DNA of 64,000 nucleotides, taken from the IMG/VR virus record IMGVR_UViG_3300009164_005114, positions 18,856 through 82,855 of that record; one strand, written 5' to 3'. The DNA comes from a virus. The notes below the pieces were generated by a model. The model ran no database searches. It was not told the DNA's origin and was given only the letters and a program-made list of their open reading frames with translations. Shown in pieces: positions 1-64,000 of this stretch. The first letter of the stretch is position 1; the number at the start of each line of letters is the position of its first letter. The position numbers were made by a program, and so were the translations under genes.

Positions 1-2305
1 TTGTAGTTACAGTACTAACAGCGTATTGCATTTGTTCTTTAGTAACTTCTTTTGAAGAAATTGCTTGTTGAATTTGAAATAAATCGTTTGGACTAATAGT
101 ATAATATTTTTTAGCCAATTCGTATAAATCATATTTTCTACATCCCGCAAAGAATGAATCTAAAATACTATCAACTCTAACTTTATTAGTTTCATTTGCC
201 AACACTTTATTAACAATAACATTTAATACTGACGGATGGTCAACAACAATTTTCCAAGTTAAACTACCACTTCTACTTGTATTTTTATAGGTGTAGATTG
301 GTTCAGGTCTTCCTAAGAAATCATTCGCATTCCAATTGGCAGTAACTGTTTCACTAAATGTTAACCCATATGGAGGGAACCACATAACTCTACCACCGTT
401 AGGTCCTCTTTCACAAACAGGTAAATCTGAAACAGAAAATCCTGGTGTATTTGAAGTTGCCCATGCTAAATTTTCTAATGAGAACATATATTTTTTAGCA
501 TAAGCATTATTATAACTTCCAATTAAATTTGTTGAGTCTTGACCCCCTTCTTGTTTGTTTGGAGCGATATTAAGATTATATGTTTTATCTAACACAGAAT
601 ATGAAAATCTTCTACCTTCAGTTGTAATACCATCAGTTTTTTGAAGGTCATTATATTGAAGATACGGAATGTCTTTGGCAAATACTCTACAGTATTCAGT
701 ACCAACTTCTTGTCCAATTGCCCCAACATAAGTTAAAACTCTTGAACCTTTTGTCATTTCAGTATATCCGTCATTGAATACTTTACTAACTTGGTCAATC
801 GCATTACCAACATGTTGTAATCGTTTACCACCTTGTGGTTGGCTGTCAACAATTCTTTGTGTTTTATCAAGAATAGAACCTTGTTTAAATGTTCTTTCTG
901 TTGATTCAGTTGAATTATATGATGATGGTTTAAAGTCAGAATCTTCTCTGATTATTTCACCACCAATACCAACTTTCTTACCAGCATTACCTTTGTATTT
1001 TGGTGACACCCATGTGAATCCACCTTCAATACCACCACCATTACTATATGTCGGACCATTAGCACCTAAACGAATTTCTTTACTTGGACCTTCATATAGT
1101 TGAGCTAATTCTGATGGACCATAAACAGGAGATTGTTGTTCATTACCAAATGAGTCAACAGGTAACGCTCTACTTGGTGAGAATACTCTTGAAGGGTCAG
1201 AACTTGTTGACCCAACATAAAAATTAGAATTATTTGTTTCTGTACCAACAATAGCACCACCTAATCTATCAAGTAATGTTCTGTCGTAATTTGGCTTATA
1301 TCTGTTGTAGTTAATATTTTTCCACAACAAAGATTTTTGCCCCGCACCTGTATTGTTATAAAATATTTGTGTACCAGTCTTACCAGCACCTAATAAGTTA
1401 CTTACAAAATTACCTGCTGCTGCAATTGGATTTGCAAGTAACGATTGTCCAATTGTTGTTGGTTGTGCAGGGTTAACATTTGGGTCAAAATAAGAACCTG
1501 GAATTAATGAGAATGGAGCAACACTACCACCCAATCTAAGTAAGAAATCTGCAGATGCCGAAACAGGATTAGATGGAACTGTAATTTGATAATTTGGCTC
1601 AATTAAAGGAACATTACCTGTTAATATATTAACAAGATTAGTACTACTGTTAACATTTAAAAAATTAGCACGACCTATTGTTTCTCTAATAATCGCTCTA
1701 CCTATTCTTTCTTGAAACTCTTTCTTAAGTGTTTTTGCACCTAATCGAGCAATATATGAATCCGCACTTAATAAACCATTACTACCTTGTGGGTCTGGAT
1801 TTAATAAAATTGAAAGTGGTGTATAAGATGAAGGATTGATAATTGTTGGGTATGGTTGACCATTTGGTATTCTACCGCCATCAGGATATACAATTTCTAA
1901 TGTTGTAACCGCTTCACCCGCATCAAAGGTATTACTTGTTGAGTAAGCATTAAGTGGTTTCCATATTTGTGTTGCAGCATATCCCGTATCAACAATATGA
2001 GCATCTTGTTGTCCAGGGCCATACTCCCCTTGATTTGAAGTTGTATTTAAGTTACCACTAATATCTGGTGCCAATTCATATCCACCATCATTACCCCATC
2101 TATTTAGTGGGTATTGTTTGTCCGCAAAAAATGTAGTATCAATTAATCCATCAGGACTATCAACTACCGCATAATCCGATTGAATCACCTCGTAAGTTGT
2201 AGGTGGCGTGGCGGGGTTAGGAGATTTAGCATAAGGTACTAAATTCCTGGTGATTAGTTTTTTTCTAAACCCCTCTGTGCTAATATAATCTAATGGACTC
2301 CCCAT
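1..2305 (-). CDS. Large baseplate/tail structural protein (3' end beyond window)
   Basis: The frame is open from an ATG at 2305 to the left edge (about 768 codons; start MGSPLDYIS), so the C-terminus is missing. A conserved-looking module near residues 630-680 (VMWFPPYGLTF, then IYTYKNTSRSGSLTWKI) resembles, from memory, large myovirus baseplate or tail proteins; I cannot name the family. It is the gene after the tape measure in the direction of transcription, where T4 has the tail-tube cap genes 48 and 54, but it is far longer than either. The sequence is rich in Asn, Gly, Pro and Ser, typical of beta-rich virion proteins. A TATTTAT element lies 14 bases upstream of the ATG. The structural role is inferred from context. 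Confidence 0.6.
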   Translation of the reverse strand, partial: MGSPLDYISTEGFRKKLITRNLVPYAKSPNPATPPTTYEVIQSDYAVVDSPDGLIDTTFFADKQYPLNRWGNDGGYELAPDISGNLNTTSNQGEYGPGQQDAHIVDTGYAATQIWKPLNAYSTSNTFDAGEAVTTLEIVYPDGGRIPNGQPYPTIINPSSYTPLSILLNPDPQGSNGLLSADSYIARLGAKTLKKEFQERIGRAIIRETIGRANFLNVNSSTNLVNILTGNVPLIEPNYQITVPSNPVSASADFLLRLGGSVAPFSLIPGSYFDPNVNPAQPTTIGQSLLANPIAAAGNFVSNLLGAGKTGTQIFYNNTGAGQKSLLWKNINYNRYKPNYDRTLLDRLGGAIVGTETNNSNFYVGSTSSDPSRVFSPSRALPVDSFGNEQQSPVYGPSELAQLYEGPSKEIRLGANGPTYSNGGGIEGGFTWVSPKYKGNAGKKVGIGGEIIREDSDFKPSSYNSTESTERTFKQGSILDKTQRIVDSQPQGGKRLQHVGNAIDQVSKVFNDGYTEMTKGSRVLTYVGAIGQEVGTEYCRVFAKDIPYLQYNDLQKTDGITTEGRRFSYSVLDKTYNLNIAPNKQEGGQDSTNLIGSYNNAYAKKYMFSLENLAWATSNTPGFSVSDLPVCERGPNGGRVMWFPPYGLTFSETVTANWNANDFLGRPEPIYTYKNTSRSGSLTWKIVVDHPSVLNVIVNKVLANETNKVRVDSILDSFFAGCRKYDLYELAKKYYTISPNDLFQIQQAISSKEVTKEQMQYAVSTVTT

Positions 2306-2319
2306 TTATACTTTTCTTA

Positions 2320-2326
2320 ATAAATA
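2320..2326 (-). promoter_or_regulatory. Candidate late promoter element TATTTAT
   Basis: TATTTAT on the coding strand, ending 14 bases before the ATG at 2305. It is one of 17 such elements placed just upstream of start codons in this window. Confidence 0.5.
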
Positions 2327-2348
2327 GGTTAAAGGTAATTTTTTATCA

Positions 2349-4205
2349 TTAATATGAGACAACACCTTGACCTTTATTTGATTTTGTGTCAGATAAACTT
2401 AAAACATATTGTTTAAATTGGTCACTGTTAAAAATCGCATTTAATTGTTGTTGTGTTAGTGTAGTTCCTGGCGGGGTATCTATAGTAATTTTAAACTCAC
2501 CAAACTCAATTTTACTTGTTGTAGTTTTACTTTCAGTATTTGTTAAACTAGCATTTCGACTTACAGTTCTTTCCCCTAAAACATCTGTAAGAGATATTGG
2601 TTTTTGTGTTGTGGCGGCTGATTTTGATTTAACCGCACTAGCTGCGGAAGTTGTTGGTCTTCCTACCGCAGTTAAAAGTTCTTCAGAATATTTTTTGAAT
2701 TCTTTTTCAATAGTACTTGAACCAGTAACACCTTGGTTAGTTTTTTGAAGAATATCTTTAAGTGCTTCCATACCTTTATTACCCATACCACTCGCAGTAT
2801 TTGTAATACCTTCCTCAATTGCTTTAACTTTTTTAGATAAATCCTCATTACTTAACTTACCTGAAGTATTCGCAACATATAAATCTCTCATTTCTTTAAT
2901 AGCGTCATTAACTTTTTCTGTTATTACCGCGCTACCAGGAACAGTTGTATCAACCGCTTTACTAAGTGACCTTGTAATTCTATCTGCTCCTAATAAATTA
3001 CCTCTAATCGCAGAAGACCCCGCAACACCATAAGTTGCTTTGGCGACATTACCCTCAATTGCTCGTTGGATGTTTTTTAATACATCTAATTGACTTGTTT
3101 GAATTTCTTCTAAAGTTTTGGGAGCATTAGCCTGTTGTTCCCTTAACTTTTCCATTTCGTCCTGAGTAATATCACCTAATTTTTTGGTTTCAACTTTACC
3201 AGTTTCATCGTCTTTAAGTTGTACAACATACTCACCATCTTTCATTGTTGCCATATTGGCGAAGAATTGTTTATCTTCTTCGTCTTTAAATTTCAATGAA
3301 GGATTAATGGCCGAAACTCTTTTATCTAAATCTGCAGCAGCTAAAGCTGATTTTGTAAGTTGTTCATAAGAGATACCCGTCTCTTTAGACATTTCTCTTA
3401 ATGTTAATACACCTTGTGGATTTATTTTAAACGATTTGCTTTTTTCGTCAAATTCAGTAAATTGTTTTGTGGCTTTGATTAAACTGTCTTGTAATGCACC
3501 TGGGTCGTTAATTGCATCATTCATTAAGGCAAACGGGTCACCTAATTGTCCAACAGCTAATCCTAATCTTTGGAATGATGCCGCCATGTTAATAGCACCT
3601 TCAGGGTCTATAACTTTATTAGCAAATTCAGCGGTAGTTTTCATGTCAAATCTTAACATTGAAGCTTGAGCCGCCATTTTAGTTAACCCCTGAACACCAT
3701 CGTTAAAGTTAAATCTATTCATTAACTCCATGTTATTAGCAACATCGGTCATTACAGTTCTAGCATTCAAACCAATACTTTGAACATATTCAATAGATTT
3801 TTCTAAATTTGGTCCAATTTGAGATGTTTCATACCCAACTTTTGAAAAAGAATCAACCAATTCTTTAGCCCCAACACCTAATACTGTAGACGCGGCATAT
3901 AATTTACTAACTTGGTCTTCAGTTGCAATAACATTTCGTCTCGAACCTTCGGCAATTTTTGCCATAGTGTTTGAAACATCATTAATATCTCCACCTAATC
4001 TAATAACTCCTGCGGCCGCTCTAGAAACCGCATCGTTCATTTCATCTAATCTGGTTCTACCCTGAACAAAAGAATTATTTAGTTTATCGGCCTGTTGGTA
4101 CATGTTACCGATAGAGTCTAATATTTTTTCAATAGGTGACCCTAAACTATCAACGGTTTCTTTAAGTTCTTTAGCACTACCTTCGTCTTTTGGATTTCCT
4201 GCCAT
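2349..4205 (-). CDS. Tail tape measure protein (gp29-like)
   Basis: 618 residues, close to T4 gp29 (about 590). Mostly predicted helix, rich in Ala, Lys, Ser and Thr, with heptad-like stretches and no catalytic motifs. The region from about residue 60 to 260 (VSRAAAGVIRLGGDINDVS through MAASFQRLGLAVGQLGDPF) looks like the core of phage tape measure proteins. In the cell it would set tail length and lie inside the tail tube. Gene order supports this: sheath, HAD protein, tube, gp26-like protein, frameshift extension, then this gene. A TATTTAT element lies 20 bases upstream. Family assignment is from composition, length and position rather than a profile match. Confidence 0.7.
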   Translation of the reverse strand: MAGNPKDEGSAKELKETVDSLGSPIEKILDSIGNMYQQADKLNNSFVQGRTRLDEMNDAVSRAAAGVIRLGGDINDVSNTMAKIAEGSRRNVIATEDQVSKLYAASTVLGVGAKELVDSFSKVGYETSQIGPNLEKSIEYVQSIGLNARTVMTDVANNMELMNRFNFNDGVQGLTKMAAQASMLRFDMKTTAEFANKVIDPEGAINMAASFQRLGLAVGQLGDPFALMNDAINDPGALQDSLIKATKQFTEFDEKSKSFKINPQGVLTLREMSKETGISYEQLTKSALAAADLDKRVSAINPSLKFKDEEDKQFFANMATMKDGEYVVQLKDDETGKVETKKLGDITQDEMEKLREQQANAPKTLEEIQTSQLDVLKNIQRAIEGNVAKATYGVAGSSAIRGNLLGADRITRSLSKAVDTTVPGSAVITEKVNDAIKEMRDLYVANTSGKLSNEDLSKKVKAIEEGITNTASGMGNKGMEALKDILQKTNQGVTGSSTIEKEFKKYSEELLTAVGRPTTSAASAVKSKSAATTQKPISLTDVLGERTVSRNASLTNTESKTTTSKIEFGEFKITIDTPPGTTLTQQQLNAIFNSDQFKQYVLSLSDTKSNKGQGVVSY

Positions 4206-4225
4206 GATATTAATTGGTTATGTAT

Positions 4226-4232
4226 ATAAATA
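4226..4232 (-). promoter_or_regulatory. Candidate late promoter element TATTTAT
   Basis: TATTTAT on the minus strand, 20 bases before the tape measure ATG and directly after the hairpin that ends the upstream unit. Confidence 0.5.
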
Positions 4233-4233
4233 G

Positions 4234-4262
4234 AAGAAGGACCAAAAATTTTAGTCCTTCTT
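4234..4262 (-). terminator. Hairpin ending the gp26-like unit
   Basis: Nine-base perfect stem AAGAAGGAC / GTCCTTCTT with an 11-base AT-rich loop. It overlaps the stop codon (4251-4253) of the frameshift extension. The sequence after it on the minus strand is only weakly T-rich, so it may be a terminator or an mRNA-end stabiliser. Confidence 0.5.
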
Positions 4263-4403
4263 ATTATCTTCGAGCCATTTGTCCAATAAATATTTTCTAA
4301 CAAATATTGGCATTCGCTCAAAATCTTGATATGTAATTTTCATTAAAGTATTCAGATAGTAAAACTCATCTATCTGATTTTTTCTATAATCAGAAGAAAG
4401 GGC
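4251..4403 (-). CDS. +1-frame extension of the gp26-like gene (tail assembly chaperone T-like part)
   Basis: A 50-codon open stretch in the +1 frame relative to the gp26-like gene, overlapping its end and running to a TAA at 4251-4253. No ATG precedes its only in-frame ATG at 4343 (which would give a 30-residue peptide). The coding look (DEFYYLNTL, then DFERMPIFVRKYLLDKW) suggests translation from the preceding gene by +1 (or -2) slippage. A plausible site is TTT TTT C followed by CGC at 4410-4402, where tRNA-Phe could move from UUU to UUC before an Arg codon likely to be rare here. It is analogous to G/GT chaperones encoded before tape measures and, by position, to T4 gene 51. Independent translation of the 30-residue ORF is the alternative. 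Confidence 0.5.
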   Translation of the reverse strand, partial: ALSSDYRKNQIDEFYYLNTLMKITYQDFERMPIFVRKYLLDKWLEDNKKD

Positions 4404-5133
4404 GAAAAAAGTCGACCCCAAAACCAACATTCACTGTTAGTCTTTCTCCTGACGGGGCCATTATAATTTTAGTCATATCCAATCTTGGTTCGTTCTCATT
4501 CATAAAATTTTTAATGAACTTTGAATCGGCAATTGGCATTGACTCGATGAATTTTGCAATAACTGCTTTATCGGTTGAACCGTCAATCTCAATGATTTCT
4601 TTTTGTAATCTCCAAGTAACTCTTGGAACAACTCTGCCTTGGGGGTATGTTTCTGCTAATCTACCAATCTCCATAATTTCACCATAATTTAAAGGTTTAA
4701 TTTTAATTGTTGATTGTGATTTTGGTAAAAGAATTGTAAAACTACCGTCTTCATTTGGTTGTTGTCCGTTAATGATAGATAGTTCATCCAACCTAACATT
4801 TGTTTGAAATACTTTTTTAGTTGATGGGTCTGTAAGATTTAATGTCATCTCAGGACCAAATGCCGTGTTTCTTAAAAATATTAAGATTGCCTCAACATCA
4901 CCTTCAATTAGGTCTTCAACCCTAACATCTGGTTCGTAAATTTTTGCTCTTAATAAAGTCATTGTTAAATCATTAGTTCCACCCATCAAAATGTTTTCAT
5001 CTGATGCGGTAAGATAACCAACTTTTAATGATTTCTTTTTGTTTTTGTAGAAAATACCTTGAGAAGGTAATGGTACCACATCGTGTGGTAGTGTAAAATT
5101 TTGTTGACCGTAGTCGATTGTTTGATTATCCAT
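4390..5133 (-). CDS. gp26-like baseplate hub / tail assembly protein
   Basis: 247 residues. The N-terminal region (VVPLPSQGIFY, then KVGYLTASDENIL) carries the signature I associate with the T4 gp26 baseplate family (T4_baseplate in Pfam): a proline-rich start, then Gly-x-Leu-Thr-x-x-Asp-Glu. T4 gp26 (about 208 residues) is needed for hub assembly and does not remain as a major virion part, so an assembly-chaperone role is likely. It lies between the tail tube and tape measure genes. The reading frame ends FFRPFF and overlaps a well-formed +1-frame extension, giving a possible 293-residue fusion. A strong hairpin separates it from the tube gene and no TATTTAT element precedes it, so it may depend on readthrough. 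Confidence 0.65.
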   Translation of the reverse strand: MDNQTIDYGQQNFTLPHDVVPLPSQGIFYKNKKKSLKVGYLTASDENILMGGTNDLTMTLLRAKIYEPDVRVEDLIEGDVEAILIFLRNTAFGPEMTLNLTDPSTKKVFQTNVRLDELSIINGQQPNEDGSFTILLPKSQSTIKIKPLNYGEIMEIGRLAETYPQGRVVPRVTWRLQKEIIEIDGSTDKAVIAKFIESMPIADSKFIKNFMNENEPRLDMTKIIMAPSGERLTVNVGFGVDFFRPFF

Positions 5134-5142
5134 ATAAAAAAA

Positions 5143-5173
5143 TTAACCGTAAAGTTTAGTGCTTTACGGTTAA
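5143..5173 (-). terminator. Strong hairpin between tail tube and gp26-like genes
   Basis: Twelve-base perfect stem TTAACCGTAAAG / CTTTACGGTTAA with a seven-base loop, followed on the minus strand by TTTTTTT. A good intrinsic terminator for the tail tube mRNA. Partial readthrough would make tube protein in excess of the downstream assembly proteins. Confidence 0.75.
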
Positions 5174-5205
5174 ATATAATTGATTGTAAAATTTTGTAAA
5201 TAAGA

Positions 5206-5694
5206 TTAGTAAACTAGTACACATCTATCCATTCTCAATGTCGCAGTAATAGACGCTAAAGCATCTGTTTTGTAGTCTAACGCATTGAAGTTAACGTCTG
5301 TTAAGAATGTTCCGTAAAGAATCCATTTCTCAACAACAACACCTGTTGGGTCCAACATTTCAAGGTCGATGTCTTTTTTGTAACCCGCAGCATAACCCAT
5401 ACGACCTGTCACTGATTCAGCATGTAGACGAACCCACTCCATAAGAGCTTGAGCCGCTGAAGGTCCAATTGGGTCTCTAAACGTTACGTTAATTGTTTGC
5501 CAGTTAAATCTACCAGCAACGAAAGTTGAAGTGTTTAAGAACGGTATCTCAACTGGTGCAATTTGAATATGAGGTCTTGATGTAGATTCTACAAACCACT
5601 CGTTAATACCCAAACTTGACGGAAACCTTAAGATGAAACGGTTTTGGCGTTTCGGTTCGTAAGGTATCGGCATTTTCATTAATAAATCAGCCAT
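5206..5694 (-). CDS. gp19: Tail tube protein (gp19-like)
   Basis: 162 residues, essentially the length of T4 gp19 (163). The features fit the T4 tube family: N-terminal RQNRFILRFPSSLGINEWFVES, a central beta-rich core (FNWQTINVTFRDPIGPSAAQAL, then EWVRLH), a Leu-Asp-Pro-Thr-Gly-Val turn, and a C-terminal strand ending CVLVY. Copies stack as hexameric rings to form the inner tube around the tape measure. The gene sits two genes from the sheath, with its own TATTTAT element and a strong terminator behind it, as expected for a very abundant product. Confidence 0.85.
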   Translation of the reverse strand: MADLLMKMPIPYEPKRQNRFILRFPSSLGINEWFVESTSRPHIQIAPVEIPFLNTSTFVAGRFNWQTINVTFRDPIGPSAAQALMEWVRLHAESVTGRMGYAAGYKKDIDLEMLDPTGVVVEKWILYGTFLTDVNFNALDYKTDALASITATLRMDRCVLVY

Positions 5695-5730
5695 GTTATT
5701 TTAATTTTTTTGTTTCTTTAGTTTATATCT

Positions 5731-5737
5731 ATAAATA
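5731..5737 (-). promoter_or_regulatory. Candidate late promoter element TATTTAT
   Basis: TATTTATAGATATAAAC on the minus strand, 36 bases before the tail tube ATG. This is the longest leader among the clear virion genes. Confidence 0.5.
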
Positions 5738-5789
5738 TAGTCTTGTTAAAAAATTTTTCTCTTTACTTTTAATTTGGACGGATTATAAT

Positions 5790-6620
5790 CTAATTATATT
5801 CCTTTTTAACGCCTCCAGCAGTAGAATAAGTCTTAACTATATTATCTGGTTTATCTTTAAAATGTTTACTCATTACTTCAACATTTCTAATATCATCATC
5901 TGAAAATCCAATACTAGGTTGCTCTGGTACAAAATTATTTGACACATCGTTTTTAATATATGCCTTCTTATTAAGAACTGAAGCCATCGCCTTTATATAA
6001 GATACAAATTCTTCCATTGCACGAACTTTTGCTTCTTCGGGATTGGCAGCACCTGTTTCATCTCCAAAAGACACAGGGTGAAACTTACAAAGTTCCAAGT
6101 ACGACTTAATTAATTCATCGTCACTCATGTCCCCTTCATCCGTAAATGTTCTATATTTTTTAAGGTTCTTAATTAATTTGTCTTTATCTATACCATGAAA
6201 TCCATCAATAATGTAATTGTAAACAGCTTGTTTTAATGTGTTTGGGTTGTGACCTCTTGCGGTAATAATTGAAAAAATTGAACCGTTATTGATTGCCTCT
6301 CTAAAATCACTAAACGCTGGACCAAGTTTTGCTCTCATGGTATCTACTAAAAAATCTTTGTCACCTGCGGTTCTAAAATTTCTAAATGGGTCTTCAGCGA
6401 ATCCTAAAATGGTATTACCCTTATAATCAAAAGGTTCTTTACCTATTTGACTTCTATATTCCGCAAAGTCATCAGTACTCATACCAACTTCATCACCACT
6501 TTCAGTTTTTAATACTATCTTTGTTGGCATATGAACAATGTTGTCATCCCAATCAAATGCATAATATTTCATATCGGGTGTACCCTCACCTTTAAAACCT
6601 TCTTTAAGTTGTCTTTTCAT
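5790..6620 (-). CDS. HAD-superfamily hydrolase-like protein in the tail cluster
   Basis: 276 residues. HAD motif I is visible as AFDWDDN (Asp23, Asp25), close to the N-terminus. A motif II-like IITARGHN follows near residue 115, and acidic residues downstream (SFGDETG) could serve as motif IV. An internal ATG gives an alternative start directly before the HAD core (MKYYAFDWDD). The family removes phosphate from small molecules or polynucleotides; the substrate here is unknown. Its place between sheath and tube genes is unusual for an enzyme, and it has no promoter element of its own, so it is probably co-transcribed with the sheath. The N-terminal LKEG fits the (I/L)-x-E motif seen elsewhere in the window. 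Confidence 0.65.
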   Translation of the reverse strand: MKRQLKEGFKGEGTPDMKYYAFDWDDNIVHMPTKIVLKTESGDEVGMSTDDFAEYRSQIGKEPFDYKGNTILGFAEDPFRNFRTAGDKDFLVDTMRAKLGPAFSDFREAINNGSIFSIITARGHNPNTLKQAVYNYIIDGFHGIDKDKLIKNLKKYRTFTDEGDMSDDELIKSYLELCKFHPVSFGDETGAANPEEAKVRAMEEFVSYIKAMASVLNKKAYIKNDVSNNFVPEQPSIGFSDDDIRNVEVMSKHFKDKPDNIVKTYSTAGGVKKEYN

Positions 6621-6633
6621 ACTTTGGCATTTA

Positions 6634-6654
6634 GGGGGTACTTAATGTACCCCC
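6634..6654 (-). terminator. GC-rich hairpin after the sheath gene
   Basis: Perfect eight-base stem GGGGGTAC / GTACCCCC with a five-base AT loop, between the sheath stop and the HAD gene start. No T-run follows, so it may instead protect the sheath mRNA end or reduce readthrough into the HAD gene. Confidence 0.5.
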
Positions 6655-6663
6655 ATGAATTTA

Positions 6664-9600
6664 TTATATATTTTCAAACGAAGCTCCTGTTGGAGTAATG
6701 AAGAATTCAATATCAATAAACTCCAAAGCTTTCGTAGGTTTTAGGTAGATTTTACCTGTTAAAGTGTTTCTATCTAAATCTTCAGGTGAAGAAGATACTG
6801 TTACACGGAAATCGTATAAACCTCTGTCTCTTCTAATTGAATCTAAGATAGGGTTAACACTATCCAAGAATTGTTGTCTAACAACTTGGTCGTTTTGTTC
6901 AAACAATAATCTTACCGCCACTGCTGAAATCAATTTACGAGCTTGTAGTAATAATCTTCTTACGTTTAATCTGTTAAGTGCTGTGTCAGCAACTTGTAGA
7001 GTTTTATTACCCCAAATTACAGTTCCAACATCAGAGAAAGTTGCGATAGGGTTAATTCTACCTTGATACAATGTATCTCTATCAGTTTGTGTAAGTTTTT
7101 GTCTAGCTTTGATTGAGTTTACAAGACCTCTTGTGTAACCCGCTGATGCAAACCAAGGGAATGAAATGTTATCTGTCAACGCTAAGTTTCTACAAACCTC
7201 ACCTGTTGGTGGTAAATAAATTTGAGTATTGTTAACTGTATCTCTTGTTAAAATCCAAGGATAATAAGTTGCGGTATAGTTAGAGTCAATTCCTGTGTTA
7301 TCTAAGTTATCAACCGCTTCTTGTGAGTAGATGATATCTTGTGGGTTGGTTGAATCTGGTGTATACATATTATAGTCAGGAGTTGTTGCGATATAAACCG
7401 AGTCAGCTCTTGAATATTGTACCATATCTATTGCTTCTTCTACTAAGTTTGAGTTATTAACATAATCAATACTTGAAGTTGCAAACACGTTAATGTTAGT
7501 TGCTTCAGGATTTGCAAATGTTAAGATACCAAGTAAGTAAGCGTAATAGTCAGTGTTTGCGAAATCTTGAGTATTATTTTGAACCACAATTCTTTTGAAT
7601 ATACCGTCACCTGTTGCGGTTGGATATCTTGAAGAAGGGTATGCTCCTGATAAATAACCTGAAGAACCTAATTGGAATCTATCTTGGTTAGTTCTAAACT
7701 CTCTGTAAATATCCCATCCATCAAATCCACCTGCAAAACACACTGTGTATTTTCTTGAATAAATAAAGTAATAAGGATTTTCTTGAGTTTGCGGGTCAAA
7801 TCTAAAGTCAGCAGTTCCACATTCAAATGCCGTTTGTCCACTTGTCATTGAAGTTCTTGCGATTGTTACAACTGTAGCACCTGAGTCCATATGGAAACCT
7901 CTACTCAAATAATTCCATTTAACTGATTCTGTAGCTAATTCCCACCCAACAATTGGGTTTTGTTTACCTTTGTATGTTAGTAATGACTCATCAACACCAT
8001 ATTGTGTTGAGAATCCTAAATATGTTTTTCTAACAATATCTCCCCCTGATTCAACTGTTCCTCCTCCAACGGCAGAACCGAATGGTGGATTTGCAATAAC
8101 CTCTCCAGGGTAATCATATTTAGTTTTAAATTTAGGGAATGGTGATGGATATACATTAGCGTCTTCATATTCTCTTTGTGTGTAACCGTAGAAACCACAA
8201 GGTAATGAGTCTATTGGATATTCATTTGCCATTTCAACCATTATATATTTTGAAATTAATGCGAACTCACCGTTAGACGAACCAATCTTTTTAGCAATAA
8301 AGTTATTTGTACCTGGGTCCATATTACAATTTGTAAATTTCTCAATTACAATTGGATTAGAATCAGTGTCAAAGAAATTTCTAACTAATACATCAAAAGA
8401 CATATTATTAAACGATAAATTAGCAATTGAAACTTTAACTTCGGTATTTGCTGCATCACCATCAGAAATTGATATGAATTTAAACAAATCATATACTTTA
8501 TTACCTCTTAATTCTGAAACTAAGAAAGGTGTTTCAGGTGATTGATATTTTTCTAAATTCCATGCAATTGATGAACTTGATTGACTTCTTGCGTCTGGTA
8601 GTGCAATTAAATCACAATTTAATCCACGAACATAACCTTGACTATAACCATAATTCAAACTTCCTTGATAAATTTCTTCAACATAAATTGGAACTTGGAA
8701 TCTTGATTTACCAAAATTATCAACACCCAATACTTTAGTTATATATTTTGCAGATGATGCTAATAATGAAGTCTCAAATGAGAATGTGTTATTATCTTTA
8801 GTTACACCTGAAAGTAAGAAAGATGCATATGGAGATTGAGTTATACCCGAATATTGACCTGTACAAACAAGTTGTAAGTTATTAGGTACCCATGTATTGT
8901 TATTATTGTAATCAATACCTACTTCATAAACAGGACCATGGTCAACACTATCAGCACTGTTTGCGTAAAGTGAGATACCTCTTGAACGAATAGTACCTAC
9001 AACCATATTATTATATTCAGAGTAAGCAGTACCTGTAAATTGGTAAGTCATACCTGTAATAGTACCTGTAAATTCTGTAGATGTTGCACCAGTTGCTAAA
9101 GTACCTACAGTGTAGTAGAATGAATATCCTGTATAAGCATTTCCTGAAGAAATGTCAAAGTTTGCATAATACCATGGGTCGTTTGATGACGAAGTTAAAT
9201 CATTCTGAGCTAAATTGTTTTCACACTTATATGGGTCTTTAATAACATTATAAGTGTTTGTTAAACCGTAGTAATCGCTTTCAGGAATTGCACCGTACAT
9301 AACAACAGTTGTTGCTGAAAGGTTAGGGCTATCCATAATACCGTCTAAAATAGAATTAAAGTCACTTTGTAATGTTGATGTAGAACCATCAGACAATCTA
9401 TATTGTACATTTAAATTTGCTTGAACCTCAACAGGAAGTTGAGAAAGGTTTGTAAATGTAACAGTATTCCCTGTAGAATTACCTGTAAACGTTGCAGTAA
9501 AAGGTGCACTACTTGTGTTTATTGCAATTGTTGTAGGGTCAACATTGGCAATTAACGAAAGACTCCAAGATGGACCCGCGTCATAACCTGATAGACCTAA

Positions 9601-9897
9601 AACTCTTGTAACAAACAATTGGTTAGATTGTTGTAGATATGACTTAGCGATGTAAGCAGCCTCATACTTTGGTATCTGAGTGTTATAAAACTTAACGGGT
9701 TCTGTTCCCCCGAAATAAGCTTGAAACTCATCATAGTTTGTTATGAATACTGGTTCGAATGCTGGTCCTTTTATAGTTTCTCCAACAAGACCTAAAGTTG
9801 TTACACCCACACTTTGGGCTACGAATGATAAGTCGGTTTCGGATGTGTATACGCCTGGTGATACGAATACTTTTTGATTTGCTTGTGCTGTTGCCAT
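6664..9897 (-). CDS. gp18: Tail sheath protein (gp18-like), enlarged
   Basis: 1077 residues, against 659 for T4 gp18. The N-terminus (VFVSPGVYTSETDLSF, then TTLGLVGETIKGPAF) and C-terminal domain (VWGNKTL-like IWGNKTLQ, LNVRRLLLQARKLI, FEQNDQVVRQQF, and a final strand before FITPTGASFENI) are clear sheath signatures. The C-terminal domain links subunits through the handshake strands that allow contraction around the tube. The extra length lies in the middle (about residues 110-650), which is Thr, Ser, Tyr and Asn rich and probably forms additional outward-facing domains. A TATTTAT element precedes it and a hairpin follows. Confidence 0.9.
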   Translation of the reverse strand: MATAQANQKVFVSPGVYTSETDLSFVAQSVGVTTLGLVGETIKGPAFEPVFITNYDEFQAYFGGTEPVKFYNTQIPKYEAAYIAKSYLQQSNQLFVTRVLGLSGYDAGPSWSLSLIANVDPTTIAINTSSAPFTATFTGNSTGNTVTFTNLSQLPVEVQANLNVQYRLSDGSTSTLQSDFNSILDGIMDSPNLSATTVVMYGAIPESDYYGLTNTYNVIKDPYKCENNLAQNDLTSSSNDPWYYANFDISSGNAYTGYSFYYTVGTLATGATSTEFTGTITGMTYQFTGTAYSEYNNMVVGTIRSRGISLYANSADSVDHGPVYEVGIDYNNNNTWVPNNLQLVCTGQYSGITQSPYASFLLSGVTKDNNTFSFETSLLASSAKYITKVLGVDNFGKSRFQVPIYVEEIYQGSLNYGYSQGYVRGLNCDLIALPDARSQSSSSIAWNLEKYQSPETPFLVSELRGNKVYDLFKFISISDGDAANTEVKVSIANLSFNNMSFDVLVRNFFDTDSNPIVIEKFTNCNMDPGTNNFIAKKIGSSNGEFALISKYIMVEMANEYPIDSLPCGFYGYTQREYEDANVYPSPFPKFKTKYDYPGEVIANPPFGSAVGGGTVESGGDIVRKTYLGFSTQYGVDESLLTYKGKQNPIVGWELATESVKWNYLSRGFHMDSGATVVTIARTSMTSGQTAFECGTADFRFDPQTQENPYYFIYSRKYTVCFAGGFDGWDIYREFRTNQDRFQLGSSGYLSGAYPSSRYPTATGDGIFKRIVVQNNTQDFANTDYYAYLLGILTFANPEATNINVFATSSIDYVNNSNLVEEAIDMVQYSRADSVYIATTPDYNMYTPDSTNPQDIIYSQEAVDNLDNTGIDSNYTATYYPWILTRDTVNNTQIYLPPTGEVCRNLALTDNISFPWFASAGYTRGLVNSIKARQKLTQTDRDTLYQGRINPIATFSDVGTVIWGNKTLQVADTALNRLNVRRLLLQARKLISAVAVRLLFEQNDQVVRQQFLDSVNPILDSIRRDRGLYDFRVTVSSSPEDLDRNTLTGKIYLKPTKALEFIDIEFFITPTGASFENI

Positions 9898-9931
9898 TAT
9901 TAAATTATTCTGTTACAGATTTATTTTATAG

Positions 9932-9938
9932 ATAAATA
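9932..9938 (-). promoter_or_regulatory. Candidate late promoter element TATTTAT
   Basis: TATTTATC on the minus strand, 34 bases before the sheath ATG. Confidence 0.5.
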
Positions 9939-10017
9939 TTCAACATAAGTTGAAAAAACTTTACTTTTCAATAACTATTTATAAACGGTATGAATTAATT
10001 CTGCCTTTTTTCTGCCT

Positions 10018-10179
10018 ATGAAAACTAATAAGGAAATCAAGAATATTAAAATATCACCTGAATCACACGAGATATTGAAAAAATACTGTGATAAGAGGGG
10101 AATAAAGATTTATAAATTTTTAGAAAATTTAATTATTGAGAAGTGCAAAGAGAAGAAAGATATATACGGTGAAGATTAA
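10018..10179 (+). CDS. Small ribbon-helix-helix-like DNA-binding protein
   Basis: 53 codons starting MKTNKEIKNIKISPE. The pattern IKISPESHEILKKYC, then KRGIKIYKFLENLI, fits the ribbon-helix-helix fold: a short basic strand, helix A, a Gly-Ile turn, then helix B. This is the size and layout of Arc/CopG-type repressors. It is a lone plus-strand gene between minus-strand virion genes, and its end overlaps the end of the next gene by four bases. Members of this fold bind operators as dimers, so a regulatory role in phage transcription is plausible. No target site was identified. Confidence 0.6.
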   Translation: MKTNKEIKNIKISPESHEILKKYCDKRGIKIYKFLENLIIEKCKEKKDIYGED

Positions 10180-11219
10180 ACGAGCTTGTTATTGTACAAT
10201 ATTGTTGAATCCTGTGTATCGTCTATTTTTGTAACTTCAACTCTAAGTCTATCGTTTGTTGTTATTTCAATATTTTGAAGGTCACTACCATAGTAATCAC
10301 CGTTAATGTATATGTCAAAAGTATCTACATTACCAGTTGAAACTAAATTCATATTGGCAGTGAAATCAATAAAATCATTTAACATAGTATTACCCGAAAC
10401 AAATAAAAAATTCATCTCAAATTCATCAGGGTTTTCAGGATATTTTTTTCTTTTTTGTTTTTTTGTTGAGGTGTCGATTTCCATAAGTTGTGTTACTCTT
10501 GCAATTGCAGGTTTAACTTCAAACTCTTCTTCGTCAATAAGATATCCCAACATTGTGAAATCATAATTTTGAATATAATATTTTCTTGACTCAATTGTCA
10601 TTTGAGATTCATCTGAAACATTATCCAAAATAATTGGAACATATTGTCCTTTAATAAATGTGTAGGCTTGTCTTGACGCGAATGTTTGCATAACCACTTT
10701 ATTAAGTTGGTTAAGTTCTCTCATTCTATTACAAATAATTTTAACACTATATTTGATATCAACAGGGACAGGTTGTGGAATTGTATAAATGTCCATACCT
10801 TGTTCATTACCATTCCATGTTGGTACCGAAGCGTAATAAAATTGCTTTCTGTTTGGAATGTTATAAATTAAAGCAGGGTTTGAACCGTATTTTACTTCAG
10901 GATTTCTAACCACTGTAATAAATGGTGGGGATGGATTATTATCCATATCCGTGAATAATGCGGTTTCAGTATATTGAGTCCAATTTTGAGTTGTAATGAT
11001 AATATCCAACATAGGAACAATTTTTCCCGATGTTGTTACTTGTAATTCATCTTTAACAAAATTCAACATACCTTTATCTAAATCGGCATGTAATACTGAC
11101 TTAGGTAAATAAGTTCCATCTTCTTTAATATACTCTAAAAGTTGTTCTCTTCTTTCAGATAAAACTTTTTTTGGTACTAAAGGTAATGTTGGTTTAACTA
11201 TGTTTCTTGGTAACGGCAT
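10176..11219 (-). CDS. Probable tail terminator / sheath stabiliser (gp15-like candidate)
   Basis: 347 residues starting MPLPRNIVKPTLPLVP. A central stretch (PQPVPVDIKYSVKIICNRM, then RELNQLNKVVMQTF) resembles the part of T4 gp15/gp3-type tail terminators where a strand pair is followed by a helix carrying many polar contacts. I see no enzymatic motif. It is the last of three overlapping minus-strand genes behind one promoter element, next to the sheath gene. T4 likewise places gene 15 close to gene 18. The assignment is from context and local pattern only; another neck component is possible. Confidence 0.4.
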   Translation of the reverse strand: MPLPRNIVKPTLPLVPKKVLSERREQLLEYIKEDGTYLPKSVLHADLDKGMLNFVKDELQVTTSGKIVPMLDIIITTQNWTQYTETALFTDMDNNPSPPFITVVRNPEVKYGSNPALIYNIPNRKQFYYASVPTWNGNEQGMDIYTIPQPVPVDIKYSVKIICNRMRELNQLNKVVMQTFASRQAYTFIKGQYVPIILDNVSDESQMTIESRKYYIQNYDFTMLGYLIDEEEFEVKPAIARVTQLMEIDTSTKKQKRKKYPENPDEFEMNFLFVSGNTMLNDFIDFTANMNLVSTGNVDTFDIYINGDYYGSDLQNIEITTNDRLRVEVTKIDDTQDSTILYNNKLV

Positions 11220-11223
11220 TTTA

Positions 11224-11634
11224 TTATTTTACAACAAATATTTTATTTTGCGAATTTATCATATCAACTTCATTTGCATGATAAACAGGTTCTTCACTGT
11301 CTTTATAAACAAACGAATCAAATTTATATGGATTATATGTAACAACTTTATCAGAAGTTGAGGTTGGTAAATCGTCACATGGATATTCACAATAATCTAA
11401 TAATTTTCCAATTACAAATGCGTGAACATTCTTTGATTTTTCAGAACGAACTTTTTCTTTACCACCTTTTCTAACTCTAAACTCAACATCTCCTAATTTA
11501 ACATAGTCAGCATGCATAATTACTTTACTATCATAGGTGACCGAAAAAGTATGTTTGTGTAAATTATAATACACCATAACTTTCTTACCCAAAAATAAAT
11601 TATCAAACTGAGATTCAGTTATTACTACTTTCAT
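11224..11634 (-). CDS. Conserved small virion-associated protein with N-terminal ITES motif
   Basis: 136 residues. After a short N-terminal segment (MKVVITESQFDNLF) comes a beta-rich core (VMVYYNLHKHTFSV, then HADYVKLGDVEFRVRKGG, and KNVHAFVIGKLLDY) that I have seen in hypothetical phage proteins but cannot name. The N-terminal ITE followed by Ser matches the (I/L)-x-E cleavage rule of T4-type prohead proteases, so it could be packaged in the head and trimmed. It starts one base before the end of the 170-residue gene upstream and lies five bases from the next one, so the three form a translationally coupled unit. Confidence 0.45.
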   Translation of the reverse strand: MKVVITESQFDNLFLGKKVMVYYNLHKHTFSVTYDSKVIMHADYVKLGDVEFRVRKGGKEKVRSEKSKNVHAFVIGKLLDYCEYPCDDLPTSTSDKVVTYNPYKFDSFVYKDSEEPVYHANEVDMINSQNKIFVVK

Positions 11635-12146
11635 TATAATCCTCTAAATTCGTTTTCGCTTACATATGTTGCGGTTATTGTTCTATAGAACGGTTTGTAT
11701 CCACCATAAGTATGTTTATTGTCTGACTTAACAAGTCCATCATCAATAACCGTATAATATCTAATTCGGTCTTCAGTTTCATAATATCCAAAGTAATCAC
11801 CCATAAGGATATTAACTTGCATATCATCAAGAGTTTTTTGGTAAATTGAAAATTTCATATTACCTGGCTCATCTTGTTTAACTTTAGAATTACCAAGTAA
11901 TTTGTTAGTTGGAGCCATGATTTGAACATAACCGTTCAATTCTATAGGTGCCATGAATTGTATTCCATCTTCTAAAACTTCACCATACACATCATCAGTT
12001 TTTGTGCGATATCTATCAACACGGTATAACACAACCGTGAAATTCATATCACCCACTAACCACTCTTCACCCATACCAATATCTAATACAAAATCCTCCT
12101 CACCGAAGAATTTGCCTAACCTTGTAATTGGAACTAATTTTTGCAT
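11634..12146 (-). CDS. Neck-like structural protein (gp14-like candidate)
   Basis: 170 residues starting MQKLVPITRLGKFFGEEDF. A sequence of features loosely follows T4-like gp14 neck proteins: an early Tyr-Gly-Glu (DDVYGEVLEDG), a predicted beta core with TLDDMQVNILMGDYFGYYE, and a late YYTVIDDG strand. It is the first gene of a three-gene unit behind a TATTTAT element only six bases from its ATG. With gp13-, gp15- and sheath-like genes nearby, a head-tail joining role is reasonable. No motif is diagnostic and confidence in the specific name is low. Confidence 0.4.
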   Translation of the reverse strand: MQKLVPITRLGKFFGEEDFVLDIGMGEEWLVGDMNFTVVLYRVDRYRTKTDDVYGEVLEDGIQFMAPIELNGYVQIMAPTNKLLGNSKVKQDEPGNMKFSIYQKTLDDMQVNILMGDYFGYYETEDRIRYYTVIDDGLVKSDNKHTYGGYKPFYRTITATYVSENEFRGL

Positions 12147-12149
12147 ATA

Positions 12150-12180
12150 TTGATAAATACTTTATTTTTACTTATATTTA
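12150..12180 (+). promoter_or_regulatory. Host-type promoter for the helicase gene
   Basis: TTG at 12150, a 20-base spacer, then TATATTTA at 12173. This is close to the Bacteroidota vegetative promoter (TTTG, 19 bases, TAnnTTTG). It lies 21 bases before the helicase ATG and overlaps the opposing late element. Confidence 0.45.
12153..12159 (-). promoter_or_regulatory. Candidate late promoter element TATTTAT
   Basis: TATTTATCAATATATG on the minus strand, ending six bases before the ATG at 12146. A leaderless transcript is likely if this is a -10 element. Confidence 0.5.
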
Positions 12181-12201
12181 AGACAAACTTTTATTAAAAG
12201 A

Positions 12202-13953
12202 ATGGAAATAAGTTTGGAGTCAAAGGCATTGACGATTCTTGAAACATATGAAGGTGGTAATAATTACATGTTAGAGTTAAAACGTAAGTCACAACTTAAC
12301 AAAAAATTTTACCCAACAAGAAGTCAATCAGAGTATATTATTAACTTCCACGACAAGCAACCAAAGGTTGCCAAGAAGTGGGTGATTCTTGACGCCTACT
12401 TTGCACAAAAATTAGCTGACGATAAATTATATACCGAAATACCTCAAAAAGTTTGGGTTGAAAAATTATTAGCAGATAAAGAAAAGGCTTACCACATTTG
12501 GGGTAAAGTTTTTGAAAAAGAAGAATTACATGATTTTTGGTTACCAAAGGCAGCAATCATTAAAGATAATTCAGTTAAAGATGTTGTGATTGATTATTCC
12601 AAATATTCTCACCGTCCTCCATTAGAACATCAAAAAGAAGCAATTCAAAAATTAGTTGAAAATAAAAAGTTTATCTTGGCTGATGACATGGGTCTTGGTA
12701 AAACAACCTCAACAATCATTGCAGCATTAGAATCAGGTTCTAAAAAAGTTTTAATCATTTGTCCCGCTACTTTAAAAATTAACTGGAAACGTGAGATTGA
12801 AAATTATTCAGACAAATCAATCTACATTGCGGAAAGTAAAAACTTTAGTACTGAGGCGGATTTTGTAATTATAAACTACGACATAATAAAAAATTTCCAT
12901 GACCCTAAAAAGAAAGATGAATCTCAAGTTCTTGCTGCCAATTTTGATTTGGTTATTATTGACGAAGCACACTATATCAAAAATGCTACGGCGCAAAGGA
13001 CGAAACTAATTAACGATATCGTTAAAAAAACTGACAGATTGTGGTTATTGACAGGTACCCCAATGACATCACGACCAATTGATTATTTCAACTTATTAAG
13101 TTTGATTGATTCCCCTGTTGCAAAGAATTGGATGGCATATGCTATCAGATATTGTCAAGGATATCAATTTAATGTTGGCGGAAGAAAAGTTTGGAATGTG
13201 ACGGGTGCATCAAATTTAGAGGAATTAAGAGACCGAACTGTAGGATTAACATTAAGAAGATTAAAAGAAAATGTTCTTGACCTACCCGATAAAATTATTA
13301 CCCCTGTATATCTTAGATTAAAATCTAAAGAATATGAAAATGTTATGGGGGAATATTATGATTGGTATGATAAAAATCCTGAAGAGTCAAAATCACTAAC
13401 AGTTCAATTTTCAAAACTAACAAAGGTTAGACAAATTATTGCTGACGAGAAAATTGCTCAGACAATTGAACTTGCCGAAAACATTTTAGAACAAGACAAG
13501 AAAGTTATCATATTCTGTAATTTCACAGATTCTTTAAATAAAATTACAGAACATTTTGGAAAACTTGCAGTTAAACTTGATGGTTCAATGTCAAAACCTG
13601 AAAGACAATACTCTGTTGACCAATTCCAAGACAACCCAAAGGTTAAAGTTTTTGTTGGTAACATTAAAGCCGCAGGTGTTGGTATTACTTTAACATCAGC
13701 AGAAGCGGTAATCATGAATGACCTTTCATTCTTACCATCAGACCACGCACAAGCTGAAGACCGAGCATATCGCTACGGTCAAAATAACAATGTATTAGTA
13801 TACTATCCAATTTTTGAAAATACGATTGAAGGTATCATTTATGATATATTGAACAACAAGAAACAAGTCATCGCAACAGTTATGGGTGACAACCAAAATC
13901 CTGCTGATGCAGCAGAAGAAATTCTACAAAGAATTAATCAGTTGAGATATTAA
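12202..13953 (+). CDS. SNF2-family DNA translocase/helicase (SMARCAL1-like)
   Basis: 583 residues. Motif I is ADDMGLGKT (residues 160-168), motif II DEAH (254-257), motif III TGTP (284-287), and motif VI QAEDRAYRYGQ (ending at 527). This full set is characteristic of SNF2-like superfamily 2 ATPases, closest in style to the annealing helicase SMARCAL1 and phage relatives. The first 130 residues are an unassigned, possibly DNA-binding, domain. It may do the job of T4 UvsW: fork remodelling and recombination-dependent replication. It is transcribed away from the neck genes, from what looks like a host-type rather than a late promoter, as expected for an earlier gene. Confidence 0.85.
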   Translation: MEISLESKALTILETYEGGNNYMLELKRKSQLNKKFYPTRSQSEYIINFHDKQPKVAKKWVILDAYFAQKLADDKLYTEIPQKVWVEKLLADKEKAYHIWGKVFEKEELHDFWLPKAAIIKDNSVKDVVIDYSKYSHRPPLEHQKEAIQKLVENKKFILADDMGLGKTTSTIIAALESGSKKVLIICPATLKINWKREIENYSDKSIYIAESKNFSTEADFVIINYDIIKNFHDPKKKDESQVLAANFDLVIIDEAHYIKNATAQRTKLINDIVKKTDRLWLLTGTPMTSRPIDYFNLLSLIDSPVAKNWMAYAIRYCQGYQFNVGGRKVWNVTGASNLEELRDRTVGLTLRRLKENVLDLPDKIITPVYLRLKSKEYENVMGEYYDWYDKNPEESKSLTVQFSKLTKVRQIIADEKIAQTIELAENILEQDKKVIIFCNFTDSLNKITEHFGKLAVKLDGSMSKPERQYSVDQFQDNPKVKVFVGNIKAAGVGITLTSAEAVIMNDLSFLPSDHAQAEDRAYRYGQNNNVLVYYPIFENTIEGIIYDILNNKKQVIATVMGDNQNPADAAEEILQRINQLRY

Positions 13954-13961
13954 GCAACTAC

Positions 13962-13988
13962 GGATTATTTATATACAACGGATAATCC
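13962..13988 (+). promoter_or_regulatory. Late promoter element within an inverted repeat before the dismutase gene
   Basis: TATTTAT at 13966-13972, 22 bases before the ATG at 13995. It lies inside an inverted repeat, GGATTAT ... ATAATCC (arms 13962-13968 and 13982-13988). The repeat could be an operator or a weak terminator for the helicase mRNA. Confidence 0.45.
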
Positions 13989-13994
13989 AAAACT

Positions 13995-15524
13995 ATGAAA
14001 AAAACAGAAGAGAAAATCCAACAACTAGAACTACAGATACTTGAAACCCACGTTAACAAAGAAAAAGAGTTGTTGATTACAGAAATGAAAAAAATAGGAA
14101 TAGAGAAATTACCTTATTCTTATACAGCCCTCAAACAGTTTATTGACCCAGAAACAATGAACTTTCATTATAATAAACATTATAAAGGGTACGTGGATAA
14201 ACTAAACGACGCATTATCAAAGAAAAAATACGGAGATTTAGATTTAGAAAAAATAATCAAAACAATTAGTCGTTTTGATAAAAACATAAGAAATAATGCA
14301 GGTGGTGCTTTTAACCACGCATTATTTTGGAACATGTTAACTCCTGAACCCAAAAAACTTGATGGTGAACTTTACAAAAAAATCACCAAACAATGGGGGA
14401 CATTCACCGCATTCAAAAAAGAATTTGAAAAACAAGCCAAAGAAAGATTTGGTTCTGGATGGGTATGGTTAGTTCTAACCTCAAAAAATACTTTAAAAAT
14501 TATGTCAACTCCAAACCAAGACAATCCATTAATGAATGTGATTGAAGGGGGTGGATTTCCACTATTAGGACTAGATTTATGGGAACATGCTTATTATCTA
14601 AAATATAGAAACAAAAGAGATGAATATATCACAAACTTTTGGAAAGTAGTTAATTGGGATTTTGTAACAAAAATGTACGAAATGAAAATTGAAACAAAAT
14701 TAACTGAATCAACAAAATTAAAACAATTGTTAAGTGAGGGTAAATCTGAAATGTGTTCTCAATCAGAGAATGAATTCTATAGAATGTTATTCAATGCAAA
14801 TTCCGATATAAAATGGACTTTCATGAATGGTATTAATAAAATCATGAAAGAAGTATTCAATGAAAACTATATTGAAAAACCAGACAACGACCAATTACCT
14901 GGTGTTTATAATCTTGAGGGTCCTGGCAGGTCTGTTATTAATAAATTAAACACAAACTACACATCTTTTTGTATCTTATTAAAAGATTTAAATAATGTTA
15001 TTGCAACAATTCCTAATAAAGAACCCATTCAATTTATGGATAAAACTCCATCACAACAAAAGAAAGAGGTTGAAAGATTTGTTAATGCATTAAACCATTT
15101 TAAGTTTAGAATCTTTGATAAAGAAAGTTCAACTTTTCAAAATTTATTAAGAATTTTAACTGAAAAAGATAAAGCAGGAAGTAAAAGAGAAGAAATCACG
15201 GCATCAATACTTAAGAGGTTTTTTGGTAAAACCGCTAAGGTTGAGGTGGTTGGAGAACTTGGTAATAAAAAAGACGCAATACAAGGTGTGGATTTAGAAG
15301 TTTTTAAAGATGGACAATTATATACCGCTCAGATTAAACCGTTTAGAAATATGATTGAAACTGAGGATGGTATTGTTTTAGAAGGTACCGCAAGTGTTAA
15401 GTTATACAAAACAGATTGGATGGTTTTCCAAAAAGGAAAAAATGTTTTAGTGTTCAATCAAAAACCAAAAATTGTAGGTGGTAATTTTGTTTTTCCAAAA
15501 GATTCACTGCTCTACAGTATTTAA
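13995..15524 (+). CDS. Mn-type superoxide dismutase fused to a probable PD-(D/E)xK-type nuclease domain
   Basis: 509 residues in two parts. Residues 38-230 are a complete iron/manganese dismutase: ligands His58 (FHYNKHY), His108 (FNHALFW), Asp194 and His198 (LDLWEHAYY). Gly at the FeSOD Gln position and Gln175 in NQDNPL indicate the Mn-type active-site layout. The domain would convert superoxide to peroxide and oxygen. Residues 260-509 contain KREEITASILKRFFG, then GVDLEVFKDGQLYTAQIK (Asp433, Gln446, Lys448). This is a D-(Q)xK pattern like Mrr-type members of the PD-(D/E)xK nuclease fold. The linker holds LTE|S (236-239) and LSE|G (246-249), possible prohead-protease sites that would separate the halves. 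A late element precedes the gene, so it may be a virion protein. The nuclease call is tentative. Confidence 0.8.
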   Translation: MKKTEEKIQQLELQILETHVNKEKELLITEMKKIGIEKLPYSYTALKQFIDPETMNFHYNKHYKGYVDKLNDALSKKKYGDLDLEKIIKTISRFDKNIRNNAGGAFNHALFWNMLTPEPKKLDGELYKKITKQWGTFTAFKKEFEKQAKERFGSGWVWLVLTSKNTLKIMSTPNQDNPLMNVIEGGGFPLLGLDLWEHAYYLKYRNKRDEYITNFWKVVNWDFVTKMYEMKIETKLTESTKLKQLLSEGKSEMCSQSENEFYRMLFNANSDIKWTFMNGINKIMKEVFNENYIEKPDNDQLPGVYNLEGPGRSVINKLNTNYTSFCILLKDLNNVIATIPNKEPIQFMDKTPSQQKKEVERFVNALNHFKFRIFDKESSTFQNLLRILTEKDKAGSKREEITASILKRFFGKTAKVEVVGELGNKKDAIQGVDLEVFKDGQLYTAQIKPFRNMIETEDGIVLEGTASVKLYKTDWMVFQKGKNVLVFNQKPKIVGGNFVFPKDSLLYSI

Positions 15525-15539
15525 TAATAAACTAATTGA

Positions 15540-15546
15540 TATTTAT
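15540..15546 (+). promoter_or_regulatory. Candidate late promoter element TATTTAT
   Basis: TATTTATTAGATATGG: the element ends five bases before the gp13-like ATG, again suggesting a near-leaderless transcript. Confidence 0.5.
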
Positions 15547-15551
15547 TAGAT

Positions 15552-16664
15552 ATGGCAGTTATTCCAGAACCAGAAAGGTCAAAAATTTATACAAGAATTA
15601 AACACTTATTGGGTGCACCATTAAGAAGTGTTGAGATTGAAGATGAAATGATGGATTCTTTGATGGAACTATCTATTCAAGATTATGAACAATATGTTCT
15701 TGATTGGTTAATTGAAAGTCAGTGGGTTAACTTGGTTAACTTGAACATGACTGAAAAGTCTGTTGCTCAAGCTTTAATTACAAGAACCATGGATTTTGAA
15801 CAACAATTTGCATATTCGTATTCAAAAATTGTTGGACTTCAAACTATGGGTCCATGGGTACTTAAAAAAGATTATTTTCTTCTTGAGCCAAACAAACAAG
15901 ATTATGAAATACCTGCAGGTAGAGAGATTAATGAGTTATTATGGTTTAGTAACCAACCTTGGACTGCATTTGGTATGGGTGGAATTGGTGGTTTTGGTGG
16001 TGTTGGATTAGGTGCGAATGAAGTAGGATTTGCTCAAATGGGTTATCAAGGTTCTTACTTTATGATGTCAGGTTTTGACTACTTGTTAAGAATGCAAGAG
16101 GCAAACATTATGAATAGAATTTTAGGTGGTTCGTTAACATATAGAATTACTGCGTTACCTGATGGTAAAAGAAACGTACAGTTATATAACGCTCCTGGTA
16201 ATCATTTTAATTGGAATAATTATAGCGGATATGTCGGTAAAGCTGTTTGGTATTGGTATTACGATGTAACTCCTGATAGTAGGGCGGATTGTTTAAAAAA
16301 TAATCCTGATGTAATTAAAATGCCTAATGAAGTTCCTTTAGAAGAGTTTACTTGGACAGATTTAAATGTACCTGCACAACAATGGGTAAGAAGATGGTTT
16401 ACCGCTTACGTTAAAGAAACGTTAGGTAGAGTTAGAGGGAAATATAGTGGAAACTTAAAAACCCCTGACTCTGAAATCCAAATGGACTATACAAGTCTTT
16501 TAACTGAAGGTAAAGATGAAAAAACTAAGTTAGAAGAAGAATTAAAACTAAGACTTGAAAGACTTAGACCTGAAAAACAAATGGAAAAAGAAGCCCTTAT
16601 TGCTGAAAATTTAAATAAGCAAATGAAATTCAGAGCTATGCCTCGTCAAATATATGTAATTTAA
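15552..16664 (+). CDS. gp13: Neck / head completion protein (gp13-like)
   Basis: 370 residues. The N-terminus (IYTRIKHLLGAPLRSVEIED, then MMDSLMELSIQDYEQY) matches T4-type gp13 neck proteins, in which a Leu-Gly-Ala-Pro turn precedes a helix followed by a Tyr-rich helix. A Gly-rich insert (GMGGIGGFGGVGLG, about residues 140-155) and a charged coiled C-terminal tail (KTKLEEELKLRLERL) are additions; T4 gp13 has about 309 residues. It would attach to the portal after packaging and join head to tail. LTE|G occurs shortly before the C-terminal coil. Confidence 0.65.
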   Translation: MAVIPEPERSKIYTRIKHLLGAPLRSVEIEDEMMDSLMELSIQDYEQYVLDWLIESQWVNLVNLNMTEKSVAQALITRTMDFEQQFAYSYSKIVGLQTMGPWVLKKDYFLLEPNKQDYEIPAGREINELLWFSNQPWTAFGMGGIGGFGGVGLGANEVGFAQMGYQGSYFMMSGFDYLLRMQEANIMNRILGGSLTYRITALPDGKRNVQLYNAPGNHFNWNNYSGYVGKAVWYWYYDVTPDSRADCLKNNPDVIKMPNEVPLEEFTWTDLNVPAQQWVRRWFTAYVKETLGRVRGKYSGNLKTPDSEIQMDYTSLLTEGKDEKTKLEEELKLRLERLRPEKQMEKEALIAENLNKQMKFRAMPRQIYVI

Positions 16665-16668
16665 CCTT

Positions 16669-17004
16669 ATGGCAATATTAAGAACAATCCCATCTACAAG
16701 ATTAATTAATGGGGAAATATTAGAAACTTCAGAAATTTCAATTGTGTCTGAAAGAGAATACTCAACTAACGGTGAGGAATGTGTTATCATTAGAAATGTA
16801 TTGGAGTCTACAGTTACTTTAAACTCAAAAACTACTGACCATATTGTCGTAAAGGCAATGACAAGGATAACAATCAAACCTGACACAGGCAAAATTGACG
16901 AAGACTATGATGAAATAGTTGCCGACAAATATGCCTGTATTGAGTTTAGATTTTGTGCTGGTAATTGGTATATCTTATCTTCAGACGGTCTCAAGAATTC
17001 CTAA
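16669..17004 (+). CDS. Small beta-rich protein of unknown function
   Basis: 111 residues starting MAILRTIPSTRLINGEILE. Alternating hydrophobic and polar residues (ECVIIRNVLESTVTLNSK, HIVVKAMTRITIKPD) suggest a beta sandwich; there are three Cys and no enzymatic motif. It begins four bases after the gp13-like stop and overlaps the 3' end of the convergent polymerase gene by 24 bases. The linkage to gp13 suggests a head or neck decoration role, but nothing in the sequence proves it. Confidence 0.4.
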   Translation: MAILRTIPSTRLINGEILETSEISIVSEREYSTNGEECVIIRNVLESTVTLNSKTTDHIVVKAMTRITIKPDTGKIDEDYDEIVADKYACIEFRFCAGNWYILSSDGLKNS

Positions 17005-19710
17005 CTTTTCTTTCCACCCTTCTTCAGCTAATTCGTACATATAGTCAGGGTCTAAACCTCGTTTTTTCCAATATGACATTTCAGCATCTGTAATCGCTAA
17101 CACGTCCTCCAATTTATCTTGACCTGACTCGTCAAATGGTTGACCATTTATCAATTCACATTGTGCGGTTGTAAAGATACCTCTTTTTTCAGGGTCAGTA
17201 ACAATTAAACCATTTCTCACTTCATCCTTAAAACAAACTAATAACGGCTCAATTCTTTTATTAAAAGTGGTAATTGCTCTTGGGACATTATAATCACCTG
17301 TTAAATTAGGGTCATTGTCTAAAATGTCTTTATCTAACATATAACAATTAATTTGAACTCCATCCCCTTTCTTTTGAACATCTCCATGAGACGATTTAAG
17401 TCCATTATTAACATACATAATAACATCACCTAAACTTACGTTTAAATTTGATTGAAGAGCTAATTCCATGTGGGCCATTCTGCTCATACTATTACCCGAT
17501 TTAGTTTTTTCTGTTAAACGTTTTTTGTAATCATCCATACTTAGTTTAACTTTCGCCCTTTGAGCGATTTTACTTAACGGTATCTTTTTATCAAAAATTG
17601 TCTGTAAGTACTCATAGTAATATTCAACAAACGCCTTACCATTGCCTTCAAGTAACATTTTAACACCTTTATCCAAAAAGGCCTCAATATACAATGGAAG
17701 TTTCTTTGATTTAATACTATTACCCGTTAATTTGATTTTACCTTTGGCATCCATAACCGCATAGTTCTTACGAGCTAAGTTGATGGTAGAAGGCCATATA
17801 CCATCAGTATCAAGCGCCATCTCACCTCTCATGAATATATCATTATACTCGGCAACATCGGCTTCAGGCCCAAAATATTCTTTACCCTCTTTAACTTTCC
17901 AATTCAATCCACGACCAACATAAACTCTATCGTTTGCCTCATCAGGAGTTGAGAAGTTAACACCATCCGTATCCATTACCAACGGAACGTATCCTTTAGT
18001 CATGAAGAACTTAATCATCTGACGAAGGTATTGTCTACCTGTACAGGTAATCTGTTCACCCATATACATGTCACCCCAAGCATAAACCTGAGGAGCGGAT
18101 AATGCACCAAACATCGAGTTAATGAAAATCTTAATCGGTAACTGTTTATTACCATATGATTCAGACTTCTTACGGTCAACATTATAAAACTCTTCAGCAA
18201 GTTGTTTGTATTTGATACGGGTATTACGGAAGTAACTTAACATACCTTTCATTGCACCTGTTACATCACAGTCAGGAAATACATCATGTACTAACTGAAT
18301 AGAAGGGTATAGAGATGAGAAATCGAGTTTAAGTACGTTCTTACTATAACCAACCTTAAGTAGTCGTGAAAGACCTCCTACAAAGTCTGTCTTACCTTGT
18401 TTTTCTGGAATAGCGAGCCCATGCTTATAAGACCAAGCTAACATTAACATTTTCCATAATGTTGCAGTACCCATGGTTGAAACCCTTTCGTATGTTGTTG
18501 GAATCATCGCAGCCAACAAGAAGGAACCTTGGTTGAACTCTTGGTCCACCTTAAGGGTTTCATCTAGGTCATCGTCAAGATACATCTCTACTAACTTATC
18601 ACCTTTAATCTTATTGTATACGTCAGTACGTTTATCACAAATTTCATCAATTTTAGAATCCACACCAACTTTTTTGTAATTACCGTTTTTAGTGTTTAAC
18701 CAAAAGTCTTCTTTCTTTGAGTAGAATGGACCAATATCTAAATGGTCAATATAAACACGGTCAGGGGCTTCAGCATTAATATACTGAGTAATGTATTTCA
18801 ATCCCGCAGATTTAATACTTGAATTGATTGCTTGTGCTCTACGAACAGCATGAATAATATCAATTACATTATAACCCCAAATAGAAGTTTGAGTAAATGT
18901 CTCAACCTCATTCGCAAGTTTTAACATACTATCTTTTCTTGTGAATGAATGTTGAGGATGTAATGATTTACAAATCTTCTTAGGGTCTATCCCCAATATT
19001 TGACATCTTTCAAAAATCCAATGCCAGTCGAAATTTGCTGAGTTGTAACCACCAATAATACTTGGTTTTAATTCATTAATAACATTAAAGAATTCAATGA
19101 TGGCATTCTTTTCTTCTGCCTCATCCATACACTCAATAACTCGGTGATATCCTTTATTTGTTTTAATTCCAATCATGAAGATACGACCGTCCTTTGGTTC
19201 AAGAGCAGTCGTCTCTAAGTCATATACCATTCGGGTAACTTCTTCATAATTCTCAAATCCTTTAAATAATCTTTTTTCTTTAGAGATTAAGTATTGTTCT
19301 ACAGGAGGTAAAATCATTACTTTGTCTTTTGTTTTTTCACCCCATGGGTCACAACCACCTTCTCTAAAGAACTGAATAAGCTCTCTATATCCTTTAAGTG
19401 ATTTCACCATGAAAGTCATACCTTTTTGTAACCTTTCGTTACCGTGAGTTTCCAACTTCTCAATCATAATACCATGTTTGGACATGGCTTCTTTCTGAGC
19501 TGCTTTTGAATTACCGTAAAAGTTAATACCGCGTAAATCACCTACCCATGCAAATGGGGTAAACGTATCCTTACGGATTTCTTTTCCTTTACCAGGAATC
19601 TCTTTAATTTTGTAAATGGAGTTGGATGCGTAGTCAAATTCTATTGCTACAATAAATTCTTCGGGGTCATTCCCGTGCAAGAACGATTCAATTTCTTCGT
19701 TAGATATCAT
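16981..19710 (-). CDS. gp43: Family B DNA polymerase (gp43-like)
   Basis: 909 residues, as in T4 gp43 (898). The proofreading exonuclease has Exo I VYDLETT (Asp164, Glu166) and Exo II NSANFDWHW (Asp228). Polymerase motif A is KLDFSSLYPSI (Asp463), motif B KIFINSMFGALSA (around Asn531) and motif C VMDTDGVNFS (Asp580, Asp582). Motif C has Gly where most family B enzymes have Ser (DTDS). It replicates the phage genome. The 5' leader contains a hairpin that may be an autogenous operator. It is transcribed opposite to the flanking plus-strand genes and converges on the small gene at 16.7-17.0 kb. Confidence 0.93.
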   Translation of the reverse strand: MISNEEIESFLHGNDPEEFIVAIEFDYASNSIYKIKEIPGKGKEIRKDTFTPFAWVGDLRGINFYGNSKAAQKEAMSKHGIMIEKLETHGNERLQKGMTFMVKSLKGYRELIQFFREGGCDPWGEKTKDKVMILPPVEQYLISKEKRLFKGFENYEEVTRMVYDLETTALEPKDGRIFMIGIKTNKGYHRVIECMDEAEEKNAIIEFFNVINELKPSIIGGYNSANFDWHWIFERCQILGIDPKKICKSLHPQHSFTRKDSMLKLANEVETFTQTSIWGYNVIDIIHAVRRAQAINSSIKSAGLKYITQYINAEAPDRVYIDHLDIGPFYSKKEDFWLNTKNGNYKKVGVDSKIDEICDKRTDVYNKIKGDKLVEMYLDDDLDETLKVDQEFNQGSFLLAAMIPTTYERVSTMGTATLWKMLMLAWSYKHGLAIPEKQGKTDFVGGLSRLLKVGYSKNVLKLDFSSLYPSIQLVHDVFPDCDVTGAMKGMLSYFRNTRIKYKQLAEEFYNVDRKKSESYGNKQLPIKIFINSMFGALSAPQVYAWGDMYMGEQITCTGRQYLRQMIKFFMTKGYVPLVMDTDGVNFSTPDEANDRVYVGRGLNWKVKEGKEYFGPEADVAEYNDIFMRGEMALDTDGIWPSTINLARKNYAVMDAKGKIKLTGNSIKSKKLPLYIEAFLDKGVKMLLEGNGKAFVEYYYEYLQTIFDKKIPLSKIAQRAKVKLSMDDYKKRLTEKTKSGNSMSRMAHMELALQSNLNVSLGDVIMYVNNGLKSSHGDVQKKGDGVQINCYMLDKDILDNDPNLTGDYNVPRAITTFNKRIEPLLVCFKDEVRNGLIVTDPEKRGIFTTAQCELINGQPFDESGQDKLEDVLAITDAEMSYWKKRGLDPDYMYELAEEGWKEKLGILETV

Positions 19711-19734
19711 AAGTTATATAGTTGGTTTATTAGC

Positions 19735-19752
19735 TTTCACACCATCGTGAAA
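19735..19752 (-). promoter_or_regulatory. Hairpin in the DNA polymerase leader
   Basis: Six-base stem TTTCAC / GTGAAA with a six-base loop, 24 bases upstream of the polymerase ATG. T4 gp43 represses its own translation by binding a leader hairpin; this is a positional analogue only. Confidence 0.35.
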
Positions 19753-19765
19753 TTTACCTTCTATG

Positions 19766-19772
19766 ATAAATA
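19766..19772 (-). promoter_or_regulatory. Possible TATTTAT element far upstream of the polymerase
   Basis: TATTTATC on the minus strand, 55 bases before the polymerase ATG. This spacing is much longer than for other genes, so chance occurrence in AT-rich DNA is possible. Confidence 0.3.
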
Positions 19773-19797
19773 TAAAATAAAAAACTTAGTAATCAAA

Positions 19798-20175
19798 TTA
19801 ACAACAAGCAGTTTCTGAAATAAAACTTGGTTGAATATTAATATATAACTCTTCTCTAATAGGTAGAATCAAATTACCTTCGTCATTCTTAATTAAAAAC
19901 TGACCTACATATCGACCTGGGGTATTTGTATCCCTTGAACTAAATTTGAAATAAATATAATATTCGGGTTCAGCACCTAAAGGTAAAATTAAATTTACTA
20001 TTTCTGCAGGTGCCGACACAATTTTAGGAATTCCTGTTTCTACTTCTACCATAGTAAAAAAGATTGTTGAAACCGCCAAGTCCTCCATTAGTTGAAGATA
20101 TCCTGACCTTCCGTCTTTAACTACCTGCATTTTTAATACAGGGAGTGTTGCGTTTTGTTTGATAAAGAATTCCAT
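19798..20175 (-). CDS. Small beta-rich probable structural protein
   Basis: 125 residues. It begins MEFFIKQNATLPVLKMQVV, contains DGRSGYLQLMEDLAV and MVEVETGIPKIV, and ends in Cys-Cys. The region around residues 66-95 (LPLGAEPEYYIYFKF, then GRYVGQFLI) looks like beta strands. I recall similar hypothetical proteins near fibre or baseplate genes in large phages but cannot name the family. A TATTTAT element ends four bases before its ATG, which points to late expression and a virion role. It lies between the polymerase and the first glycosyltransferase operon. Confidence 0.45.
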   Translation of the reverse strand: MEFFIKQNATLPVLKMQVVKDGRSGYLQLMEDLAVSTIFFTMVEVETGIPKIVSAPAEIVNLILPLGAEPEYYIYFKFSSRDTNTPGRYVGQFLIKNDEGNLILPIREELYINIQPSFISETACC

Positions 20176-20179
20176 AACA

Positions 20180-20186
20180 ATAAATA
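20180..20186 (-). promoter_or_regulatory. Candidate late promoter element TATTTAT
   Basis: TATTTATTGTTATG on the minus strand; four bases separate the element from the ATG at 20175. Confidence 0.5.
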
Positions 20187-20191
20187 TATTG

Positions 20192-21868
20192 TTATGACTC
20201 TTTTCTTAAACTTCTTTCGTAATGTTCAAACCTATCGTGTTCTGTTGGTGTCATAAGTAGTAAGCCAGGATATAAATTTCCTTCTTTAACTAACTGATAC
20301 ATATGACTCATCCATGTTTGTTCAAATGGGTGTGCCCAAGTTGTATCTAAAAACATTTTCTTATTACCTGTTCTGGTCACAATTTGTGGCCAGTTACAAT
20401 AATACACTTCACCCGTAACATAAGGTATACCTTGGAATGTTCTAATAGAATCATAAACAGCTTTAGGTGCATTTGGGTCAATACCTTGTTCAGGTAATCT
20501 ATTTTTACCTGGCCAATATTTTTCTCTAACCACTTGTGGTACATTATACCAAGACCACTGAGTACCATTATCACCAAAGAACTCACTAAAGTTTAACTTT
20601 AAAAAATCAAAGTTTTCTTTTTTTGCAATTTGTAATGTTTTTGAATATAAATTAGGAACATACCTATTAAACCCATTTCTACAAACATGACCTTCATTTG
20701 GATAGAAAAACATATCATCTTCAAAAAATAAATAAAAATCTAAATCGGTCTTTTCTTCAAAATGTTCGGCAATCCATTGTCTTCCACCACAAATACCTAA
20801 ATTATCTTTTTTAATGTGTTCAAATCCATATTCTTGACAAATTCTGGCGTAATCATCAAATGTGGATGTGTCGGTAGAATTATCCAATAAAAACTTTTTA
20901 GTTTTTATAATATAATCCTTATCATAAGCATTCATTGAATCAATTAATGTTTGAAATTGTTTTGGACTATTAAATGTGATGACATACAAACCAACTTTAT
21001 TAACATCTAAACTATTTGTAGATTTGTTAACATTTTCTGATTTAGGTGTAAGGTTATTATTCTTCAAGTCCTCAAAAAATTTACCAACTAAACCGTTAGA
21101 TTCAATTTCAAAATAATTTACCAAATCTGAATGTTTATAACACATAATACTGAAAATTGATTCTTCAGTACCCATATACCCTTCATCTAAAGTTGATTTT
21201 AATAATCCATAATAAATTCCGTTAATATCACCAATAGTGTGTTTTGGACCACCAAAGAACCCACCTCTTGCGACTTTATTAACTTTGGCACCCGCAATTG
21301 AATTTAACTTATTATATTCAAATCCGTGAATTTCATTTTCCGCATCGTAAGGAAAACAAACGAATGAAAATTTTGAAATGTATTTTGATAAATTATCCAA
21401 AACTTTATCATGAGTAAAATAACCTGGATGAACAGTATTAGTTAAACCACCATCAATCCAAAACATATATTCTGAATCAAACTGGTCCATTATTTTTGCA
21501 TCGTGTAGCAAAAATACTTTAGACATAACTAATGGATTATAATTTTCTAATCTACCTTGGGTTGATTCTTTTAACCATCCTGATAAATTAGCCCACTCAT
21601 CATTGGTTCTAATTTTTTGTATTTTATCAAAGAATTCAGAATCTCTAAACCATGATAATGGTCTAACAATAAATTGAGTATTTGATTGGTCTCTTCTTTT
21701 AAAAACAAACTCTTTTAATTCTTCATCACCAAAAATTATTAAGTTTTCCTCAACTTGTAATAATTTTTCAAATTGGTCTAAATAATGTTGGTAAGGTCTT
21801 GACCAACCTTCTGATAGTTCTCCTCTACCAATGTCCCATATACCTGTTACTAATGTTATATTACTCAT
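20192..21868 (-). CDS. Two-domain glycosyltransferase: HtrL/YibB-like plus GT-A domain
   Basis: 558 residues. Residues 1-270 resemble the HtrL/YibB family: TLVTGIWDIGRGEL, FGDEELKEFVFKRR, FIVRPLSWF, NYNPLVMSKVFLLHDA, FWIDGGLTNTV. After a linker (about 270-290), residues 290-558 form a GT-A-like domain: GLYVITFNSPKQFQTLIDSM, LGICGGRQWIAEHF and the Asp-Asp metal site FYLFFEDDMFF. It probably transfers a sugar to a surface glycan; donor and acceptor are unknown. It is the last gene of four overlapping glycosyltransferase genes and overlaps the gene before it by eight bases. Confidence 0.7.
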   Translation of the reverse strand: MSNITLVTGIWDIGRGELSEGWSRPYQHYLDQFEKLLQVEENLIIFGDEELKEFVFKRRDQSNTQFIVRPLSWFRDSEFFDKIQKIRTNDEWANLSGWLKESTQGRLENYNPLVMSKVFLLHDAKIMDQFDSEYMFWIDGGLTNTVHPGYFTHDKVLDNLSKYISKFSFVCFPYDAENEIHGFEYNKLNSIAGAKVNKVARGGFFGGPKHTIGDINGIYYGLLKSTLDEGYMGTEESIFSIMCYKHSDLVNYFEIESNGLVGKFFEDLKNNNLTPKSENVNKSTNSLDVNKVGLYVITFNSPKQFQTLIDSMNAYDKDYIIKTKKFLLDNSTDTSTFDDYARICQEYGFEHIKKDNLGICGGRQWIAEHFEEKTDLDFYLFFEDDMFFYPNEGHVCRNGFNRYVPNLYSKTLQIAKKENFDFLKLNFSEFFGDNGTQWSWYNVPQVVREKYWPGKNRLPEQGIDPNAPKAVYDSIRTFQGIPYVTGEVYYCNWPQIVTRTGNKKMFLDTTWAHPFEQTWMSHMYQLVKEGNLYPGLLLMTPTEHDRFEHYERSLRKES

Positions 21869-22748
21869 ATATTCTATTGAATTCTTCTAAAATTTTATAA
21901 AAACTTTTATTTAATGTGAACATTTCATCTGTCACTCCTGCGGGTGCATTATCTCTACACCACCAAATATCAAAATGTTTTCTTTCAAATAATTCTTTAT
22001 GATTGAAATACATTAAAGTCATAATTGGTTCTTCATGGTGTAAGTTCTTCGCATCTATTATAGTTTTTTCAGCATAATCTTCAAATAAATTTACAATTTC
22101 ATCCCACTTGTCTCTGTGACCTCCAAACAATCCACCAATAATATGAAGACTTCTATCATATTCTTTGTACCACTTAGGGTCTAAAGTTTGTGACCAAAAG
22201 TTTCTATCATTTTCTTTACCGAGTATTAAAAACTTATCACCAGTATCCTCAATCATGTTATGTAAAAAATCATTATTAAACAAACTACATTCATAGTATC
22301 TTTGCTCTGGATGAGTACCACTTAAATATTTTACAGGAACTAATCCACAATGAGATAAACCCGCATCAATCCAATAATAATAGTCGTAAGATTTATCTTC
22401 ATTCCACCACCAATGAAATTTAGAATATTGAATTTCAACACATCTATCAGATTTTTTAGTTTGCTCAACATTTTTATATTCTTTAATTAAATGTTGGAAT
22501 TTAGTTGTTGAAATATCAAAAATTTCAAACTTTAATTTCTCAGATGATATTGAATGTGTTTCGTAAAAGAATTTTTTTAATGGTTCTATTTCTCTTTCAG
22601 ACGTATAACATAAGAAATCTGCGTCGGTCATTTTTAAAAGAGATAATAAACTATAACTATAGTGACCCCCTCTATTCATTCTACCACCGTATTCGGTGCC
22701 ATACAAATCACTATAGATTGATGTGATAAATTTAACTTTAGTTGACAT
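21861..22748 (-). CDS. HtrL/YibB-like probable glycosyltransferase
   Basis: 295 residues, a single-domain relative of the N-terminal half of the next gene downstream: FITSIYSDLYGTEYGGR, YYYWIDAGLSHCGLV (metal-site-like Trp-Ile-Asp-Ala-Gly), then HIIGGLFGGHRDKWDEIV and HHEEPIMTLMYF. This layout (conserved Asp in a WIDxG strand and a later Gly-Gly-x-Phe-Gly-Gly) is typical of the family, whose members occur in bacterial polysaccharide loci. It overlaps both neighbours (8 and 11 bases), so translation is coupled. Confidence 0.65.
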   Translation of the reverse strand: MSTKVKFITSIYSDLYGTEYGGRMNRGGHYSYSLLSLLKMTDADFLCYTSEREIEPLKKFFYETHSISSEKLKFEIFDISTTKFQHLIKEYKNVEQTKKSDRCVEIQYSKFHWWWNEDKSYDYYYWIDAGLSHCGLVPVKYLSGTHPEQRYYECSLFNNDFLHNMIEDTGDKFLILGKENDRNFWSQTLDPKWYKEYDRSLHIIGGLFGGHRDKWDEIVNLFEDYAEKTIIDAKNLHHEEPIMTLMYFNHKELFERKHFDIWWCRDNAPAGVTDEMFTLNKSFYKILEEFNRIYE

Positions 22749-23472
22749 ATGTGAATTGATTGTGTTCTTTATTGTTTTTTAATTCTTGGGTTAATATTCC
22801 ACTTAAATATTGTGGTGGAATTTTACACGGACTATATAAATTCCAATTATAAGTTTGAGTGTAAAAATTATTGTATTGTCCTTGTGACACATCAGACCAA
22901 CTACTCATCTGAGGAGCCAATGGTAAAATTGGACAATAACTTTGTTTGATTGGTAATACAAATTGATAGATGTAATCATCAATTGCGTAGTACCCTAATT
23001 TTTCAGGTATTTCCATCTCTAATACATTATCATAGATTGAACTATGATAAATCATCATATTAGTTGCAAATATACCTCTTTCGTGTTCTTGTTTTGGGGG
23101 TAAATTTGTTATATCTAAAAACAAAGGTTGTTCTTTACTACGAAGAACAGGTCTGTTTAAAGTAGGAGAAAGATTGATAATACCATATTCAAATTCACCA
23201 CTTTCAGTTTCAATTTTATTAATTAAGTCTTTTGAGTATGGTAAAAAAGTACAATCATCTTCAATAACCATCACAGAGTCGTATCCCCTCTCTTTAGCAA
23301 GTTTAATAATTCCTGTATGAGATAAAGTACATCCTCCGTGATTGTTTAAATCAACAGCTTTAAATAATTCGTAATCCCATCCCATATAGTCCATCTCTTT
23401 TTGAATATGGTCTAATCGGTCAGGTCGTCTTTCTAAATTAACGACAAATTTGGGAATGTTGGTAATATTCAT
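22738..23472 (-). CDS. Family 25 glycosyltransferase
   Basis: 244 residues. The N-terminus FVVNLERRPDRLDHIQKEM is the nucleotide-binding signature of GT25 (LPS and collagen-type galactosyltransferases). GGCTLSHTGIIKLAKERG and the metal-binding VIEDDCTFLP follow at their expected spacing. It probably adds a galactose-like sugar to a glycan on lipid or protein. It overlaps the previous gene by one base. The rest (SSWSDVSQGQYNNF) is not informative. Confidence 0.8.
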   Translation of the reverse strand: MNITNIPKFVVNLERRPDRLDHIQKEMDYMGWDYELFKAVDLNNHGGCTLSHTGIIKLAKERGYDSVMVIEDDCTFLPYSKDLINKIETESGEFEYGIINLSPTLNRPVLRSKEQPLFLDITNLPPKQEHERGIFATNMMIYHSSIYDNVLEMEIPEKLGYYAIDDYIYQFVLPIKQSYCPILPLAPQMSSWSDVSQGQYNNFYTQTYNWNLYSPCKIPPQYLSGILTQELKNNKEHNQFTYVN

Positions 23473-24737
23473 TAACTAACGTGGTTGTGGGTTAATCTGC
23501 CTGTAATTCTATCACACCATCCTTTTGATTCTGAGTAAGGCCATACTACCCAGTAAGAAGGTAATTCATCTGTTTGGAATTCTCTCCACACTTTACAATA
23601 CTTATCAGGGTCTCTCATAAATCCTGCAATTTCATTCTTGTCTGCATCTTTTCTGTATAAAGTTTCGTCTTTATCGTTATGGAATGCAACAACCCAAAAA
23701 TCATAATCCGTTTCAGGTACTTGAGAATATCCGATATCAATACAATGTTTAAACATCATACAGAAACTATCTTTCCATTCTTGTTCTGTCTCAAAATTAT
23801 ATGGGTTTGGTGGATAGTTTTTATCTAAAGTATATTTGTCAATTGCTCTTTTTTGGAATAAGATACCTGCATATTTTTCATACTCGGTTAAAGTTCTAAC
23901 GGTACCAAAACCATAAGGACCATCATGACCTTCTTGAGTTTCACCATCCATACCAAATAATTTTCTATTTGTTAAATGAGATACTCTGTTTCTTTCACCC
24001 CAACCTTTGTCATCATCCCATTGTTTTGTTCTACCTTTACGAGTGTATTCGTGGTAAACAACAGGAATATGTGGGTGGAATAAATCATAACCCCAAGTGT
24101 AAGCTCTTGCAGCAATTGAAATTTCTTCTCCGTGGAAATAATATTCAGGGTTGTGCTGAACTTCAGTTGAGAATTGTCCTAATGTAAAACAGAAGTGAGC
24201 TGAGTAGAATCTTGATGTTACAGGTTTTTTTAAATCTTTCCAACCTGGAATTGTTTCAGGTAAGAAGAATACTGCACCTTCAGGAATGAATCGGTCAAAA
24301 ACCATTCTCCATGCATCAGGGGCTCTTCCTGCTGGGTCATTTTCGGGGTCAAAAGAAGGAACGTAGCCCGTAAGTAGAGGCTTCTTATACCCGTCCTTCT
24401 GTAACCCCTTTATCATTTTGATAAGGATATCGTCCCAATCCTTAACAAATCTCATGTGAGAATCTATTTGTAGTGTATAAGTTTCACCTTTGTAAAGTTG
24501 TTGAACTTGGTGTCTCGCCCAACAAACACCTTTAGAATCTTGATAAGGAATATCTAAAATTCTAAATCTTTTGTCGTTTTTATACTCATCTAAATTATCA
24601 AAACCGTCTTCTTCACTGTATTGTCTTGCAATACCGAAAACTAAGTTATTTGGTTTTTTGGCGTTTTCCAACATGTCTTTAATTGTTGGGATTAACTGCG
24701 GGTCTCTGTATGAGGCAATTTGGATAAAAATCTTCAT
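23472..24737 (-). CDS. GT60-type polypeptide GlcNAc-transferase
   Basis: 421 residues. The signatures fit the GlcNAc (Skp1 hydroxyproline / mucin-type) transferase family GT60: IFIQIASYRDPQLIPTI at the start, GVCWARHQVQQLYKGE, the metal site YTLQIDSHMRFV, and FHGEEISIAARAYTWGYD with a following Glu-Tyr (VVYHEYTR). Known members attach alpha-GlcNAc to hydroxyproline (Dictyostelium Skp1) or to Thr in Thr/Pro-rich mucins (trypanosomes). Here the gene is the first of the four-gene operon and lies directly downstream of two proteins with long Thr/Pro repeats, making them prime candidate acceptors. A terminator hairpin lies just upstream, so expression requires readthrough or a promoter I cannot see. 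Confidence 0.8.
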   Translation of the reverse strand: MKIFIQIASYRDPQLIPTIKDMLENAKKPNNLVFGIARQYSEEDGFDNLDEYKNDKRFRILDIPYQDSKGVCWARHQVQQLYKGETYTLQIDSHMRFVKDWDDILIKMIKGLQKDGYKKPLLTGYVPSFDPENDPAGRAPDAWRMVFDRFIPEGAVFFLPETIPGWKDLKKPVTSRFYSAHFCFTLGQFSTEVQHNPEYYFHGEEISIAARAYTWGYDLFHPHIPVVYHEYTRKGRTKQWDDDKGWGERNRVSHLTNRKLFGMDGETQEGHDGPYGFGTVRTLTEYEKYAGILFQKRAIDKYTLDKNYPPNPYNFETEQEWKDSFCMMFKHCIDIGYSQVPETDYDFWVVAFHNDKDETLYRKDADKNEIAGFMRDPDKYCKVWREFQTDELPSYWVVWPYSESKGWCDRITGRLTHNHVS

Positions 24738-24762
24738 GTATGTTATATTTTACCCTAAAAAT

Positions 24763-24794
24763 AAAAAACCCTCCACGAAGGTGAAGGGTTTTTT
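24763..24794 (-). terminator. Intrinsic terminator after the first Thr/Pro-repeat gene
   Basis: Stem CCCTTCAC / GTGGAGGG on the minus strand (one G-U pair), flanked by AAAAAA and followed by TTTTTT. A typical intrinsic terminator. Confidence 0.8.
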
Positions 24795-24818
24795 ACATAT
24801 ATTAATTTTCTTTTTTTA

Positions 24819-25919
24819 TTAACATCCGTTAGGGTCAGAAGCGGTAATTAAACCAGCTCCACCACTAACTAAATACCATGCAGTACCGTTAGAATAATAA
24901 CCATCTGCCGCCACAATTGATAATCCTGTGTTAACATATAATGTCTCACCAATGTTAGGTCCAGGTCCTTGAGATGCTGGTACATAAAGTGTGTTAGGTG
25001 CTGAACTAAAGTCGGTACATGCTAAATTTGATGTTGAACCTGTTCCCAGAATATAAGTATAATATCCGAATGTTGCGGTAGGTGTTGTAGTTACTGTAGG
25101 TGTGTTAGTTGGAGTTGAAGTATGAGTTGGTGTTGGAGTTTGTGTTGGTAATAATGAACATAATGAGAATCCTCCTGTTTCATTACCATTTGAATTTAAT
25201 TGAACTACTTGTCCTGAGTTTGAATAGCAACCTGTCATATTAACAGTTACTGGTCCGTATACTAAATTAAAGAATTGTGTATTTTCATCAAAGTTTGCAA
25301 GTTCACCATAAATTGTTATTGATGGTGATGCGTTACATGCATCATTACTTGTTAAACCTGTTGAAACTGAGAACGAAAATCTTGCTCTTGTTGGTGTAGG
25401 TGTGTTAGTTGGTGTTTCAGTTTGAGTCGGAGTTGGTGTAACTGCCGCAGTTCCTGTTTGTGTTGGAGTCGCAGTTAATGTTGTTGTGGTTGTTGGTGTT
25501 TGAGTTGGTGTTTCCGTATTAGTTGGAGTTGGTGTATTAGTTGGAGTTGCAGTTAATGTAGTTGTCGTTGTTGGTGTTTGAGTTGGTGTCTCCGTATTAG
25601 TTGTAGTTGGAGTTGGTGTAGGTGTTGTTCCAGGCGTTTGAGTATTTGTTGGTGTTAAAGTTGGTGTTGGAGTTGCGGTCTTTGTCGGAGTTGGGGTACT
25701 AGTTGGATAATACATTGGATATGCTCCATTATTAACCAATACCACACTATTAACAAATGACGGTGCAATTGAATAAGTGTTGTTTATTAACCAAATATTT
25801 TTTGTTTGGTTTGGTAATAACTCAACTTGGTATTCCCACATTGAATCGTCACATCTTCTATAATTGAAGTTTACAACGGTTGAACCCGTGTTTGTTAAGG
25901 TATATTTGCTACATGCCAT
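24819..25919 (-). CDS. Thr/Pro-repeat mucin-like surface protein 1
   Basis: 366 residues in four parts. (1) An N-terminal beta domain (1-70, [18 protein letters not shown]). (2) A Thr/Pro repeat stalk (about 71-178) built of [17 protein letters not shown] and similar units. (3) A beta module around 179-257 ([20 protein letters not shown], then FDENTQFFN). (4) After a second short Thr/Pro linker, a C-terminal module ([15 protein letters not shown] to SDPNGC). Parts 3 and 4 recur in the next gene. There is no signal peptide. A TATTTAT element precedes it, so it is probably a late virion fibre or head-surface protein. The stalk resembles mucin O-glycosylation regions and the next gene downstream is a GT60-type GlcNAc-transferase. 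Confidence 0.7.
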
Positions 25920-25938
25920 CTTGATTTCTTTTTATAAT

Positions 25939-25945
25939 ATAAATA
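25939..25945 (-). promoter_or_regulatory. Candidate late promoter element TATTTAT
   Basis: GTATTTATATTATAAAAAG on the minus strand, 19 bases before the ATG at 25919. Confidence 0.5.
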
Positions 25946-26003
25946 CTAAGTATTTGTTTATTAGATTCAATATTTCTAATTTTTTATTTTTTTAATTTTG
26001 TTC

Positions 26004-27755
26004 TTAGCACCCATTAGGGTCAGAACTTCCAATTTGACCTAAACCACCACTAACTAAGTACCATGCAGTACCATTAGAATAGTAACCATCCGCGGCTGGT
26101 GTTGTTAATGAAGTATTAACATATAAGTACTCGCCAACATTAGGACCAGTCCCTTGAGATACTGGTGCATAAAGAGTATTAGGGGCGGAACTAAAGTCAG
26201 CACACGCGGTGTTTGTTGTTAATCCCGTACCTAAAATATATGTGTAATACCCAAATGTTGCTGTAGGTGTTGTTGTTGGTGTAGGTGTTGGAGTTTGAGT
26301 TAAAAGTGAACATAATGAGAATACTCCTACATAGTTACCGTTAGAGTCTAACTCAACTACTTGTCCTGAATTTTTATAATAACCTGTCATATTCACCGTC
26401 ACTGGTCCATAAAGAGAATTAAAGAATTGCGTATTTTCGTCAAAGTTTACAAATTCACCATAAATTGTTATTGAAGGTGACGCATCACACGCATCGTATT
26501 GAGTGGTCCCTGTTGAAACTGAGAACGAGAATCTTGTTCTTGTTGGTGTTGGAGTTTGAGTTGGTGTTTCGGTATTAGTTGGTGTTTGAGTTTGAGTTGG
26601 TGTTTTGGTATTAGTTGGTGTTTGAGTTGGTGTTTGAGTTGGTGTTTCCGTGTTAGTTTGTGTAGGTGTTTGAGTTTGAGTCTCAGTATTTGTAGGTGTT
26701 TGTGTAGGTGTTTGAGTTTGAGTCTCAGTATTTGTAGGTGTTTGTGTAGGTGTTTGAGTTTGAGTCTCAGTATTTGTAGGTGTTTGCGTTTGTGTTGCAG
26801 TATTACTTGGGGTTTGGGTAGGTGTAGGTGTTTTTGTTGAAGTATTAGTTGGTGTTGCAGTTGGAGTTGGTAAAGGACATCCTCCTAATAATACAATATT
26901 ACCATCACCATATGCAATTTGAATTGTTTCCGCACAATAAATTTGAGTTGTAAATACATCTAAGAAGAAATCAAATTCAAACCCATCACAATCAATACCA
27001 ACAAAAGTTGTTTGATTTTGAGTTCCACCAAACAATAAATAAGTTTTACATATTGAATTAGTAGGTGTTTGAGTTTGAGTTGGTGTTAATGTCGGAGTAT
27101 TAGTTGAAGTTTCTGTGTTAGTTGGTGTTAAAGTTTGTGTAGGTGTTTGAGTTGGAGTTTCCGCAGCAGTCCCTGTATTTGTAGGTGTATTTGTTGGCGT
27201 TTCCGTGTTAGTTGGTGTAGTTGTTGGGGTTGAGGTGTTAGTCGTGGTATTACTAGGTGTGTTTGTTGGAGTTTCCGTGTTAGTTGGAGTTGCTGTAGGA
27301 GTTAATCCAATAGTAACAGATGGGGTTGGTGTCATTGTTTCGGTTGGAGTTTGAGTTGGGGTTTCAGTTGTTGTTGAGGTTGGAGTAACTGTTGAGGTTA
27401 CTGTTGCGGTTGGTGTTACTGTTGCAGTTGACGTAGGAGTTAATGTAGGAGTTTCCGTAGGTGTTGGCGTTAATCCTTCTGTTTGAGTTGGAGTTTGAGT
27501 TGGAGTTGAAGTGTTGGTTGGTGTATTTGTTTGAGTTGGCGTAGGACTAGGTGTTGGACCTGGAACATTTAATGTGTAGGTATAACCATAAGTTGGTACA
27601 TATAAATCATAGATACCGTAATAATAACTAGATATATAGTTAAACGGAATTATTTGCGTTCCCAAATCAATAGTACCTCCCGTGTCTGGAAAATACGTAA
27701 CTTGTGAGGTTTGCCCACTTAAATTATCACTTTCAATTCTTATTCCTAATGCCAT
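26004..27755 (-). CDS. Thr/Pro-repeat mucin-like surface protein 2
   Basis: 583 residues. A short N-terminal beta domain (MALGIRIESDNLSGQTS) is followed by two long Thr/Pro stalks (about 69-235 and 297-407) separated by a small domain (ICKTYLLFGGTQNQTTFVG). The C-terminal modules ([40 protein letters not shown], ending SDPNGC) are close copies of those in the neighbouring paralogue. Stalk units include 14-residue tandem copies of TETQTQTPTQTPTN. It has its own TATTTAT element four bases before the ATG. A long, stiff, Thr-rich stalk fits a fibre or head-surface glycoprotein. It has no enzymatic motif. Confidence 0.7.
   Translation of the reverse strand: MALGIRIESDNLSGQTSQVTYFPDTGGTIDLGTQIIPFNYISSYYYGIYDLYVPTYGYTYTLNVPGPTPSPTPTQTNTPTNTSTPTQTPTQTEGLTPTPTETPTLTPTSTATVTPTATVTSTVTPTSTTTETPTQTPTETMTPTPSVTIGLTPTATPTNTETPTNTPSNTTTNTSTPTTTPTNTETPTNTPTNTGTAAETPTQTPTQTLTPTNTETSTNTPTLTPTQTQTPTNSICKTYLLFGGTQNQTTFVGIDCDGFEFDFFLDVFTTQIYCAETIQIAYGDGNIVLLGGCPLPTPTATPTNTSTKTPTPTQTPSNTATQTQTPTNTETQTQTPTQTPTNTETQTQTPTQTPTNTETQTQTPTQTNTETPTQTPTQTPTNTKTPTQTQTPTNTETPTQTPTPTRTRFSFSVSTGTTQYDACDASPSITIYGEFVNFDENTQFFNSLYGPVTVNMTGYYKNSGQVVELDSNGNYVGVFSLCSLLTQTPTPTPTTTPTATFGYYTYILGTGLTTNTACADFSSAPNTLYAPVSQGTGPNVGEYLYVNTSLTTPAADGYYSNGTAWYLVSGGLGQIGSSDPNGC
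26649..26788 (-). repeat. 42-base tandem repeats encoding Thr/Pro/Gln units
   Basis: Two consecutive identical 42-base units (26691-26732, 26733-26774), preceded by a near-identical unit (26649-26690) and followed by a partial copy. Each encodes 14 residues of the stalk, so copy-number changes stay in frame. Confidence 0.85.
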
Positions 27756-27759
27756 GTCA

Positions 27760-27766
27760 ATAAATA
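27760..27766 (-). promoter_or_regulatory. Candidate late promoter element TATTTAT
   Basis: GTATTTATTGACATG on the minus strand: four bases separate the element from the ATG at 27755. Confidence 0.5.
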
Positions 27767-27788
27767 CTTAATTTTTTTGTTTTATTCT

Positions 27789-29795
27789 TTAAACTATACG
27801 ACCAATTCCATTTATTACTACATATCTCAAATCGTTTTGAGGTATTAAAATATATTCCAAATCATCATCAGGTATTAATAAATAAACCAAATCTTCATCT
27901 GGAATTACTACATATGTCAAATCATTTTGAGGAACAATAATCGCACAATCAGGGCAAATAGGATTTAATAATCCATATTTATTTTTTAATAATTTAAAGT
28001 TGTGTTTAATTTGTGATGCATTGAGAGGTTCTGTATACATTCTAAACGCACTAATGTCACCAATCATACTACCCCCAAAAATTTCTTCTAATCTAACATG
28101 AGTTGTAAGACCCGAATATTCTGTGTGGTCTAAATCGTATGTCGTTAAACACTCAGGGTCTTGTTGGTAAACAATCTCGTTTATATTTGGAGGACATCCT
28201 CCTGAGAATGTTAAATTATCGTGAAGTCCTTGAGTACCTCCACCTATTGAAATGTTATATCCAACGCCAATTTGTTTTTCTTTTGGAGTGTTAAGTAACC
28301 TTGGGATAATTTCTTCAAAATTTTCTGTGACCATGAACAATTTACCATTAACATAGAATTTTAATGTTCCCATTCTATATTTTTGCTCTTCAGTCCACAT
28401 GTCAGTAAATGTTACAACCTCAGTTGTTGCTGGGTCATAACTTGGGTCATGAGTTATTGGAGGTTCAATTAAACTAACACTTCTACCTTCAATAGTTGCA
28501 AAATAAACATCTTTAACTAAAAGACCTAATCCACCTTTATCATATAAATCACAAGTATCTAACCATTCATATCTTTGGAAAACCGCATCAATTTGAACCC
28601 AATGTTCCAAATTAATATATGGTGTTAATTTACATTCATCAAAAATCCCTCTTGTTGAACACCATTCAGTTACTGAAGTCCCTGTTACATATGTTAAACC
28701 TGTAAGACAAGTTCCAGTGTGTTCACACCCACCAGTAATTCTATATGTCTTAACACATAATCTTGGGTTTCCACTATCACCACTAAGTCTTAATGATAAA
28801 CCATTTGAAACTCCATCATACAATGGGTCTGTTTCAGGGTATTGCGCCTTTGAATCACAATCACAAGGACAACCACAAGTACAATGCGTTATTGTGCCAC
28901 CCGATGGTTGGTAAACTTGTAAACATTCTGATGATGTGTTTGCCGAACTTGCACAACCACAAGTATGCATACAAGTTAATCCTGACGTAACTCTTGTATA
29001 TCCAGTATCTTGTATTGGACTTCCGTCGGCGTAATGGTAATATTTGTTTTCAGCTCTTGCCCCCATATAAAAGAAGGTACCTTTATTATCAGGATATCTT
29101 TCATTCAATCCCACAGAAGTATCACCAGTCCACCTATATCTTAACATGAACTCGGTTGTCCAACCTAAAGGAACTCTTTGAGGAAATACTTGATAATCAT
29201 AACCTGGTACTTTGTAGAATCCTTGGAAGAACCCTCCATTTAATTTCGCAACATACCCAATATTTCCACCAACATTTTGGTAAGATAAGTCGTAATTATA
29301 GGAATTATCATTCCATAATCTATTTTCAGTTGTTGTAAAACCTGTGATTGGGTGGAGTTTCATTCTCCTATCGTATTTGTATCTACTAAATCTATCAGAT
29401 ACATTTTCATATAAACCAGTAGTAATTTCAATAGTTTCTCCTGACATATGTTGAACCAAACCATTATCCATACCTGTTAATCCAATGTCACATAACTCTG
29501 TAGTTTTTACACAAAAATTTGGATTGATGTCTTCAGGGTTCCAATAGTTTTCAGAAACAATTGTTTGATAATCAAAAGAACACGCAGATATTTGGCATAA
29601 TGTTGTTCCAGTGCTATTAAATTCAAATTTAAATGGCATTCTATTTCCATCTTCCTCACCTATTAATAGTGGAGAAAATATAACTTCTTGGTCATAGTCT
29701 TTTTCATCCGACGCTAAACAAATATCGGTTACTTCGTTGACTGGTTTAAGACCCCAACGTCTAAAATTATATTGATTAATATTCTGATATGCCAT
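27789..29795 (-). CDS. Large Cys-rich virion surface protein with lectin-like domain
   Basis: 668 residues. The middle contains a dense Cys cluster (about residues 271-315: LTCMHTCGCASS, then HCTCGCPCDCDSK). From about 390 to 610 the sequence reads like a concanavalin-type jelly roll (LEHWVQIDAVFQRYEW, GTLKFYVNGKLFMVTENF, SMIGDISAFRMYTEPLNASQI), the LamG/laminarin-binding style common in phage fibres. The C-terminus has four 10-residue repeats. It is the first of three adjacent surface-protein genes, each with its own TATTTAT element. It probably binds carbohydrate at the cell surface or on the capsid; the exact location is unknown. Confidence 0.6.
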   Translation of the reverse strand: MAYQNINQYNFRRWGLKPVNEVTDICLASDEKDYDQEVIFSPLLIGEEDGNRMPFKFEFNSTGTTLCQISACSFDYQTIVSENYWNPEDINPNFCVKTTELCDIGLTGMDNGLVQHMSGETIEITTGLYENVSDRFSRYKYDRRMKLHPITGFTTTENRLWNDNSYNYDLSYQNVGGNIGYVAKLNGGFFQGFYKVPGYDYQVFPQRVPLGWTTEFMLRYRWTGDTSVGLNERYPDNKGTFFYMGARAENKYYHYADGSPIQDTGYTRVTSGLTCMHTCGCASSANTSSECLQVYQPSGGTITHCTCGCPCDCDSKAQYPETDPLYDGVSNGLSLRLSGDSGNPRLCVKTYRITGGCEHTGTCLTGLTYVTGTSVTEWCSTRGIFDECKLTPYINLEHWVQIDAVFQRYEWLDTCDLYDKGGLGLLVKDVYFATIEGRSVSLIEPPITHDPSYDPATTEVVTFTDMWTEEQKYRMGTLKFYVNGKLFMVTENFEEIIPRLLNTPKEKQIGVGYNISIGGGTQGLHDNLTFSGGCPPNINEIVYQQDPECLTTYDLDHTEYSGLTTHVRLEEIFGGSMIGDISAFRMYTEPLNASQIKHNFKLLKNKYGLLNPICPDCAIIVPQNDLTYVVIPDEDLVYLLIPDDDLEYILIPQNDLRYVVINGIGRIV
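27816..27935 (-). repeat. Four tandem 30-base units at the 3' end of the lectin-like gene
   Basis: They encode VPQNDLTYVV, IPDEDLVYLL, IPDDDLEYIL and IPQNDLRYVV, a 10-residue beta-type repeat with conserved Pro, Asp-Leu and Tyr. DNA copies have diverged more than the protein pattern. Confidence 0.8.
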
Positions 29796-29804
29796 ATGAT
29801 ATTG

Positions 29805-29811
29805 ATAAATA
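29805..29811 (-). promoter_or_regulatory. Candidate late promoter element TATTTAT (leftward)
   Basis: GTATTTATCAATATCATATG on the minus strand, nine bases before the ATG at 29795. It is one half of a divergent pair. Confidence 0.5.
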
Positions 29812-29824
29812 CCTTGTGTCCTAG

Positions 29825-29831
29825 TATTTAT
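29825..29831 (+). promoter_or_regulatory. Candidate late promoter element TATTTAT (rightward)
   Basis: GTATTTATAGATAAAAAAG on the plus strand, 16 bases before the ATG at 29848. With the leftward copy it forms a compact divergent promoter region of about 50 bases. Confidence 0.5.
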
Positions 29832-29847
29832 AGATAAAAAAGAAGAG

Positions 29848-30678
29848 ATGATTACAACAGATAACGAATTTTATTCATCACCATACTATTTTCTTTTAAG
29901 AGATAAAGGAGATAAATACTCATTATATTTCTCCGTAGAGGGAAATTTGACCGAAGCTCGTGAAAAAGATGAGGTGATTCACTTTGAAAAAAGTAAAGGT
30001 ACAAAAGTTAAAAACCATCTTAAGAAAGTTGCCAAAGAGAAAAAAATTAAAACAACTAAAGGTCTTAAGAAGGATTTGGAAGAATTAGTAAATTTAGATG
30101 GAGCATTGTCCAATTCTAAAATTCCAATTCTTGACCCAAAACTTCACCCTAAAAAAACAATGGACCAAACCGTTGCAGCTGCTCGTATTACAAATGACCC
30201 TATTTCTCGTGGTTATAGAAGTTATTATGGTGAGTCAGTTGAGGAAGTTAGTGAAATTGATATGTCGGGGGCTTTTGGATACGAAGAGACTGAAGATATG
30301 GACGGAGCAGAAACTTACAAATATTTAGTTAAAAAGATGGGTATGGAACCTGATGAGGCAAAAGAAAGAACAAAACAACAAGGTAAAGACCCTTCAGGTA
30401 AAAAAGATAAAAATTCAAAGTATTATAAAGATAAAAATTTTGTAACAAGGGCAACTTTATCTGAAATACAAAAACAAAAAATGATTAAAGTGGTTGAAGA
30501 CATTTTAATGGGTAAAAAAAATTCAGACAATTCTGAGGTTGGAAAAAAAGAACTTCCTAAGAATATTGATGAATTACCACTATTAATTAGAAAAAATTTA
30601 AAAACTCTTTTGGGTCATGTTGAAAAAAACGGATTCTCAAAAGAAGATTTAATCAAACTTATAAAAAAAGGTGAATAA
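29848..30678 (+). CDS. Charged probable virion/core protein of unknown function
   Basis: 276 residues, very rich in Lys, Glu and Asp. A Lys-rich helical N-terminal third is followed by RGYRSYYGESVEEVSEID, then MSGAFGYEETEDMDGAETY, and a Lys-rich linker (DPSGKKDKNSKYYKDKNF). A helical C-terminus ends DLIKLIKKGE. I know of no function. The composition resembles T4 prohead core or scaffold proteins, and it leads a run of five small late genes. The late element upstream supports a virion or assembly role. Confidence 0.4.
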   Translation: MITTDNEFYSSPYYFLLRDKGDKYSLYFSVEGNLTEAREKDEVIHFEKSKGTKVKNHLKKVAKEKKIKTTKGLKKDLEELVNLDGALSNSKIPILDPKLHPKKTMDQTVAAARITNDPISRGYRSYYGESVEEVSEIDMSGAFGYEETEDMDGAETYKYLVKKMGMEPDEAKERTKQQGKDPSGKKDKNSKYYKDKNFVTRATLSEIQKQKMIKVVEDILMGKKNSDNSEVGKKELPKNIDELPLLIRKNLKTLLGHVEKNGFSKEDLIKLIKKGE

Positions 30679-31138
30679 AAGTTTATACGATAAAGAGATT
30701 GAATTTCCATCTGACAAAAGGGAGTATATGAAAAAATGTTTTCATATGGTTAAAAATGCAAATGAGAAAACTGAGGGATTTAACAGAAATAAAGAACTTC
30801 AGGGACAAAAATTTATCACATATAAACAATTAAAAAGAATTAAAAACTTTTTTGATAACTTTAAAGGTAACCAAAAAGAACCTTCATTTATTTTAAATGG
30901 TGGTGTTGAAATTAAAAATTGGGTTAACGATGAGTTAAGAAAAATGAGGGAGTATATTAAAAATACCAAAACGAATAAAATGAACGCTGGTATGATGAAC
31001 CAATTCATTGACCCTCACGAGAAAAAAGATTTTACAAATGTAAGACCATCTCAAGAACATTCAAAAACTGTAGACAAATATAACCCTTCAGTTAATGAAA
31101 GTGTTAAGAGAATAAACGAACTAATTTCAAAAATATAA
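30671..31138 (+). CDS. Small basic protein, unknown function
   Basis: 155 residues from a GTG at 30671 that overlaps the previous gene by eight bases. The ATG at 30728 is an alternative but would lose the coupling. The sequence is Lys/Asn rich and mostly helical (YMKKCFHMVKNANEKTEGF; ELRKMREYIKNTK; ending NESVKRINELISKI). No motif was recognised. Tight coupling with its neighbours suggests a shared late assembly function. Confidence 0.4.
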   Translation: MNKSLYDKEIEFPSDKREYMKKCFHMVKNANEKTEGFNRNKELQGQKFITYKQLKRIKNFFDNFKGNQKEPSFILNGGVEIKNWVNDELRKMREYIKNTKTNKMNAGMMNQFIDPHEKKDFTNVRPSQEHSKTVDKYNPSVNESVKRINELISKI

Positions 31139-31142
31139 TATC

Positions 31143-31436
31143 ATGGCACAACAAACAACAGTTGATTTAAACCAAAATGAACCAAACGCAATGACAGCAA
31201 TTGCAGAACAAGAAAGAGCTAAATTGATTCCTAAAAACGATTATAATCAAGCGGGTAATCCTTATTCTTCTGTAAACAAAGATGCGGTTGCCGATGGTGA
31301 CTCTATGGGTAGAGGTACAGGCTCTTTTTTAGATGTTTATAACGTAAACGCGGGAACGATAGATGATATCGTGGAAAGAAAAAGTGAGGTAAAAATCAAT
31401 CAATACAATTCATCAAAAACATACCCTAATTTCTAA
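31143..31436 (+). CDS. Small probable virion protein, unknown function
   Basis: 97 residues: MAQQTTVDLNQNEPNAM at the start and YNVNAGTIDDIVERKSEV near the end. Low in hydrophobics and probably extended or partly disordered. It starts four bases after its neighbour's stop and overlaps the next start by one base (ATGA). No family recognised. Confidence 0.4.
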   Translation: MAQQTTVDLNQNEPNAMTAIAEQERAKLIPKNDYNQAGNPYSSVNKDAVADGDSMGRGTGSFLDVYNVNAGTIDDIVERKSEVKINQYNSSKTYPNF

Positions 31437-31915
31437 TGAAACTACAAGGAGCATTAAAAGGTTTAATTTGTGAAATCGCGTCTTTAGATGGTATTGTCGA
31501 TGCTATTAAAGGACGAAAAGTTGTTATTATTTATTACGATGGTGATGAACCAGGTGGTAGAGGACTAAGACAAATTGAGCCAGTATGCTTAGGAGTTAGT
31601 AAAGCGGGTAATAAAGTTTTAAGAGCTTGGGATTCAGAGGGGTCGTCTCACACTGCTTATGAAGGAGACCAACCATTACCAGGGTGGAGATTATTTAGGT
31701 TAGATAAAATTCTATCTAACAAACCTACGGGTGAGGTTTACAATGAACCCAAACCTGGTTATAATTTTAACGGAGACAAAAGTATGGTTAGTGTTATTAT
31801 TAATGCTAAGTTTGATAATACACCACCACAACCTCAAACGCCACCAACACCACAACCTGAAACACCACCAACACCTGAAACTCCACCAACACCAGAAGAA
31901 GAAAATTTAACATAA
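31436..31915 (+). CDS. WYL-like domain protein with Pro/Thr-rich tail
   Basis: 159 residues. Residues 20-95 follow the WYL/SH3-like pattern: IKGRKVVIIYYDGDE, then LRQIEPVCLGVSKAGN, VLRAWDSEG and WRLFRLDKI. In bacterial regulators this fold binds ligands or nucleic acid. There is no helix-turn-helix domain, so it is a stand-alone module. The C-terminal 30 residues are Pro/Thr rich (TPPTPETPPTPEE), which could be a flexible or glycosylated tail. Located in the late small-gene run, so a virion or assembly role is more likely than classical repression. Confidence 0.55.
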   Translation: MKLQGALKGLICEIASLDGIVDAIKGRKVVIIYYDGDEPGGRGLRQIEPVCLGVSKAGNKVLRAWDSEGSSHTAYEGDQPLPGWRLFRLDKILSNKPTGEVYNEPKPGYNFNGDKSMVSVIINAKFDNTPPQPQTPPTPQPETPPTPETPPTPEEENLT

Positions 31916-31916
31916 C

Positions 31917-32558
31917 ATGGACAGATTAATGGAAAAATTGGCTTTATCAAAAGCCATTATGGATAAGGCAGATGGAATTAAAAGTTCAAATTCCATGAAT
32001 GGAGGTTTACCACCAACATCATTACAACAATTAAATGCTCCTGAAACATTTAATGTTCCTGCTGCAAAATACAATATACCTTCAGAATTCTTACAAGAAG
32101 AATCATCTGTAAATCAACCTTACTTATCTGCAGCACCAAGAGAAAATACAAAACCAGTTGGTGTACCAACAGTAGATGCAATCAAAAATTCTAAATTACC
32201 TGAAGAAATTAAAAGGTTAATGATGGAACATCCAATTGCTCAAGCCCAACAACCACAAATGACAATATCTAATGAGCTTATTGAAAAGGCATCGAGATTA
32301 ATGAAAGAAAATGGTGGTTATATTCCTGAATCAGCAAAAGAAAAATCAACTCAACAACAACCGCAACAACAACAACATTCAGTTGGCGGTATTGATTATA
32401 AATTAATCAAAAAAATGATTAATGAAGCAGTTAATGATGCGTTAAAAGAAAACGGATTACTCACAGAATCTTCAGAAAAATCTAATGAAATTTTTAGTTT
32501 TAAAGTTGGTAAACATATATTTGAAGGTAAGGTAACCAAAATTAAAAAGTTGTCTTAA
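31917..32558 (+). CDS. Probable head core / structural protein
   Basis: 213 residues. It has a helical N-terminus (MDRLMEKLALSKAIMDKA), a Pro/Gln-rich middle, a poly-Gln stretch near residue 145, then helix IDYKLIKKMINEAVNDALKE. LLTE|S (near 182-186) precedes a compact C-terminal unit, FSFKVGKHIFEGKVTKIKK. FLQEES near residue 60 and LTES fit the (I/L)-x-E protease rule. I infer a prohead core or cargo protein cut during head maturation; no direct homologue recognised. Confidence 0.4.
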   Translation: MDRLMEKLALSKAIMDKADGIKSSNSMNGGLPPTSLQQLNAPETFNVPAAKYNIPSEFLQEESSVNQPYLSAAPRENTKPVGVPTVDAIKNSKLPEEIKRLMMEHPIAQAQQPQMTISNELIEKASRLMKENGGYIPESAKEKSTQQQPQQQQHSVGGIDYKLIKKMINEAVNDALKENGLLTESSEKSNEIFSFKVGKHIFEGKVTKIKKLS

Positions 32559-32562
32559 CCCC

Positions 32563-32593
32563 TTTCTTTATTTGACTCGAATTACTATATTTT
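32563..32593 (+). promoter_or_regulatory. Possible host-type promoter of the long glycan operon
   Basis: TTTC at 32563, a 19-base spacer, then TATATTTT at 32586-32593, 19 bases before the ATG at 32613. It resembles the Bacteroidota consensus and the region before the helicase (TTACTnTATnTTTAAGA is nearly shared). No TATTTAT element is present here. Confidence 0.4.
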
Positions 32594-32612
32594 AAGAAAT
32601 ATATTAATTATA

Positions 32613-33827
32613 ATGTCAAAAATTAAAATCTTAGTAGTACCATCCGACAGAACTGGTGTCGGAAAATTTAGGTCAGTCGACCCTCACGTATTCTTACAAA
32701 ACTTGTATGGAGACGAATTCCATGTAGATATAGTTTATGAAGTTCCTTATGAGGATATGAAATTTTGGTCTCAGTATCAAATTGTTTCATATCATAGAAG
32801 TATTGGTCCTGATTTTGATAAATCACATGAACTTATTCAAAAATTAAATTCATTAGGAATTATCACTGTTTGTGATATTGATGATTATTGGATGCCAGGA
32901 AGAGAGCACCCAATTCATGATATTATTAGAGTAAATAAGATTAATGAAAAAATTGTTGCAAGTCTTAGAGTTTCACAATATGTGACAACTACAACAAATA
33001 TTTTTGCAGATGAAATCAGAAAAATAAATAAAAATGTTTCTGTTTTTCCAAATGCAATTAACCCTAATGAACCACAATTTAAAGAACCTACTTTAGAATC
33101 AGATAGATTGAGGATTGGTTGGCTAGGGGGTTCTTCTCACTTACACGACATTCAGTTATTAGACCAATCTTTTGGTAGAATGACATCCGCTAAAGATAAG
33201 GTACAATTTGTATTGTGTGGATTTGATACAAGAGGTAGTGTTACCGAAATTAATCAACAAACAGGTGAACACAAAAGAAGAGATATTTTACCTCATGAAA
33301 CTGTTTGGGCTCAATACGAAAAAATATTTACACAAAATTATTCTATAGTTTCTGAAGATTATAAAAAACATCTATTAAATTATAATCAATTACCTTATGA
33401 AAATGAGGCGAATGAGGCTTATATTAGAGTATGGACAAAACCTGTTACATCTTACGCTAAGAATTATTCAAAATTTGACGTATCTTTGTCTCCAATCAAA
33501 AACAATATGTTTAATAGAATGAAGTCTCAATTAAAAGTTATTGAAGCTGGATTCTATAAGAAAGCCCTTATTGCTTCAGATTTGGGGCCATATACCATAG
33601 ATTTAAAACACTGTTTAAATCATGGTAATTTTGTTGATGGTAACGCACTTTTAGTTGATGAAAAAAGAAATCATTCTGATTGGGCGAAATTTATTGACAA
33701 ACTTATTAAAAACCCAAATATGGCAAAAGACATGGGTGAAAGATTATATGAAACCGTTAAAGACACATATGACTTAAATATTGTAACAAAAAGTAGAGCA
33801 GAATTTTACAAATCTTTAATTAAATAA
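32613..33827 (+). CDS. GT-B fold glycosyltransferase
   Basis: 404 residues. The N-terminal half contains ILVVPSDRTGVGKFRSVDPH and ITVCDIDDYW; the C-terminal half contains RIGWLGGSSHLHDI, VSLSPIKNNMFNRMKSQLKVIE and ALIASDLGPYTI. This is typical of GT4-like enzymes, in which a nucleotide-sugar Rossmann domain carries a conserved Lys/Glu near SxLKxxE. Donor unknown. It is the first gene of the rightward glycan cluster and may be expressed from a host-type promoter. Confidence 0.75.
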   Translation: MSKIKILVVPSDRTGVGKFRSVDPHVFLQNLYGDEFHVDIVYEVPYEDMKFWSQYQIVSYHRSIGPDFDKSHELIQKLNSLGIITVCDIDDYWMPGREHPIHDIIRVNKINEKIVASLRVSQYVTTTTNIFADEIRKINKNVSVFPNAINPNEPQFKEPTLESDRLRIGWLGGSSHLHDIQLLDQSFGRMTSAKDKVQFVLCGFDTRGSVTEINQQTGEHKRRDILPHETVWAQYEKIFTQNYSIVSEDYKKHLLNYNQLPYENEANEAYIRVWTKPVTSYAKNYSKFDVSLSPIKNNMFNRMKSQLKVIEAGFYKKALIASDLGPYTIDLKHCLNHGNFVDGNALLVDEKRNHSDWAKFIDKLIKNPNMAKDMGERLYETVKDTYDLNIVTKSRAEFYKSLIK

Positions 33828-33830
33828 CAA

Positions 33831-34532
33831 ATGATAAACATACCATTAACCAAAATTTTATTCTTGGATATTGAAACTGTGGGTATTCAACCTGATTGGG
33901 AGTCTCTTGAGTCTAATAGACCTGAGTTGGCATTCCAATTTAAAAATTACCACGATTGGTTTCAAAAAAGATTTCCTGAGGATGCAGATAAACCTGTAGG
34001 AGATATGTTTGTAAACCGAGCAGCATTAGTTCCTGAATTTGCAAGAATAGCATGTGTTAGCGTTGCCTTTGTTACAGATAAAGGTGAAACTAAAATGCAA
34101 TCTTTTAGTGACCCTGATGAGAAAAAATTATTACAAGATGTTCAAAAATTATTGTACCGAGTTGGGGAGTTGGGATTCTTTTTATGTGGTCATAATGTTA
34201 AAGGGTTTGATATCCCTATGATGGCAAAAAGAATGATTATGAATGGAATTCTTCCACCAAAAATATTACCAGGTCATGATACTAAACCATGGGAAATTAA
34301 AGCTCTTGATACTAAAGAACTTTGGCAATATGGTGGTTACGGGTCAATCGCATCATTAGAATTAATGTGCGTTTGTTTAGGTGTTGAATCTTCTAAAAAC
34401 ATGGAAGTAACAGGTAATAAAGTTCACGAAGCATTTTGGGTTAAAAAAGATATTAAAGGTATTGTTGAATATTGTGAAAAAGATGTATCTGTTTTAATTG
34501 ATGTAATAAATAAACTATTAAAATTAAAATAA
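33831..34532 (+). CDS. DEDD 3'-5' exonuclease (PolB-like)
   Basis: 233 residues. Exo I is ILFLDIETVG (Asp13, Glu15), exo II GHNVKGFDIPMMAK, exo III VEYCEKDVSVLID. This arrangement matches stand-alone proofreading-type exonucleases of the predicted PolB-like group and not a full polymerase. It overlaps the dUTPase start by one base. The pair are DNA-metabolism genes placed inside the glycan operon, which may indicate a block insertion or simply shared timing. Confidence 0.8.
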   Translation: MINIPLTKILFLDIETVGIQPDWESLESNRPELAFQFKNYHDWFQKRFPEDADKPVGDMFVNRAALVPEFARIACVSVAFVTDKGETKMQSFSDPDEKKLLQDVQKLLYRVGELGFFLCGHNVKGFDIPMMAKRMIMNGILPPKILPGHDTKPWEIKALDTKELWQYGGYGSIASLELMCVCLGVESSKNMEVTGNKVHEAFWVKKDIKGIVEYCEKDVSVLIDVINKLLKLK

Positions 34533-35125
34533 TGGATAAGATTTACAAAGAAATTGAAAGACAATTTGATAAGATTAAAGCTCAAGCAGGTATTGAACCT
34601 GATGAGGAATATCAAAAAGAATTAGAAGAAGCGCTTGGTTTAGATTTAGATGAAATTGAAAAATTTATGTACGACTCGGCCAGAACAAGAACTGTTAAAA
34701 TAGAGACTGTTCATAAAGACGCAGTATTCCCAAAATACGCATACCCAACCGATTCAGGATTTGATTTACATTCAACTAATGATTTAGAAGTAGGTCCGTT
34801 TGGGAGAGTTTTAGTTCCAACAGGAATTAAAGTTTCTTTTGAAGAAGGATATGAAATTCAAGTTAGACCTAAAAGTGGTTTGGCAATTAAACAAGGTTTA
34901 ACTGTTTTAAACACACCAGGAACTGTAGACCAAGGATACACAGGTGAAATACAAGTTATTGTCTTCAACACAAACAATTACGCAGTTACAATTCCAAAAG
35001 GAATGAAAGTTGGGCAAGCTGTTTTATGTCCTGTGGTTAATGGTAAGTTTGTTAATTTTGAACAGGTAAATAGTATTGAAAATAAAGACCGAGGAAATAA
35101 TGGATTTGGTAGTACAGGAATTTAA
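34532..35125 (+). CDS. dut: dUTPase with helical N-terminal extension
   Basis: 197 residues. The trimeric dUTPase motifs are present: SGFDLHS (75-81), GRVLVPTGIKV, VRPKSGLAIKQGL, NTPGTVDQGYTGEI and the C-terminal RGNNGFGSTGI. It converts dUTP to dUMP and PPi and keeps uracil out of DNA. About 60 extra N-terminal residues (MDKIYKEIERQFDKIKAQAG, then DEIEKFMYD) form a probable helical extension absent from ordinary 150-residue enzymes; it might bind a partner. It starts within the stop of the exonuclease gene. Confidence 0.93.
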   Translation: MDKIYKEIERQFDKIKAQAGIEPDEEYQKELEEALGLDLDEIEKFMYDSARTRTVKIETVHKDAVFPKYAYPTDSGFDLHSTNDLEVGPFGRVLVPTGIKVSFEEGYEIQVRPKSGLAIKQGLTVLNTPGTVDQGYTGEIQVIVFNTNNYAVTIPKGMKVGQAVLCPVVNGKFVNFEQVNSIENKDRGNNGFGSTGI

Positions 35126-35135
35126 AAAATAAATA

Positions 35136-36776
35136 ATGATTACAGTAGGATATTCAACAAGAGAACATAACCCAAAATTTATAGAATACTTAAAAAAAAG
35201 TTCAGGGTTTAAAAAAATAGAAGTTATTGAAAAAATTAATAACGGAGAAAAATCTTTAGCAGAAGTTTATAATGAAATACTTTCAGAGTCAAAAACTGAC
35301 ATAGTTGTATTATGTCATGACGACATTTACTTTGATACATCAAGTTGGTATCACAAAATAAAGTCTCATTTTGATAAAAGTGATTACGGTATTTTAGGAG
35401 TTGCGGGTACAACCCATATGTCAGAAACTGGTAGATGGTGGGAAACTAATCGTAGAAAAAACATGATTGGTATTGTTAATCACGAAAGTGGTGGAAAAAA
35501 ATGGACATCAAAATACTCCGAAGATTTAAATAAATCTATTAAGGAAACCGTTATTGTTGATGGTTTGTTTATCGCATTAAGTAAATCAAGAATCAAAACT
35601 AATTTTTTGGAAGAGTTTAAAGGGTTTCACTTTTATGATATCGCATTTTGTTTTGAAAATTACTTACAAGGGGTTAAAGTTGGTGTTATAACAAATATTA
35701 GAATTACTCATAAATCTATAGGACAAACAAATGACCAATGGGAAGAAAATAGAGAATTGTTTGTTAAAAAATATGGTGAAAATTTACCATCAAAAATTCC
35801 ATTTGACCCAAATAAAAGAATTAAAGTTTTACTATCTTGTCTTTTCTTTAGAGGATTTACAGGTTCTGAATTATATGTTTTTGAACTTGCTAAAAGTTTA
35901 ATTAAATTAAATTGTAGTGTAACCATTTTATCTCAAATTGGAGGACCATTAACTGACATGGCAAAAAAATTGGGTATTAAATGTGTGTCATTTGAAAACG
36001 CGCCAGGTTTTAAACTTGGCGATGGTCAATGGGGTATGAACACCCCTGAAGGGTTTAAGCCATCAACACCAAATGCTTTGTATAAAGTTTCTGAAGTTGA
36101 TTATGATATTGTCCACATCCAACACAAACCAGTTACTGAAAGAATTTTAAACATGTATCCTGAATTGGATAAAATTTGTACTATTCATTCTGAGGTAATG
36201 TCAAAAGAACTTGAAAATCCAATTCTTAACGATACAATAAAAAAATATATCGCAATTCGTCCTGAGATTAAATCTCATATGATTGAAAATTTTCAAATTC
36301 CTGAAGAAATGATTGAGGTCATTTACAATCCAGTTGATAATGAAAAATTTAAATCTAAAACTATACCAACTGAAAACTATGTGTTATTTGTTGGTACTAT
36401 AGATTATTTAAGAAAAGAAGCAATTTTAGATTTAATTGAATACACAAGAGAAATTGGAAAAGAGTTATGGTTAGTAGGTGAAAATAATGGAAATTATTTA
36501 GAAAATATTTTACTTGAGGACCATGTTAAACATTTCCCATCAACTTGGAACATTGAGGATTTTATAACTAAATCTTACGAAACTGCGGGTATTCAATTAG
36601 GTAGAACAACTATTGAAAGTTGGTTGTGTAATAAACCAAGTTGGATTTATAAGGTAAATTCAAATGGATTTATTTTATCAAAAGAAAAACATGAACCCCC
36701 AACCGATATTGAGAAATATTATACCATGAATGTTGCTCAACAAATAAGAAATGAATATGTTAAAATATTATCATAA
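35136..36776 (+). CDS. Two-domain glycosyltransferase (GT-A plus GT-B)
   Basis: 546 residues. Residues 1-220 look like a GT2-type domain: ITVGYSTREHNPKF, VVLCHDDIYFD (metal site), VDGLFIALSKSRI and FYDIAFCFENYLQGV. Residues 230-546 are GT4-like: KVLLSCLFFRGFTGSELYVF, VHIQHKPVTERIL, IEVIYNPVDNEKF and LFVGTIDYLRKEAI. Fusions of this kind often add two sugars in sequence. It overlaps the next gene by one base. Sugar specificities unknown. Confidence 0.75.
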   Translation: MITVGYSTREHNPKFIEYLKKSSGFKKIEVIEKINNGEKSLAEVYNEILSESKTDIVVLCHDDIYFDTSSWYHKIKSHFDKSDYGILGVAGTTHMSETGRWWETNRRKNMIGIVNHESGGKKWTSKYSEDLNKSIKETVIVDGLFIALSKSRIKTNFLEEFKGFHFYDIAFCFENYLQGVKVGVITNIRITHKSIGQTNDQWEENRELFVKKYGENLPSKIPFDPNKRIKVLLSCLFFRGFTGSELYVFELAKSLIKLNCSVTILSQIGGPLTDMAKKLGIKCVSFENAPGFKLGDGQWGMNTPEGFKPSTPNALYKVSEVDYDIVHIQHKPVTERILNMYPELDKICTIHSEVMSKELENPILNDTIKKYIAIRPEIKSHMIENFQIPEEMIEVIYNPVDNEKFKSKTIPTENYVLFVGTIDYLRKEAILDLIEYTREIGKELWLVGENNGNYLENILLEDHVKHFPSTWNIEDFITKSYETAGIQLGRTTIESWLCNKPSWIYKVNSNGFILSKEKHEPPTDIEKYYTMNVAQQIRNEYVKILS

Positions 36777-37933
36777 TGAAAATAGGAATAATTGGTGCGA
36801 ATGATTTAAGTGTGTCTTTTGGATTATTATGTGAAAAAAAAGGTCACACCGTTATTGTTGCGGATTCAGATGAAAACTATATTTTTAATTTAAATCAAAA
36901 AATTTGTTTAACTAATGAACCATTAGTTCAATCTATGTTATTTGATACCACAAAATTTAGTGGTACCACAAATCATTTAGATTTAATTAAAAATTCTGAT
37001 TTAATTTTTGTTTTTGTGACAACACCATCAAATGTTAATGGTAGTTATGACACAACTAAAGTTTTTGAATTTGTTGCTGAATTTTATACAGCATCATCAT
37101 TAGACATACCTCTTTATGATAAAAAATTAATAATAAGTTCTGTTGTTAATCCTGGTGATGTTGACCAAATACAACAAAGGTTAAGTATGTTTAACGTACA
37201 AGTTGCATATAATCCTTTATTCACAGTTGAAGGTGAGATGGTTAAAAATATTGAGGAGTCTGACATAGTTTTAATTGGTAGTGAACATCAAGAACTTTCA
37301 AATACTTTAACTTACTTACATACTAAAATTAAAACAGTTCCCGTTAACACTTACGTAATGTCCCCAAAAGCGTCTGAAATAACTAAATTATCTATTAATT
37401 GTTTTTTGGCATCAAAAATTAGTTACGCAAATATGATAGGTGAAATTATGAGTAAATCAGGAATTGAAGAAGAAACTAATATTGTGTTAACAGCCATTGG
37501 TGGGGATTCCAGAATTGGTAAAAAATTAATGAAATATGGTTTTGGTTTTGGAGGACCTTTAATTCCTAAAGATAATAGAGCATTACAATTTTATTCAAAA
37601 TCAATTGACGCAAATTCTGAGTTACTTTTAAATGTAGAAACATTTAATAAATCTCATTCAGAATTTATTAAAAATTATTATATACAAGGAAACCCAAATA
37701 AAGAAGTACCATTTGTGTTAAACCACATTACCCATAAAAAAGGAAGTGTAACATTAGATGAATCACAACAATTTCAATTATGTGTAGATTTACTAATAGA
37801 AGGATATTATGTGAATGTTATTGAAATTTCAGAGATTGCAAATAAATTAAATTCTTTGTCCGAATCATACGATGGTAGATTAAGATTTTACAAACAAGGG
37901 ACTAAACCCGAAGGTATTTTAATTAATTTATAA
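36776..37933 (+). CDS. UDP-sugar 6-dehydrogenase-like protein lacking the catalytic Cys
   Basis: 385 residues of the UDP-glucose / GDP-mannose dehydrogenase superfamily. It has an N-terminal Rossmann domain (KIGIIGANDLSVSFG), VFVTTPSN, the Lys204-Asn208 pair (EITKLSINCFLASKISYANM) and GFGFGGPLIPKD. In active enzymes this last motif is GFGGxCxPKD with a nucleophilic Cys; here Leu262 occupies that position. The NAD-binding Gly pattern is also altered (GIIGAND). It may catalyse only the first oxidation, bind a sugar nucleotide, or be inactive. Both ends overlap neighbours by one base. Confidence 0.75.
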   Translation: MKIGIIGANDLSVSFGLLCEKKGHTVIVADSDENYIFNLNQKICLTNEPLVQSMLFDTTKFSGTTNHLDLIKNSDLIFVFVTTPSNVNGSYDTTKVFEFVAEFYTASSLDIPLYDKKLIISSVVNPGDVDQIQQRLSMFNVQVAYNPLFTVEGEMVKNIEESDIVLIGSEHQELSNTLTYLHTKIKTVPVNTYVMSPKASEITKLSINCFLASKISYANMIGEIMSKSGIEEETNIVLTAIGGDSRIGKKLMKYGFGFGGPLIPKDNRALQFYSKSIDANSELLLNVETFNKSHSEFIKNYYIQGNPNKEVPFVLNHITHKKGSVTLDESQQFQLCVDLLIEGYYVNVIEISEIANKLNSLSESYDGRLRFYKQGTKPEGILINL

Positions 37934-38643
37934 TGATAGTATTAACTACAACATATAATTGTGAAAAATTTGTAGAAAAATCTTTATTGACGATTATGTC
38001 TCAAAGGTTTAAAGATTTTAAGTGTTATATTACTGATGACATGTCAACTGATAAAACCGTTGATGTTATAAAAAAAACTATAAGTGGTGATGATAGATTT
38101 GTTTTAATTGAAAACAAACAAAAGATGTATCAGCCAGGTAACTATGACCAAATAATTCGTGGGATGAATATTCATGATAATGAAATTTGTGTTGAAATTG
38201 ATGGAGATGATTGGTTACCAAATTCAAATGTTTTATCATTTATTGATGAAATATATAAAAATGAAAATGTTTGGATGACTAGTGGTTCGTTCAAATATCA
38301 CGATGGGAGGCCAGGTTTTGCAAATCCCCCAAAAAATTTTACAACTGTTAGAAACCAAACTTTTACTTTATCTCATTTAAGAACTTGGAAATCTTGGTTA
38401 TGGAAAAAAATTAAAGAAGATGATTTAAAAGATGTTTCAGGAAATTACTGGAGTGTCGCAGGTGATTTATCATTTATGTTTCCAATGTTAGAAATGTCAG
38501 GAGAAGAACACTTCAAATTTATTCCCGAAGTGTTATATGTCTATAACGAATCAAATCCATTAAACGACCATAAAGTTAACATGAATAAAGTGGTATCAAC
38601 TGTTAATATTATTAGAAATAAACCTGAATATAACAGAATATAA
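37933..38643 (+). CDS. GT2 family glycosyltransferase
   Basis: 236 residues. IVLTTTYNCEKFVEKSLLTI at the start, ITDDMSTDKTVDVI (nucleotide site) and VEIDGDDWLPN (metal-binding Asp-x-Asp region) are classical GT2 features. VAGDLSFMFPMLE could carry the catalytic base. It lies in a tightly packed run between the dehydrogenase-like gene and another GT2. Confidence 0.85.
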   Translation: MIVLTTTYNCEKFVEKSLLTIMSQRFKDFKCYITDDMSTDKTVDVIKKTISGDDRFVLIENKQKMYQPGNYDQIIRGMNIHDNEICVEIDGDDWLPNSNVLSFIDEIYKNENVWMTSGSFKYHDGRPGFANPPKNFTTVRNQTFTLSHLRTWKSWLWKKIKEDDLKDVSGNYWSVAGDLSFMFPMLEMSGEEHFKFIPEVLYVYNESNPLNDHKVNMNKVVSTVNIIRNKPEYNRI

Positions 38644-39333
38644 GTGAAAATATCAATTTGTATCCCAACATGGGAACAATACGACAGAGGAGTTGAATTT
38701 CTAAGAAATAATTTAGAACGTATTTTAACCCAAACATATAAAAATTTTAACGTAATAATTTCAGACCATAGTAAAGATGATAAAATTAAATTACTATGCG
38801 ATTCGTATTCAGATAAATTTGAAATTAAATATGTTAAGAATCAAACCCTTTTAGGTAATGGACCTGCCAACACTAACAACGCAATAATTAATGCGGACGG
38901 GGACATTATTAAAATAATATTCCAAGATGATTTTTTATATCAAGATAAGTCATTAGAAATAATTGCAAAAGAATTTGAAAACACCGAATGTAATTGGTTA
39001 GTTAGTGGTTGTAACCATACACATGATGATGGAAAAAATTTTTCAAACTTTATGGTTCCATATTGGAACGACAACATTGCAACAGGAACAAATACAATTA
39101 GTTCTCCCTCAGTTTTATCTTTTAGAAATAATAATCCTTGTCTTTTTGATGAAGAATTAACTATGTTAATGGACTGTGAAATGTATTATCAACTTTACAT
39201 CAGATACGGATTACCTAAAATTATTACGGACTGTTTAATCACAAATAGAATGCACCAACATCAAATTAGTAGTTTATATAATAAAGATATGTGGTCAGAA
39301 ATAAATCATGTAAAAATTAAACACAGCATATAA
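38644..39333 (+). CDS. GT2 family glycosyltransferase
   Basis: 229 residues from a GTG directly after the previous stop (TAAGTG). MKISICIPTWEQYDRGVEFL, ISDHSKDDKIKLL and IKIIFQDDFLY give the GT2 nucleotide and metal sites, and LMDCEMYYQLYIRYG fits the acceptor end. No in-frame ATG lies nearby, which supports the GTG start. Confidence 0.8.
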   Translation: MKISICIPTWEQYDRGVEFLRNNLERILTQTYKNFNVIISDHSKDDKIKLLCDSYSDKFEIKYVKNQTLLGNGPANTNNAIINADGDIIKIIFQDDFLYQDKSLEIIAKEFENTECNWLVSGCNHTHDDGKNFSNFMVPYWNDNIATGTNTISSPSVLSFRNNNPCLFDEELTMLMDCEMYYQLYIRYGLPKIITDCLITNRMHQHQISSLYNKDMWSEINHVKIKHSI

Positions 39334-39334
39334 A

Positions 39335-40219
39335 ATGAAAAATCCAAAAGTATATATCAACATTCCAGCACAAGCAATCGCAGGTGGAGTTGAGTCTTTA
39401 TTTCAATTAGCCGACGCAATTAACAATGTTGGAGGTGAATCAATCATATTATGGGATATTCAATACGGAGACCCAATTCCTGGAAAATATAAACATTATA
39501 ATGTACAACATTCAAAAGAAGTTGAAGATACTTCTGATAATTGGATTATTTATCCTGAAGTTTGGACTGAAAAATTACACACTTATAAAAACTTAAAGAA
39601 AGCGATATGGTGGTTAAGTGTTGATAATAATCACGGTAAATTTAAAGAATTTTCTGATTCAAATATTACACATTTTTATCAGTCTTTTTATGCGTTAGAT
39701 TTTTTACAAAAAAATGGTGTTGAGAAATATCTTCCGTTATTTGATTATATCCCCGCAAAATATACTGAATCAACTTATGATATTTCTGAAAAGAAAAATA
39801 TTGTTTGTTACAATCCTGTTAAGGGTCTTGAAATTACCAATCAAATTAAATCTTTAAATCCTGATATTCAATTTGTACCTATTGTTGGTATGGAAGAAAA
39901 TCAAATTATTGACCTGTTAAAAACAAGTAAAATTTATATTGATTTTGGTCACCATCCTGGGAGAGATAGGATACCAAGAGAATCTGCAATACTCGGAAAT
40001 TGTGTTATAACAAATTCAAAAGGAGCTGCGGGATTTTATAATGACATACCTGCCAGCAAACAATATAAAACATCAAACGTCGAGGAAATTGGAACTGCAA
40101 TTCGTAACTGTTTTGAAAACTTTGAATCCGTAATCAATGAATACGCAATATACAGGTCTTCAATTAAAAACCAAAAAGAACAATTACATAACCTTGTAAA
40201 ACAATATTTTATATTATGA
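39335..40219 (+). CDS. GT-B-like glycosyltransferase
   Basis: 294 residues. The N-terminal part (VYINIPAQAIAGGVESLFQL) and the C-terminal IDFGHHPGRDRIPRESAILG, then NCVITNSKGAAGF, resemble the donor-binding half of GT-B enzymes where an Arg/Glu pair contacts the nucleotide. It is short for the fold, so one Rossmann domain may be reduced. Sits between GT2 and methyltransferase genes and overlaps the latter by four bases. Confidence 0.6.
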   Translation: MKNPKVYINIPAQAIAGGVESLFQLADAINNVGGESIILWDIQYGDPIPGKYKHYNVQHSKEVEDTSDNWIIYPEVWTEKLHTYKNLKKAIWWLSVDNNHGKFKEFSDSNITHFYQSFYALDFLQKNGVEKYLPLFDYIPAKYTESTYDISEKKNIVCYNPVKGLEITNQIKSLNPDIQFVPIVGMEENQIIDLLKTSKIYIDFGHHPGRDRIPRESAILGNCVITNSKGAAGFYNDIPASKQYKTSNVEEIGTAIRNCFENFESVINEYAIYRSSIKNQKEQLHNLVKQYFIL

Positions 40220-40887
40220 TTTTAAATGATGACTTAGGGGTAAATAAAGATGTTTTATATAAGATTACATCAAAATATACTGAATCAATATTTGTTGATT
40301 TAGGAGTTAGAGAAGGTCTCTCTTCTAAAATAATGTTATCGGATTCTGTTAAGAATAATAATAAAGTATTTGGTGTTGATGTTGATTGGGGTATGTTAAA
40401 CTCTGAAGTGAAATCTCACCCTAACTATACAACAATTTTAGGTGATTCATCTACTGTTGGGAAATATTGGAATGAAAAAATAAACGGGTTATTTGTAGAT
40501 ACTTTTCATATTAAAGACCAAGTTTTATCTGAATTATATTTTTGGTATCCCCATATTAAAGAAGGCGGTTTTATTGCTTTCCATGACACAAATTGGCCAC
40601 AAGGTCAACATGATGAATATGGAGGGATTACTTGGGGTAGAGTTGAAGAGGGGGTTAAATCATTCTTTAATGTTGATTCTCTAAACTATGAAGATGAACA
40701 CATTAAGATGATTAATTATCCTGAATCGTGGGGACTAACAATTGTTGAAATCAAAAAGAAAAAAGACTATGTTTCCGAGTTTCCTAACTGGAAAGAAATT
40801 ATTGATAGAAGAAATCATTTAATTAGTCTTTTTTGGAATGAAGAAAATAAATCTGATGTTAAAATTGACTTAGTATTAAATGTATGA
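40216..40887 (+). CDS. Class I SAM-dependent methyltransferase
   Basis: 223 residues. The SAM site is visible as SIFVDLGVREGLSSKIM, then VFGVDVDWGML and ILGDSSTVGKYW. GLFVDTFHIKDQVLSEL and GGFIAFHDTNW follow, as in methyltransferases of surface-sugar loci (Methyltransf_24 type), where the His-Asp of the last motif can bind a metal. It probably methylates a sugar hydroxyl of the phage-made glycan. It overlaps the Glf gene by eight bases. Confidence 0.75.
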   Translation: MILNDDLGVNKDVLYKITSKYTESIFVDLGVREGLSSKIMLSDSVKNNNKVFGVDVDWGMLNSEVKSHPNYTTILGDSSTVGKYWNEKINGLFVDTFHIKDQVLSELYFWYPHIKEGGFIAFHDTNWPQGQHDEYGGITWGRVEEGVKSFFNVDSLNYEDEHIKMINYPESWGLTIVEIKKKKDYVSEFPNWKEIIDRRNHLISLFWNEENKSDVKIDLVLNV

Positions 40888-41977
40888 TTATGTAATAGTA
40901 GGTAGCGGATTCTTTGGTTCTATATGTGCTAGAGAGCTAACTGATAACGGATACAAATGTTTGGTGATTGAAAATCGCAATCATATTGGTGGTAATTGTC
41001 ATACCGAAAAAAGAGACAATATTAATATCCATACATATGGACCACATATTTTTCACACCTCAGATGAAGAAATTTGGAATTGGATTAACAAATATGTTAA
41101 GTTCAATAACTTTACTTTAACTCCTGTCGCAAATTATAATGGTGAAATATATTCATTACCTTTTAGTATGTGGACATTCAATAAATTATGGAATGTAACA
41201 ACACCTGAAGAAGCCAAAGAGATTATTAAATCTCAATCAATGGACATTGATGAACCTAAAAATTTAGAAGAACAAGCAATAAAATTAGTTGGTAGAGATG
41301 TGTACGAAAAATTAATTAAAGGTTACACCGCAAAACAATGGAGAAAAGACCCTAAAGATTTACCAAAAGAAATTATTAAAAGATTACCCGTTAGATTTAC
41401 ATACGATAACAATTATTTTAATGACACATATCAAGGAATACCTATTGGTGGGTATACTCAAATTTTTGAAAAGTTATTAGATGGTATTGAGGTTAAATTA
41501 AATGTCGACTACTTTGAAAATAAAGAATATTGGGATAGTATCTCCGATAAAGTAATTTATACAGGTCCAATTGATAGATTCTATGATTATCAGTTTGGTG
41601 AGTTGGAATACAAGACGACTAAATTTGAACATGACAGATACCCTGAAGAAAATTTCCAAGGGACTGCGGTAATGAATTATACAGATTTGAAAATATCTTA
41701 TACAAGAATTATTGAACATAAACATTTTGAAAAATCTGAATCCCCTGTAAGTTGGATAACTTACGAAACTCCTGTTGAATATCGTGCAAATGAAACTGAA
41801 CCGTATTACCCAGTTAACGATTCAGAAAACAATTTAAAATATTCAAAATATAAAGAATTGTCAGATTCACAATCAAAATACATTTTTGGTGGTAGATTGG
41901 CACAATACAAATATTACGACATGCACCAAGTAATACAAAGTGCGTTAGACACCGTAAAAACATTAATAAAAAAATAA
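40880..41977 (+). CDS. glf: UDP-galactopyranose mutase
   Basis: 365 residues, the usual length. The FAD site is YDYVIVGSGFFGSICAREL with VIENRNHIGGNCHTE. The typical HTYGPHIFHTSDEEIWNWI follows, and the C-terminal end has GRLAQYKYYDMHQVI. The flavoenzyme interconverts UDP-galactopyranose and UDP-galactofuranose, so the phage can supply Galf donors to its glycosyltransferases. The host must supply UDP-Gal. Confidence 0.93.
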   Translation: MYDYVIVGSGFFGSICARELTDNGYKCLVIENRNHIGGNCHTEKRDNINIHTYGPHIFHTSDEEIWNWINKYVKFNNFTLTPVANYNGEIYSLPFSMWTFNKLWNVTTPEEAKEIIKSQSMDIDEPKNLEEQAIKLVGRDVYEKLIKGYTAKQWRKDPKDLPKEIIKRLPVRFTYDNNYFNDTYQGIPIGGYTQIFEKLLDGIEVKLNVDYFENKEYWDSISDKVIYTGPIDRFYDYQFGELEYKTTKFEHDRYPEENFQGTAVMNYTDLKISYTRIIEHKHFEKSESPVSWITYETPVEYRANETEPYYPVNDSENNLKYSKYKELSDSQSKYIFGGRLAQYKYYDMHQVIQSALDTVKTLIKK

Positions 41978-41978
41978 C

Positions 41979-42779
41979 ATGTATAATTTGTCAGTAATAT
42001 CAAGTTTTGGTTTAGACGTTAGTTTTCAAACCGAAAAATTTTGTGAATTGTACGCGGATATGATTCCAAACACACCTAAAGAGTCAATTAGGATTTTATG
42101 GGTTATGGAACCCAATGGAGTTTCAGGGTTTAGACAGAACGCAATAGATAACCATGGAAAATTTGATTTAATTTTAACTGGTGATAAAGAAATTTTGGCA
42201 TCATGCCCAAATGCAAAACTGTTCCCTTATGGTACAACTTGGATTAAAGATTTTGAATTTCCTGAACAAAAAGAATATTGTATTACAACATTAATTGGAG
42301 GTAAGACACAATGTTCGGGTCATGTATTAAGACATTCAGTACCTGAAAAAAGTAAATTAATAACATCAATTCCTGTTCATTTATATAACAGCATTAATAC
42401 TTCGTTTACCCCATTACCTGAAATGAGAAAAATGAAAAGTAATTTGTGGAAGAATGAATTATTTTATTCCCAATTTCATATTGTAATTGAAAATGTGACT
42501 GAGGATAATTGGTTTACAGAAAAATTAATTGATTGTTTCCAAACAAAAACAATTCCAATTTATATTGGATGTGATAATATTGGAGATTATTTTGATTTAA
42601 GGGGTATGTTCCATGTAAAAACATTAGATGAAATGGTTGAGGTATGTAATACAATTACACCTGAAACATATCAAAATATTTTAGAATATGTTAATATAAA
42701 TTATGAAAAGTCCATGAATTACCATGACTTTAGAAAAAGGATTGAAAACGAAGTTAAATTATTTATTTCAAATAACTAA
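41979..42779 (+). CDS. GT10-like fucosyltransferase
   Basis: 266 residues. The C-terminal donor-binding signature of alpha-1,3/4-fucosyltransferases is recognisable in FHIVIENVTEDNWFTEKLID, then CFQTKTIPIYIGC (family pattern: Phe-x-Ile-x-x-Glu-Asn, then Thr-Glu-Lys, then Pro-x-Tyr-x-Gly). The N-terminal half is divergent. It would use a GDP-6-deoxy-sugar, consistent with the gmd and fcl-like genes close by. Two-base gap after glf and a three-base gap before the GT11 gene. Confidence 0.75.
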   Translation: MYNLSVISSFGLDVSFQTEKFCELYADMIPNTPKESIRILWVMEPNGVSGFRQNAIDNHGKFDLILTGDKEILASCPNAKLFPYGTTWIKDFEFPEQKEYCITTLIGGKTQCSGHVLRHSVPEKSKLITSIPVHLYNSINTSFTPLPEMRKMKSNLWKNELFYSQFHIVIENVTEDNWFTEKLIDCFQTKTIPIYIGCDNIGDYFDLRGMFHVKTLDEMVEVCNTITPETYQNILEYVNINYEKSMNYHDFRKRIENEVKLFISNN

Positions 42780-42782
42780 AAT

Positions 42783-43565
42783 ATGGATGTAGTATCAACA
42801 AGATTAATGGGCGGATTAGGAAACATAATGTTTCAAATTGCCGCAGCATATAGTGTATCTCTTAGAGATAATAAAGAAATGATTTGTGATACAAGGGATA
42901 TGATGATACCTCACAAACCATATACTTTTTATCTTGATAATATTTTTAGAAAAGTAAAATTTTCGGACAGCTTATCTATTTTAAATCCTATTGGAGAATG
43001 TGGATTCCATTACTGCGATATACCAAAAATTCAAGGTAATGTTAAGTTAATTGGTCATTTTCAAAGTGAAAAATATTTTATTAATCACAAAAATGAATTA
43101 TTAGATTTATTTGAAATTGATGAAAAAACTAAAACAACTTTATTAGAAAAATACGGTGAGGTTCTTAATCAAGATACGTGTTCAATCCATGTTAGAAGAG
43201 GGGATTATTTAGGACTACCCAATCATCACCCAACTCAACCAATTAGTTATTATGAAAATGCAATTAAAATTATTGGAGAAGAAAAACATTTTTTAATATT
43301 TTCTGATGACATAAAATGGTGTGAAGAAAATTTTAATTTCTTAAAAAATAAAACATTTGTTTCAGGTAATCTGGACTATGAAGACCTATACCTAATGTCA
43401 ATGTGTAAACATAATATAATTGCCAACTCAACCTTTAGCTGGTGGGGAGCATGGTTAAATAAAAATGAAAGTAAACAAGTTGTTATACCATCAAAATGGT
43501 TTGGAATTTCTAATTCACATTTAAACACTAATGACTTATATTGTGATAAATGGATTAAACTATGA
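42783..43565 (+). CDS. GT11 alpha-1,2-fucosyltransferase-like
   Basis: 260 residues. TRLMGGLGNIMFQIAAAYSV at the N-terminus, HVRRGDYLG (donor-binding Arg motif) and ANSTFSWWGAWLN near the C-terminus are the three conserved blocks of GT11. It would transfer fucose or a related GDP-deoxyhexose. It overlaps the fcl-like gene by four bases (ATGA), tying it to GDP-fucose-type donor supply. Confidence 0.87.
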   Translation: MDVVSTRLMGGLGNIMFQIAAAYSVSLRDNKEMICDTRDMMIPHKPYTFYLDNIFRKVKFSDSLSILNPIGECGFHYCDIPKIQGNVKLIGHFQSEKYFINHKNELLDLFEIDEKTKTTLLEKYGEVLNQDTCSIHVRRGDYLGLPNHHPTQPISYYENAIKIIGEEKHFLIFSDDIKWCEENFNFLKNKTFVSGNLDYEDLYLMSMCKHNIIANSTFSWWGAWLNKNESKQVVIPSKWFGISNSHLNTNDLYCDKWIKL

Positions 43566-44485
43566 AAGTATTAGTAACAGGTTCTAATGGATTACTAGGT
43601 AATGCATTAAAAGAATTATTAGGTGAAGGTCATATCTACCATACAAGAAAAGATGCTGATTTAACCGATGAAAAATTAACCAAAGAATACATCACACATC
43701 ATGTGAAAAATTCTGGAGTAGACACAATCATACATTGTGCAGCAAAGGTTGGAGGGGTTCAAGCAAACTCAACAAACAATGAAACATTTTTTATTGAGAA
43801 CTACAACATAAATAATAATGTTATAAGTGCGGCATTTGAGAATGGAGTTAAAAACTTTGTAAATTTATCCTCCACTTGTATTTTCCCCGACTCTAACATT
43901 ACATACCCACTAACAGCCGACCAAATAGATATCGCACCTCCTCACCCATCTAACCATGGGTATTCTTATGCAAAAAGATTATCAGGATATCAAACAAAAA
44001 TCATTAGACAATTAACGGGTAATAATTGGATTACAATTGTACCAACAAATGTTTATGGTCCACACGATAATTTCCATCCTGACCATAGTCACATGATTCC
44101 TGGTATTATTCACAGAGCGTATAACTGTAAACAAAATAATGAGGACTTTGTAGTTTGGGGAGATGGTAGTCCTTTAAGACAATTCATCCACTCAAAAGAT
44201 TTAGCGAAAGTTATTTTATGGGCAATTGATAATTGGAATAGTGATGTTCCATTTATGGCGGTTAACGATAACGAGCATTCAGTTATGGATATTGTTAAGA
44301 TAGTTGCCAAAAAATTTGAAATTGCAGATAACAATTTAATTTTTGACGAAACAAAACCAAGAGGTCAATTTAGAAAACCAGCAAAATCAGACATACCTAA
44401 AGATTACGAATACATTAACCTTGAAACAGGGATAACCGAAACCATTGATTGGTTTATTAACAACTATAATACATTAAGAAAATGA
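43562..44485 (+). CDS. fcl: GDP-L-fucose synthase / GDP-colitose synthase-like epimerase-reductase
   Basis: 307 residues. The Rossmann site is VLVTGSNGLLGNALKEL; the catalytic block SSTCIFPD has the family's Cys, and YSYAKRLSG holds the Tyr-x-x-x-Lys pair. DNFHPDHSHMIPG carries the second acid/base His. These define the GDP-4-keto-6-deoxymannose epimerase-reductase group (Fcl/WcaG). ColC, which makes GDP-L-colitose, is homologous and cannot be told apart by eye. The ColD-like gene follows with a four-base overlap, so either product is possible. Confidence 0.87.
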   Translation: MKVLVTGSNGLLGNALKELLGEGHIYHTRKDADLTDEKLTKEYITHHVKNSGVDTIIHCAAKVGGVQANSTNNETFFIENYNINNNVISAAFENGVKNFVNLSSTCIFPDSNITYPLTADQIDIAPPHPSNHGYSYAKRLSGYQTKIIRQLTGNNWITIVPTNVYGPHDNFHPDHSHMIPGIIHRAYNCKQNNEDFVVWGDGSPLRQFIHSKDLAKVILWAIDNWNSDVPFMAVNDNEHSVMDIVKIVAKKFEIADNNLIFDETKPRGQFRKPAKSDIPKDYEYINLETGITETIDWFINNYNTLRK

Positions 44486-45642
44486 AAAGAATTGATTTAA
44501 TTCAAGACACTATTGATAACCAAGATATTGATAATTTAATTACATGGTTACAAAATTACCCAAGATTAACTAAAGGTTCAAAAACAATTGAATTTGAAAA
44601 TAAGTGGTCTCAATGGTTGGGGTCAAAATATTCTGTTTTTGTTAACTCAGGTTCATCCGCAAATTTACTTATGCTATACGCATTGAAAATTCTTAACAAA
44701 ATGAAGAACAATAAAGTTTGTGTCCCAACATTATGTTGGGCAACAGATTTGGCGCCTGTACTTCAATTTGATATGGAACCATTATTGATTGACTGTAATT
44801 TAGATAATTTGTCAGTTGATTTAGAACATTTGGAGGAAGTGTTTAAAACCGAAAATCCATCTGTATTAATTTTAGTTTCAGTATTGGGATTATCACCTGA
44901 TATGGATTCTATTGTTGAGTTGTGTAAAAAATATGATGTTATATTACTTGAAGACAACTGTGAGTCACAGGGGACTAAATTCAAAGGTACTAAACTTGGT
45001 AACTTTGGTTTAATGTCATCATTCTCAACTTATTTTGGTCACACTATGTCGACAATTGAAGGTGGAATTATTTCAACAAACGATGAAGAAATTTACAACA
45101 CATTACTACAACTTAGAAGTCACGGTTGGGATAGAGATTTATCTACGGACAAACAACAAGAATTAAGAAAAGAATGGGATGTGACTGATTTTTCAGCATT
45201 ATACACATTTTACATACCAGGATTTAATTTAAGAAGCACTGATTTGCAAGCTCAAATAGGTATCAAACAATTAGATAAAGTTGATGGAATGATTAACAAT
45301 AGATACGAGAACTTTTTATACTACAAATCTAAATTAGAAGGTAAAACATGGTTCCCAAAAACTTTTGACGATAGTTACACTTCAAACTTTGCAATTCCTT
45401 TTATTACCAAAACTATTGAAGATAAAGAAAATTTAATTAAGGAGTTAGACGAAAATAACATTGCTTGTCGACCATTAATCTCAGGTTCAATGGGTACTCA
45501 ACCATTCTATAAAAAATTATATGGTGAGAATAAATTACCTAAATGTAATATTATAGATGAAAGAGGAATCTATGTTCCTAATCATGATAAAATGAATAAA
45601 GAAGATATTGACAGGATTTGTGATATCTTATTAAAATATTAA
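44482..45642 (+). CDS. ColD-like PLP-dependent sugar 3-dehydratase (DegT/DnrJ family)
   Basis: 386 residues. The fold is that of DegT/DnrJ sugar aminotransferases (NSGSSANLLMLYAL; LLEDNCESQGT; FNLRSTDLQAQIGI). The PLP-binding Lys is replaced by His187 in FSTYFGHTMSTIEGG. That replacement characterises GDP-4-keto-6-deoxymannose 3-dehydratase (ColD), which removes the C3 hydroxyl on the way to colitose. Between an fcl-like gene and gmd, it suggests a route GMD, then ColD-like, then ColC/Fcl-like to a 3,6-dideoxy sugar. A loss-of-function aminotransferase is less likely given the intact neighbours. Confidence 0.8.
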   Translation: MKRIDLIQDTIDNQDIDNLITWLQNYPRLTKGSKTIEFENKWSQWLGSKYSVFVNSGSSANLLMLYALKILNKMKNNKVCVPTLCWATDLAPVLQFDMEPLLIDCNLDNLSVDLEHLEEVFKTENPSVLILVSVLGLSPDMDSIVELCKKYDVILLEDNCESQGTKFKGTKLGNFGLMSSFSTYFGHTMSTIEGGIISTNDEEIYNTLLQLRSHGWDRDLSTDKQQELRKEWDVTDFSALYTFYIPGFNLRSTDLQAQIGIKQLDKVDGMINNRYENFLYYKSKLEGKTWFPKTFDDSYTSNFAIPFITKTIEDKENLIKELDENNIACRPLISGSMGTQPFYKKLYGENKLPKCNIIDERGIYVPNHDKMNKEDIDRICDILLKY

Positions 45643-45647
45643 TAAAA

Positions 45648-46436
45648 ATGTTGAAGTACTTTAAACCTGCAAGAGGTAATGGAGTTCACCAAAGAGGTTA
45701 TTTTTCATACATAACCGAAGCTGTTGTTCATATACATAATGTACTATTAAATTACCCCGACGAAAAATTAAAAATTTATTACGACCTATCAGACATTGTA
45801 GGATACGGTAGTCAAAATATTTATGATGTTTGTTTTGTTCAAGATAAAAATGATTACTTAACAAATATTAATGATTATTCTAATATTGAATTGGTCAATT
45901 ATATTTCACCATTAAATGCTTATGAAAGTGAAACATTTACACTTGAAAACTTAAAAATGTGTGAATCAATTATTAAGGAAAATTTCATATTAAATGACGA
46001 AATGAAACAATTGTTTTCATCAAGACATTCCCAAATTGATTTTACAAAAACTATAGGATTTCATAGGAGAGCCACAGATATGGCAGATGTGCATCATATA
46101 CCAACAATAGATTTATCTGAAATCTTTAATATATTAGAAAAAGAAGAGTTTGAAAATGTATTTTTAATGTGTGATAACCTTAATGATTTAAACCAATTCA
46201 GACAAAGATATGGTAATAAACTAATAACTTTTGATGAATTTACGTCATCAAAAACTGAAGACAACCCATTCTTTAAATTAAAAAATGACGAGGAATCAAT
46301 TAAACAACACATACAAGAAATTGTTTTTGGGGCATATACATTAGGAATGACTAAAAAATTAGTTTGCACTAAATCAAATCTATCAACATTTTCAATTTTC
46401 TCAAACTCACAATTAAACTACACAAGATTAAATTAA
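45648..46436 (+). CDS. Probable GT23/O-FucT-superfamily fucosyltransferase-like protein
   Basis: 262 residues. IGFHRRATDMADVHHIP fits the donor-binding His-x-Arg-Arg motif of the superfamily that includes alpha-1,6-fucosyltransferases and protein O-fucosyltransferases. ENVFLMCDNLNDLNQFRQRY and CTKSNLSTFSIFSN are compatible with its C-terminal half. It is shorter than most members. Together with the GT10 and GT11 genes it would be a third fucosyltransferase fold in the same operon. The assignment rests mainly on one motif plus context. Confidence 0.55.
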   Translation: MLKYFKPARGNGVHQRGYFSYITEAVVHIHNVLLNYPDEKLKIYYDLSDIVGYGSQNIYDVCFVQDKNDYLTNINDYSNIELVNYISPLNAYESETFTLENLKMCESIIKENFILNDEMKQLFSSRHSQIDFTKTIGFHRRATDMADVHHIPTIDLSEIFNILEKEEFENVFLMCDNLNDLNQFRQRYGNKLITFDEFTSSKTEDNPFFKLKNDEESIKQHIQEIVFGAYTLGMTKKLVCTKSNLSTFSIFSNSQLNYTRLN

Positions 46437-47417
46437 ATGTCAAAAAAAATTGCACTTATAACAGGAATCAACGGACAAGACGGTTCTTATTTAGCAGAGT
46501 TTTTACTTGATAAAGGATATGAAGTTCATGGTACCTTAAAAAGAAACTCAGTTGCCGAAAATCAAACGGCAAGATTGGATAACATATTCAATCAAATTAA
46601 ATTACATTATGCAGATTTAACAGATTTATCTTCTTTAATATCAGTAATTCAAAAAACAAATCCTGATGAAATTTACAACTTAGCTGCTCAGTCACATGTT
46701 AGGATTTCATTTGACCAACCAATATATACCGCCAATGTTACGGGTATTGGAACTCTTAATTTATTAGAGGCGGTTAAATTAATTAAACCATCCGTTAAAA
46801 TATACCAAGCATCTTCTTCAGAAATGTTTGGAAATTCCATTGACGAAGATGGATTCCAAAGAGAATCTACCCCATTAAATCCTGTATCTCCTTATGGATG
46901 TGCTAAAGTGTTTAGTTATAACATTGTAAGAAACTACCGAAACTCATATGGTATGTTTATTTCTAATGGTATTTTGTTTAATCACGAATCACCAAGAAGA
47001 GGGACAAATTTTGTAACTAATAAAGTTTGTAAAGAAGTCGTAAAAATACATTTAGGATTATCTAATGAATTAAAATTAGGTAATTTGGAGGCCACAAGAG
47101 ATTGGGGACACGCTAAAGATTATGTAAAAGCAATGTGGATGATATTACAACAAGATAAACCAGATGATTTTGTATGTTCAACGGGTATATCTCATTCAGT
47201 ACAAGATTTATGTGAGTATACATTCTCAAAATTTGGATTAAATTTTAGAGATTATGTAACTGTTGATGAAAAATTTTTACGACCAGAGGAACTTCACAAT
47301 TTAAAAGGTGATAGTTCTAAATTAAATAATATTACAGGGTGGACTCCAGAATACACCTTTGAAACAATGTTAGATGAAATGTTGGAATTTTGGATAAATT
47401 ATTATACTAAAAAATAA
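46437..47417 (+). CDS. gmd: GDP-mannose 4,6-dehydratase
   Basis: 326 residues. The NADP site TGINGQDGSYLAEFLLDKGY is almost canonical, as are YNLAAQSHV, the catalytic ASSSEMFG, SPYGCAKVFSYN (Tyr-x-x-x-Lys) and ILFNHESPRRG. It converts GDP-mannose to GDP-4-keto-6-deoxymannose, the branch point to fucose, colitose and perosamine. It starts one base after the previous stop. Confidence 0.93.
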   Translation: MSKKIALITGINGQDGSYLAEFLLDKGYEVHGTLKRNSVAENQTARLDNIFNQIKLHYADLTDLSSLISVIQKTNPDEIYNLAAQSHVRISFDQPIYTANVTGIGTLNLLEAVKLIKPSVKIYQASSSEMFGNSIDEDGFQRESTPLNPVSPYGCAKVFSYNIVRNYRNSYGMFISNGILFNHESPRRGTNFVTNKVCKEVVKIHLGLSNELKLGNLEATRDWGHAKDYVKAMWMILQQDKPDDFVCSTGISHSVQDLCEYTFSKFGLNFRDYVTVDEKFLRPEELHNLKGDSSKLNNITGWTPEYTFETMLDEMLEFWINYYTKK

Positions 47418-47422
47418 AAAAA

Positions 47423-47806
47423 ATGATAAATGTACCAGTAAGTATTGGTGAATTAATTGATAAATTATCAATTCTTCATGTAAAAAAAATTAAAGTTTCT
47501 AATCCTGAAAAATTAGAATTTATTAATAAAGAGTTTGAATTATTATATAATATGTCATCATATTATCTAAACGATGAAGAAATTTCAAAACAATACCATA
47601 TGTTAGTAGATATTAATTCTAAACTTTGGGAAGTTGAAGACAAACTAAGAGTGTTAGAAGTTGAAAAAAGATGGGATGCAGAATTTGTTGATTTAGCAAG
47701 AAAAGTATACTTTACAAATGATGAAAGATTTTCAGTTAAAAACAAAATTAATGAACTAACTAATTCAGAAGTTAGAGAACAAAAAGAATATGTTGAATAT
47801 AAATAA
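47423..47806 (+). CDS. DUF6165-like small protein linked to sugar loci
   Basis: 127 residues. The N-terminus INVPVSIGELIDKLSILHVK, then KIKVSNPEKLEFINKEFELL, matches the small helical family I know as DUF6165, often found beside surface polysaccharide genes. There is no catalytic motif; it is mostly helix. It follows gmd by five bases and may assist a glycosyltransferase. Confidence 0.6.
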   Translation: MINVPVSIGELIDKLSILHVKKIKVSNPEKLEFINKEFELLYNMSSYYLNDEEISKQYHMLVDINSKLWEVEDKLRVLEVEKRWDAEFVDLARKVYFTNDERFSVKNKINELTNSEVREQKEYVEYK

Positions 47807-47820
47807 ATTAAATTACTCTA

Positions 47821-48567
47821 ATGGCAAGACAAACTAAAAAACCAACACCTACTCCTTCGACTTATGAGGAGAAATCGGTAAGAACAAAAAAAGAAATAAT
47901 TTGTTCAATTATTAAAAGAAAAACAAAAGAAAAATTTTTAACTCAGACACAAAAAAATTATTACGATAAATTAATTTCAAGTGAGGTAACAATTTGTTCT
48001 GGTCCTGCAGGTGTGGGTAAAAGTTATATTACAATGAAAGCTGCGATTGATTTAATCTCAGACCCAAACACACCCTATGAAAAAATTATTATTGTAAGAC
48101 CAGCTGTTGAGGCTGAAGAAAAATTAGGTAGTTTACCTGGTAATGTTGAAGAAAAATTAGACCCTTATATTTTCCCATCTTATTATTTGTTAAACAAAAT
48201 AATTGGAAAAGAGACAAGAGAAAAATTAAAAGAGATTGAGGTTATTGAAGTTTTTGCATTGGCGTTTATGAGAGGTATGAACATTGATAATTCAATTTTA
48301 ATTTTTGAAGAAGGTCAAAATGCAACTCCAAGTCAAATGAAGTTATTATTAACAAGAATTGGATTTAATAGTAAATTCTTTATTTCAGGTGACGTTGAAC
48401 AATCTGATAGATACAAAAACAAAACACATAGTGGATTGTGGGATGCAATTGAAAAATTTAGGGGAGATGAAAACATCTCAACCTTTGAGTTTAAAGATAA
48501 AAATGATATTGTTAGAAATCCTTTAATTAGTAAAATCTTACAAAAATACGATAACGAAACAGAATGA
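47821..48567 (+). CDS. phoH: PhoH-like ATPase
   Basis: 248 residues. Walker A is CSGPAGVGKSYI (61-68 for GPAGVGKS), the PhoH-typical IIIVRPAVEAEEKLGSLPG follows, and Walker B/motif II is ILIFEEGQNATPSQMK with TRIGFNSKFFISGDVEQ after it. PhoH proteins are superfamily 1-like ATPases common in marine phages; their exact role in infection is unclear. A basic N-terminal 40 residues precede the ATPase core. It overlaps the next gene by four bases. Confidence 0.9.
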   Translation: MARQTKKPTPTPSTYEEKSVRTKKEIICSIIKRKTKEKFLTQTQKNYYDKLISSEVTICSGPAGVGKSYITMKAAIDLISDPNTPYEKIIIVRPAVEAEEKLGSLPGNVEEKLDPYIFPSYYLLNKIIGKETREKLKEIEVIEVFALAFMRGMNIDNSILIFEEGQNATPSQMKLLLTRIGFNSKFFISGDVEQSDRYKNKTHSGLWDAIEKFRGDENISTFEFKDKNDIVRNPLISKILQKYDNETE

Positions 48568-49160
48568 GAATAGGGGTAGAGTTGAATGGTGTTTTAAGAG
48601 ATACTTTAAGAAAAATTCAACAAGAGTATGAAAAATGGTATTTAGAAAATCCATTCAAAGAAGATGAGGAAAAATCAGAGTACGAAGTATTATCTGATTT
48701 GACCACTTTGAATATATTAAAACATCTTAAATTTAAAGATGAAGATGAATTATATAATTTTTTATATAAAGAACATACCATGGAAATTTTTGGTCATGCT
48801 GGCTCGGTTGAAATTTCAAGTATGATGGATTTTAACGAATTCTATTTAGACATGAGAGATAATCATGACATACTAATTGTTTCCGATGAAATGGGTAAAT
48901 CAAAACCTGCATCTCTTTTCTTTATTTCAAAATTTGGTTGTTTAGTTGAGACGGTAAAATTTTATAGTGAATCAACAATTAATTCACTATGGGATTCAAT
49001 AGACGTTTTACTTACTGCAAATCCTAAACTATTATTAAACCATCCTGAAGGAAAAATGGTTATTAAATATGAAACTTCATATAATTCTGATATTGAAACA
49101 AACCATTCAATAACGCATTTTAAACAACTAAAAACAAAAATAACAGAGATATATGATTAA
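48564..49160 (+). CDS. Degenerate HAD / 5'-nucleotidase-like protein
   Basis: 198 residues. The N-terminus MRIGVELNGVLRDT aligns with the HAD motif I pattern of phage-type 5'-nucleotidases (usually DxDGVLxD), but the catalytic Asp residues are replaced by Glu6 and Asn8. ILIVSDEMGKSKPASLFFI resembles motifs II/III. A helical cap (residues 15-75) is present. It is probably catalytically altered or inactive. It overlaps both neighbours, so it is co-translated with PhoH. Confidence 0.5.
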   Translation: MRIGVELNGVLRDTLRKIQQEYEKWYLENPFKEDEEKSEYEVLSDLTTLNILKHLKFKDEDELYNFLYKEHTMEIFGHAGSVEISSMMDFNEFYLDMRDNHDILIVSDEMGKSKPASLFFISKFGCLVETVKFYSESTINSLWDSIDVLLTANPKLLLNHPEGKMVIKYETSYNSDIETNHSITHFKQLKTKITEIYD

Positions 49161-49434
49161 AGTATTAGGACAAAATTACTATATTGATTTGGACAAAGTA
49201 GAAGAATACTTGGATATGACAAATCAATTTCCCCCTGAAGAAATTTCAGGTACTACAGAAATGAAAATTAACATCATAAAATTTGAAATGGTGAAAATGT
49301 TAATGGATACAGTATTAACAGAACACGAAGAAATTGACGAACAATTAGGTTTAAAATCAAGTACAAGTACTAGTATACCATTCAGATTGGCATTCAATAG
49401 CTTATTAAACAAAAAACTTATAAATCATTATTAA
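49153..49434 (+). CDS. Small protein of unknown function
   Basis: 93 residues: MIKVLGQNYYIDLDKVEEYL at the start, a central helix around IIKFEMVKMLMDTVLTEHEE, and FRLAFNSLLNKKLINHY at the end. No motif. It overlaps the HAD-like gene by eight bases and ends one base before the next start. Confidence 0.4.
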   Translation: MIKVLGQNYYIDLDKVEEYLDMTNQFPPEEISGTTEMKINIIKFEMVKMLMDTVLTEHEEIDEQLGLKSSTSTSIPFRLAFNSLLNKKLINHY

Positions 49435-49435
49435 T

Positions 49436-50488
49436 ATGGAAACATCTTTAAACGAAAAAGTAAAACAGTCGATTCAAAATCTAAGAGACAAGAAATCTAG
49501 AATTTATTTCTTAGTACAAGATACTAAAGGGAATGCAAGAGCGTCTGTTAGATTAATTTATCAAATGGCTAAAACCCTTTTAGATTCAGGATTTAATCCT
49601 ATAATCCTTCATGAAAAATCAGATTACGCTGGCGTTATTGCTTGGCTTGACGAAGAATATATGTCAATCCCACACAAATCAATTGAAGGTCAAAATTTGG
49701 AGATTTCTCCTGAAGATTTTATAATCGTACCTGAATTATTTGGTTACATTATGGAACAAATTAAAAACTTACCTTGCGGTAAAATAGTTTTAACTCAAAA
49801 CTATAATAATATTGTAGAAACTCTACAACCTGGTCAAAATTGGCAACAATACGGATTCTTAAAATGTATTACAACTACAAAAAAACAAGAGGAATATATT
49901 GAAACGGTTATGAGACAAACAAGTTTTGATATTATTAAACCTTTAATTACCGATAGCTTTTACCCAAAAACTTTACCTGCAATGCCAATCATTGGTGTTC
50001 ATACTAAAGACCAATCAGATACAATTAACATTATTAAAACATTTTACCTTAAATTCCCTCAATATAGATGGTTCACATTTAGAGATTTAAGAGGTCTTTC
50101 TGAAATTGAATTTGGAAATTCTTTAAGAGATTGTTTTGTTAGTGTTTGGATTGACGAACAAAGTGGATTCGGTACATTCCCATTAGAATCAATGGCTTCA
50201 GGAGTACCAGTAATTGGTAAAGTACCTTACATGCAACCTGAGTGGATGAATGAGGATAACGGTATTTGGATTACTAACCCTACACTATTTTGTGATTTTA
50301 TTGCCGACTTTATTCAAAATTGGTTAGAAGATAATATCAAACCTGAACTTTATGACAACATGAAAAAAACTGTTGAAAATTATACTAATAAACAAGAATT
50401 TGATTCTACCGTTACTTCTTTATTTGAAGGGTATTTAAATCTAAGGGCAGATTCATTTGAAGAACAAATCGCTAAAACTGAAGAATAA
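49436..50488 (+). CDS. GT-B-like glycosyltransferase
   Basis: 350 residues. RIYFLVQDTKGNARASVRLI, then LVQDT-type N-terminal half; the C-terminal half has SVWIDEQSGFGTFPLESMAS, then GVPVIGKVPYMQPEW. This is the donor-binding block of GT4 enzymes (Gly-Phe-Gly, Glu, Ala-Ser-Gly-x-Pro-Val). It separates the PhoH group from the last GT2 of the cluster. Confidence 0.75.
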   Translation: METSLNEKVKQSIQNLRDKKSRIYFLVQDTKGNARASVRLIYQMAKTLLDSGFNPIILHEKSDYAGVIAWLDEEYMSIPHKSIEGQNLEISPEDFIIVPELFGYIMEQIKNLPCGKIVLTQNYNNIVETLQPGQNWQQYGFLKCITTTKKQEEYIETVMRQTSFDIIKPLITDSFYPKTLPAMPIIGVHTKDQSDTINIIKTFYLKFPQYRWFTFRDLRGLSEIEFGNSLRDCFVSVWIDEQSGFGTFPLESMASGVPVIGKVPYMQPEWMNEDNGIWITNPTLFCDFIADFIQNWLEDNIKPELYDNMKKTVENYTNKQEFDSTVTSLFEGYLNLRADSFEEQIAKTEE

Positions 50489-50489
50489 T

Positions 50490-51296
50490 ATGAATAACAA
50501 ATTATCACTATCCGTAATATTACCAATTAAATCATCTAAAGCAAAAGACTTTGATGAATATTTTGAAAAAGCTATCACATCAATTAAAACACAAACAGTT
50601 GAAATTGAGGAATTATTAATAGTACATACATCCGAAGAATCATTAATCAAACATTTAAATGATTATGATTTTGGTACTCTTAATGTCACAAAATTATTGT
50701 GGGATAAAGAACCTAATTATTGTGAACAAATTAATTATGGTGTTAAAAACGCCAAGGGTACTTGGATTTCTTTATTTGAGTTTGATGATGAGTATTCATC
50801 AATTTGGTTTAAGAATGTTAAAAAATATATTGACTCTTATCCTCAAACACAAGTATTTTTACCTGTTGTTGTTGAAACTGACGAAAAAGGTTTATTCGCA
50901 GGGTTTACTAATGAAGCAACATTTGCAGCTAATTTTAGTCAAGAAATGGGTATATTAACTAACGAAACTTTACAAGATTATCAAAACTTTCAAACCGCTG
51001 GTTCTGTAATTAAAAAAGAAGTTATTGAGGATTTTGGAGGATTTAAGCCCTCAATCAAATTAACTTTTATTTATGAATTCTTATTAAGACTAACTTATAA
51101 TTCAGTATCAATTATGACTATTCCAAAACTTGGTTATAAACATACTAATATGAGAGAGGGTTCAATATTTTGGAATTATAAATTTGGTCAAGATAAGATG
51201 ATTGAAGATGAAGTAAAATTTTGGATTCAAACGGCAAAAAAAGAATTTTTCTTTGTTGATGATAGAGCCATAAATTATCAAACTGAAAATGTATAA
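50490..51296 (+). CDS. GT2-like glycosyltransferase
   Basis: 268 residues from the ATG at 50490, two bases after the previous stop. A TTG further upstream (50457) in the same frame would overlap the previous gene by 32 bases and is less likely. LSLSVILPIKSSKAKDFDEY, LLIVHTSEES and WISLFEFDDEYSS (metal site) are GT2-like; FGGFKPSIKLTFIYEFLLRL fits the second half. It overlaps the sigma factor start by one base. Confidence 0.7.
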   Translation: MNNKLSLSVILPIKSSKAKDFDEYFEKAITSIKTQTVEIEELLIVHTSEESLIKHLNDYDFGTLNVTKLLWDKEPNYCEQINYGVKNAKGTWISLFEFDDEYSSIWFKNVKKYIDSYPQTQVFLPVVVETDEKGLFAGFTNEATFAANFSQEMGILTNETLQDYQNFQTAGSVIKKEVIEDFGGFKPSIKLTFIYEFLLRLTYNSVSIMTIPKLGYKHTNMREGSIFWNYKFGQDKMIEDEVKFWIQTAKKEFFFVDDRAINYQTENV

Positions 51297-52045
51297 TGCA
51301 AGAAACTCTATCTGCAACGACAGAAGATGTTTCATCCAAAAAAAGAGGTAGAAAGACAGTAAATGTAAATTATTTTGACGTAAGAGAAGAGACCGCAGTT
51401 AGAAATTTTCTATTGGCGGAAACCGCAGAAGAAAAAAACAAAATATATAACGAATACTTAAGAGGCCCTCTTGATAAGATGATTTCGTCTATCATAAGGA
51501 GATATAAATTATATCGTAAGGATATGGATTTTATTGAAATCCATTGTGACACTCATTCTTTTTTAATGACTAAGGTTGATAAATTTAAACCTTCAAAAGA
51601 AAAGAAAGCGTATTCGTACTTTGGTACAATCTGTAAAAATTATTTAATGGGTCAAATTATTAAAGACCAAAAAGAAATAAACAGAAAAGTATCATACGAG
51701 GACATGTCTGAAAGTATTGAAGAAAGACCTGATATGATGTACCGAATAGATGAGGAAGTGGTAGACACTAGTGTTATCATTACTCAATATCTAAAAGAAT
51801 TAAAAGATTTTATTGATACTGAAAATTTAAACGATAATGAAAGAAAATTAGGTTATGCGTTAATTGATTTATTTGATAATTATGAATCAATTTTTTCGGG
51901 AGCGGATAATAACAAATTTAATAAGAATGTTATTCTTTTATCATTAAGAGAAATGACAAATCTTAGTACTAAAGAAATACGCAGTTCTATTAAGAGATTT
52001 AAAAAGTTGTATATTTTAATTCAAACTAAAATGAAAACCGATTAA
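51296..52045 (+). CDS. Late sigma factor (gp55-like)
   Basis: 249 residues (T4 gp55: 185). A sigma-70 region 2-like block is visible: LDKMISSIIRRYKLYR, then FIEIHCDTHSFLMTKVDKF and AYSYFGTICKNYLMGQIIKD, which corresponds to the core-binding and -10-recognition helices. Region 4 is absent, as in gp55, which depends on the sliding clamp and a coactivator. The C-terminus (LREMTNLSTKEIRSSIKRFK) may bind the polymerase flap or clamp. It would direct transcription of late genes, possibly from the TATTTAT elements described here. Confidence 0.75.
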   Translation: MQETLSATTEDVSSKKRGRKTVNVNYFDVREETAVRNFLLAETAEEKNKIYNEYLRGPLDKMISSIIRRYKLYRKDMDFIEIHCDTHSFLMTKVDKFKPSKEKKAYSYFGTICKNYLMGQIIKDQKEINRKVSYEDMSESIEERPDMMYRIDEEVVDTSVIITQYLKELKDFIDTENLNDNERKLGYALIDLFDNYESIFSGADNNKFNKNVILLSLREMTNLSTKEIRSSIKRFKKLYILIQTKMKTD

Positions 52046-52049
52046 AAAG

Positions 52050-52056
52050 TATTTAT
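52050..52056 (+). promoter_or_regulatory. Candidate late promoter element TATTTAT
   Basis: GTATTTATAGATATG: the element ends four bases before the ATG at 52061. Confidence 0.5.
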
Positions 52057-52060
52057 AGAT

Positions 52061-52426
52061 ATGCCTAGACCACAAAGAAAAGAAATAAATTTCACTAAAG
52101 ATTCAATTTTATCTTTAATGCAAGAAATCTACAATGAACTTGTAGAACAGAGACAAACTGCAATTAGAATCCAAAATAAAATGTTAACCATGTTGAAAGA
52201 CCCTGAAGACATGACAACAATTGGACCTGTAATTGAAAAACAACAAAAAATTGTTAATGATTGTGTTGATAAAAAAATAAGTCTATCAAAATTACAATCT
52301 AGTATTTGGGAAAAATCAAATAATAATACTGAATCGTTTTCTCTTGCAGATTTAGATGACGACCTTATTCAAAATTTAATTGATAAGGACGTGTCTAACG
52401 ATGAGGAAACATATAAAATGAGATAA
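52061..52426 (+). CDS. Small coiled-coil protein behind the sigma factor
   Basis: 121 residues. A basic N-terminus (MPRPQRKEINFTKD) is followed by a long helix (SILSLMQEIYNELVEQRQTA to LSKLQSSIWE) and an acidic tail (SFSLADLDDDLIQNLI). Size and an acidic, hydrophobic tail next to a gp55-like gene invite comparison with the T4 coactivator gp33 (112 residues), but no specific motif was seen. Equally it may be the first gene of the baseplate unit, since it has its own late element. Function unknown. Confidence 0.4.
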   Translation: MPRPQRKEINFTKDSILSLMQEIYNELVEQRQTAIRIQNKMLTMLKDPEDMTTIGPVIEKQQKIVNDCVDKKISLSKLQSSIWEKSNNNTESFSLADLDDDLIQNLIDKDVSNDEETYKMR

Positions 52427-52427
52427 A

Positions 52428-54500
52428 ATGTCAGCATTAGATTTAAATCAAGGATTTGATTCATCAAAAAGTAAGATTAGTTCAATTAAAAGTTACATTG
52501 AGATTTCTAAGTCTGCAAAGCAATTGTCACGCTCTGCGGGTAATTCTCAATCAGAATCTATCTCAAATTTAGCATCTTCTTTAGATAAAATATCCACACA
52601 ACAAAAAAGATATCTAAGACAACCTCCAACATCTTTTGACCAATTATTAGATTTAATTGGTTTGGCAAATGGAAGCGGTTCTTCAACACTTGATTACTTA
52701 AAAAAAAAGTTATTAGAAGTTAGCGTCAAAATAGAACCTAAAGTTCAACAAATAATTAGTGAAGAGGCGTTAAAGGCGTTAGGGTGTTCTCAAGAGCAAA
52801 CGTTTCAAGGATACTCAACCTCAACATTACAATTAAACCCTTTAAGTACATTACCCGTTGGTCAGGGAATTTATGTCCCTGTTCAGTCATTAGACATTGC
52901 CAGTATTTTAAAAACTTCAGTAGATTCTAAAGTTGGTAAAATAATTTACGAAAAACCATTACCTAGTGTCCAAGATGGTGTTTTTAAACCTTATGGTGGT
53001 AAAAAACCATTTCCAATGAATAAGACATTAAATCTTAGAATGGATGGTGCAAATGCTGGAACATCTTTTTATTCTGAATATGGAAAATACTATCAAGGTA
53101 TTTCAGGTCAAAATTTATTTGATTTTCAATACTCCCCAACAAATCAATATGGCGTAAATCAAGATTGTTATAGAGTTGCACTAATAAGTGGAACAACTGC
53201 AAATTCTCCGACAAATAAAGTCGGTGATTTTTTAAAAGACTATTACGGAACAATTAAATTAATTGATAGTGTTGATTTTGGGGCGTCATTAGTAAATCTA
53301 ATATCAGGAGCAATAGACATACAATCTCAATTAGGAGCGGAGGACATTACAAATCAATCACAATTTTCATTATTCATACAAAGAATATTAGGACTTTGTT
53401 TTGATTCTAGAAGAGAAATTGATGTTAGTGGTATTTCTAAAGTTGGCGAATTAGATGGTGTTGACGAAACATTTTTTGAACTTACGGAAGTAGATTTACG
53501 AAATATTGAAATAAGGTTAACCAATATCCAAAACGGTGTTATGGAGTTTGAAGATTGTAACAATGTTAAATTACCTGTTGATTACAATACTTTAACTGAT
53601 GGGTTAATTAAATTTAGAGAAAACGATGAATTATCCACCGAAGCTCAAGTAAAAGAATTAAATTCAGTGTTAGATTCAATCTATCAAAATCCTGATTGGA
53701 AAGTATTTTTACCAACTAATTTTAATTTAGAGGTTGCGGTTAATAAAGATATTCTAAAACAAATACCTTTAGCAGTTGCCTCTTCAGTATTAAGTCCTAA
53801 AGTTTTATTTCCAATATTTGTATTACTACAAGTTGTTGAGAGTGAGGCAAAAAATAACTACAATCAAGCGGTAACTTCAGGAAACACTTATATCCAATCG
53901 GGAAACACAATTGCGGGTGGAGTTAACAATATTGTTAACAATCAAGTCGATTTCTTAAAAACGTTTAAAACTTTTAACATTGAAGTTACTTCAAAAATAG
54001 GCGCAATTTTTCTTGAGTCGTTATATGAGATTTTAAAGAAAGATATTATAAATCTTTTGAGTACGATAATTCAAGACATTGTAAAAGGTAAGTTAGAAAA
54101 ACGATATGCAACCATTTTAAGACTAGTAAATATTGCAATAGCAATCTCTCAATTAATTGATGATTATAGAAAGTGTAAATCATTGGTTGATGATATTTTA
54201 ACATTATTAAATTTAATAAATGGTCTTGCTGGTGGACCAGGAATACCTAAACCATTATTACTTTTAACCAAACTTTTACCAGGTACATCACCTGAAAGGT
54301 CTACCATAAACACAATAGAATTATTACAATCAGTTGGCATACCTACAGGTACTCTTCCTGATGGTTCTCCAAATTTAATGGGGATATATAATCTTATGAC
54401 TCATAGAGGTGCCGAAAAAGAAAAAGCCGAAAATGGCAAATTAGATGCCATTGGAGTAGGAGCTGGTGGCCCTATAGATATTTACGGAGTATCAGTATAA
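52428..54500 (+). CDS. Large structural protein, baseplate region
   Basis: 690 residues. A Ser-rich helical N-terminus (residues 1-70) and a beta-rich middle (PVGQGIYVPVQSLDI, then DGVFKPYGGKKPF) lead to a helical, hydrophobic C-terminal third (LPLAVASS-like ILKQIPLAVASSVLSPKVLF; ILSTIIQ-type helices near 545-610). No enzymatic motif. Placed two genes before the gp5-like OB-fold protein, it is probably a baseplate or tail-tip component. I do not recognise the family. Confidence 0.5.
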   Translation: MSALDLNQGFDSSKSKISSIKSYIEISKSAKQLSRSAGNSQSESISNLASSLDKISTQQKRYLRQPPTSFDQLLDLIGLANGSGSSTLDYLKKKLLEVSVKIEPKVQQIISEEALKALGCSQEQTFQGYSTSTLQLNPLSTLPVGQGIYVPVQSLDIASILKTSVDSKVGKIIYEKPLPSVQDGVFKPYGGKKPFPMNKTLNLRMDGANAGTSFYSEYGKYYQGISGQNLFDFQYSPTNQYGVNQDCYRVALISGTTANSPTNKVGDFLKDYYGTIKLIDSVDFGASLVNLISGAIDIQSQLGAEDITNQSQFSLFIQRILGLCFDSRREIDVSGISKVGELDGVDETFFELTEVDLRNIEIRLTNIQNGVMEFEDCNNVKLPVDYNTLTDGLIKFRENDELSTEAQVKELNSVLDSIYQNPDWKVFLPTNFNLEVAVNKDILKQIPLAVASSVLSPKVLFPIFVLLQVVESEAKNNYNQAVTSGNTYIQSGNTIAGGVNNIVNNQVDFLKTFKTFNIEVTSKIGAIFLESLYEILKKDIINLLSTIIQDIVKGKLEKRYATILRLVNIAIAISQLIDDYRKCKSLVDDILTLLNLINGLAGGPGIPKPLLLLTKLLPGTSPERSTINTIELLQSVGIPTGTLPDGSPNLMGIYNLMTHRGAEKEKAENGKLDAIGVGAGGPIDIYGVSV

Positions 54501-54501
54501 T

Positions 54502-54711
54502 ATGAAAAAAGAAGAATTTGAAAATATCGTCAAAGAACAATCAGATTTGAAAAATTTACCTAATTCAAAATTAATTGAATTTATGGATAAACTATCAACT
54601 GATTTTGATGAAACAAAAAATAATATAATTGGATTAACTATCTATTTGGATAAAGTTGAAGAATTATATAATAACACTTTAAACGAATATCAATCAAGAA
54701 AAAATGAGTAA
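54502..54711 (+). CDS. Small helical protein
   Basis: 69 residues, all predicted helix (MKKEEFENIVKEQSDL, then NNIIGLTIYLDKVEELYNNT). It overlaps the gp5-like gene start by eight bases and starts one base after the previous stop. It may be an assembly chaperone; nothing in the sequence proves this. Confidence 0.4.
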   Translation: MKKEEFENIVKEQSDLKNLPNSKLIEFMDKLSTDFDETKNNIIGLTIYLDKVEELYNNTLNEYQSRKNE

Positions 54712-56239
54712 TAGTTCAATATTTTTTCAAGTACAAGTAATTTCAAATGATGACCCAATGATGTTGGGTAGAATTAGAGCTAAACTTTTGGTTGATAACT
54801 ATGCCGATATTGTTAAAGCAATAACTGACCCTCCATGGGATGAAGAAAAAGATGTGTGGACGGCAAGAGACCCTTTTATTTTTAATCCTCTTATGCCGTA
54901 TTTTATGTATCAAGTACCCAAAGTGGGAGAAATGTCACAGGTACTTTATGTAAATAAAGATTTTAGATATCAAAATCAGTATTATATACAAAATACGTTT
55001 TCAAGTCCAACAACAACAAATTTTGAGTTTTATCAAGGAGGTAATAAATTTACAGGTACTGGTACCCAATTAAAAAATCCAAAACCTTTAAAAAATCAAG
55101 ATGGAACGTATACCGACCAAGCAATCCATAAAGGCGTTTTTCCTGAGCCAGGCGATAACGCAATATTGGGTCGAGGAAGTGCTGACGTTGTTGTAAAAGA
55201 AAATGAAGTTTTAATAAGAGCTGGTAAATTTACTGGAAGCATGCTTCAACCAAATGTACCACCTGTTGCAAATCAAAAAAGAGGATTCTTACAACTTTCA
55301 AGATTTAATAAAACAAAAATTAAACAACCTGATAAAATTGTTTCGGAAGCCAATGAAGTTGTTGTTGCAGTAAAATATCTTATTGAGTGGGTAATAACTA
55401 ACCCTGAAAATACTCAAGATAAATTTGCGGGAGAGGTTTATCTATATCAACTAAAAAATGATATTTCTACAAATTCTAAAAATTTAACGGTAGGTACTAT
55501 GGTTAAAGAAAATTTAAAAACTTTAGTTGCTTTAGAATCATTTACAATGTTATCAAAAAGCGAGGTTGTTGCATTTATTAATAATTTTATTCAAACTTGT
55601 AATAGTAAGACAACCACAACTTCAGGTATACAACTATTTGCAAGTGAAAATAATAAATTTGCAATGTTTTATAGACCTAATGGTTTAACATATTCTTATT
55701 TAACTCCAGGAAGTACAACAGGAACAACATCAACAACAGGAATTGAATATAAAAACATTTCTGAGATTTTTAATCAAGTTAAACTTTATTCCGCACTTAA
55801 ACAAGGTGGTTATGGGTTAATTTATGCTAAAGATAGAGTTGGTATTCCTATGAGTTATAAGTCAACTATTGTACCTCAAGAATCATATACAAGTAACCCA
55901 ACAACATATGGTGCTTTAGGTAGTGATACATTATTTTTATTATCCCAAATTTCAACAATACCAGGTAAGGGTAAGATTAACTTTGATGATACTTTATACG
56001 GTATTAACGGTGACCAATTTGTTGATGAAATTTTACCAAAAACATCAAGTTTGGTTAGAGGTGAAGAATTAATGGAGTTAATTAATTTAATTACAAGATT
56101 CTTATTAACACATACACATGCCTACCCTGGACTACCTCCAGTAACTGTTACACAAGATGGGACTTCGGTTTCTGACATATTAACAGAGTTACAAAATGCA
56201 AGTCAAAAAATTCTTAATGAGAATATTCGACTTAATTGA
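54704..56239 (+). CDS. gp5-like OB-fold baseplate protein without lysozyme
   Basis: 511 residues. The N-terminal 100 residues (FFQVQVISNDDPMMLGRIRA, then PWDEEKDVWTARDPFIFNPL and QVPKVGEMSQVLYVN) resemble the OB domain of T4 gp5, which connects hub and spike. No lysozyme motif is present, so cell-wall degradation would have to come from another protein. The C-terminal part (THTHAYPGLPPVTVT) is a compact His/Pro block seen in some baseplate proteins, and the last residues form a helix. The position before the next structural gene fits the baseplate hub. Confidence 0.55.
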   Translation: MSNSSIFFQVQVISNDDPMMLGRIRAKLLVDNYADIVKAITDPPWDEEKDVWTARDPFIFNPLMPYFMYQVPKVGEMSQVLYVNKDFRYQNQYYIQNTFSSPTTTNFEFYQGGNKFTGTGTQLKNPKPLKNQDGTYTDQAIHKGVFPEPGDNAILGRGSADVVVKENEVLIRAGKFTGSMLQPNVPPVANQKRGFLQLSRFNKTKIKQPDKIVSEANEVVVAVKYLIEWVITNPENTQDKFAGEVYLYQLKNDISTNSKNLTVGTMVKENLKTLVALESFTMLSKSEVVAFINNFIQTCNSKTTTTSGIQLFASENNKFAMFYRPNGLTYSYLTPGSTTGTTSTTGIEYKNISEIFNQVKLYSALKQGGYGLIYAKDRVGIPMSYKSTIVPQESYTSNPTTYGALGSDTLFLLSQISTIPGKGKINFDDTLYGINGDQFVDEILPKTSSLVRGEELMELINLITRFLLTHTHAYPGLPPVTVTQDGTSVSDILTELQNASQKILNENIRLN

Positions 56240-56246
56240 TATTTAT
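56240..56246 (+). promoter_or_regulatory. Candidate late promoter element TATTTAT
   Basis: ATATTTATTGTAAAAACATTA, ending 13 bases before the ATG at 56260. It supports that ATG over a TTG start at 56236 that would lie upstream of it. Confidence 0.5.
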
Positions 56247-56259
56247 TGTAAAAACATTA

Positions 56260-57759
56260 ATGTCAATTTTAAGGTCATACATAGATAAGAACAATACAAT
56301 AATTTCAAATTCGTATGTTAATACGGGAAGAAACCCTGTTGTTGAGTTAAATTTCGGAGCGTCGGATTACATAATTCCAAATTATGGTTACAGCAGATTT
56401 TTATTTAATTTAGATTTAGGTTTATTATATGAAAATATTGCCACAGGTGTTATATCTACAGGATGTACCACAGGGATGACTCATGTTCTTAAAATGACAA
56501 ATACTTCTTCATTTGATAATGAACTATTGAATACTTTTATGTCAAATGAAAGAAGAAGAGCAACCTCATTTGATTTAATTTTATTTAGAATTCCTGAAAC
56601 TTCAGGTAACACAGGAACTCCTCAATATTGGGACGAGGGTGTTGGCTATGATTACACCGATTTTAATATTAACCACAATAGTTCTTATGGTGGGTCAACT
56701 CCATTAACTTATGTTGATAGTAGGTCTTTTTCAACAAGACCGTCCAATTGGTATCAAACAACCACAATTGATAATTGGTCTCAACCTGGTGTTTATAATA
56801 ATAAAAACCAAGGCACCGTAAATTATTCAGGATTAACTATTGTTGCCAGACAACACTTTGAACTTGGTAATGAAGATATTAACATGGATATGACCAATGA
56901 AATAAACGGTATATTAAATGGAACAATTACAGGTGTCACAGGATGGGGAGTTGCTTACTTACCGCAGATTGAAAACATTACTGGTTTAACTGACAGTTAT
57001 AGTGTAGCATTCTTTTCAAGACATACTCAAACATTTTACCAACCATTCTTACAAACAACATACGATGATATTATTAAAGATGATAGAAACGTATTTTTAA
57101 AGAATCAAACAAATAGATTATATCTTTACATATATCAAAATGGAGATTTGGTTAATTTAGACGCCGACCCAACAGTTCGAATTGAAGACAGAAATGGTGA
57201 TGCAGTTCCTGGTATGGCAACTTTATCAACTTGTTTAAAAACAAGAGGAGTTTATGAAGTAATTGTCCCTAATGGATTTACAGGTGCCACTCCATGTCAA
57301 TATTATGATGTGTGGTCAGGATTAACAATCAATGGACAATCAATCCCAAATGTTACAAATCAATTTGTATTACAACAATATAATGCAGGTATTCAAATTG
57401 GTTCATTATCTAAAGACCCAATAAAATTTGGATTTGACTTTTATGGTATATTACAAAACGAACAAATCCTTAATTCTGACATTAGAAAAGTTGGTGTAAC
57501 AATTAAGAAAGCATACACAGGACAAGTTCTACTACAAAATGTATCTGCGTTTTATAGAGTATATGTTAAAGAAGGAACTACCGAAGTCCAAGTTCAAGAT
57601 TGGACTCCAATCAATAGAACACCAAATGAGTATTATTTTATATTTGATATGAGAGATAAAATTCCAAATCAATACTACGTTGATATTCAAGTGAATACTT
57701 CGGGTGAAAAGGATACTTATAAGAAAGAATTAACTTTTAATATTGTAAATAAGAAATAA
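56260..57759 (+). CDS. Large virion structural protein
   Basis: 499 residues from the ATG at 56260; the upstream in-frame TTG overlaps the previous gene and the promoter element. Beta-rich with many Asn, Thr, Tyr and Gly residues (LNFGASDYIIPNYGYSRFLF; SFDLILFRIPETSGNTG; RIEDRNGDAVPGMATLSTC; QYYVDIQVNTSGEKDTY). No catalytic motif. The context (gp5-like gene before, late element) suggests a baseplate wedge or fibre-attachment protein. Family not recognised. Confidence 0.5.
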   Translation: MSILRSYIDKNNTIISNSYVNTGRNPVVELNFGASDYIIPNYGYSRFLFNLDLGLLYENIATGVISTGCTTGMTHVLKMTNTSSFDNELLNTFMSNERRRATSFDLILFRIPETSGNTGTPQYWDEGVGYDYTDFNINHNSSYGGSTPLTYVDSRSFSTRPSNWYQTTTIDNWSQPGVYNNKNQGTVNYSGLTIVARQHFELGNEDINMDMTNEINGILNGTITGVTGWGVAYLPQIENITGLTDSYSVAFFSRHTQTFYQPFLQTTYDDIIKDDRNVFLKNQTNRLYLYIYQNGDLVNLDADPTVRIEDRNGDAVPGMATLSTCLKTRGVYEVIVPNGFTGATPCQYYDVWSGLTINGQSIPNVTNQFVLQQYNAGIQIGSLSKDPIKFGFDFYGILQNEQILNSDIRKVGVTIKKAYTGQVLLQNVSAFYRVYVKEGTTEVQVQDWTPINRTPNEYYFIFDMRDKIPNQYYVDIQVNTSGEKDTYKKELTFNIVNKK

Positions 57760-57760
57760 C

Positions 57761-58219
57761 ATGGCAAAAATAGTAAAACTGACAGAGTCAGATATCACAA
57801 GATTAGTTAAAAAAGTTTTATCAGAACAAGAAAGAGCGAATTATATGTTCTTTAGTAATTTAGAACAAATAAAAAGACAATGCGAAATGATGTTGGAAAT
57901 GGACCAAGACAAACTTGACGAAATTATCCAAAATGGACATGATTGGGCCGATGACCATATATCAGAAGCAAAAACTAATATTGACCAAGTATTTGATTTT
58001 TTCAAAAATGAAATGTCAAAAGAATATGTTGACTACGAAGATATTAATGAAGGTAGAAAAAAAACAGGGACGCCACTTTGTGCTAGAGGTAAATCTGCCG
58101 CAAAATCAAAATTTAAAGTTTATCCTTCAGCATATGCAAACGGATATGCGGTTCAAGTATGTAAAGGTAAAATCAAAGGGTTAGACGGTAAGAAACATTG
58201 TTCTGGTTCATATTGTTAA
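57761..58219 (+). CDS. Small basic probable virion protein with LTES helix
   Basis: 152 residues. The N-terminus KLTESDITRLVKKVLSEQE is the clearest copy of the recurrent amphipathic module of this window (LTE at 7-9, LSE at 20-22). A helical middle is followed by a basic, Cys-containing C-terminus (LCARGKSAAKSKFKVYPSAY, then VQVCKGKIKGLDG and two further Cys) that could bind DNA or zinc. If the prohead protease cuts after LSE, the mature form would start at residue 23. Late expression is inferred from the gene order. Confidence 0.5.
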   Translation: MAKIVKLTESDITRLVKKVLSEQERANYMFFSNLEQIKRQCEMMLEMDQDKLDEIIQNGHDWADDHISEAKTNIDQVFDFFKNEMSKEYVDYEDINEGRKKTGTPLCARGKSAAKSKFKVYPSAYANGYAVQVCKGKIKGLDGKKHCSGSYC

Positions 58220-58239
58220 AAAAAAATTTATCCAAGTAT

Positions 58240-58270
58240 TTTTTTTATTGTTTTAATTGACTTATATTTG
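58240..58270 (+). promoter_or_regulatory. Host-type promoter (strong -7 element)
   Basis: TATATTTG at 58263-58270 exactly fits the Bacteroidota -7 consensus TAnnTTTG. The -33 position is only TTTT. It lies 26 bases before the ATG at 58297. Confidence 0.5.
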
Positions 58271-58296
58271 TAGTCAACATATATACAATAAACTAA

Positions 58297-58698
58297 ATGA
58301 AAAATATTGCCCATAACTTAAAACGACTAATTCAAAAAAAGTACATTTCTTTTTCTAGAATGTCAAATCCCCAAGTCAAAAAATCAGCATACGAAAGGGA
58401 TTGTATCACAATTTGTAAAAAATTAATTGCAAAAGACGATACTGTTTTACTGTTAACCCCAATTTCTAATAAACGTTATATCCGTAACGAAGAATTACAA
58501 ATCTTTGTAATTTTAGAAAATTATAGTGTAAAAGTGATTAATCACGTTTACTCTTACACAGTCTTCTTAGAAGACAAATCATGGCATTTAATTACTAATT
58601 TATTTGATAATGAAGTTGAAAGACGTAGAGAAGTGTTTGAAAATGAAATAACTTCAAACATAAAACACTCATTACAAAACATCATAAAATCACTATAA
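58297..58698 (+). CDS. Small protein of unknown function
   Basis: 133 residues. A basic N-terminus (MKNIAHNLKRLIQKKYISF) is followed by a mixed helix/strand body (DTVLLLTPISNKRYIR; LQIFVILENYSVKVI; VFLEDKSWHLITNLFDNEVE). No signal peptide or motif. It stands behind a host-type promoter and ends just before a membrane protein gene (1-base overlap), so it is probably an early host-takeover gene. Confidence 0.45.
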   Translation: MKNIAHNLKRLIQKKYISFSRMSNPQVKKSAYERDCITICKKLIAKDDTVLLLTPISNKRYIRNEELQIFVILENYSVKVINHVYSYTVFLEDKSWHLITNLFDNEVERRREVFENEITSNIKHSLQNIIKSL

Positions 58699-59006
58699 TG
58701 AAAAATAGCCCATTTAGAAAAACATTTATTGGGGGTCTTGTTATATTGTTTTTTGTAATTCTTTTTTTCCTTGTTATTTTTGTTAATGTGTTTAATAGTA
58801 TTAATGATTACATAGACAATGAAGAGAGAAATAAACCTAAGGTTAAAGAAATAATCGTTGAGGAGATTAAACCTGAAGTTATCCACATTGACACCCCAAA
58901 AATTAAAGTGATAAATAAACCTAAAGAAAAGGTTATTGACACACCTATAATTACAAAACCAAAAGACACTGTTGTGGTCATTGACACAACAATTTTAAAA
59001 AAATAA
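58698..59006 (+). CDS. Single-span membrane protein with Lys/Pro-rich periplasmic tail
   Basis: 102 residues. One N-terminal membrane segment (about 10-32, GGLVILFFVILFFLVIFVN) is followed by a charged tail with repeated Lys-Pro and Asp-Thr-Pro (KPKVKEIIVEEIKPEVIH; IDTPKIKVINKPKEKV), N-in and C-out by the positive-inside rule. The layout resembles TonB-like linkers or an inner-membrane spanin subunit. There is no proof of either. Confidence 0.5.
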   Translation: MKNSPFRKTFIGGLVILFFVILFFLVIFVNVFNSINDYIDNEERNKPKVKEIIVEEIKPEVIHIDTPKIKVINKPKEKVIDTPIITKPKDTVVVIDTTILKK

Positions 59007-59037
59007 TTTGTATAATAAAAAAATAATTGTATCTTCG
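59007..59037 (+). promoter_or_regulatory. Host-type promoter of the exported protein gene
   Basis: TTTG at 59007-59010, exactly 19 bases, then TATCTTCG at 59030-59037 (one mismatch to TAnnTTTG). It ends four bases before the ATG at 59042, so the mRNA may be leaderless or nearly so. Confidence 0.6.
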
Positions 59038-59041
59038 TTTT

Positions 59042-59425
59042 ATGAAAAAATTAATCTTATCATTCGCACTTTTATTAAGTTCAGTTGTTGGATACTCTCA
59101 GTACCTTGGACCGATGAATCAAGGACTATTCAATAGTTTAGGTATTGAAGAACGTACTTTATTAATTGAATGTGTAAACCAAACTGGGGTTTCGTTGGAT
59201 TCTATGGAGTGGATTCAAGTAGGTGACTCAACTTATGAAAAAGTTAGAATGGACGATGGTTTCAATTATTACTACAATAAAAAAACCATCATCTATAATA
59301 GTGATGGTTCTAATCGAGTTATGACAGATTATGGTACTCATAGTTTAGACAAACCAAAATTCTTGGTCGCTATTTTCAAGTATTCTAATGGTGTCTCAAG
59401 AGTTACATTAATGATGTATTACTAA
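59042..59425 (+). CDS. Exported protein of unknown function
   Basis: 127 residues from the ATG at 59042; an upstream in-frame codon at 59027 lies inside the promoter. A signal peptide is clear: KK, then LILSFALLLSSVVGYSQ with a likely cut after Ser-Gln or Gly-Tyr-Ser. The mature part is a small beta-rich domain (SMEWIQVGDSTYEKVRMDDG; FNYYYNKKTIIYNSDGSN). The signal-peptide end (YSQ) is typical of flavobacterial proteins. It probably acts in the host periplasm, for example in superinfection exclusion. Confidence 0.6.
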   Translation: MKKLILSFALLLSSVVGYSQYLGPMNQGLFNSLGIEERTLLIECVNQTGVSLDSMEWIQVGDSTYEKVRMDDGFNYYYNKKTIIYNSDGSNRVMTDYGTHSLDKPKFLVAIFKYSNGVSRVTLMMYY

Positions 59426-60651
59426 AATTCTTCAGCAGTATCTTTAATTTGTACGGCAGTTGATAACCCTCTGCCGTATTTGTCTTTTTGACTTGGTTTT
59501 ATATAGACAAAATAATCATCTCCAGTTACTTCAGCTTTATCTTTTAAAGGTATTTCTTCACCTTTAAATGTATCTAAAGGATATTTCATATATTGTAAAG
59601 TACCTACCTTTGGTACTCCATCACCATCTGTAAAGGCAACAGTTAAAGGTAATGTACTACTACCATTATCTCCCATACCTTGAGACGTTGTAATTGTTCT
59701 TATGATTTTTCTACCTAATTTCGCGGCTTCGTTTGGAGGAAAAGATTTATTAACTTTATCAAAAATAATACCTAATTCATCTCTTGTTGGTAGTTTAAGT
59801 CCCGCTGAAATAATTTTTCCTTCTTCTGTTTCAAACCAAACATCATAAGTGTTACCATTTTTTACAAAATATAATGCTTTACCTGAAGTATTTTCTCTAA
59901 ACGAATCGTCTTTTAATAGTTTATAATCAAAGTTAGGAGACGTTTGTTCGTTTAAAACCTTCTCAACTAATCTTAATAAATCGTTTTCTGTTAATCTTAT
60001 TGTTTTTTTCATTGATTCATTTTTTGGTTTATATGAAACCATCTTAGGTTTATTACCTGTTCCCGTTTTTGAATGTGACTTTTCAGCTCTTCTTTTTTGT
60101 TGACAAGCACTTTTCTTTTGGGAGTCACTCATTTTTGACGCAACACCTGCCGCACGACATTTAGGATATCCTTTATCTGATGCTTCAGGTCTACCACATG
60201 GAGGGTGTTTACCATCAACTTTACGACAGATATTAACCCAAGGACCTTTTGGTTGTTTACTACCTTTTGGTTTTTTTTTGGTTCCAAACCATACCGCTAA
60301 ATCTTCTTTAAGTGGACCAACCGCTTTTTTAATAATATCATCAGGAGATTCAATATCATTTAAACTACCACCTTCATCATCATTTTGGTCTGTATAAAAT
60401 TGTTTTAAATATGTATCTACTTTTGATAACATTTCAGTTTTCTTTTCAATTTTGGCTCTTTGTTCAGGTGATTCTTTAAAATCATCATCTGCCTCTTCAT
60501 ATGCCAATTCTGCATTAGTATATTGATAAACAGGAGTATTGAATGGTGCCAATTGGTCTGGTTTCCATTCTTGTGGTGCAAGTACTATTGGGACTTTAAA
60601 ATGACCCGAAGAACCTGACCCTGTCGCTTCACTAATTCTATTTTTTTTCAT
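59422..60651 (-). CDS. Probable head-internal protein with two protease-motif modules
   Basis: 409 residues from the ATG at 60651, nine bases after a TATTTAT element. An in-frame ATG at 60681 lies upstream of that element and is unlikely. The N-terminus KNRISEATGSGSSG contains ISE|A. Near the middle is a basic Cys block (GPWVNICRKVDGKHPPCGRP, then YPKCRAAGVASKM) of a kind I recall in phage proteins. A second module KKTIRLTENDLLRLVEKVLN, followed by EQ, is preceded by an internal Met, as if two genes were fused. The C-terminal 170 residues form a separate alpha/beta domain (GKALYFVKNGNTYDVWFETE). A head cargo or core role is inferred. Confidence 0.5.
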   Translation of the reverse strand: MKKNRISEATGSGSSGHFKVPIVLAPQEWKPDQLAPFNTPVYQYTNAELAYEEADDDFKESPEQRAKIEKKTEMLSKVDTYLKQFYTDQNDDEGGSLNDIESPDDIIKKAVGPLKEDLAVWFGTKKKPKGSKQPKGPWVNICRKVDGKHPPCGRPEASDKGYPKCRAAGVASKMSDSQKKSACQQKRRAEKSHSKTGTGNKPKMVSYKPKNESMKKTIRLTENDLLRLVEKVLNEQTSPNFDYKLLKDDSFRENTSGKALYFVKNGNTYDVWFETEEGKIISAGLKLPTRDELGIIFDKVNKSFPPNEAAKLGRKIIRTITTSQGMGDNGSSTLPLTVAFTDGDGVPKVGTLQYMKYPLDTFKGEEIPLKDKAEVTGDDYFVYIKPSQKDKYGRGLSTAVQIKDTAEEF

Positions 60652-60660
60652 ATACTTACT

Positions 60661-60667
60661 ATAAATA
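60661..60667 (-). promoter_or_regulatory. Candidate late promoter element TATTTAT
   Basis: TATTTATAGTAAGTATATG on the minus strand, nine bases before the ATG at 60651. Confidence 0.5.
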
Positions 60668-60682
60668 TATTGATAACACATT

Positions 60683-60907
60683 ATGGAACAAGAAAAACAA
60701 CCTATCGGATTACTTTTTGATAGTATGGCATATTATTCACCTGAAGATATCTCAATTCTAACTGATAATTTAACATACGAACAATCTTATTATGTTCTAA
60801 CCCAAGCTTTAGAATTTGCATACAGAGCTAATTTATTTAGTTTACAAGAATCTGAATTAGTATCAAAATCTTTACGAATATTAAATTCACCAAAAACTGA
60901 AGAATAA
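60683..60907 (+). CDS. Small protein of unknown function
   Basis: 74 residues, acidic and mostly helical: GLLFDSMAYYSPEDISILTD, NLTYEQSYYVLTQALEFAYR and QESELVSKSLRIL. No motif. It is transcribed divergently from the 409-residue gene and ends at a bidirectional terminator. I do not see a clear promoter. Confidence 0.45.
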   Translation: MEQEKQPIGLLFDSMAYYSPEDISILTDNLTYEQSYYVLTQALEFAYRANLFSLQESELVSKSLRILNSPKTEE

Positions 60908-60936
60908 AAAAAGGGGTCTCACGGAACCCCTTTTTT
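60906..60936. terminator. Bidirectional intrinsic terminator
   Basis: GGGGT / ACCCC stem flanked by A7 on one side and T6 on the other, between convergent genes ending at 60907 (+) and 60939 (-). Confidence 0.8.
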
Positions 60937-60938
60937 AT

Positions 60939-61715
60939 TTATAATTTATTTCCACAAGACGGACAAAATTTATATTTTGATTTTGTCTTGGTACCACATT
61001 CAGTACAATATTGTTTAATCTCATCTGTAGTTTTATTTTTAGTACCTAATGGTAATATTTTTAAACTAATTTGATTAGATACATTGTATTCAAAATTTTG
61101 GTAAGAATTAGTAAATTTTTGATTTGATTTTTCACCTTTCTCGACTCTACCTGTTTCAATAGATTTTTTTGATTTAAGACTTCTAATGTTTGGACCTTGT
61201 GGTGTTGAACCTCCAACCATTGATGAATTAGAGTAAAATGAAGTTGGTATTGAGGAGTTTGATGTTGTAAATGTCATATCTCCATAGTATGGTGAACCTG
61301 TGTTGATGGTAGTATTTACAGTTCCATTTAACCCTAATGTTGTACCATAATTTGGTTGATATGTTTGTTCGTTATAGAACTCAATTCTTACGTCCCCGTT
61401 TAAATCAATTGCAGACCTGTTTTCAGACGTATCTTTTACTTCGTAGGTACTGAACTCAAACTTGTTATTAGAGTCAAGGAAACGTTCTAAAAACACCCTT
61501 TGACCTGGTCTAATAACAATACCACTTGTTGAGATATACTCACCATTTAATTTGATTTTACAGAGAACAGATTTGTGTGTTGGATTATGAATTTCAAATT
61601 CAAAATTGTCTTTGTCGTTAAGAAATACGACGTGACCATTGTAGACTTTAAGACGCGACTTTTTCTTTGTGATGTGAGCAGTCGGTTTGCTCACGTTAGT
61701 TGTTGTGTAATACAT
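60939..61715 (-). CDS. Zinc-ribbon protein with beta N-terminal domain
   Basis: 258 residues. The N-terminal 100 residues form a beta domain (FEFEIHNPTHKSVLCKIKLN, then IVIRPGQRVFLERFLDSNNK) that I recall from large-phage and giant-virus proteins, though I cannot name the family. A Ser/Asn/Thr/Gly-rich linker follows, and a C-terminal zinc ribbon CTECGTKTKSKYKFCPSCG with the two Cys-x-x-Cys knuckles. It probably binds zinc and may sit on the virion. No TATTTAT element precedes it; a GC-richer, possibly structured region lies in its leader. Confidence 0.6.
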   Translation of the reverse strand: MYYTTTNVSKPTAHITKKKSRLKVYNGHVVFLNDKDNFEFEIHNPTHKSVLCKIKLNGEYISTSGIVIRPGQRVFLERFLDSNNKFEFSTYEVKDTSENRSAIDLNGDVRIEFYNEQTYQPNYGTTLGLNGTVNTTINTGSPYYGDMTFTTSNSSIPTSFYSNSSMVGGSTPQGPNIRSLKSKKSIETGRVEKGEKSNQKFTNSYQNFEYNVSNQISLKILPLGTKNKTTDEIKQYCTECGTKTKSKYKFCPSCGNKL

Positions 61716-61759
61716 TTTTTTAATTTTATTATAGTTAATGACTATGTTACCAATACCTT

Positions 61760-61800
61760 AGTGTCCGTGAATACTCAACAGCTTGTTAGGGCTGGGGACT
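61760..61800. other. GC-richer inverted-repeat region in a 179-base gap
   Basis: Nested arms GTCC (61763-61766) / GGAC (61796-61799) and CAGC (61779-61782) / GCTG (61791-61794) in AT-rich surroundings. It could be a structured leader of the leftward zinc-ribbon gene or a small RNA. The rest of the gap holds only the rightward lipoprotein promoter. Confidence 0.3.
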
Positions 61801-61839
61801 GATAAACTAAAATCTAAAAATAAATATATTCAAAATGTT

Positions 61840-61869
61840 TTTGGAATCAAGAAAAAATGTATATATTTG
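61840..61869 (+). promoter_or_regulatory. Host-type promoter of the lipoprotein gene
   Basis: TTTG at 61840-61843, 18-base spacer, TATATTTG at 61862-61869 (perfect TAnnTTTG). It ends 25 bases before the ATG at 61895. Confidence 0.65.
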
Positions 61870-61894
61870 TACTGTAATCAAATAAAGATAAGAT

Positions 61895-62116
61895 ATGAAA
61901 AACTCAATTGTAATTTTATTCTCAATAGTATTATTAACTTCATGTGCAACTCAAAAAACTATTGAATTGGCAAATGGTAAAATGGTTACCGAAAAAAAAT
62001 TCGCAAGAATGTGCCACAGAGCATACAAAAAGAGTTTTGGTAAAATGCCAAAAGAAGATAAGAAATTATTTGAGGACGTAAAAATAACTGTGGATACTAC
62101 TCAGTCGGGAAATTAA
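61895..62116 (+). CDS. Small lipoprotein
   Basis: 73 residues. The signal peptide ends in a lipobox, VLLTSCATQ, so the mature protein starts at Cys17 or so and is lipid-anchored. The mature part is short and basic (LANGKMVTEKKFARMCHRAY), ending in an acidic, Thr-rich tail. With a strong host-type promoter it is probably expressed early, where phage lipoproteins often block receptors or superinfection. An outer-membrane spanin subunit is another possibility. Confidence 0.65.
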   Translation: MKNSIVILFSIVLLTSCATQKTIELANGKMVTEKKFARMCHRAYKKSFGKMPKEDKKLFEDVKITVDTTQSGN

Positions 62117-63571
62117 TTATCCTTGAACAAAGGTGATGTAATCACTTGGTTTATACATAACTCTGTTATAACCCGTGTCTTTAACTATTTTCAATACGTT
62201 TGGTTTGTCGGTAGTAACCGCAAACTTGTTATCTATAAATTTCTTAACCGCAACTTGAGGGGTATCTGCATTAACTGTCTTAACCGTAATAATTTTAGCA
62301 TTTGAAGGTACCTTTTCTCCTGATGATTTAACAATTTTAACTTTATCCCCAACCTTAATACCATAACTGGCAATTGGTTTTAAAGCAACATAAGTACCAT
62401 CTTTCTCAGGTGTAGAATTAATGAATGCGTTAGATATTAAATATTTTACCATTTCATCAGGTTTACCTGCTGCGTATTCAACTGTGTTACCTGTAAGTTT
62501 AGATTGTTGGGTAGTAGATTTACCTTCCCCTTTATTTTCGGTTTCAACACCTTTTTGTTTTAAATTACCACAATTATCTAATACTAATATTGTTTTTTCG
62601 TTGGTTTCACCTCTAGCTGCAAGTGATGGAGAACAACCCCAATATATAACTGAAGACCCCTTACTGATTTTAACTTCAGGTGTGCTTGAGTGACAATTAG
62701 AACCTGAAATACATTGTAAACTAATTATAATATCCTTACTTTGATTCCCGATAATTTGTTTTGCTTGAGCATCTGTAACTATTAAAGGCTTACTTGTTCT
62801 TGAACCACCATCAACTCTATTATTTAAATTCGCAACACCTATAACAACACCATTTAATTTTACATTAAAAGTTGCCTCATCGCATCTATGGCCTCCTCTA
62901 CAAGTAAATGGTTTTCCGTCTGGTATTGACACTGATGGTGACGCATCTTTATTTTCATTATACATAACCTCAACAGTTAACCCTACAACACATTTTGCTG
63001 GAGATTGTAATTTTAATTCTACGTTAACAAATCTTTCAGATTTATATTTTTTGTCATTTGGATTATCAACTCCTTTAGTGTAAGTAGTTGAACCAATAAT
63101 AACCTCAGGTGCTTCAAATATTGGTGATTGAGATATAATACCTTGACTCAATAAGTTGTCAAAATATTGAGTTAAATAAGTTTTCATTGTGGTAGCCCTT
63201 TTTTCTGAAAGATATCCTGGGTCGACCTTAGGGTGACTAGGTACTTCATTATCAGTATTAGTTACTTGGGATTCTCCCGCAATGATTTTTACATAAACTA
63301 CTCTTCCTTTTTTTGCTGCCAAAAATTTTGCAGCGTTGGCTAATTGACTATCTAATTGTTGCTTACCTTTAGAAGATAACGCTTTCCACATTCCATTGGC
63401 AAAAAAACTTTCACCTTTAAGGGTCATTTCATCAGGATTTGTTGTTGATTGAACTGCTGATTGTTTATTACTATCATCTTCCGATAGATATAATCTTTTA
63501 GTTGCAGATTCATGTAAATTAATAATCCTTATTTTTTCTTCCGAACTTACACACCAATTTTGCTTAATCAT
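62117..63571 (-). CDS. OmpA-like-domain protein next to the capsid gene
   Basis: 484 residues. The N-terminal IINLHESATKRLYLSEDD is a second kind of (I/L)-x-E module. Residues 45-190 resemble an OmpA/MotB peptidoglycan-binding-type fold (SFFANGMWKALSSKG, VVYVKIIAGES, GYLSEKRATTMKTYLTQYFD, then ERFVNVELKL). A Cys-containing beta region and a repeated beta C-terminus (GIKVGDKVKIVKSSG) follow. It has no signal peptide, so a virion role (capsid-associated or cell-wall contact) is more likely than a host membrane protein. A TATTTAT element is 14 bases upstream. Confidence 0.5.
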   Translation of the reverse strand: MIKQNWCVSSEEKIRIINLHESATKRLYLSEDDSNKQSAVQSTTNPDEMTLKGESFFANGMWKALSSKGKQQLDSQLANAAKFLAAKKGRVVYVKIIAGESQVTNTDNEVPSHPKVDPGYLSEKRATTMKTYLTQYFDNLLSQGIISQSPIFEAPEVIIGSTTYTKGVDNPNDKKYKSERFVNVELKLQSPAKCVVGLTVEVMYNENKDASPSVSIPDGKPFTCRGGHRCDEATFNVKLNGVVIGVANLNNRVDGGSRTSKPLIVTDAQAKQIIGNQSKDIIISLQCISGSNCHSSTPEVKISKGSSVIYWGCSPSLAARGETNEKTILVLDNCGNLKQKGVETENKGEGKSTTQQSKLTGNTVEYAAGKPDEMVKYLISNAFINSTPEKDGTYVALKPIASYGIKVGDKVKIVKSSGEKVPSNAKIITVKTVNADTPQVAVKKFIDNKFAVTTDKPNVLKIVKDTGYNRVMYKPSDYITFVQG

Positions 63572-63585
63572 TTTTTGTTTTTATT

Positions 63586-63592
63586 ATAAATA
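63586..63592 (-). promoter_or_regulatory. Candidate late promoter element TATTTAT
   Basis: CTATTTATAATAAAAACAAA on the minus strand, 14 bases before the ATG at 63571. Confidence 0.5.
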
Positions 63593-63603
63593 GTTTTAAA
63601 TAA

Positions 63604-63631
63604 AAAAAGGGACAATTTCTTGTCCCTTTTT
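63604..63631 (-). terminator. Strong terminator behind the capsid gene
   Basis: Twelve-base perfect stem AAAAAGGGACAA / TTGTCCCTTTTT with loop TTTC. It ends the capsid mRNA and separates it from the OmpA-like gene. Confidence 0.85.
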
Positions 63632-63651
63632 ATTATCATTCAAGATATTGA

Positions 63652-64000
63652 TTATCTCAATTCTCTTAAGTCGAATGTTCTAACACCATCAACTGTGATA
63701 CGTCCGTAGAATCTGTTATTAACCATTTTCTTAGCGTATCTAGTCATGATACCTTTGATTGGTGTAAAGTTGAACGGATTGTACATAGTTGGAGTTAATT
63801 GTAGAGGTACGTACGGTGCGTAGATGTAACCTGTGTCTAACAATGATGTTCCTTTGTGTCCCATTAACACTTGGTTTGGTGGGAAGTAAGGGTCACGGTA
63901 AACTTGGTAACGACCTGCTAATGTACCAACTCTTTCAATACCCATGTTGTATTGGTCTTGCTCAGGAGCCGCGTTTGATACGTGGAAATATTCCAAGTCA
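63652..64000 (-). CDS. gp23: Major capsid protein C-terminus (gp23-like), start beyond window
   Basis: The frame is open at the right edge; 116 C-terminal residues are visible. GRYQVYRDPYFPPNQVLMGH, then KGTSLLDTGYIYAPYVPLQL and PIKGIMTRYAKKMVNNRFYG correspond to the conserved end of T4-type major capsid proteins (Gly-x-x-Gly, then a Tyr-x-Pro-Tyr-x-Pro-Leu strand and a Thr-Arg-Tyr). The shell subunit forms the head lattice after scaffold removal and protease trimming. A strong terminator follows. The gene probably starts about 1 kb beyond the edge. Confidence 0.85.
   Translation of the reverse strand, partial: DLEYFHVSNAAPEQDQYNMGIERVGTLAGRYQVYRDPYFPPNQVLMGHKGTSLLDTGYIYAPYVPLQLTPTMYNPFNFTPIKGIMTRYAKKMVNNRFYGRITVDGVRTFDLRELR

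What the first reader, a model, noticed from the sequence alone, without database searches (positions are those of the whole stretch)
58240..61869. Host-type (Bacteroidota) promoters in front of small early-type genes
TTTG-19-TATCTTCG (59007) and TTTG-18-TATATTTG (61840) match the Bacteroidota consensus almost exactly, with a third partial copy at 58240. The genes behind them encode a cytoplasmic, a membrane, a secreted and a lipid-anchored protein, a plausible early host-takeover and surface-exclusion set. This strongly suggests the host phylum.
Basis: partly seen in the sequence, partly recalled or inferred. Interest (0 to 1): 0.5.

Follow-up and report, generated by a model that had tools for sequence, protein, structure and literature searches.

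The report
Two leaderless promoter classes in phage
A large T4-like phage, probably of Bacteroidota, carries host-style promoters in front of a few small genes and a second, phage-type promoter in front of many virion genes, and in its relatives about a third of the sites of each kind lie so close to the start codon that the messages should have little or no leader.

Summary
TTTG-19-TATCTTCG (59007) and TTTG-18-TATATTTG (61840) are present; the 58240 copy has TTTT and a perfect TATATTTG (58263). Window-wide the motif is not enriched (9 against 5.15, sd 1.89), but before genes it is (own record: 3 of 35 segments; 1000 shuffles gave 0 or 1; eight relatives: 36 of 674 against 0.6). It recurs before homologues: 58297, 50 of 50 distinct upstream sequences; 61895, 6 of 6; 59042, 2 of 2. 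Gene 58698 has no promoter of its own. Host phylum Bacteroidota is well supported, early timing only inferred, "takeover and surface exclusion" not supported. No transcript start, timing or sigma specificity was measured.

The parts
58240..58270 (+). Host-type promoter of 58297 (TTTT at -33, TATATTTG -7 box at 58263-58270); predicted start about 58275, leader about 22 nt
   Evidence: -7 box in 50 of 50 distinct homologous upstream sequences; T-rich -33 in the logo of 59 distinct sites aligned on the box
58297..58698 (+). Conserved small protein, 133 aa, function unknown
   Evidence: homologues in 128 of 160 fetched loci, some from the same contigs; AF2 pLDDT 89.8; no PDB fold match at E<=0.001
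58698..59006 (+). Single-span membrane protein with Pro/Lys/Thr-rich tail (by eye); probably co-transcribed with 58297
   Evidence: start overlaps stop of 58297; 0 of 8 distinct homologous upstream sequences have either motif
59007..59037 (+). Host-type promoter TTTG-19-TATCTTCG, ends 4 nt before ATG: predicted leaderless
59042..59425 (+). Secreted protein (signal peptide ending YSQ, by eye), function unknown
   Evidence: 2 of 2 distinct upstream sequences of distant (26-27%) homologues have TAnnTTTG
61840..61869 (+). Host-type promoter TTTG-18-TATATTTG, predicted start about 61874, leader about 21 nt
   Evidence: -7 box in 6 of 6 distinct homologous upstream sequences
61895..62116 (+). Small lipoprotein (lipobox LTSC, by eye), function unknown
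   Evidence: LPAM_1 E 0.064, below its cut-off
60661..60667 (-). Late-type motif TATTTAT, 9 nt before ATG of 59422-60651
   Evidence: TATTTAT in 7 of 7 family members with upstream non-coding sequence in relatives
61820..61826 (-). Late-type motif TATTTAT upstream of the leader RNA, back to back with the 61840 promoter
61740..61814 (-). Conserved structured leader RNA of gene 60939-61715
63586..63592 (-). Late-type motif TATTTAT, 14 nt before ATG of 62117-63571
   Evidence: present in 13 of 13 distinct homologous upstream sequences, gaps 4 to 17
52050..52056 (+). Late-type motif TATTTAT exactly 4 nt before ATG of 52061: predicted leaderless
   Evidence: 52 of 55 distinct homologous upstream sequences at gap 4, the other 3 at gap 3 or 5
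51296..52045 (+). Candidate late sigma factor (gp55-like region 2; C-terminal helical domain possibly region-4-like)
   Evidence: phrog_234 E 6e-4, 17 of 30 members at E<=0.01; Sigma70_r2 in 12 of 30 members, best E 0.0088, not the window's own; VIA-align Z 9.1 to sigmaE region 2, 7.6 to gp55

Best explanation
The sites are genuine promoters for the host's primary sigma factor in a T4-like phage of Bacteroidota. On infection, host RNA polymerase with sigma-A reads TTTG/TAnnTTTG promoters in front of small non-structural genes; the phage then makes a gp55-like sigma (51296-52045) that redirects the polymerase to TATTTAT promoters in front of virion genes. In both classes the promoter lies either about 4 nt before the ATG, so that transcription starts at the ATG and the mRNA is leaderless, or roughly 13 nt and more before it, giving a leader of about 10 nt or more. 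Both fit a host whose ribosomes do not rely on Shine-Dalgarno sequences. Shown: motif enrichment, conservation before homologues, position relative to ATG, segregation by gene family. Inferred: transcription starts, timing, which sigma reads TATTTAT, host phylum.
For: Host type: 36 of 674 segments against 0.6 in 8 relatives; 50/50, 6/6 and 2/2 distinct homologous upstream sequences against 3/64 and 0/68 for neighbouring genes 60683 and 57761. In 39 distinct sites chosen only for TAnnTT[T/C]G plus 4 nt plus gene start, an unselected TT appears at -35/-34 (0.90, 1.00), G or T at -33/-32, and T at -1 (0.79). The mapped flavobacterial -7 box is -12 to -5 (passages of PMC6847099, and PMC9723704), so a 4-nt gap puts +1 on the A of ATG. 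Gap 4: 39 of 119 host-type sites; TATTTAT gap 4: 73 of 337, gaps 4-6: 116 of 337. ATGs inside genes: 15 and 10 of 24,926, against 39 and 116 of 1,256 gene starts. Of 75 families with at least 3 members having upstream non-coding sequence, 10 are host-type and 38 TATTTAT in at least half of these members, 3 being in both groups. Phages of named hosts.
Against: No transcript start was measured. Immuto, of a known Flavobacterium host, has no TAnnTT[T/C]G enrichment (2 against 4.3), and Mel-JY01, recorded from Microcystis, has a weaker version of both motifs (18 against 8.3; 22 against 5.8). T4 has one full TTTG-17..20-TAnnTT[T/C]G site upstream of a gene (0.0 expected). TATTTAT is not confined to virion genes: the DNA polymerase family has it in 6 of 7, 55-63 nt upstream; SSB is host-type in only 2 of 6 and TATTTAT in 1; recombinase, helicase and other leftward genes of the own record have neither motif. 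260 of 666 upstream segments of 20 nt or more have neither. The 59007 box has C at -6, found in 1 of the 39 gap-4 sites, namely itself. The T4 late box begins at -13, two bases further upstream than TATTTAT would at gap 4, so the late start position is by analogy only.
Confidence: 0.8

Rival explanations
1. The matches are chance hits in an AT-rich genome.
For: Window-wide count 9 against 5.15, sd 1.89.
Against: Upstream-only counts and conservation before homologues.
Confidence: 0.03
2. TATTTAT close to the ATG is a translation-initiation signal of SD-less mRNAs (A/U-rich, Kozak-like) and not a promoter; only the TAnnTTTG sites are promoters.
For: Strong position preference next to ATG; F. 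johnsoniae translation depends on A at -3 and -6 (passages of PMC6847099).
Against: The motif is nearly absent before genes less than 10 nt from a codirectional neighbour (3 of 518, within 70 nt) but frequent before divergent genes (85 of 174) and codirectional genes with gaps of 30 nt or more (176 of 406); it has a second mode at 13-17 nt and conserved family-specific distances such as 29, 34 and 55-63 nt.
Confidence: 0.1
3. The host-type genes are not early but constitutive, middle or lysis genes (58698 and 61895 as a spanin-like pair).
For: Membrane protein plus small lipoprotein; spanin profile hits of 61895 at E 0.14 and 0.18.
Against: Those hits are insignificant and cover only the N-terminal 25 residues; in relatives the same class heads ClpP, RNA ligase and other RNA-repair-type genes; the two genes are not adjacent.
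Confidence: 0.2
4. The host is not a Bacteroidota; promoters of this shape occur in another phylum.
For: Mel-JY01 (recorded host Microcystis) shares weaker motif enrichment and ranks first of 2,365 phage records by tail sheath; the list of dehydratase relatives has Pyrinomonadaceae (75%) and Marinimicrobia (69%) at ranks 2 and 6.
Against: crAss001 and phi38:1 show the -7 box enrichment, T4 and P-SSM2 do not; 4 of the 5 best dehydratase matches are Bacteroidota; the only phage records matched by 58297 at E<=1 are 4 Flavobacterium phage records, weakly (E 0.01-0.02).
Confidence: 0.1

Closest known systems
Bacteroidota primary-sigma promoters (TTTG / TAnnTTTG; B. fragilis, F. johnsoniae, F. psychrophilum, B. 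thetaiotaomicron)
   Same: Same -33 and -7 boxes; TTTG spacing mode 19-20 nt; G avoided at -10 and -9
   Different: 39 of 119 sites lie exactly 4 nt before ATG; in the hosts leaderless mRNAs are 5.5% in F. psychrophilum, 5' UTRs under 10 nt about 3.7% in B. thetaiotaomicron, and 87% of F. johnsoniae leaders exceed 10 nt
T4 late promoter and gp55
   Same: Short AT-only box without a visible -33 element, before virion genes; sigma region-2 protein with PHROG late-sigma and fold matches
   Different: TATTTAT instead of TATAAATA (TATAAATA: T4 13 against 1.5, P-SSM2 6 against 1.1; TATTTAT: T4 9 against 5.1, P-SSM2 1 against 2.8); often at leaderless distance; possible second domain in the sigma
Flavobacterium phage vB_FspM_immuto
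   Same: T4-like; TATTTAT before genes (32 against 3.8); gene order SSB, recombinase, exonuclease, helicase (in the window's record only SSB was tested, the rest read by eye)
   Different: No host-type promoter enrichment; gaps 4-6 in only 3 of 34 TATTTAT sites
Bacteroides phage crAss001 and Cellulophaga phage phi38:1
   Same: TAnnTT[T/C]G enriched before genes (10 against 1.6; 11 against 1.9)
   Different: No gap-4 site and no TATTTAT enrichment
Leaderless phage transcripts in general
   Same: A paper on phage AR9 remarks that phage transcripts are often leaderless (passages of PMC5312081), so leaderlessness as such is not new
   Different: Two promoter classes of one Bacteroidota-type phage lineage placed at the same exact distance

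Membership tests
Bacteroidota sigma-A type promoter | TAnnTTTG -7 box | tested here: met
   58263 and 61862 exact; 59030 deviates once, TTCG
Bacteroidota sigma-A type promoter | TTTG at about -33 | tested here: met
   59007 and 61840 exact; 58240 has TTTT; unselected TT at -35/-34 in 39 gap-4 sites
Bacteroidota sigma-A type promoter | Transcription start 4-5 nt after the -7 box | not testable with these tools
   needs 5'-end mapping
Leaderless mRNA | Transcript begins at the AUG | not testable with these tools
   predicted by position only: gap 4 in 39 of 119 host-type sites; in the window 59042
T4-type late promoter | TATAAATA consensus | tested here: not met
   own record: TATTTAT 18 of 35 segments against 1.6, TATAAATA 3 against 0.6; relatives: 311 against 46.7 and 52 against 18.9
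T4-type late promoter | Heads virion genes | tested here: met
   portal, head protease, sheath, tube, head-tail adaptor and baseplate wedge families; also DNA polymerase; baseplate hub 4390-5133 has none
gp55 late sigma | Match to a late-sigma profile | tested here: met
   phrog_234 E 6e-4, weak; 17 of 30 members at E<=0.01
gp55 late sigma | Direct similarity to T4 gp55 | tested here: inconclusive
   hhalign probability 5.9%, E 0.0065; gp55 chain 7d7c E 0.65 in the PDB sequence search
gp55 late sigma | Sigma region-2 fold | tested here: met
   VIA-align Z 9.1 over 91 residues to 4lup, 7.6 over 118 to gp55 7d7c; Foldseek had no match at E<=0.001; model pLDDT 73, pTM 0.39
gp55 late sigma | Region 2 only, with clamp-binding C-terminus | tested here: inconclusive
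   residues 153-249 align to sigma-H of F. nucleatum (3mzy), Z 6.5 over 73 residues, rmsd 3.3; no sequence support; the clamp family search rang nowhere, controls included
Cor superinfection exclusion / spanins | Significant family match | tested here: not met
   61895: E 0.03, 0.14 and 0.18, N-terminal part only

The most novel reading that the evidence does not exclude
A widespread lineage of T4-like Bacteroidota phages runs much of its early and late programmes on leaderless mRNAs, using the host sigma first and then a single-chain late sigma that carries both a region-2 and a region-4-like domain. This would be the natural fused late sigma that a T4 review of 2010 says had not been found, reading a re-written late box TATTTAT.
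Probability: 0.35. Interest if true: 0.75.

Novelty: new variant of a known kind. Interest (0 to 1): 0.6.

Why it matters
It gives a promoter map for an abundant uncultured phage lineage (the sigma query matched at least 581 IMG/VR stretches) and a way to sort many of its genes into two classes by sequence. If the leaderless reading holds, these phages use leaderless mRNA far more often than mapped Bacteroidota do (5.5% leaderless in F. psychrophilum, about 3.7% of 5' UTRs under 10 nt in B. thetaiotaomicron), which makes them a natural test of how SD-independent ribosomes start. The T4 late-transcription review (PMC2988020; section 9 read whole, otherwise passages) asks why no fused late sigma exists; the candidate here makes that testable.

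Tried and rejected
Window-wide counting of the promoter pattern: no enrichment, rejected as evidence. Takeover/surface exclusion: no convincing match. PHROG and Pfam scans of 58297, 58698, 59042 and 61895 gave only weak hits (best phrog_16872, unknown function, E 0.0023 for 58698); PDB sequence and fold searches were made for 58297 only and gave nothing convincing. Spanin pair: insignificant hits. Shine-Dalgarno words: AGGAG/GGAGG 24 against 18.3 (sd 3.3) in 674 relatives' segments, but 10 against 3.7 (sd 1.9) in the Flavobacterium phage immuto, so their lack is a soft host sign. A third promoter class: TTTGAC 24 against 5.6 in the 260 segments with neither motif; no consistent second box seen by eye. 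Sliding clamp PF02916: no match in 10 records nor in the 14 control genomes, so it says nothing. Region-4 domain by sequence: nothing relevant. T4 gp33 for comparison: the stretch fetched did not contain it; not pursued. Printed precedent: paper searches showed no report of these features in the listed titles and abstract starts (lists were partly capped; subscription papers are not held).

Limits of the counts. Gene calls in all records, controls included, come from my own simple ORF caller with first-ATG preference; 58297 was missed by it and added by hand, and the start of 59422 was moved. The eight relatives are 8 of 13 records that were given handles. Related records share orthologous sites, so site counts are not independent. 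The listing shows only host-type sites at gaps up to 30. Family counts leave out immuto members. Homologous upstream sequences were counted only where a start codon could be placed and enough flank existed; the 59 sites of the 58297 logo were picked for having the box. The leader alignment left out one of 37 core matches (in L077, which looked unrelated). The RNA structure was predicted from the same alignment on which its pairs were counted; two of the five shuffle measures are not striking (pairs with a change on both sides 5 against 3.3, 25 of 500 shuffles; further pair types 8 against 7.3, 220 of 500).
Full report
What was checked. The window is bases 18,856-82,855 of an 82,855-base IMG/VR virus record. 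Window-wide the pattern is no more frequent than in shuffled sequence (9 against 5.15, sd 1.89). In front of genes it is: 3 of 35 non-coding upstream segments of the record, while 979 of 1000 shuffles gave 0 and 21 gave 1; the third is the SSB gene outside the window. In eight related records 36 of 674 segments carry it against 0.6 expected; the antisense strand of those segments has 12.

Homologues. The gene at 58297 has relatives in 128 of 160 fetched loci, some from the same contigs. All 50 distinct upstream sequences that could be taken have TAnnTTTG, down to 29% protein identity. So have 6 of 6 upstream sequences of 61895 relatives and 2 of 2 of 59042 relatives, while the neighbours 60683 and 57761 have the box in 3 of 64 and 0 of 68. 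None of 8 distinct upstream sequences of 58698 homologues has either motif, and the gene overlaps 58297, so it is probably read from that promoter.

A second class. TATTTAT stands in 18 of 35 upstream segments of the record (1.6 expected) and in 311 of 674 in relatives (46.7 expected). It heads the tail sheath, tail tube, head-tail adaptor, portal, head protease and baseplate wedge families, but also the DNA polymerase family (6 of 7, 55-63 nt upstream), and the baseplate hub gene 4390-5133 has none. Host-type promoters head, in members with upstream non-coding sequence, an M20 peptidase (7 of 7), ClpP (6 of 6), a calcineurin-like phosphoesterase (5 of 5), a cyclic-phosphate-processing receiver domain (4 of 4), a lipoprotein (4 of 4), a HAD of RNA-repair type (3 of 5), a P-loop kinase (2 of 4), an Rnl1-type RNA ligase (2 of 2) and SSB (2 of 6), and in single listings a thymidylate synthase and an aminotransferase of two records. 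Of 75 families with at least three members that have upstream non-coding sequence, 10 are host-type in at least half, 38 TATTTAT, 3 of them in both groups. In the given stretch the minus-strand genes 59422, 60939 and 62117 carry TATTTAT.

Leaderless position. The gap between box and start codon peaks at exactly 4 nt for both classes: 39 of 119 host-type sites, 73 of 337 TATTTAT sites (116 at 4-6), with gaps 0-3 and 7-8 almost empty. Family members keep it: the M20 peptidase in 7 of 7, the phosphoesterase in 5 of 5, and gene 52061 in 52 of 55 distinct sequences. ATGs inside genes show the same spacings in 15 and 10 of 24,926 cases, gene starts in 39 and 116 of 1,256. In the 39 host-type gap-4 sites an unselected TT appears at -35/-34 and T at -1. 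Flavobacterial start mapping puts the -7 box at -12 to -5 (passages of PMC6847099 and PMC9723704), so the start would fall on the A of ATG. Of the window's three sites only 59007 is of this kind; 58263 and 61862 should give leaders of about 22 and 21 nt. None of six phages with recorded hosts shows a gap-4 peak. For TATTTAT the start position is by analogy only; the T4 late box begins at -13. A paper on AR9 remarks that phage transcripts are often leaderless (passages of PMC5312081), so leaderlessness alone is not the novelty.

Controls by host. TAnnTT[T/C]G upstream, observed/expected: T4 4/8.9, P-SSM2 (200 kb) 5/3.9, immuto 2/4.3, crAss001 10/1.6, phi38:1 11/1.9, Mel-JY01 18/8.3. Full TTTG-17..20-TAnnTT[T/C]G: 1/0.0, 0/0.1, 0/0.2, 2/0.1, 2/0.0, 2/0.1 in the same order. 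TATTTAT: 9/5.1, 1/2.8, 32/3.8, 1/0.8, 0/1.3, 22/5.8. TATAAATA: T4 13/1.5, P-SSM2 6/1.1. So host-type promoters point to Bacteroidota but are not used by every phage of the phylum, and TATTTAT is shared with immuto and, more weakly, Mel-JY01. The best cellular relatives of the phage GDP-mannose dehydratase are Bacteroidota in 4 of the first 5 of 80 listed.

The likely reader of TATTTAT. The protein at 51296-52045 matches the late-sigma family weakly (E 6e-4; 17 of 30 relatives at E<=0.01). Direct comparison with T4 gp55 is weak. Its model (pLDDT 73, pTM 0.39) has no Foldseek match at E<=0.001, but on realignment almost all of the 50 rows shown are sigma factors: sigmaE region 2 (Z 9.1, 91 residues), gp55 (Z 7.6, 118 residues) and, for residues 153-249, sigma-H of F. 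nucleatum (Z 6.5, 73 residues). Helical domains give such Z values easily, and sequence does not support the second domain, so a two-domain late sigma is a lead, not a result. That it reads TATTTAT is inference.

A structured RNA. Gene 60939 has a leader, 61740-61814 on the minus strand, that begins 5 nt after its TATTTAT box and lies back to back with the 61840 promoter. In 36 distinct sequences all cells of an 18-pair structure pair, five pairs change on both sides, and slid versions fall to 24-57%. The structure was predicted from the same alignment, several changes sit in one clade and may be few events, and two shuffle measures are unremarkable. Rfam has no match (one chance hit elsewhere at E 1.3).

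Verdict. The promoters are very probably real and host-type; host phylum Bacteroidota is well supported; early timing is plausible; the takeover and exclusion functions are not supported. The new part is the pair of promoter classes placed for leaderless mRNA. No start site, timing or sigma specificity was measured.

Noticed in passing
window 61740-61814 (-), leader of 60939-61715: Conserved structured leader RNA: 36 distinct sequences fully paired, 5 pairs with changes on both sides, no Rfam match, at least 119 IMG/VR stretches. Role unknown; control of the zinc-ribbon gene behind it is a guess.
   Followed up: partly
window 51296-52045 (+): Candidate late sigma with gp55-like region 2 and a C-terminal helical domain that may be region-4-like, i.e. 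a possible natural fused late sigma.
   Followed up: partly
L171, L172, L173, L175 and L189 (relatives G001, G004, G009): RNA-repair-type genes (RNA ligase, HAD_SAK, cREC, kinase, phosphoesterase) sit behind host-type promoters, many predicted leaderless: perhaps an early counter-defence set.
   Followed up: partly
PP395634.1, Microcystis phage Mel-JY01: Recorded host is a cyanobacterium, yet both motifs are enriched upstream of genes (18 against 8.3; 22 against 5.8) and it ranks first among named phages by tail sheath. The host label may deserve a check.
   Followed up: no
NC_055915.1 (immuto): Other strongly enriched upstream words (overlapping words around TTTAGGTATCAATAAT, and TTCGTATATT) suggest a different promoter.
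   Followed up: no
own record and relatives, 260 upstream segments without either motif: TTTGAC is enriched (24 against 5.6), for example before SSB in three records; possible third promoter class.
   Followed up: partly
window 32613-51296: Long run of glycosyltransferase- and nucleotide-sugar-like genes (by eye), including a GDP-mannose dehydratase-like gene at 46437-47417 whose best match is 77% in a Bacteroidota genome.
   Followed up: partly
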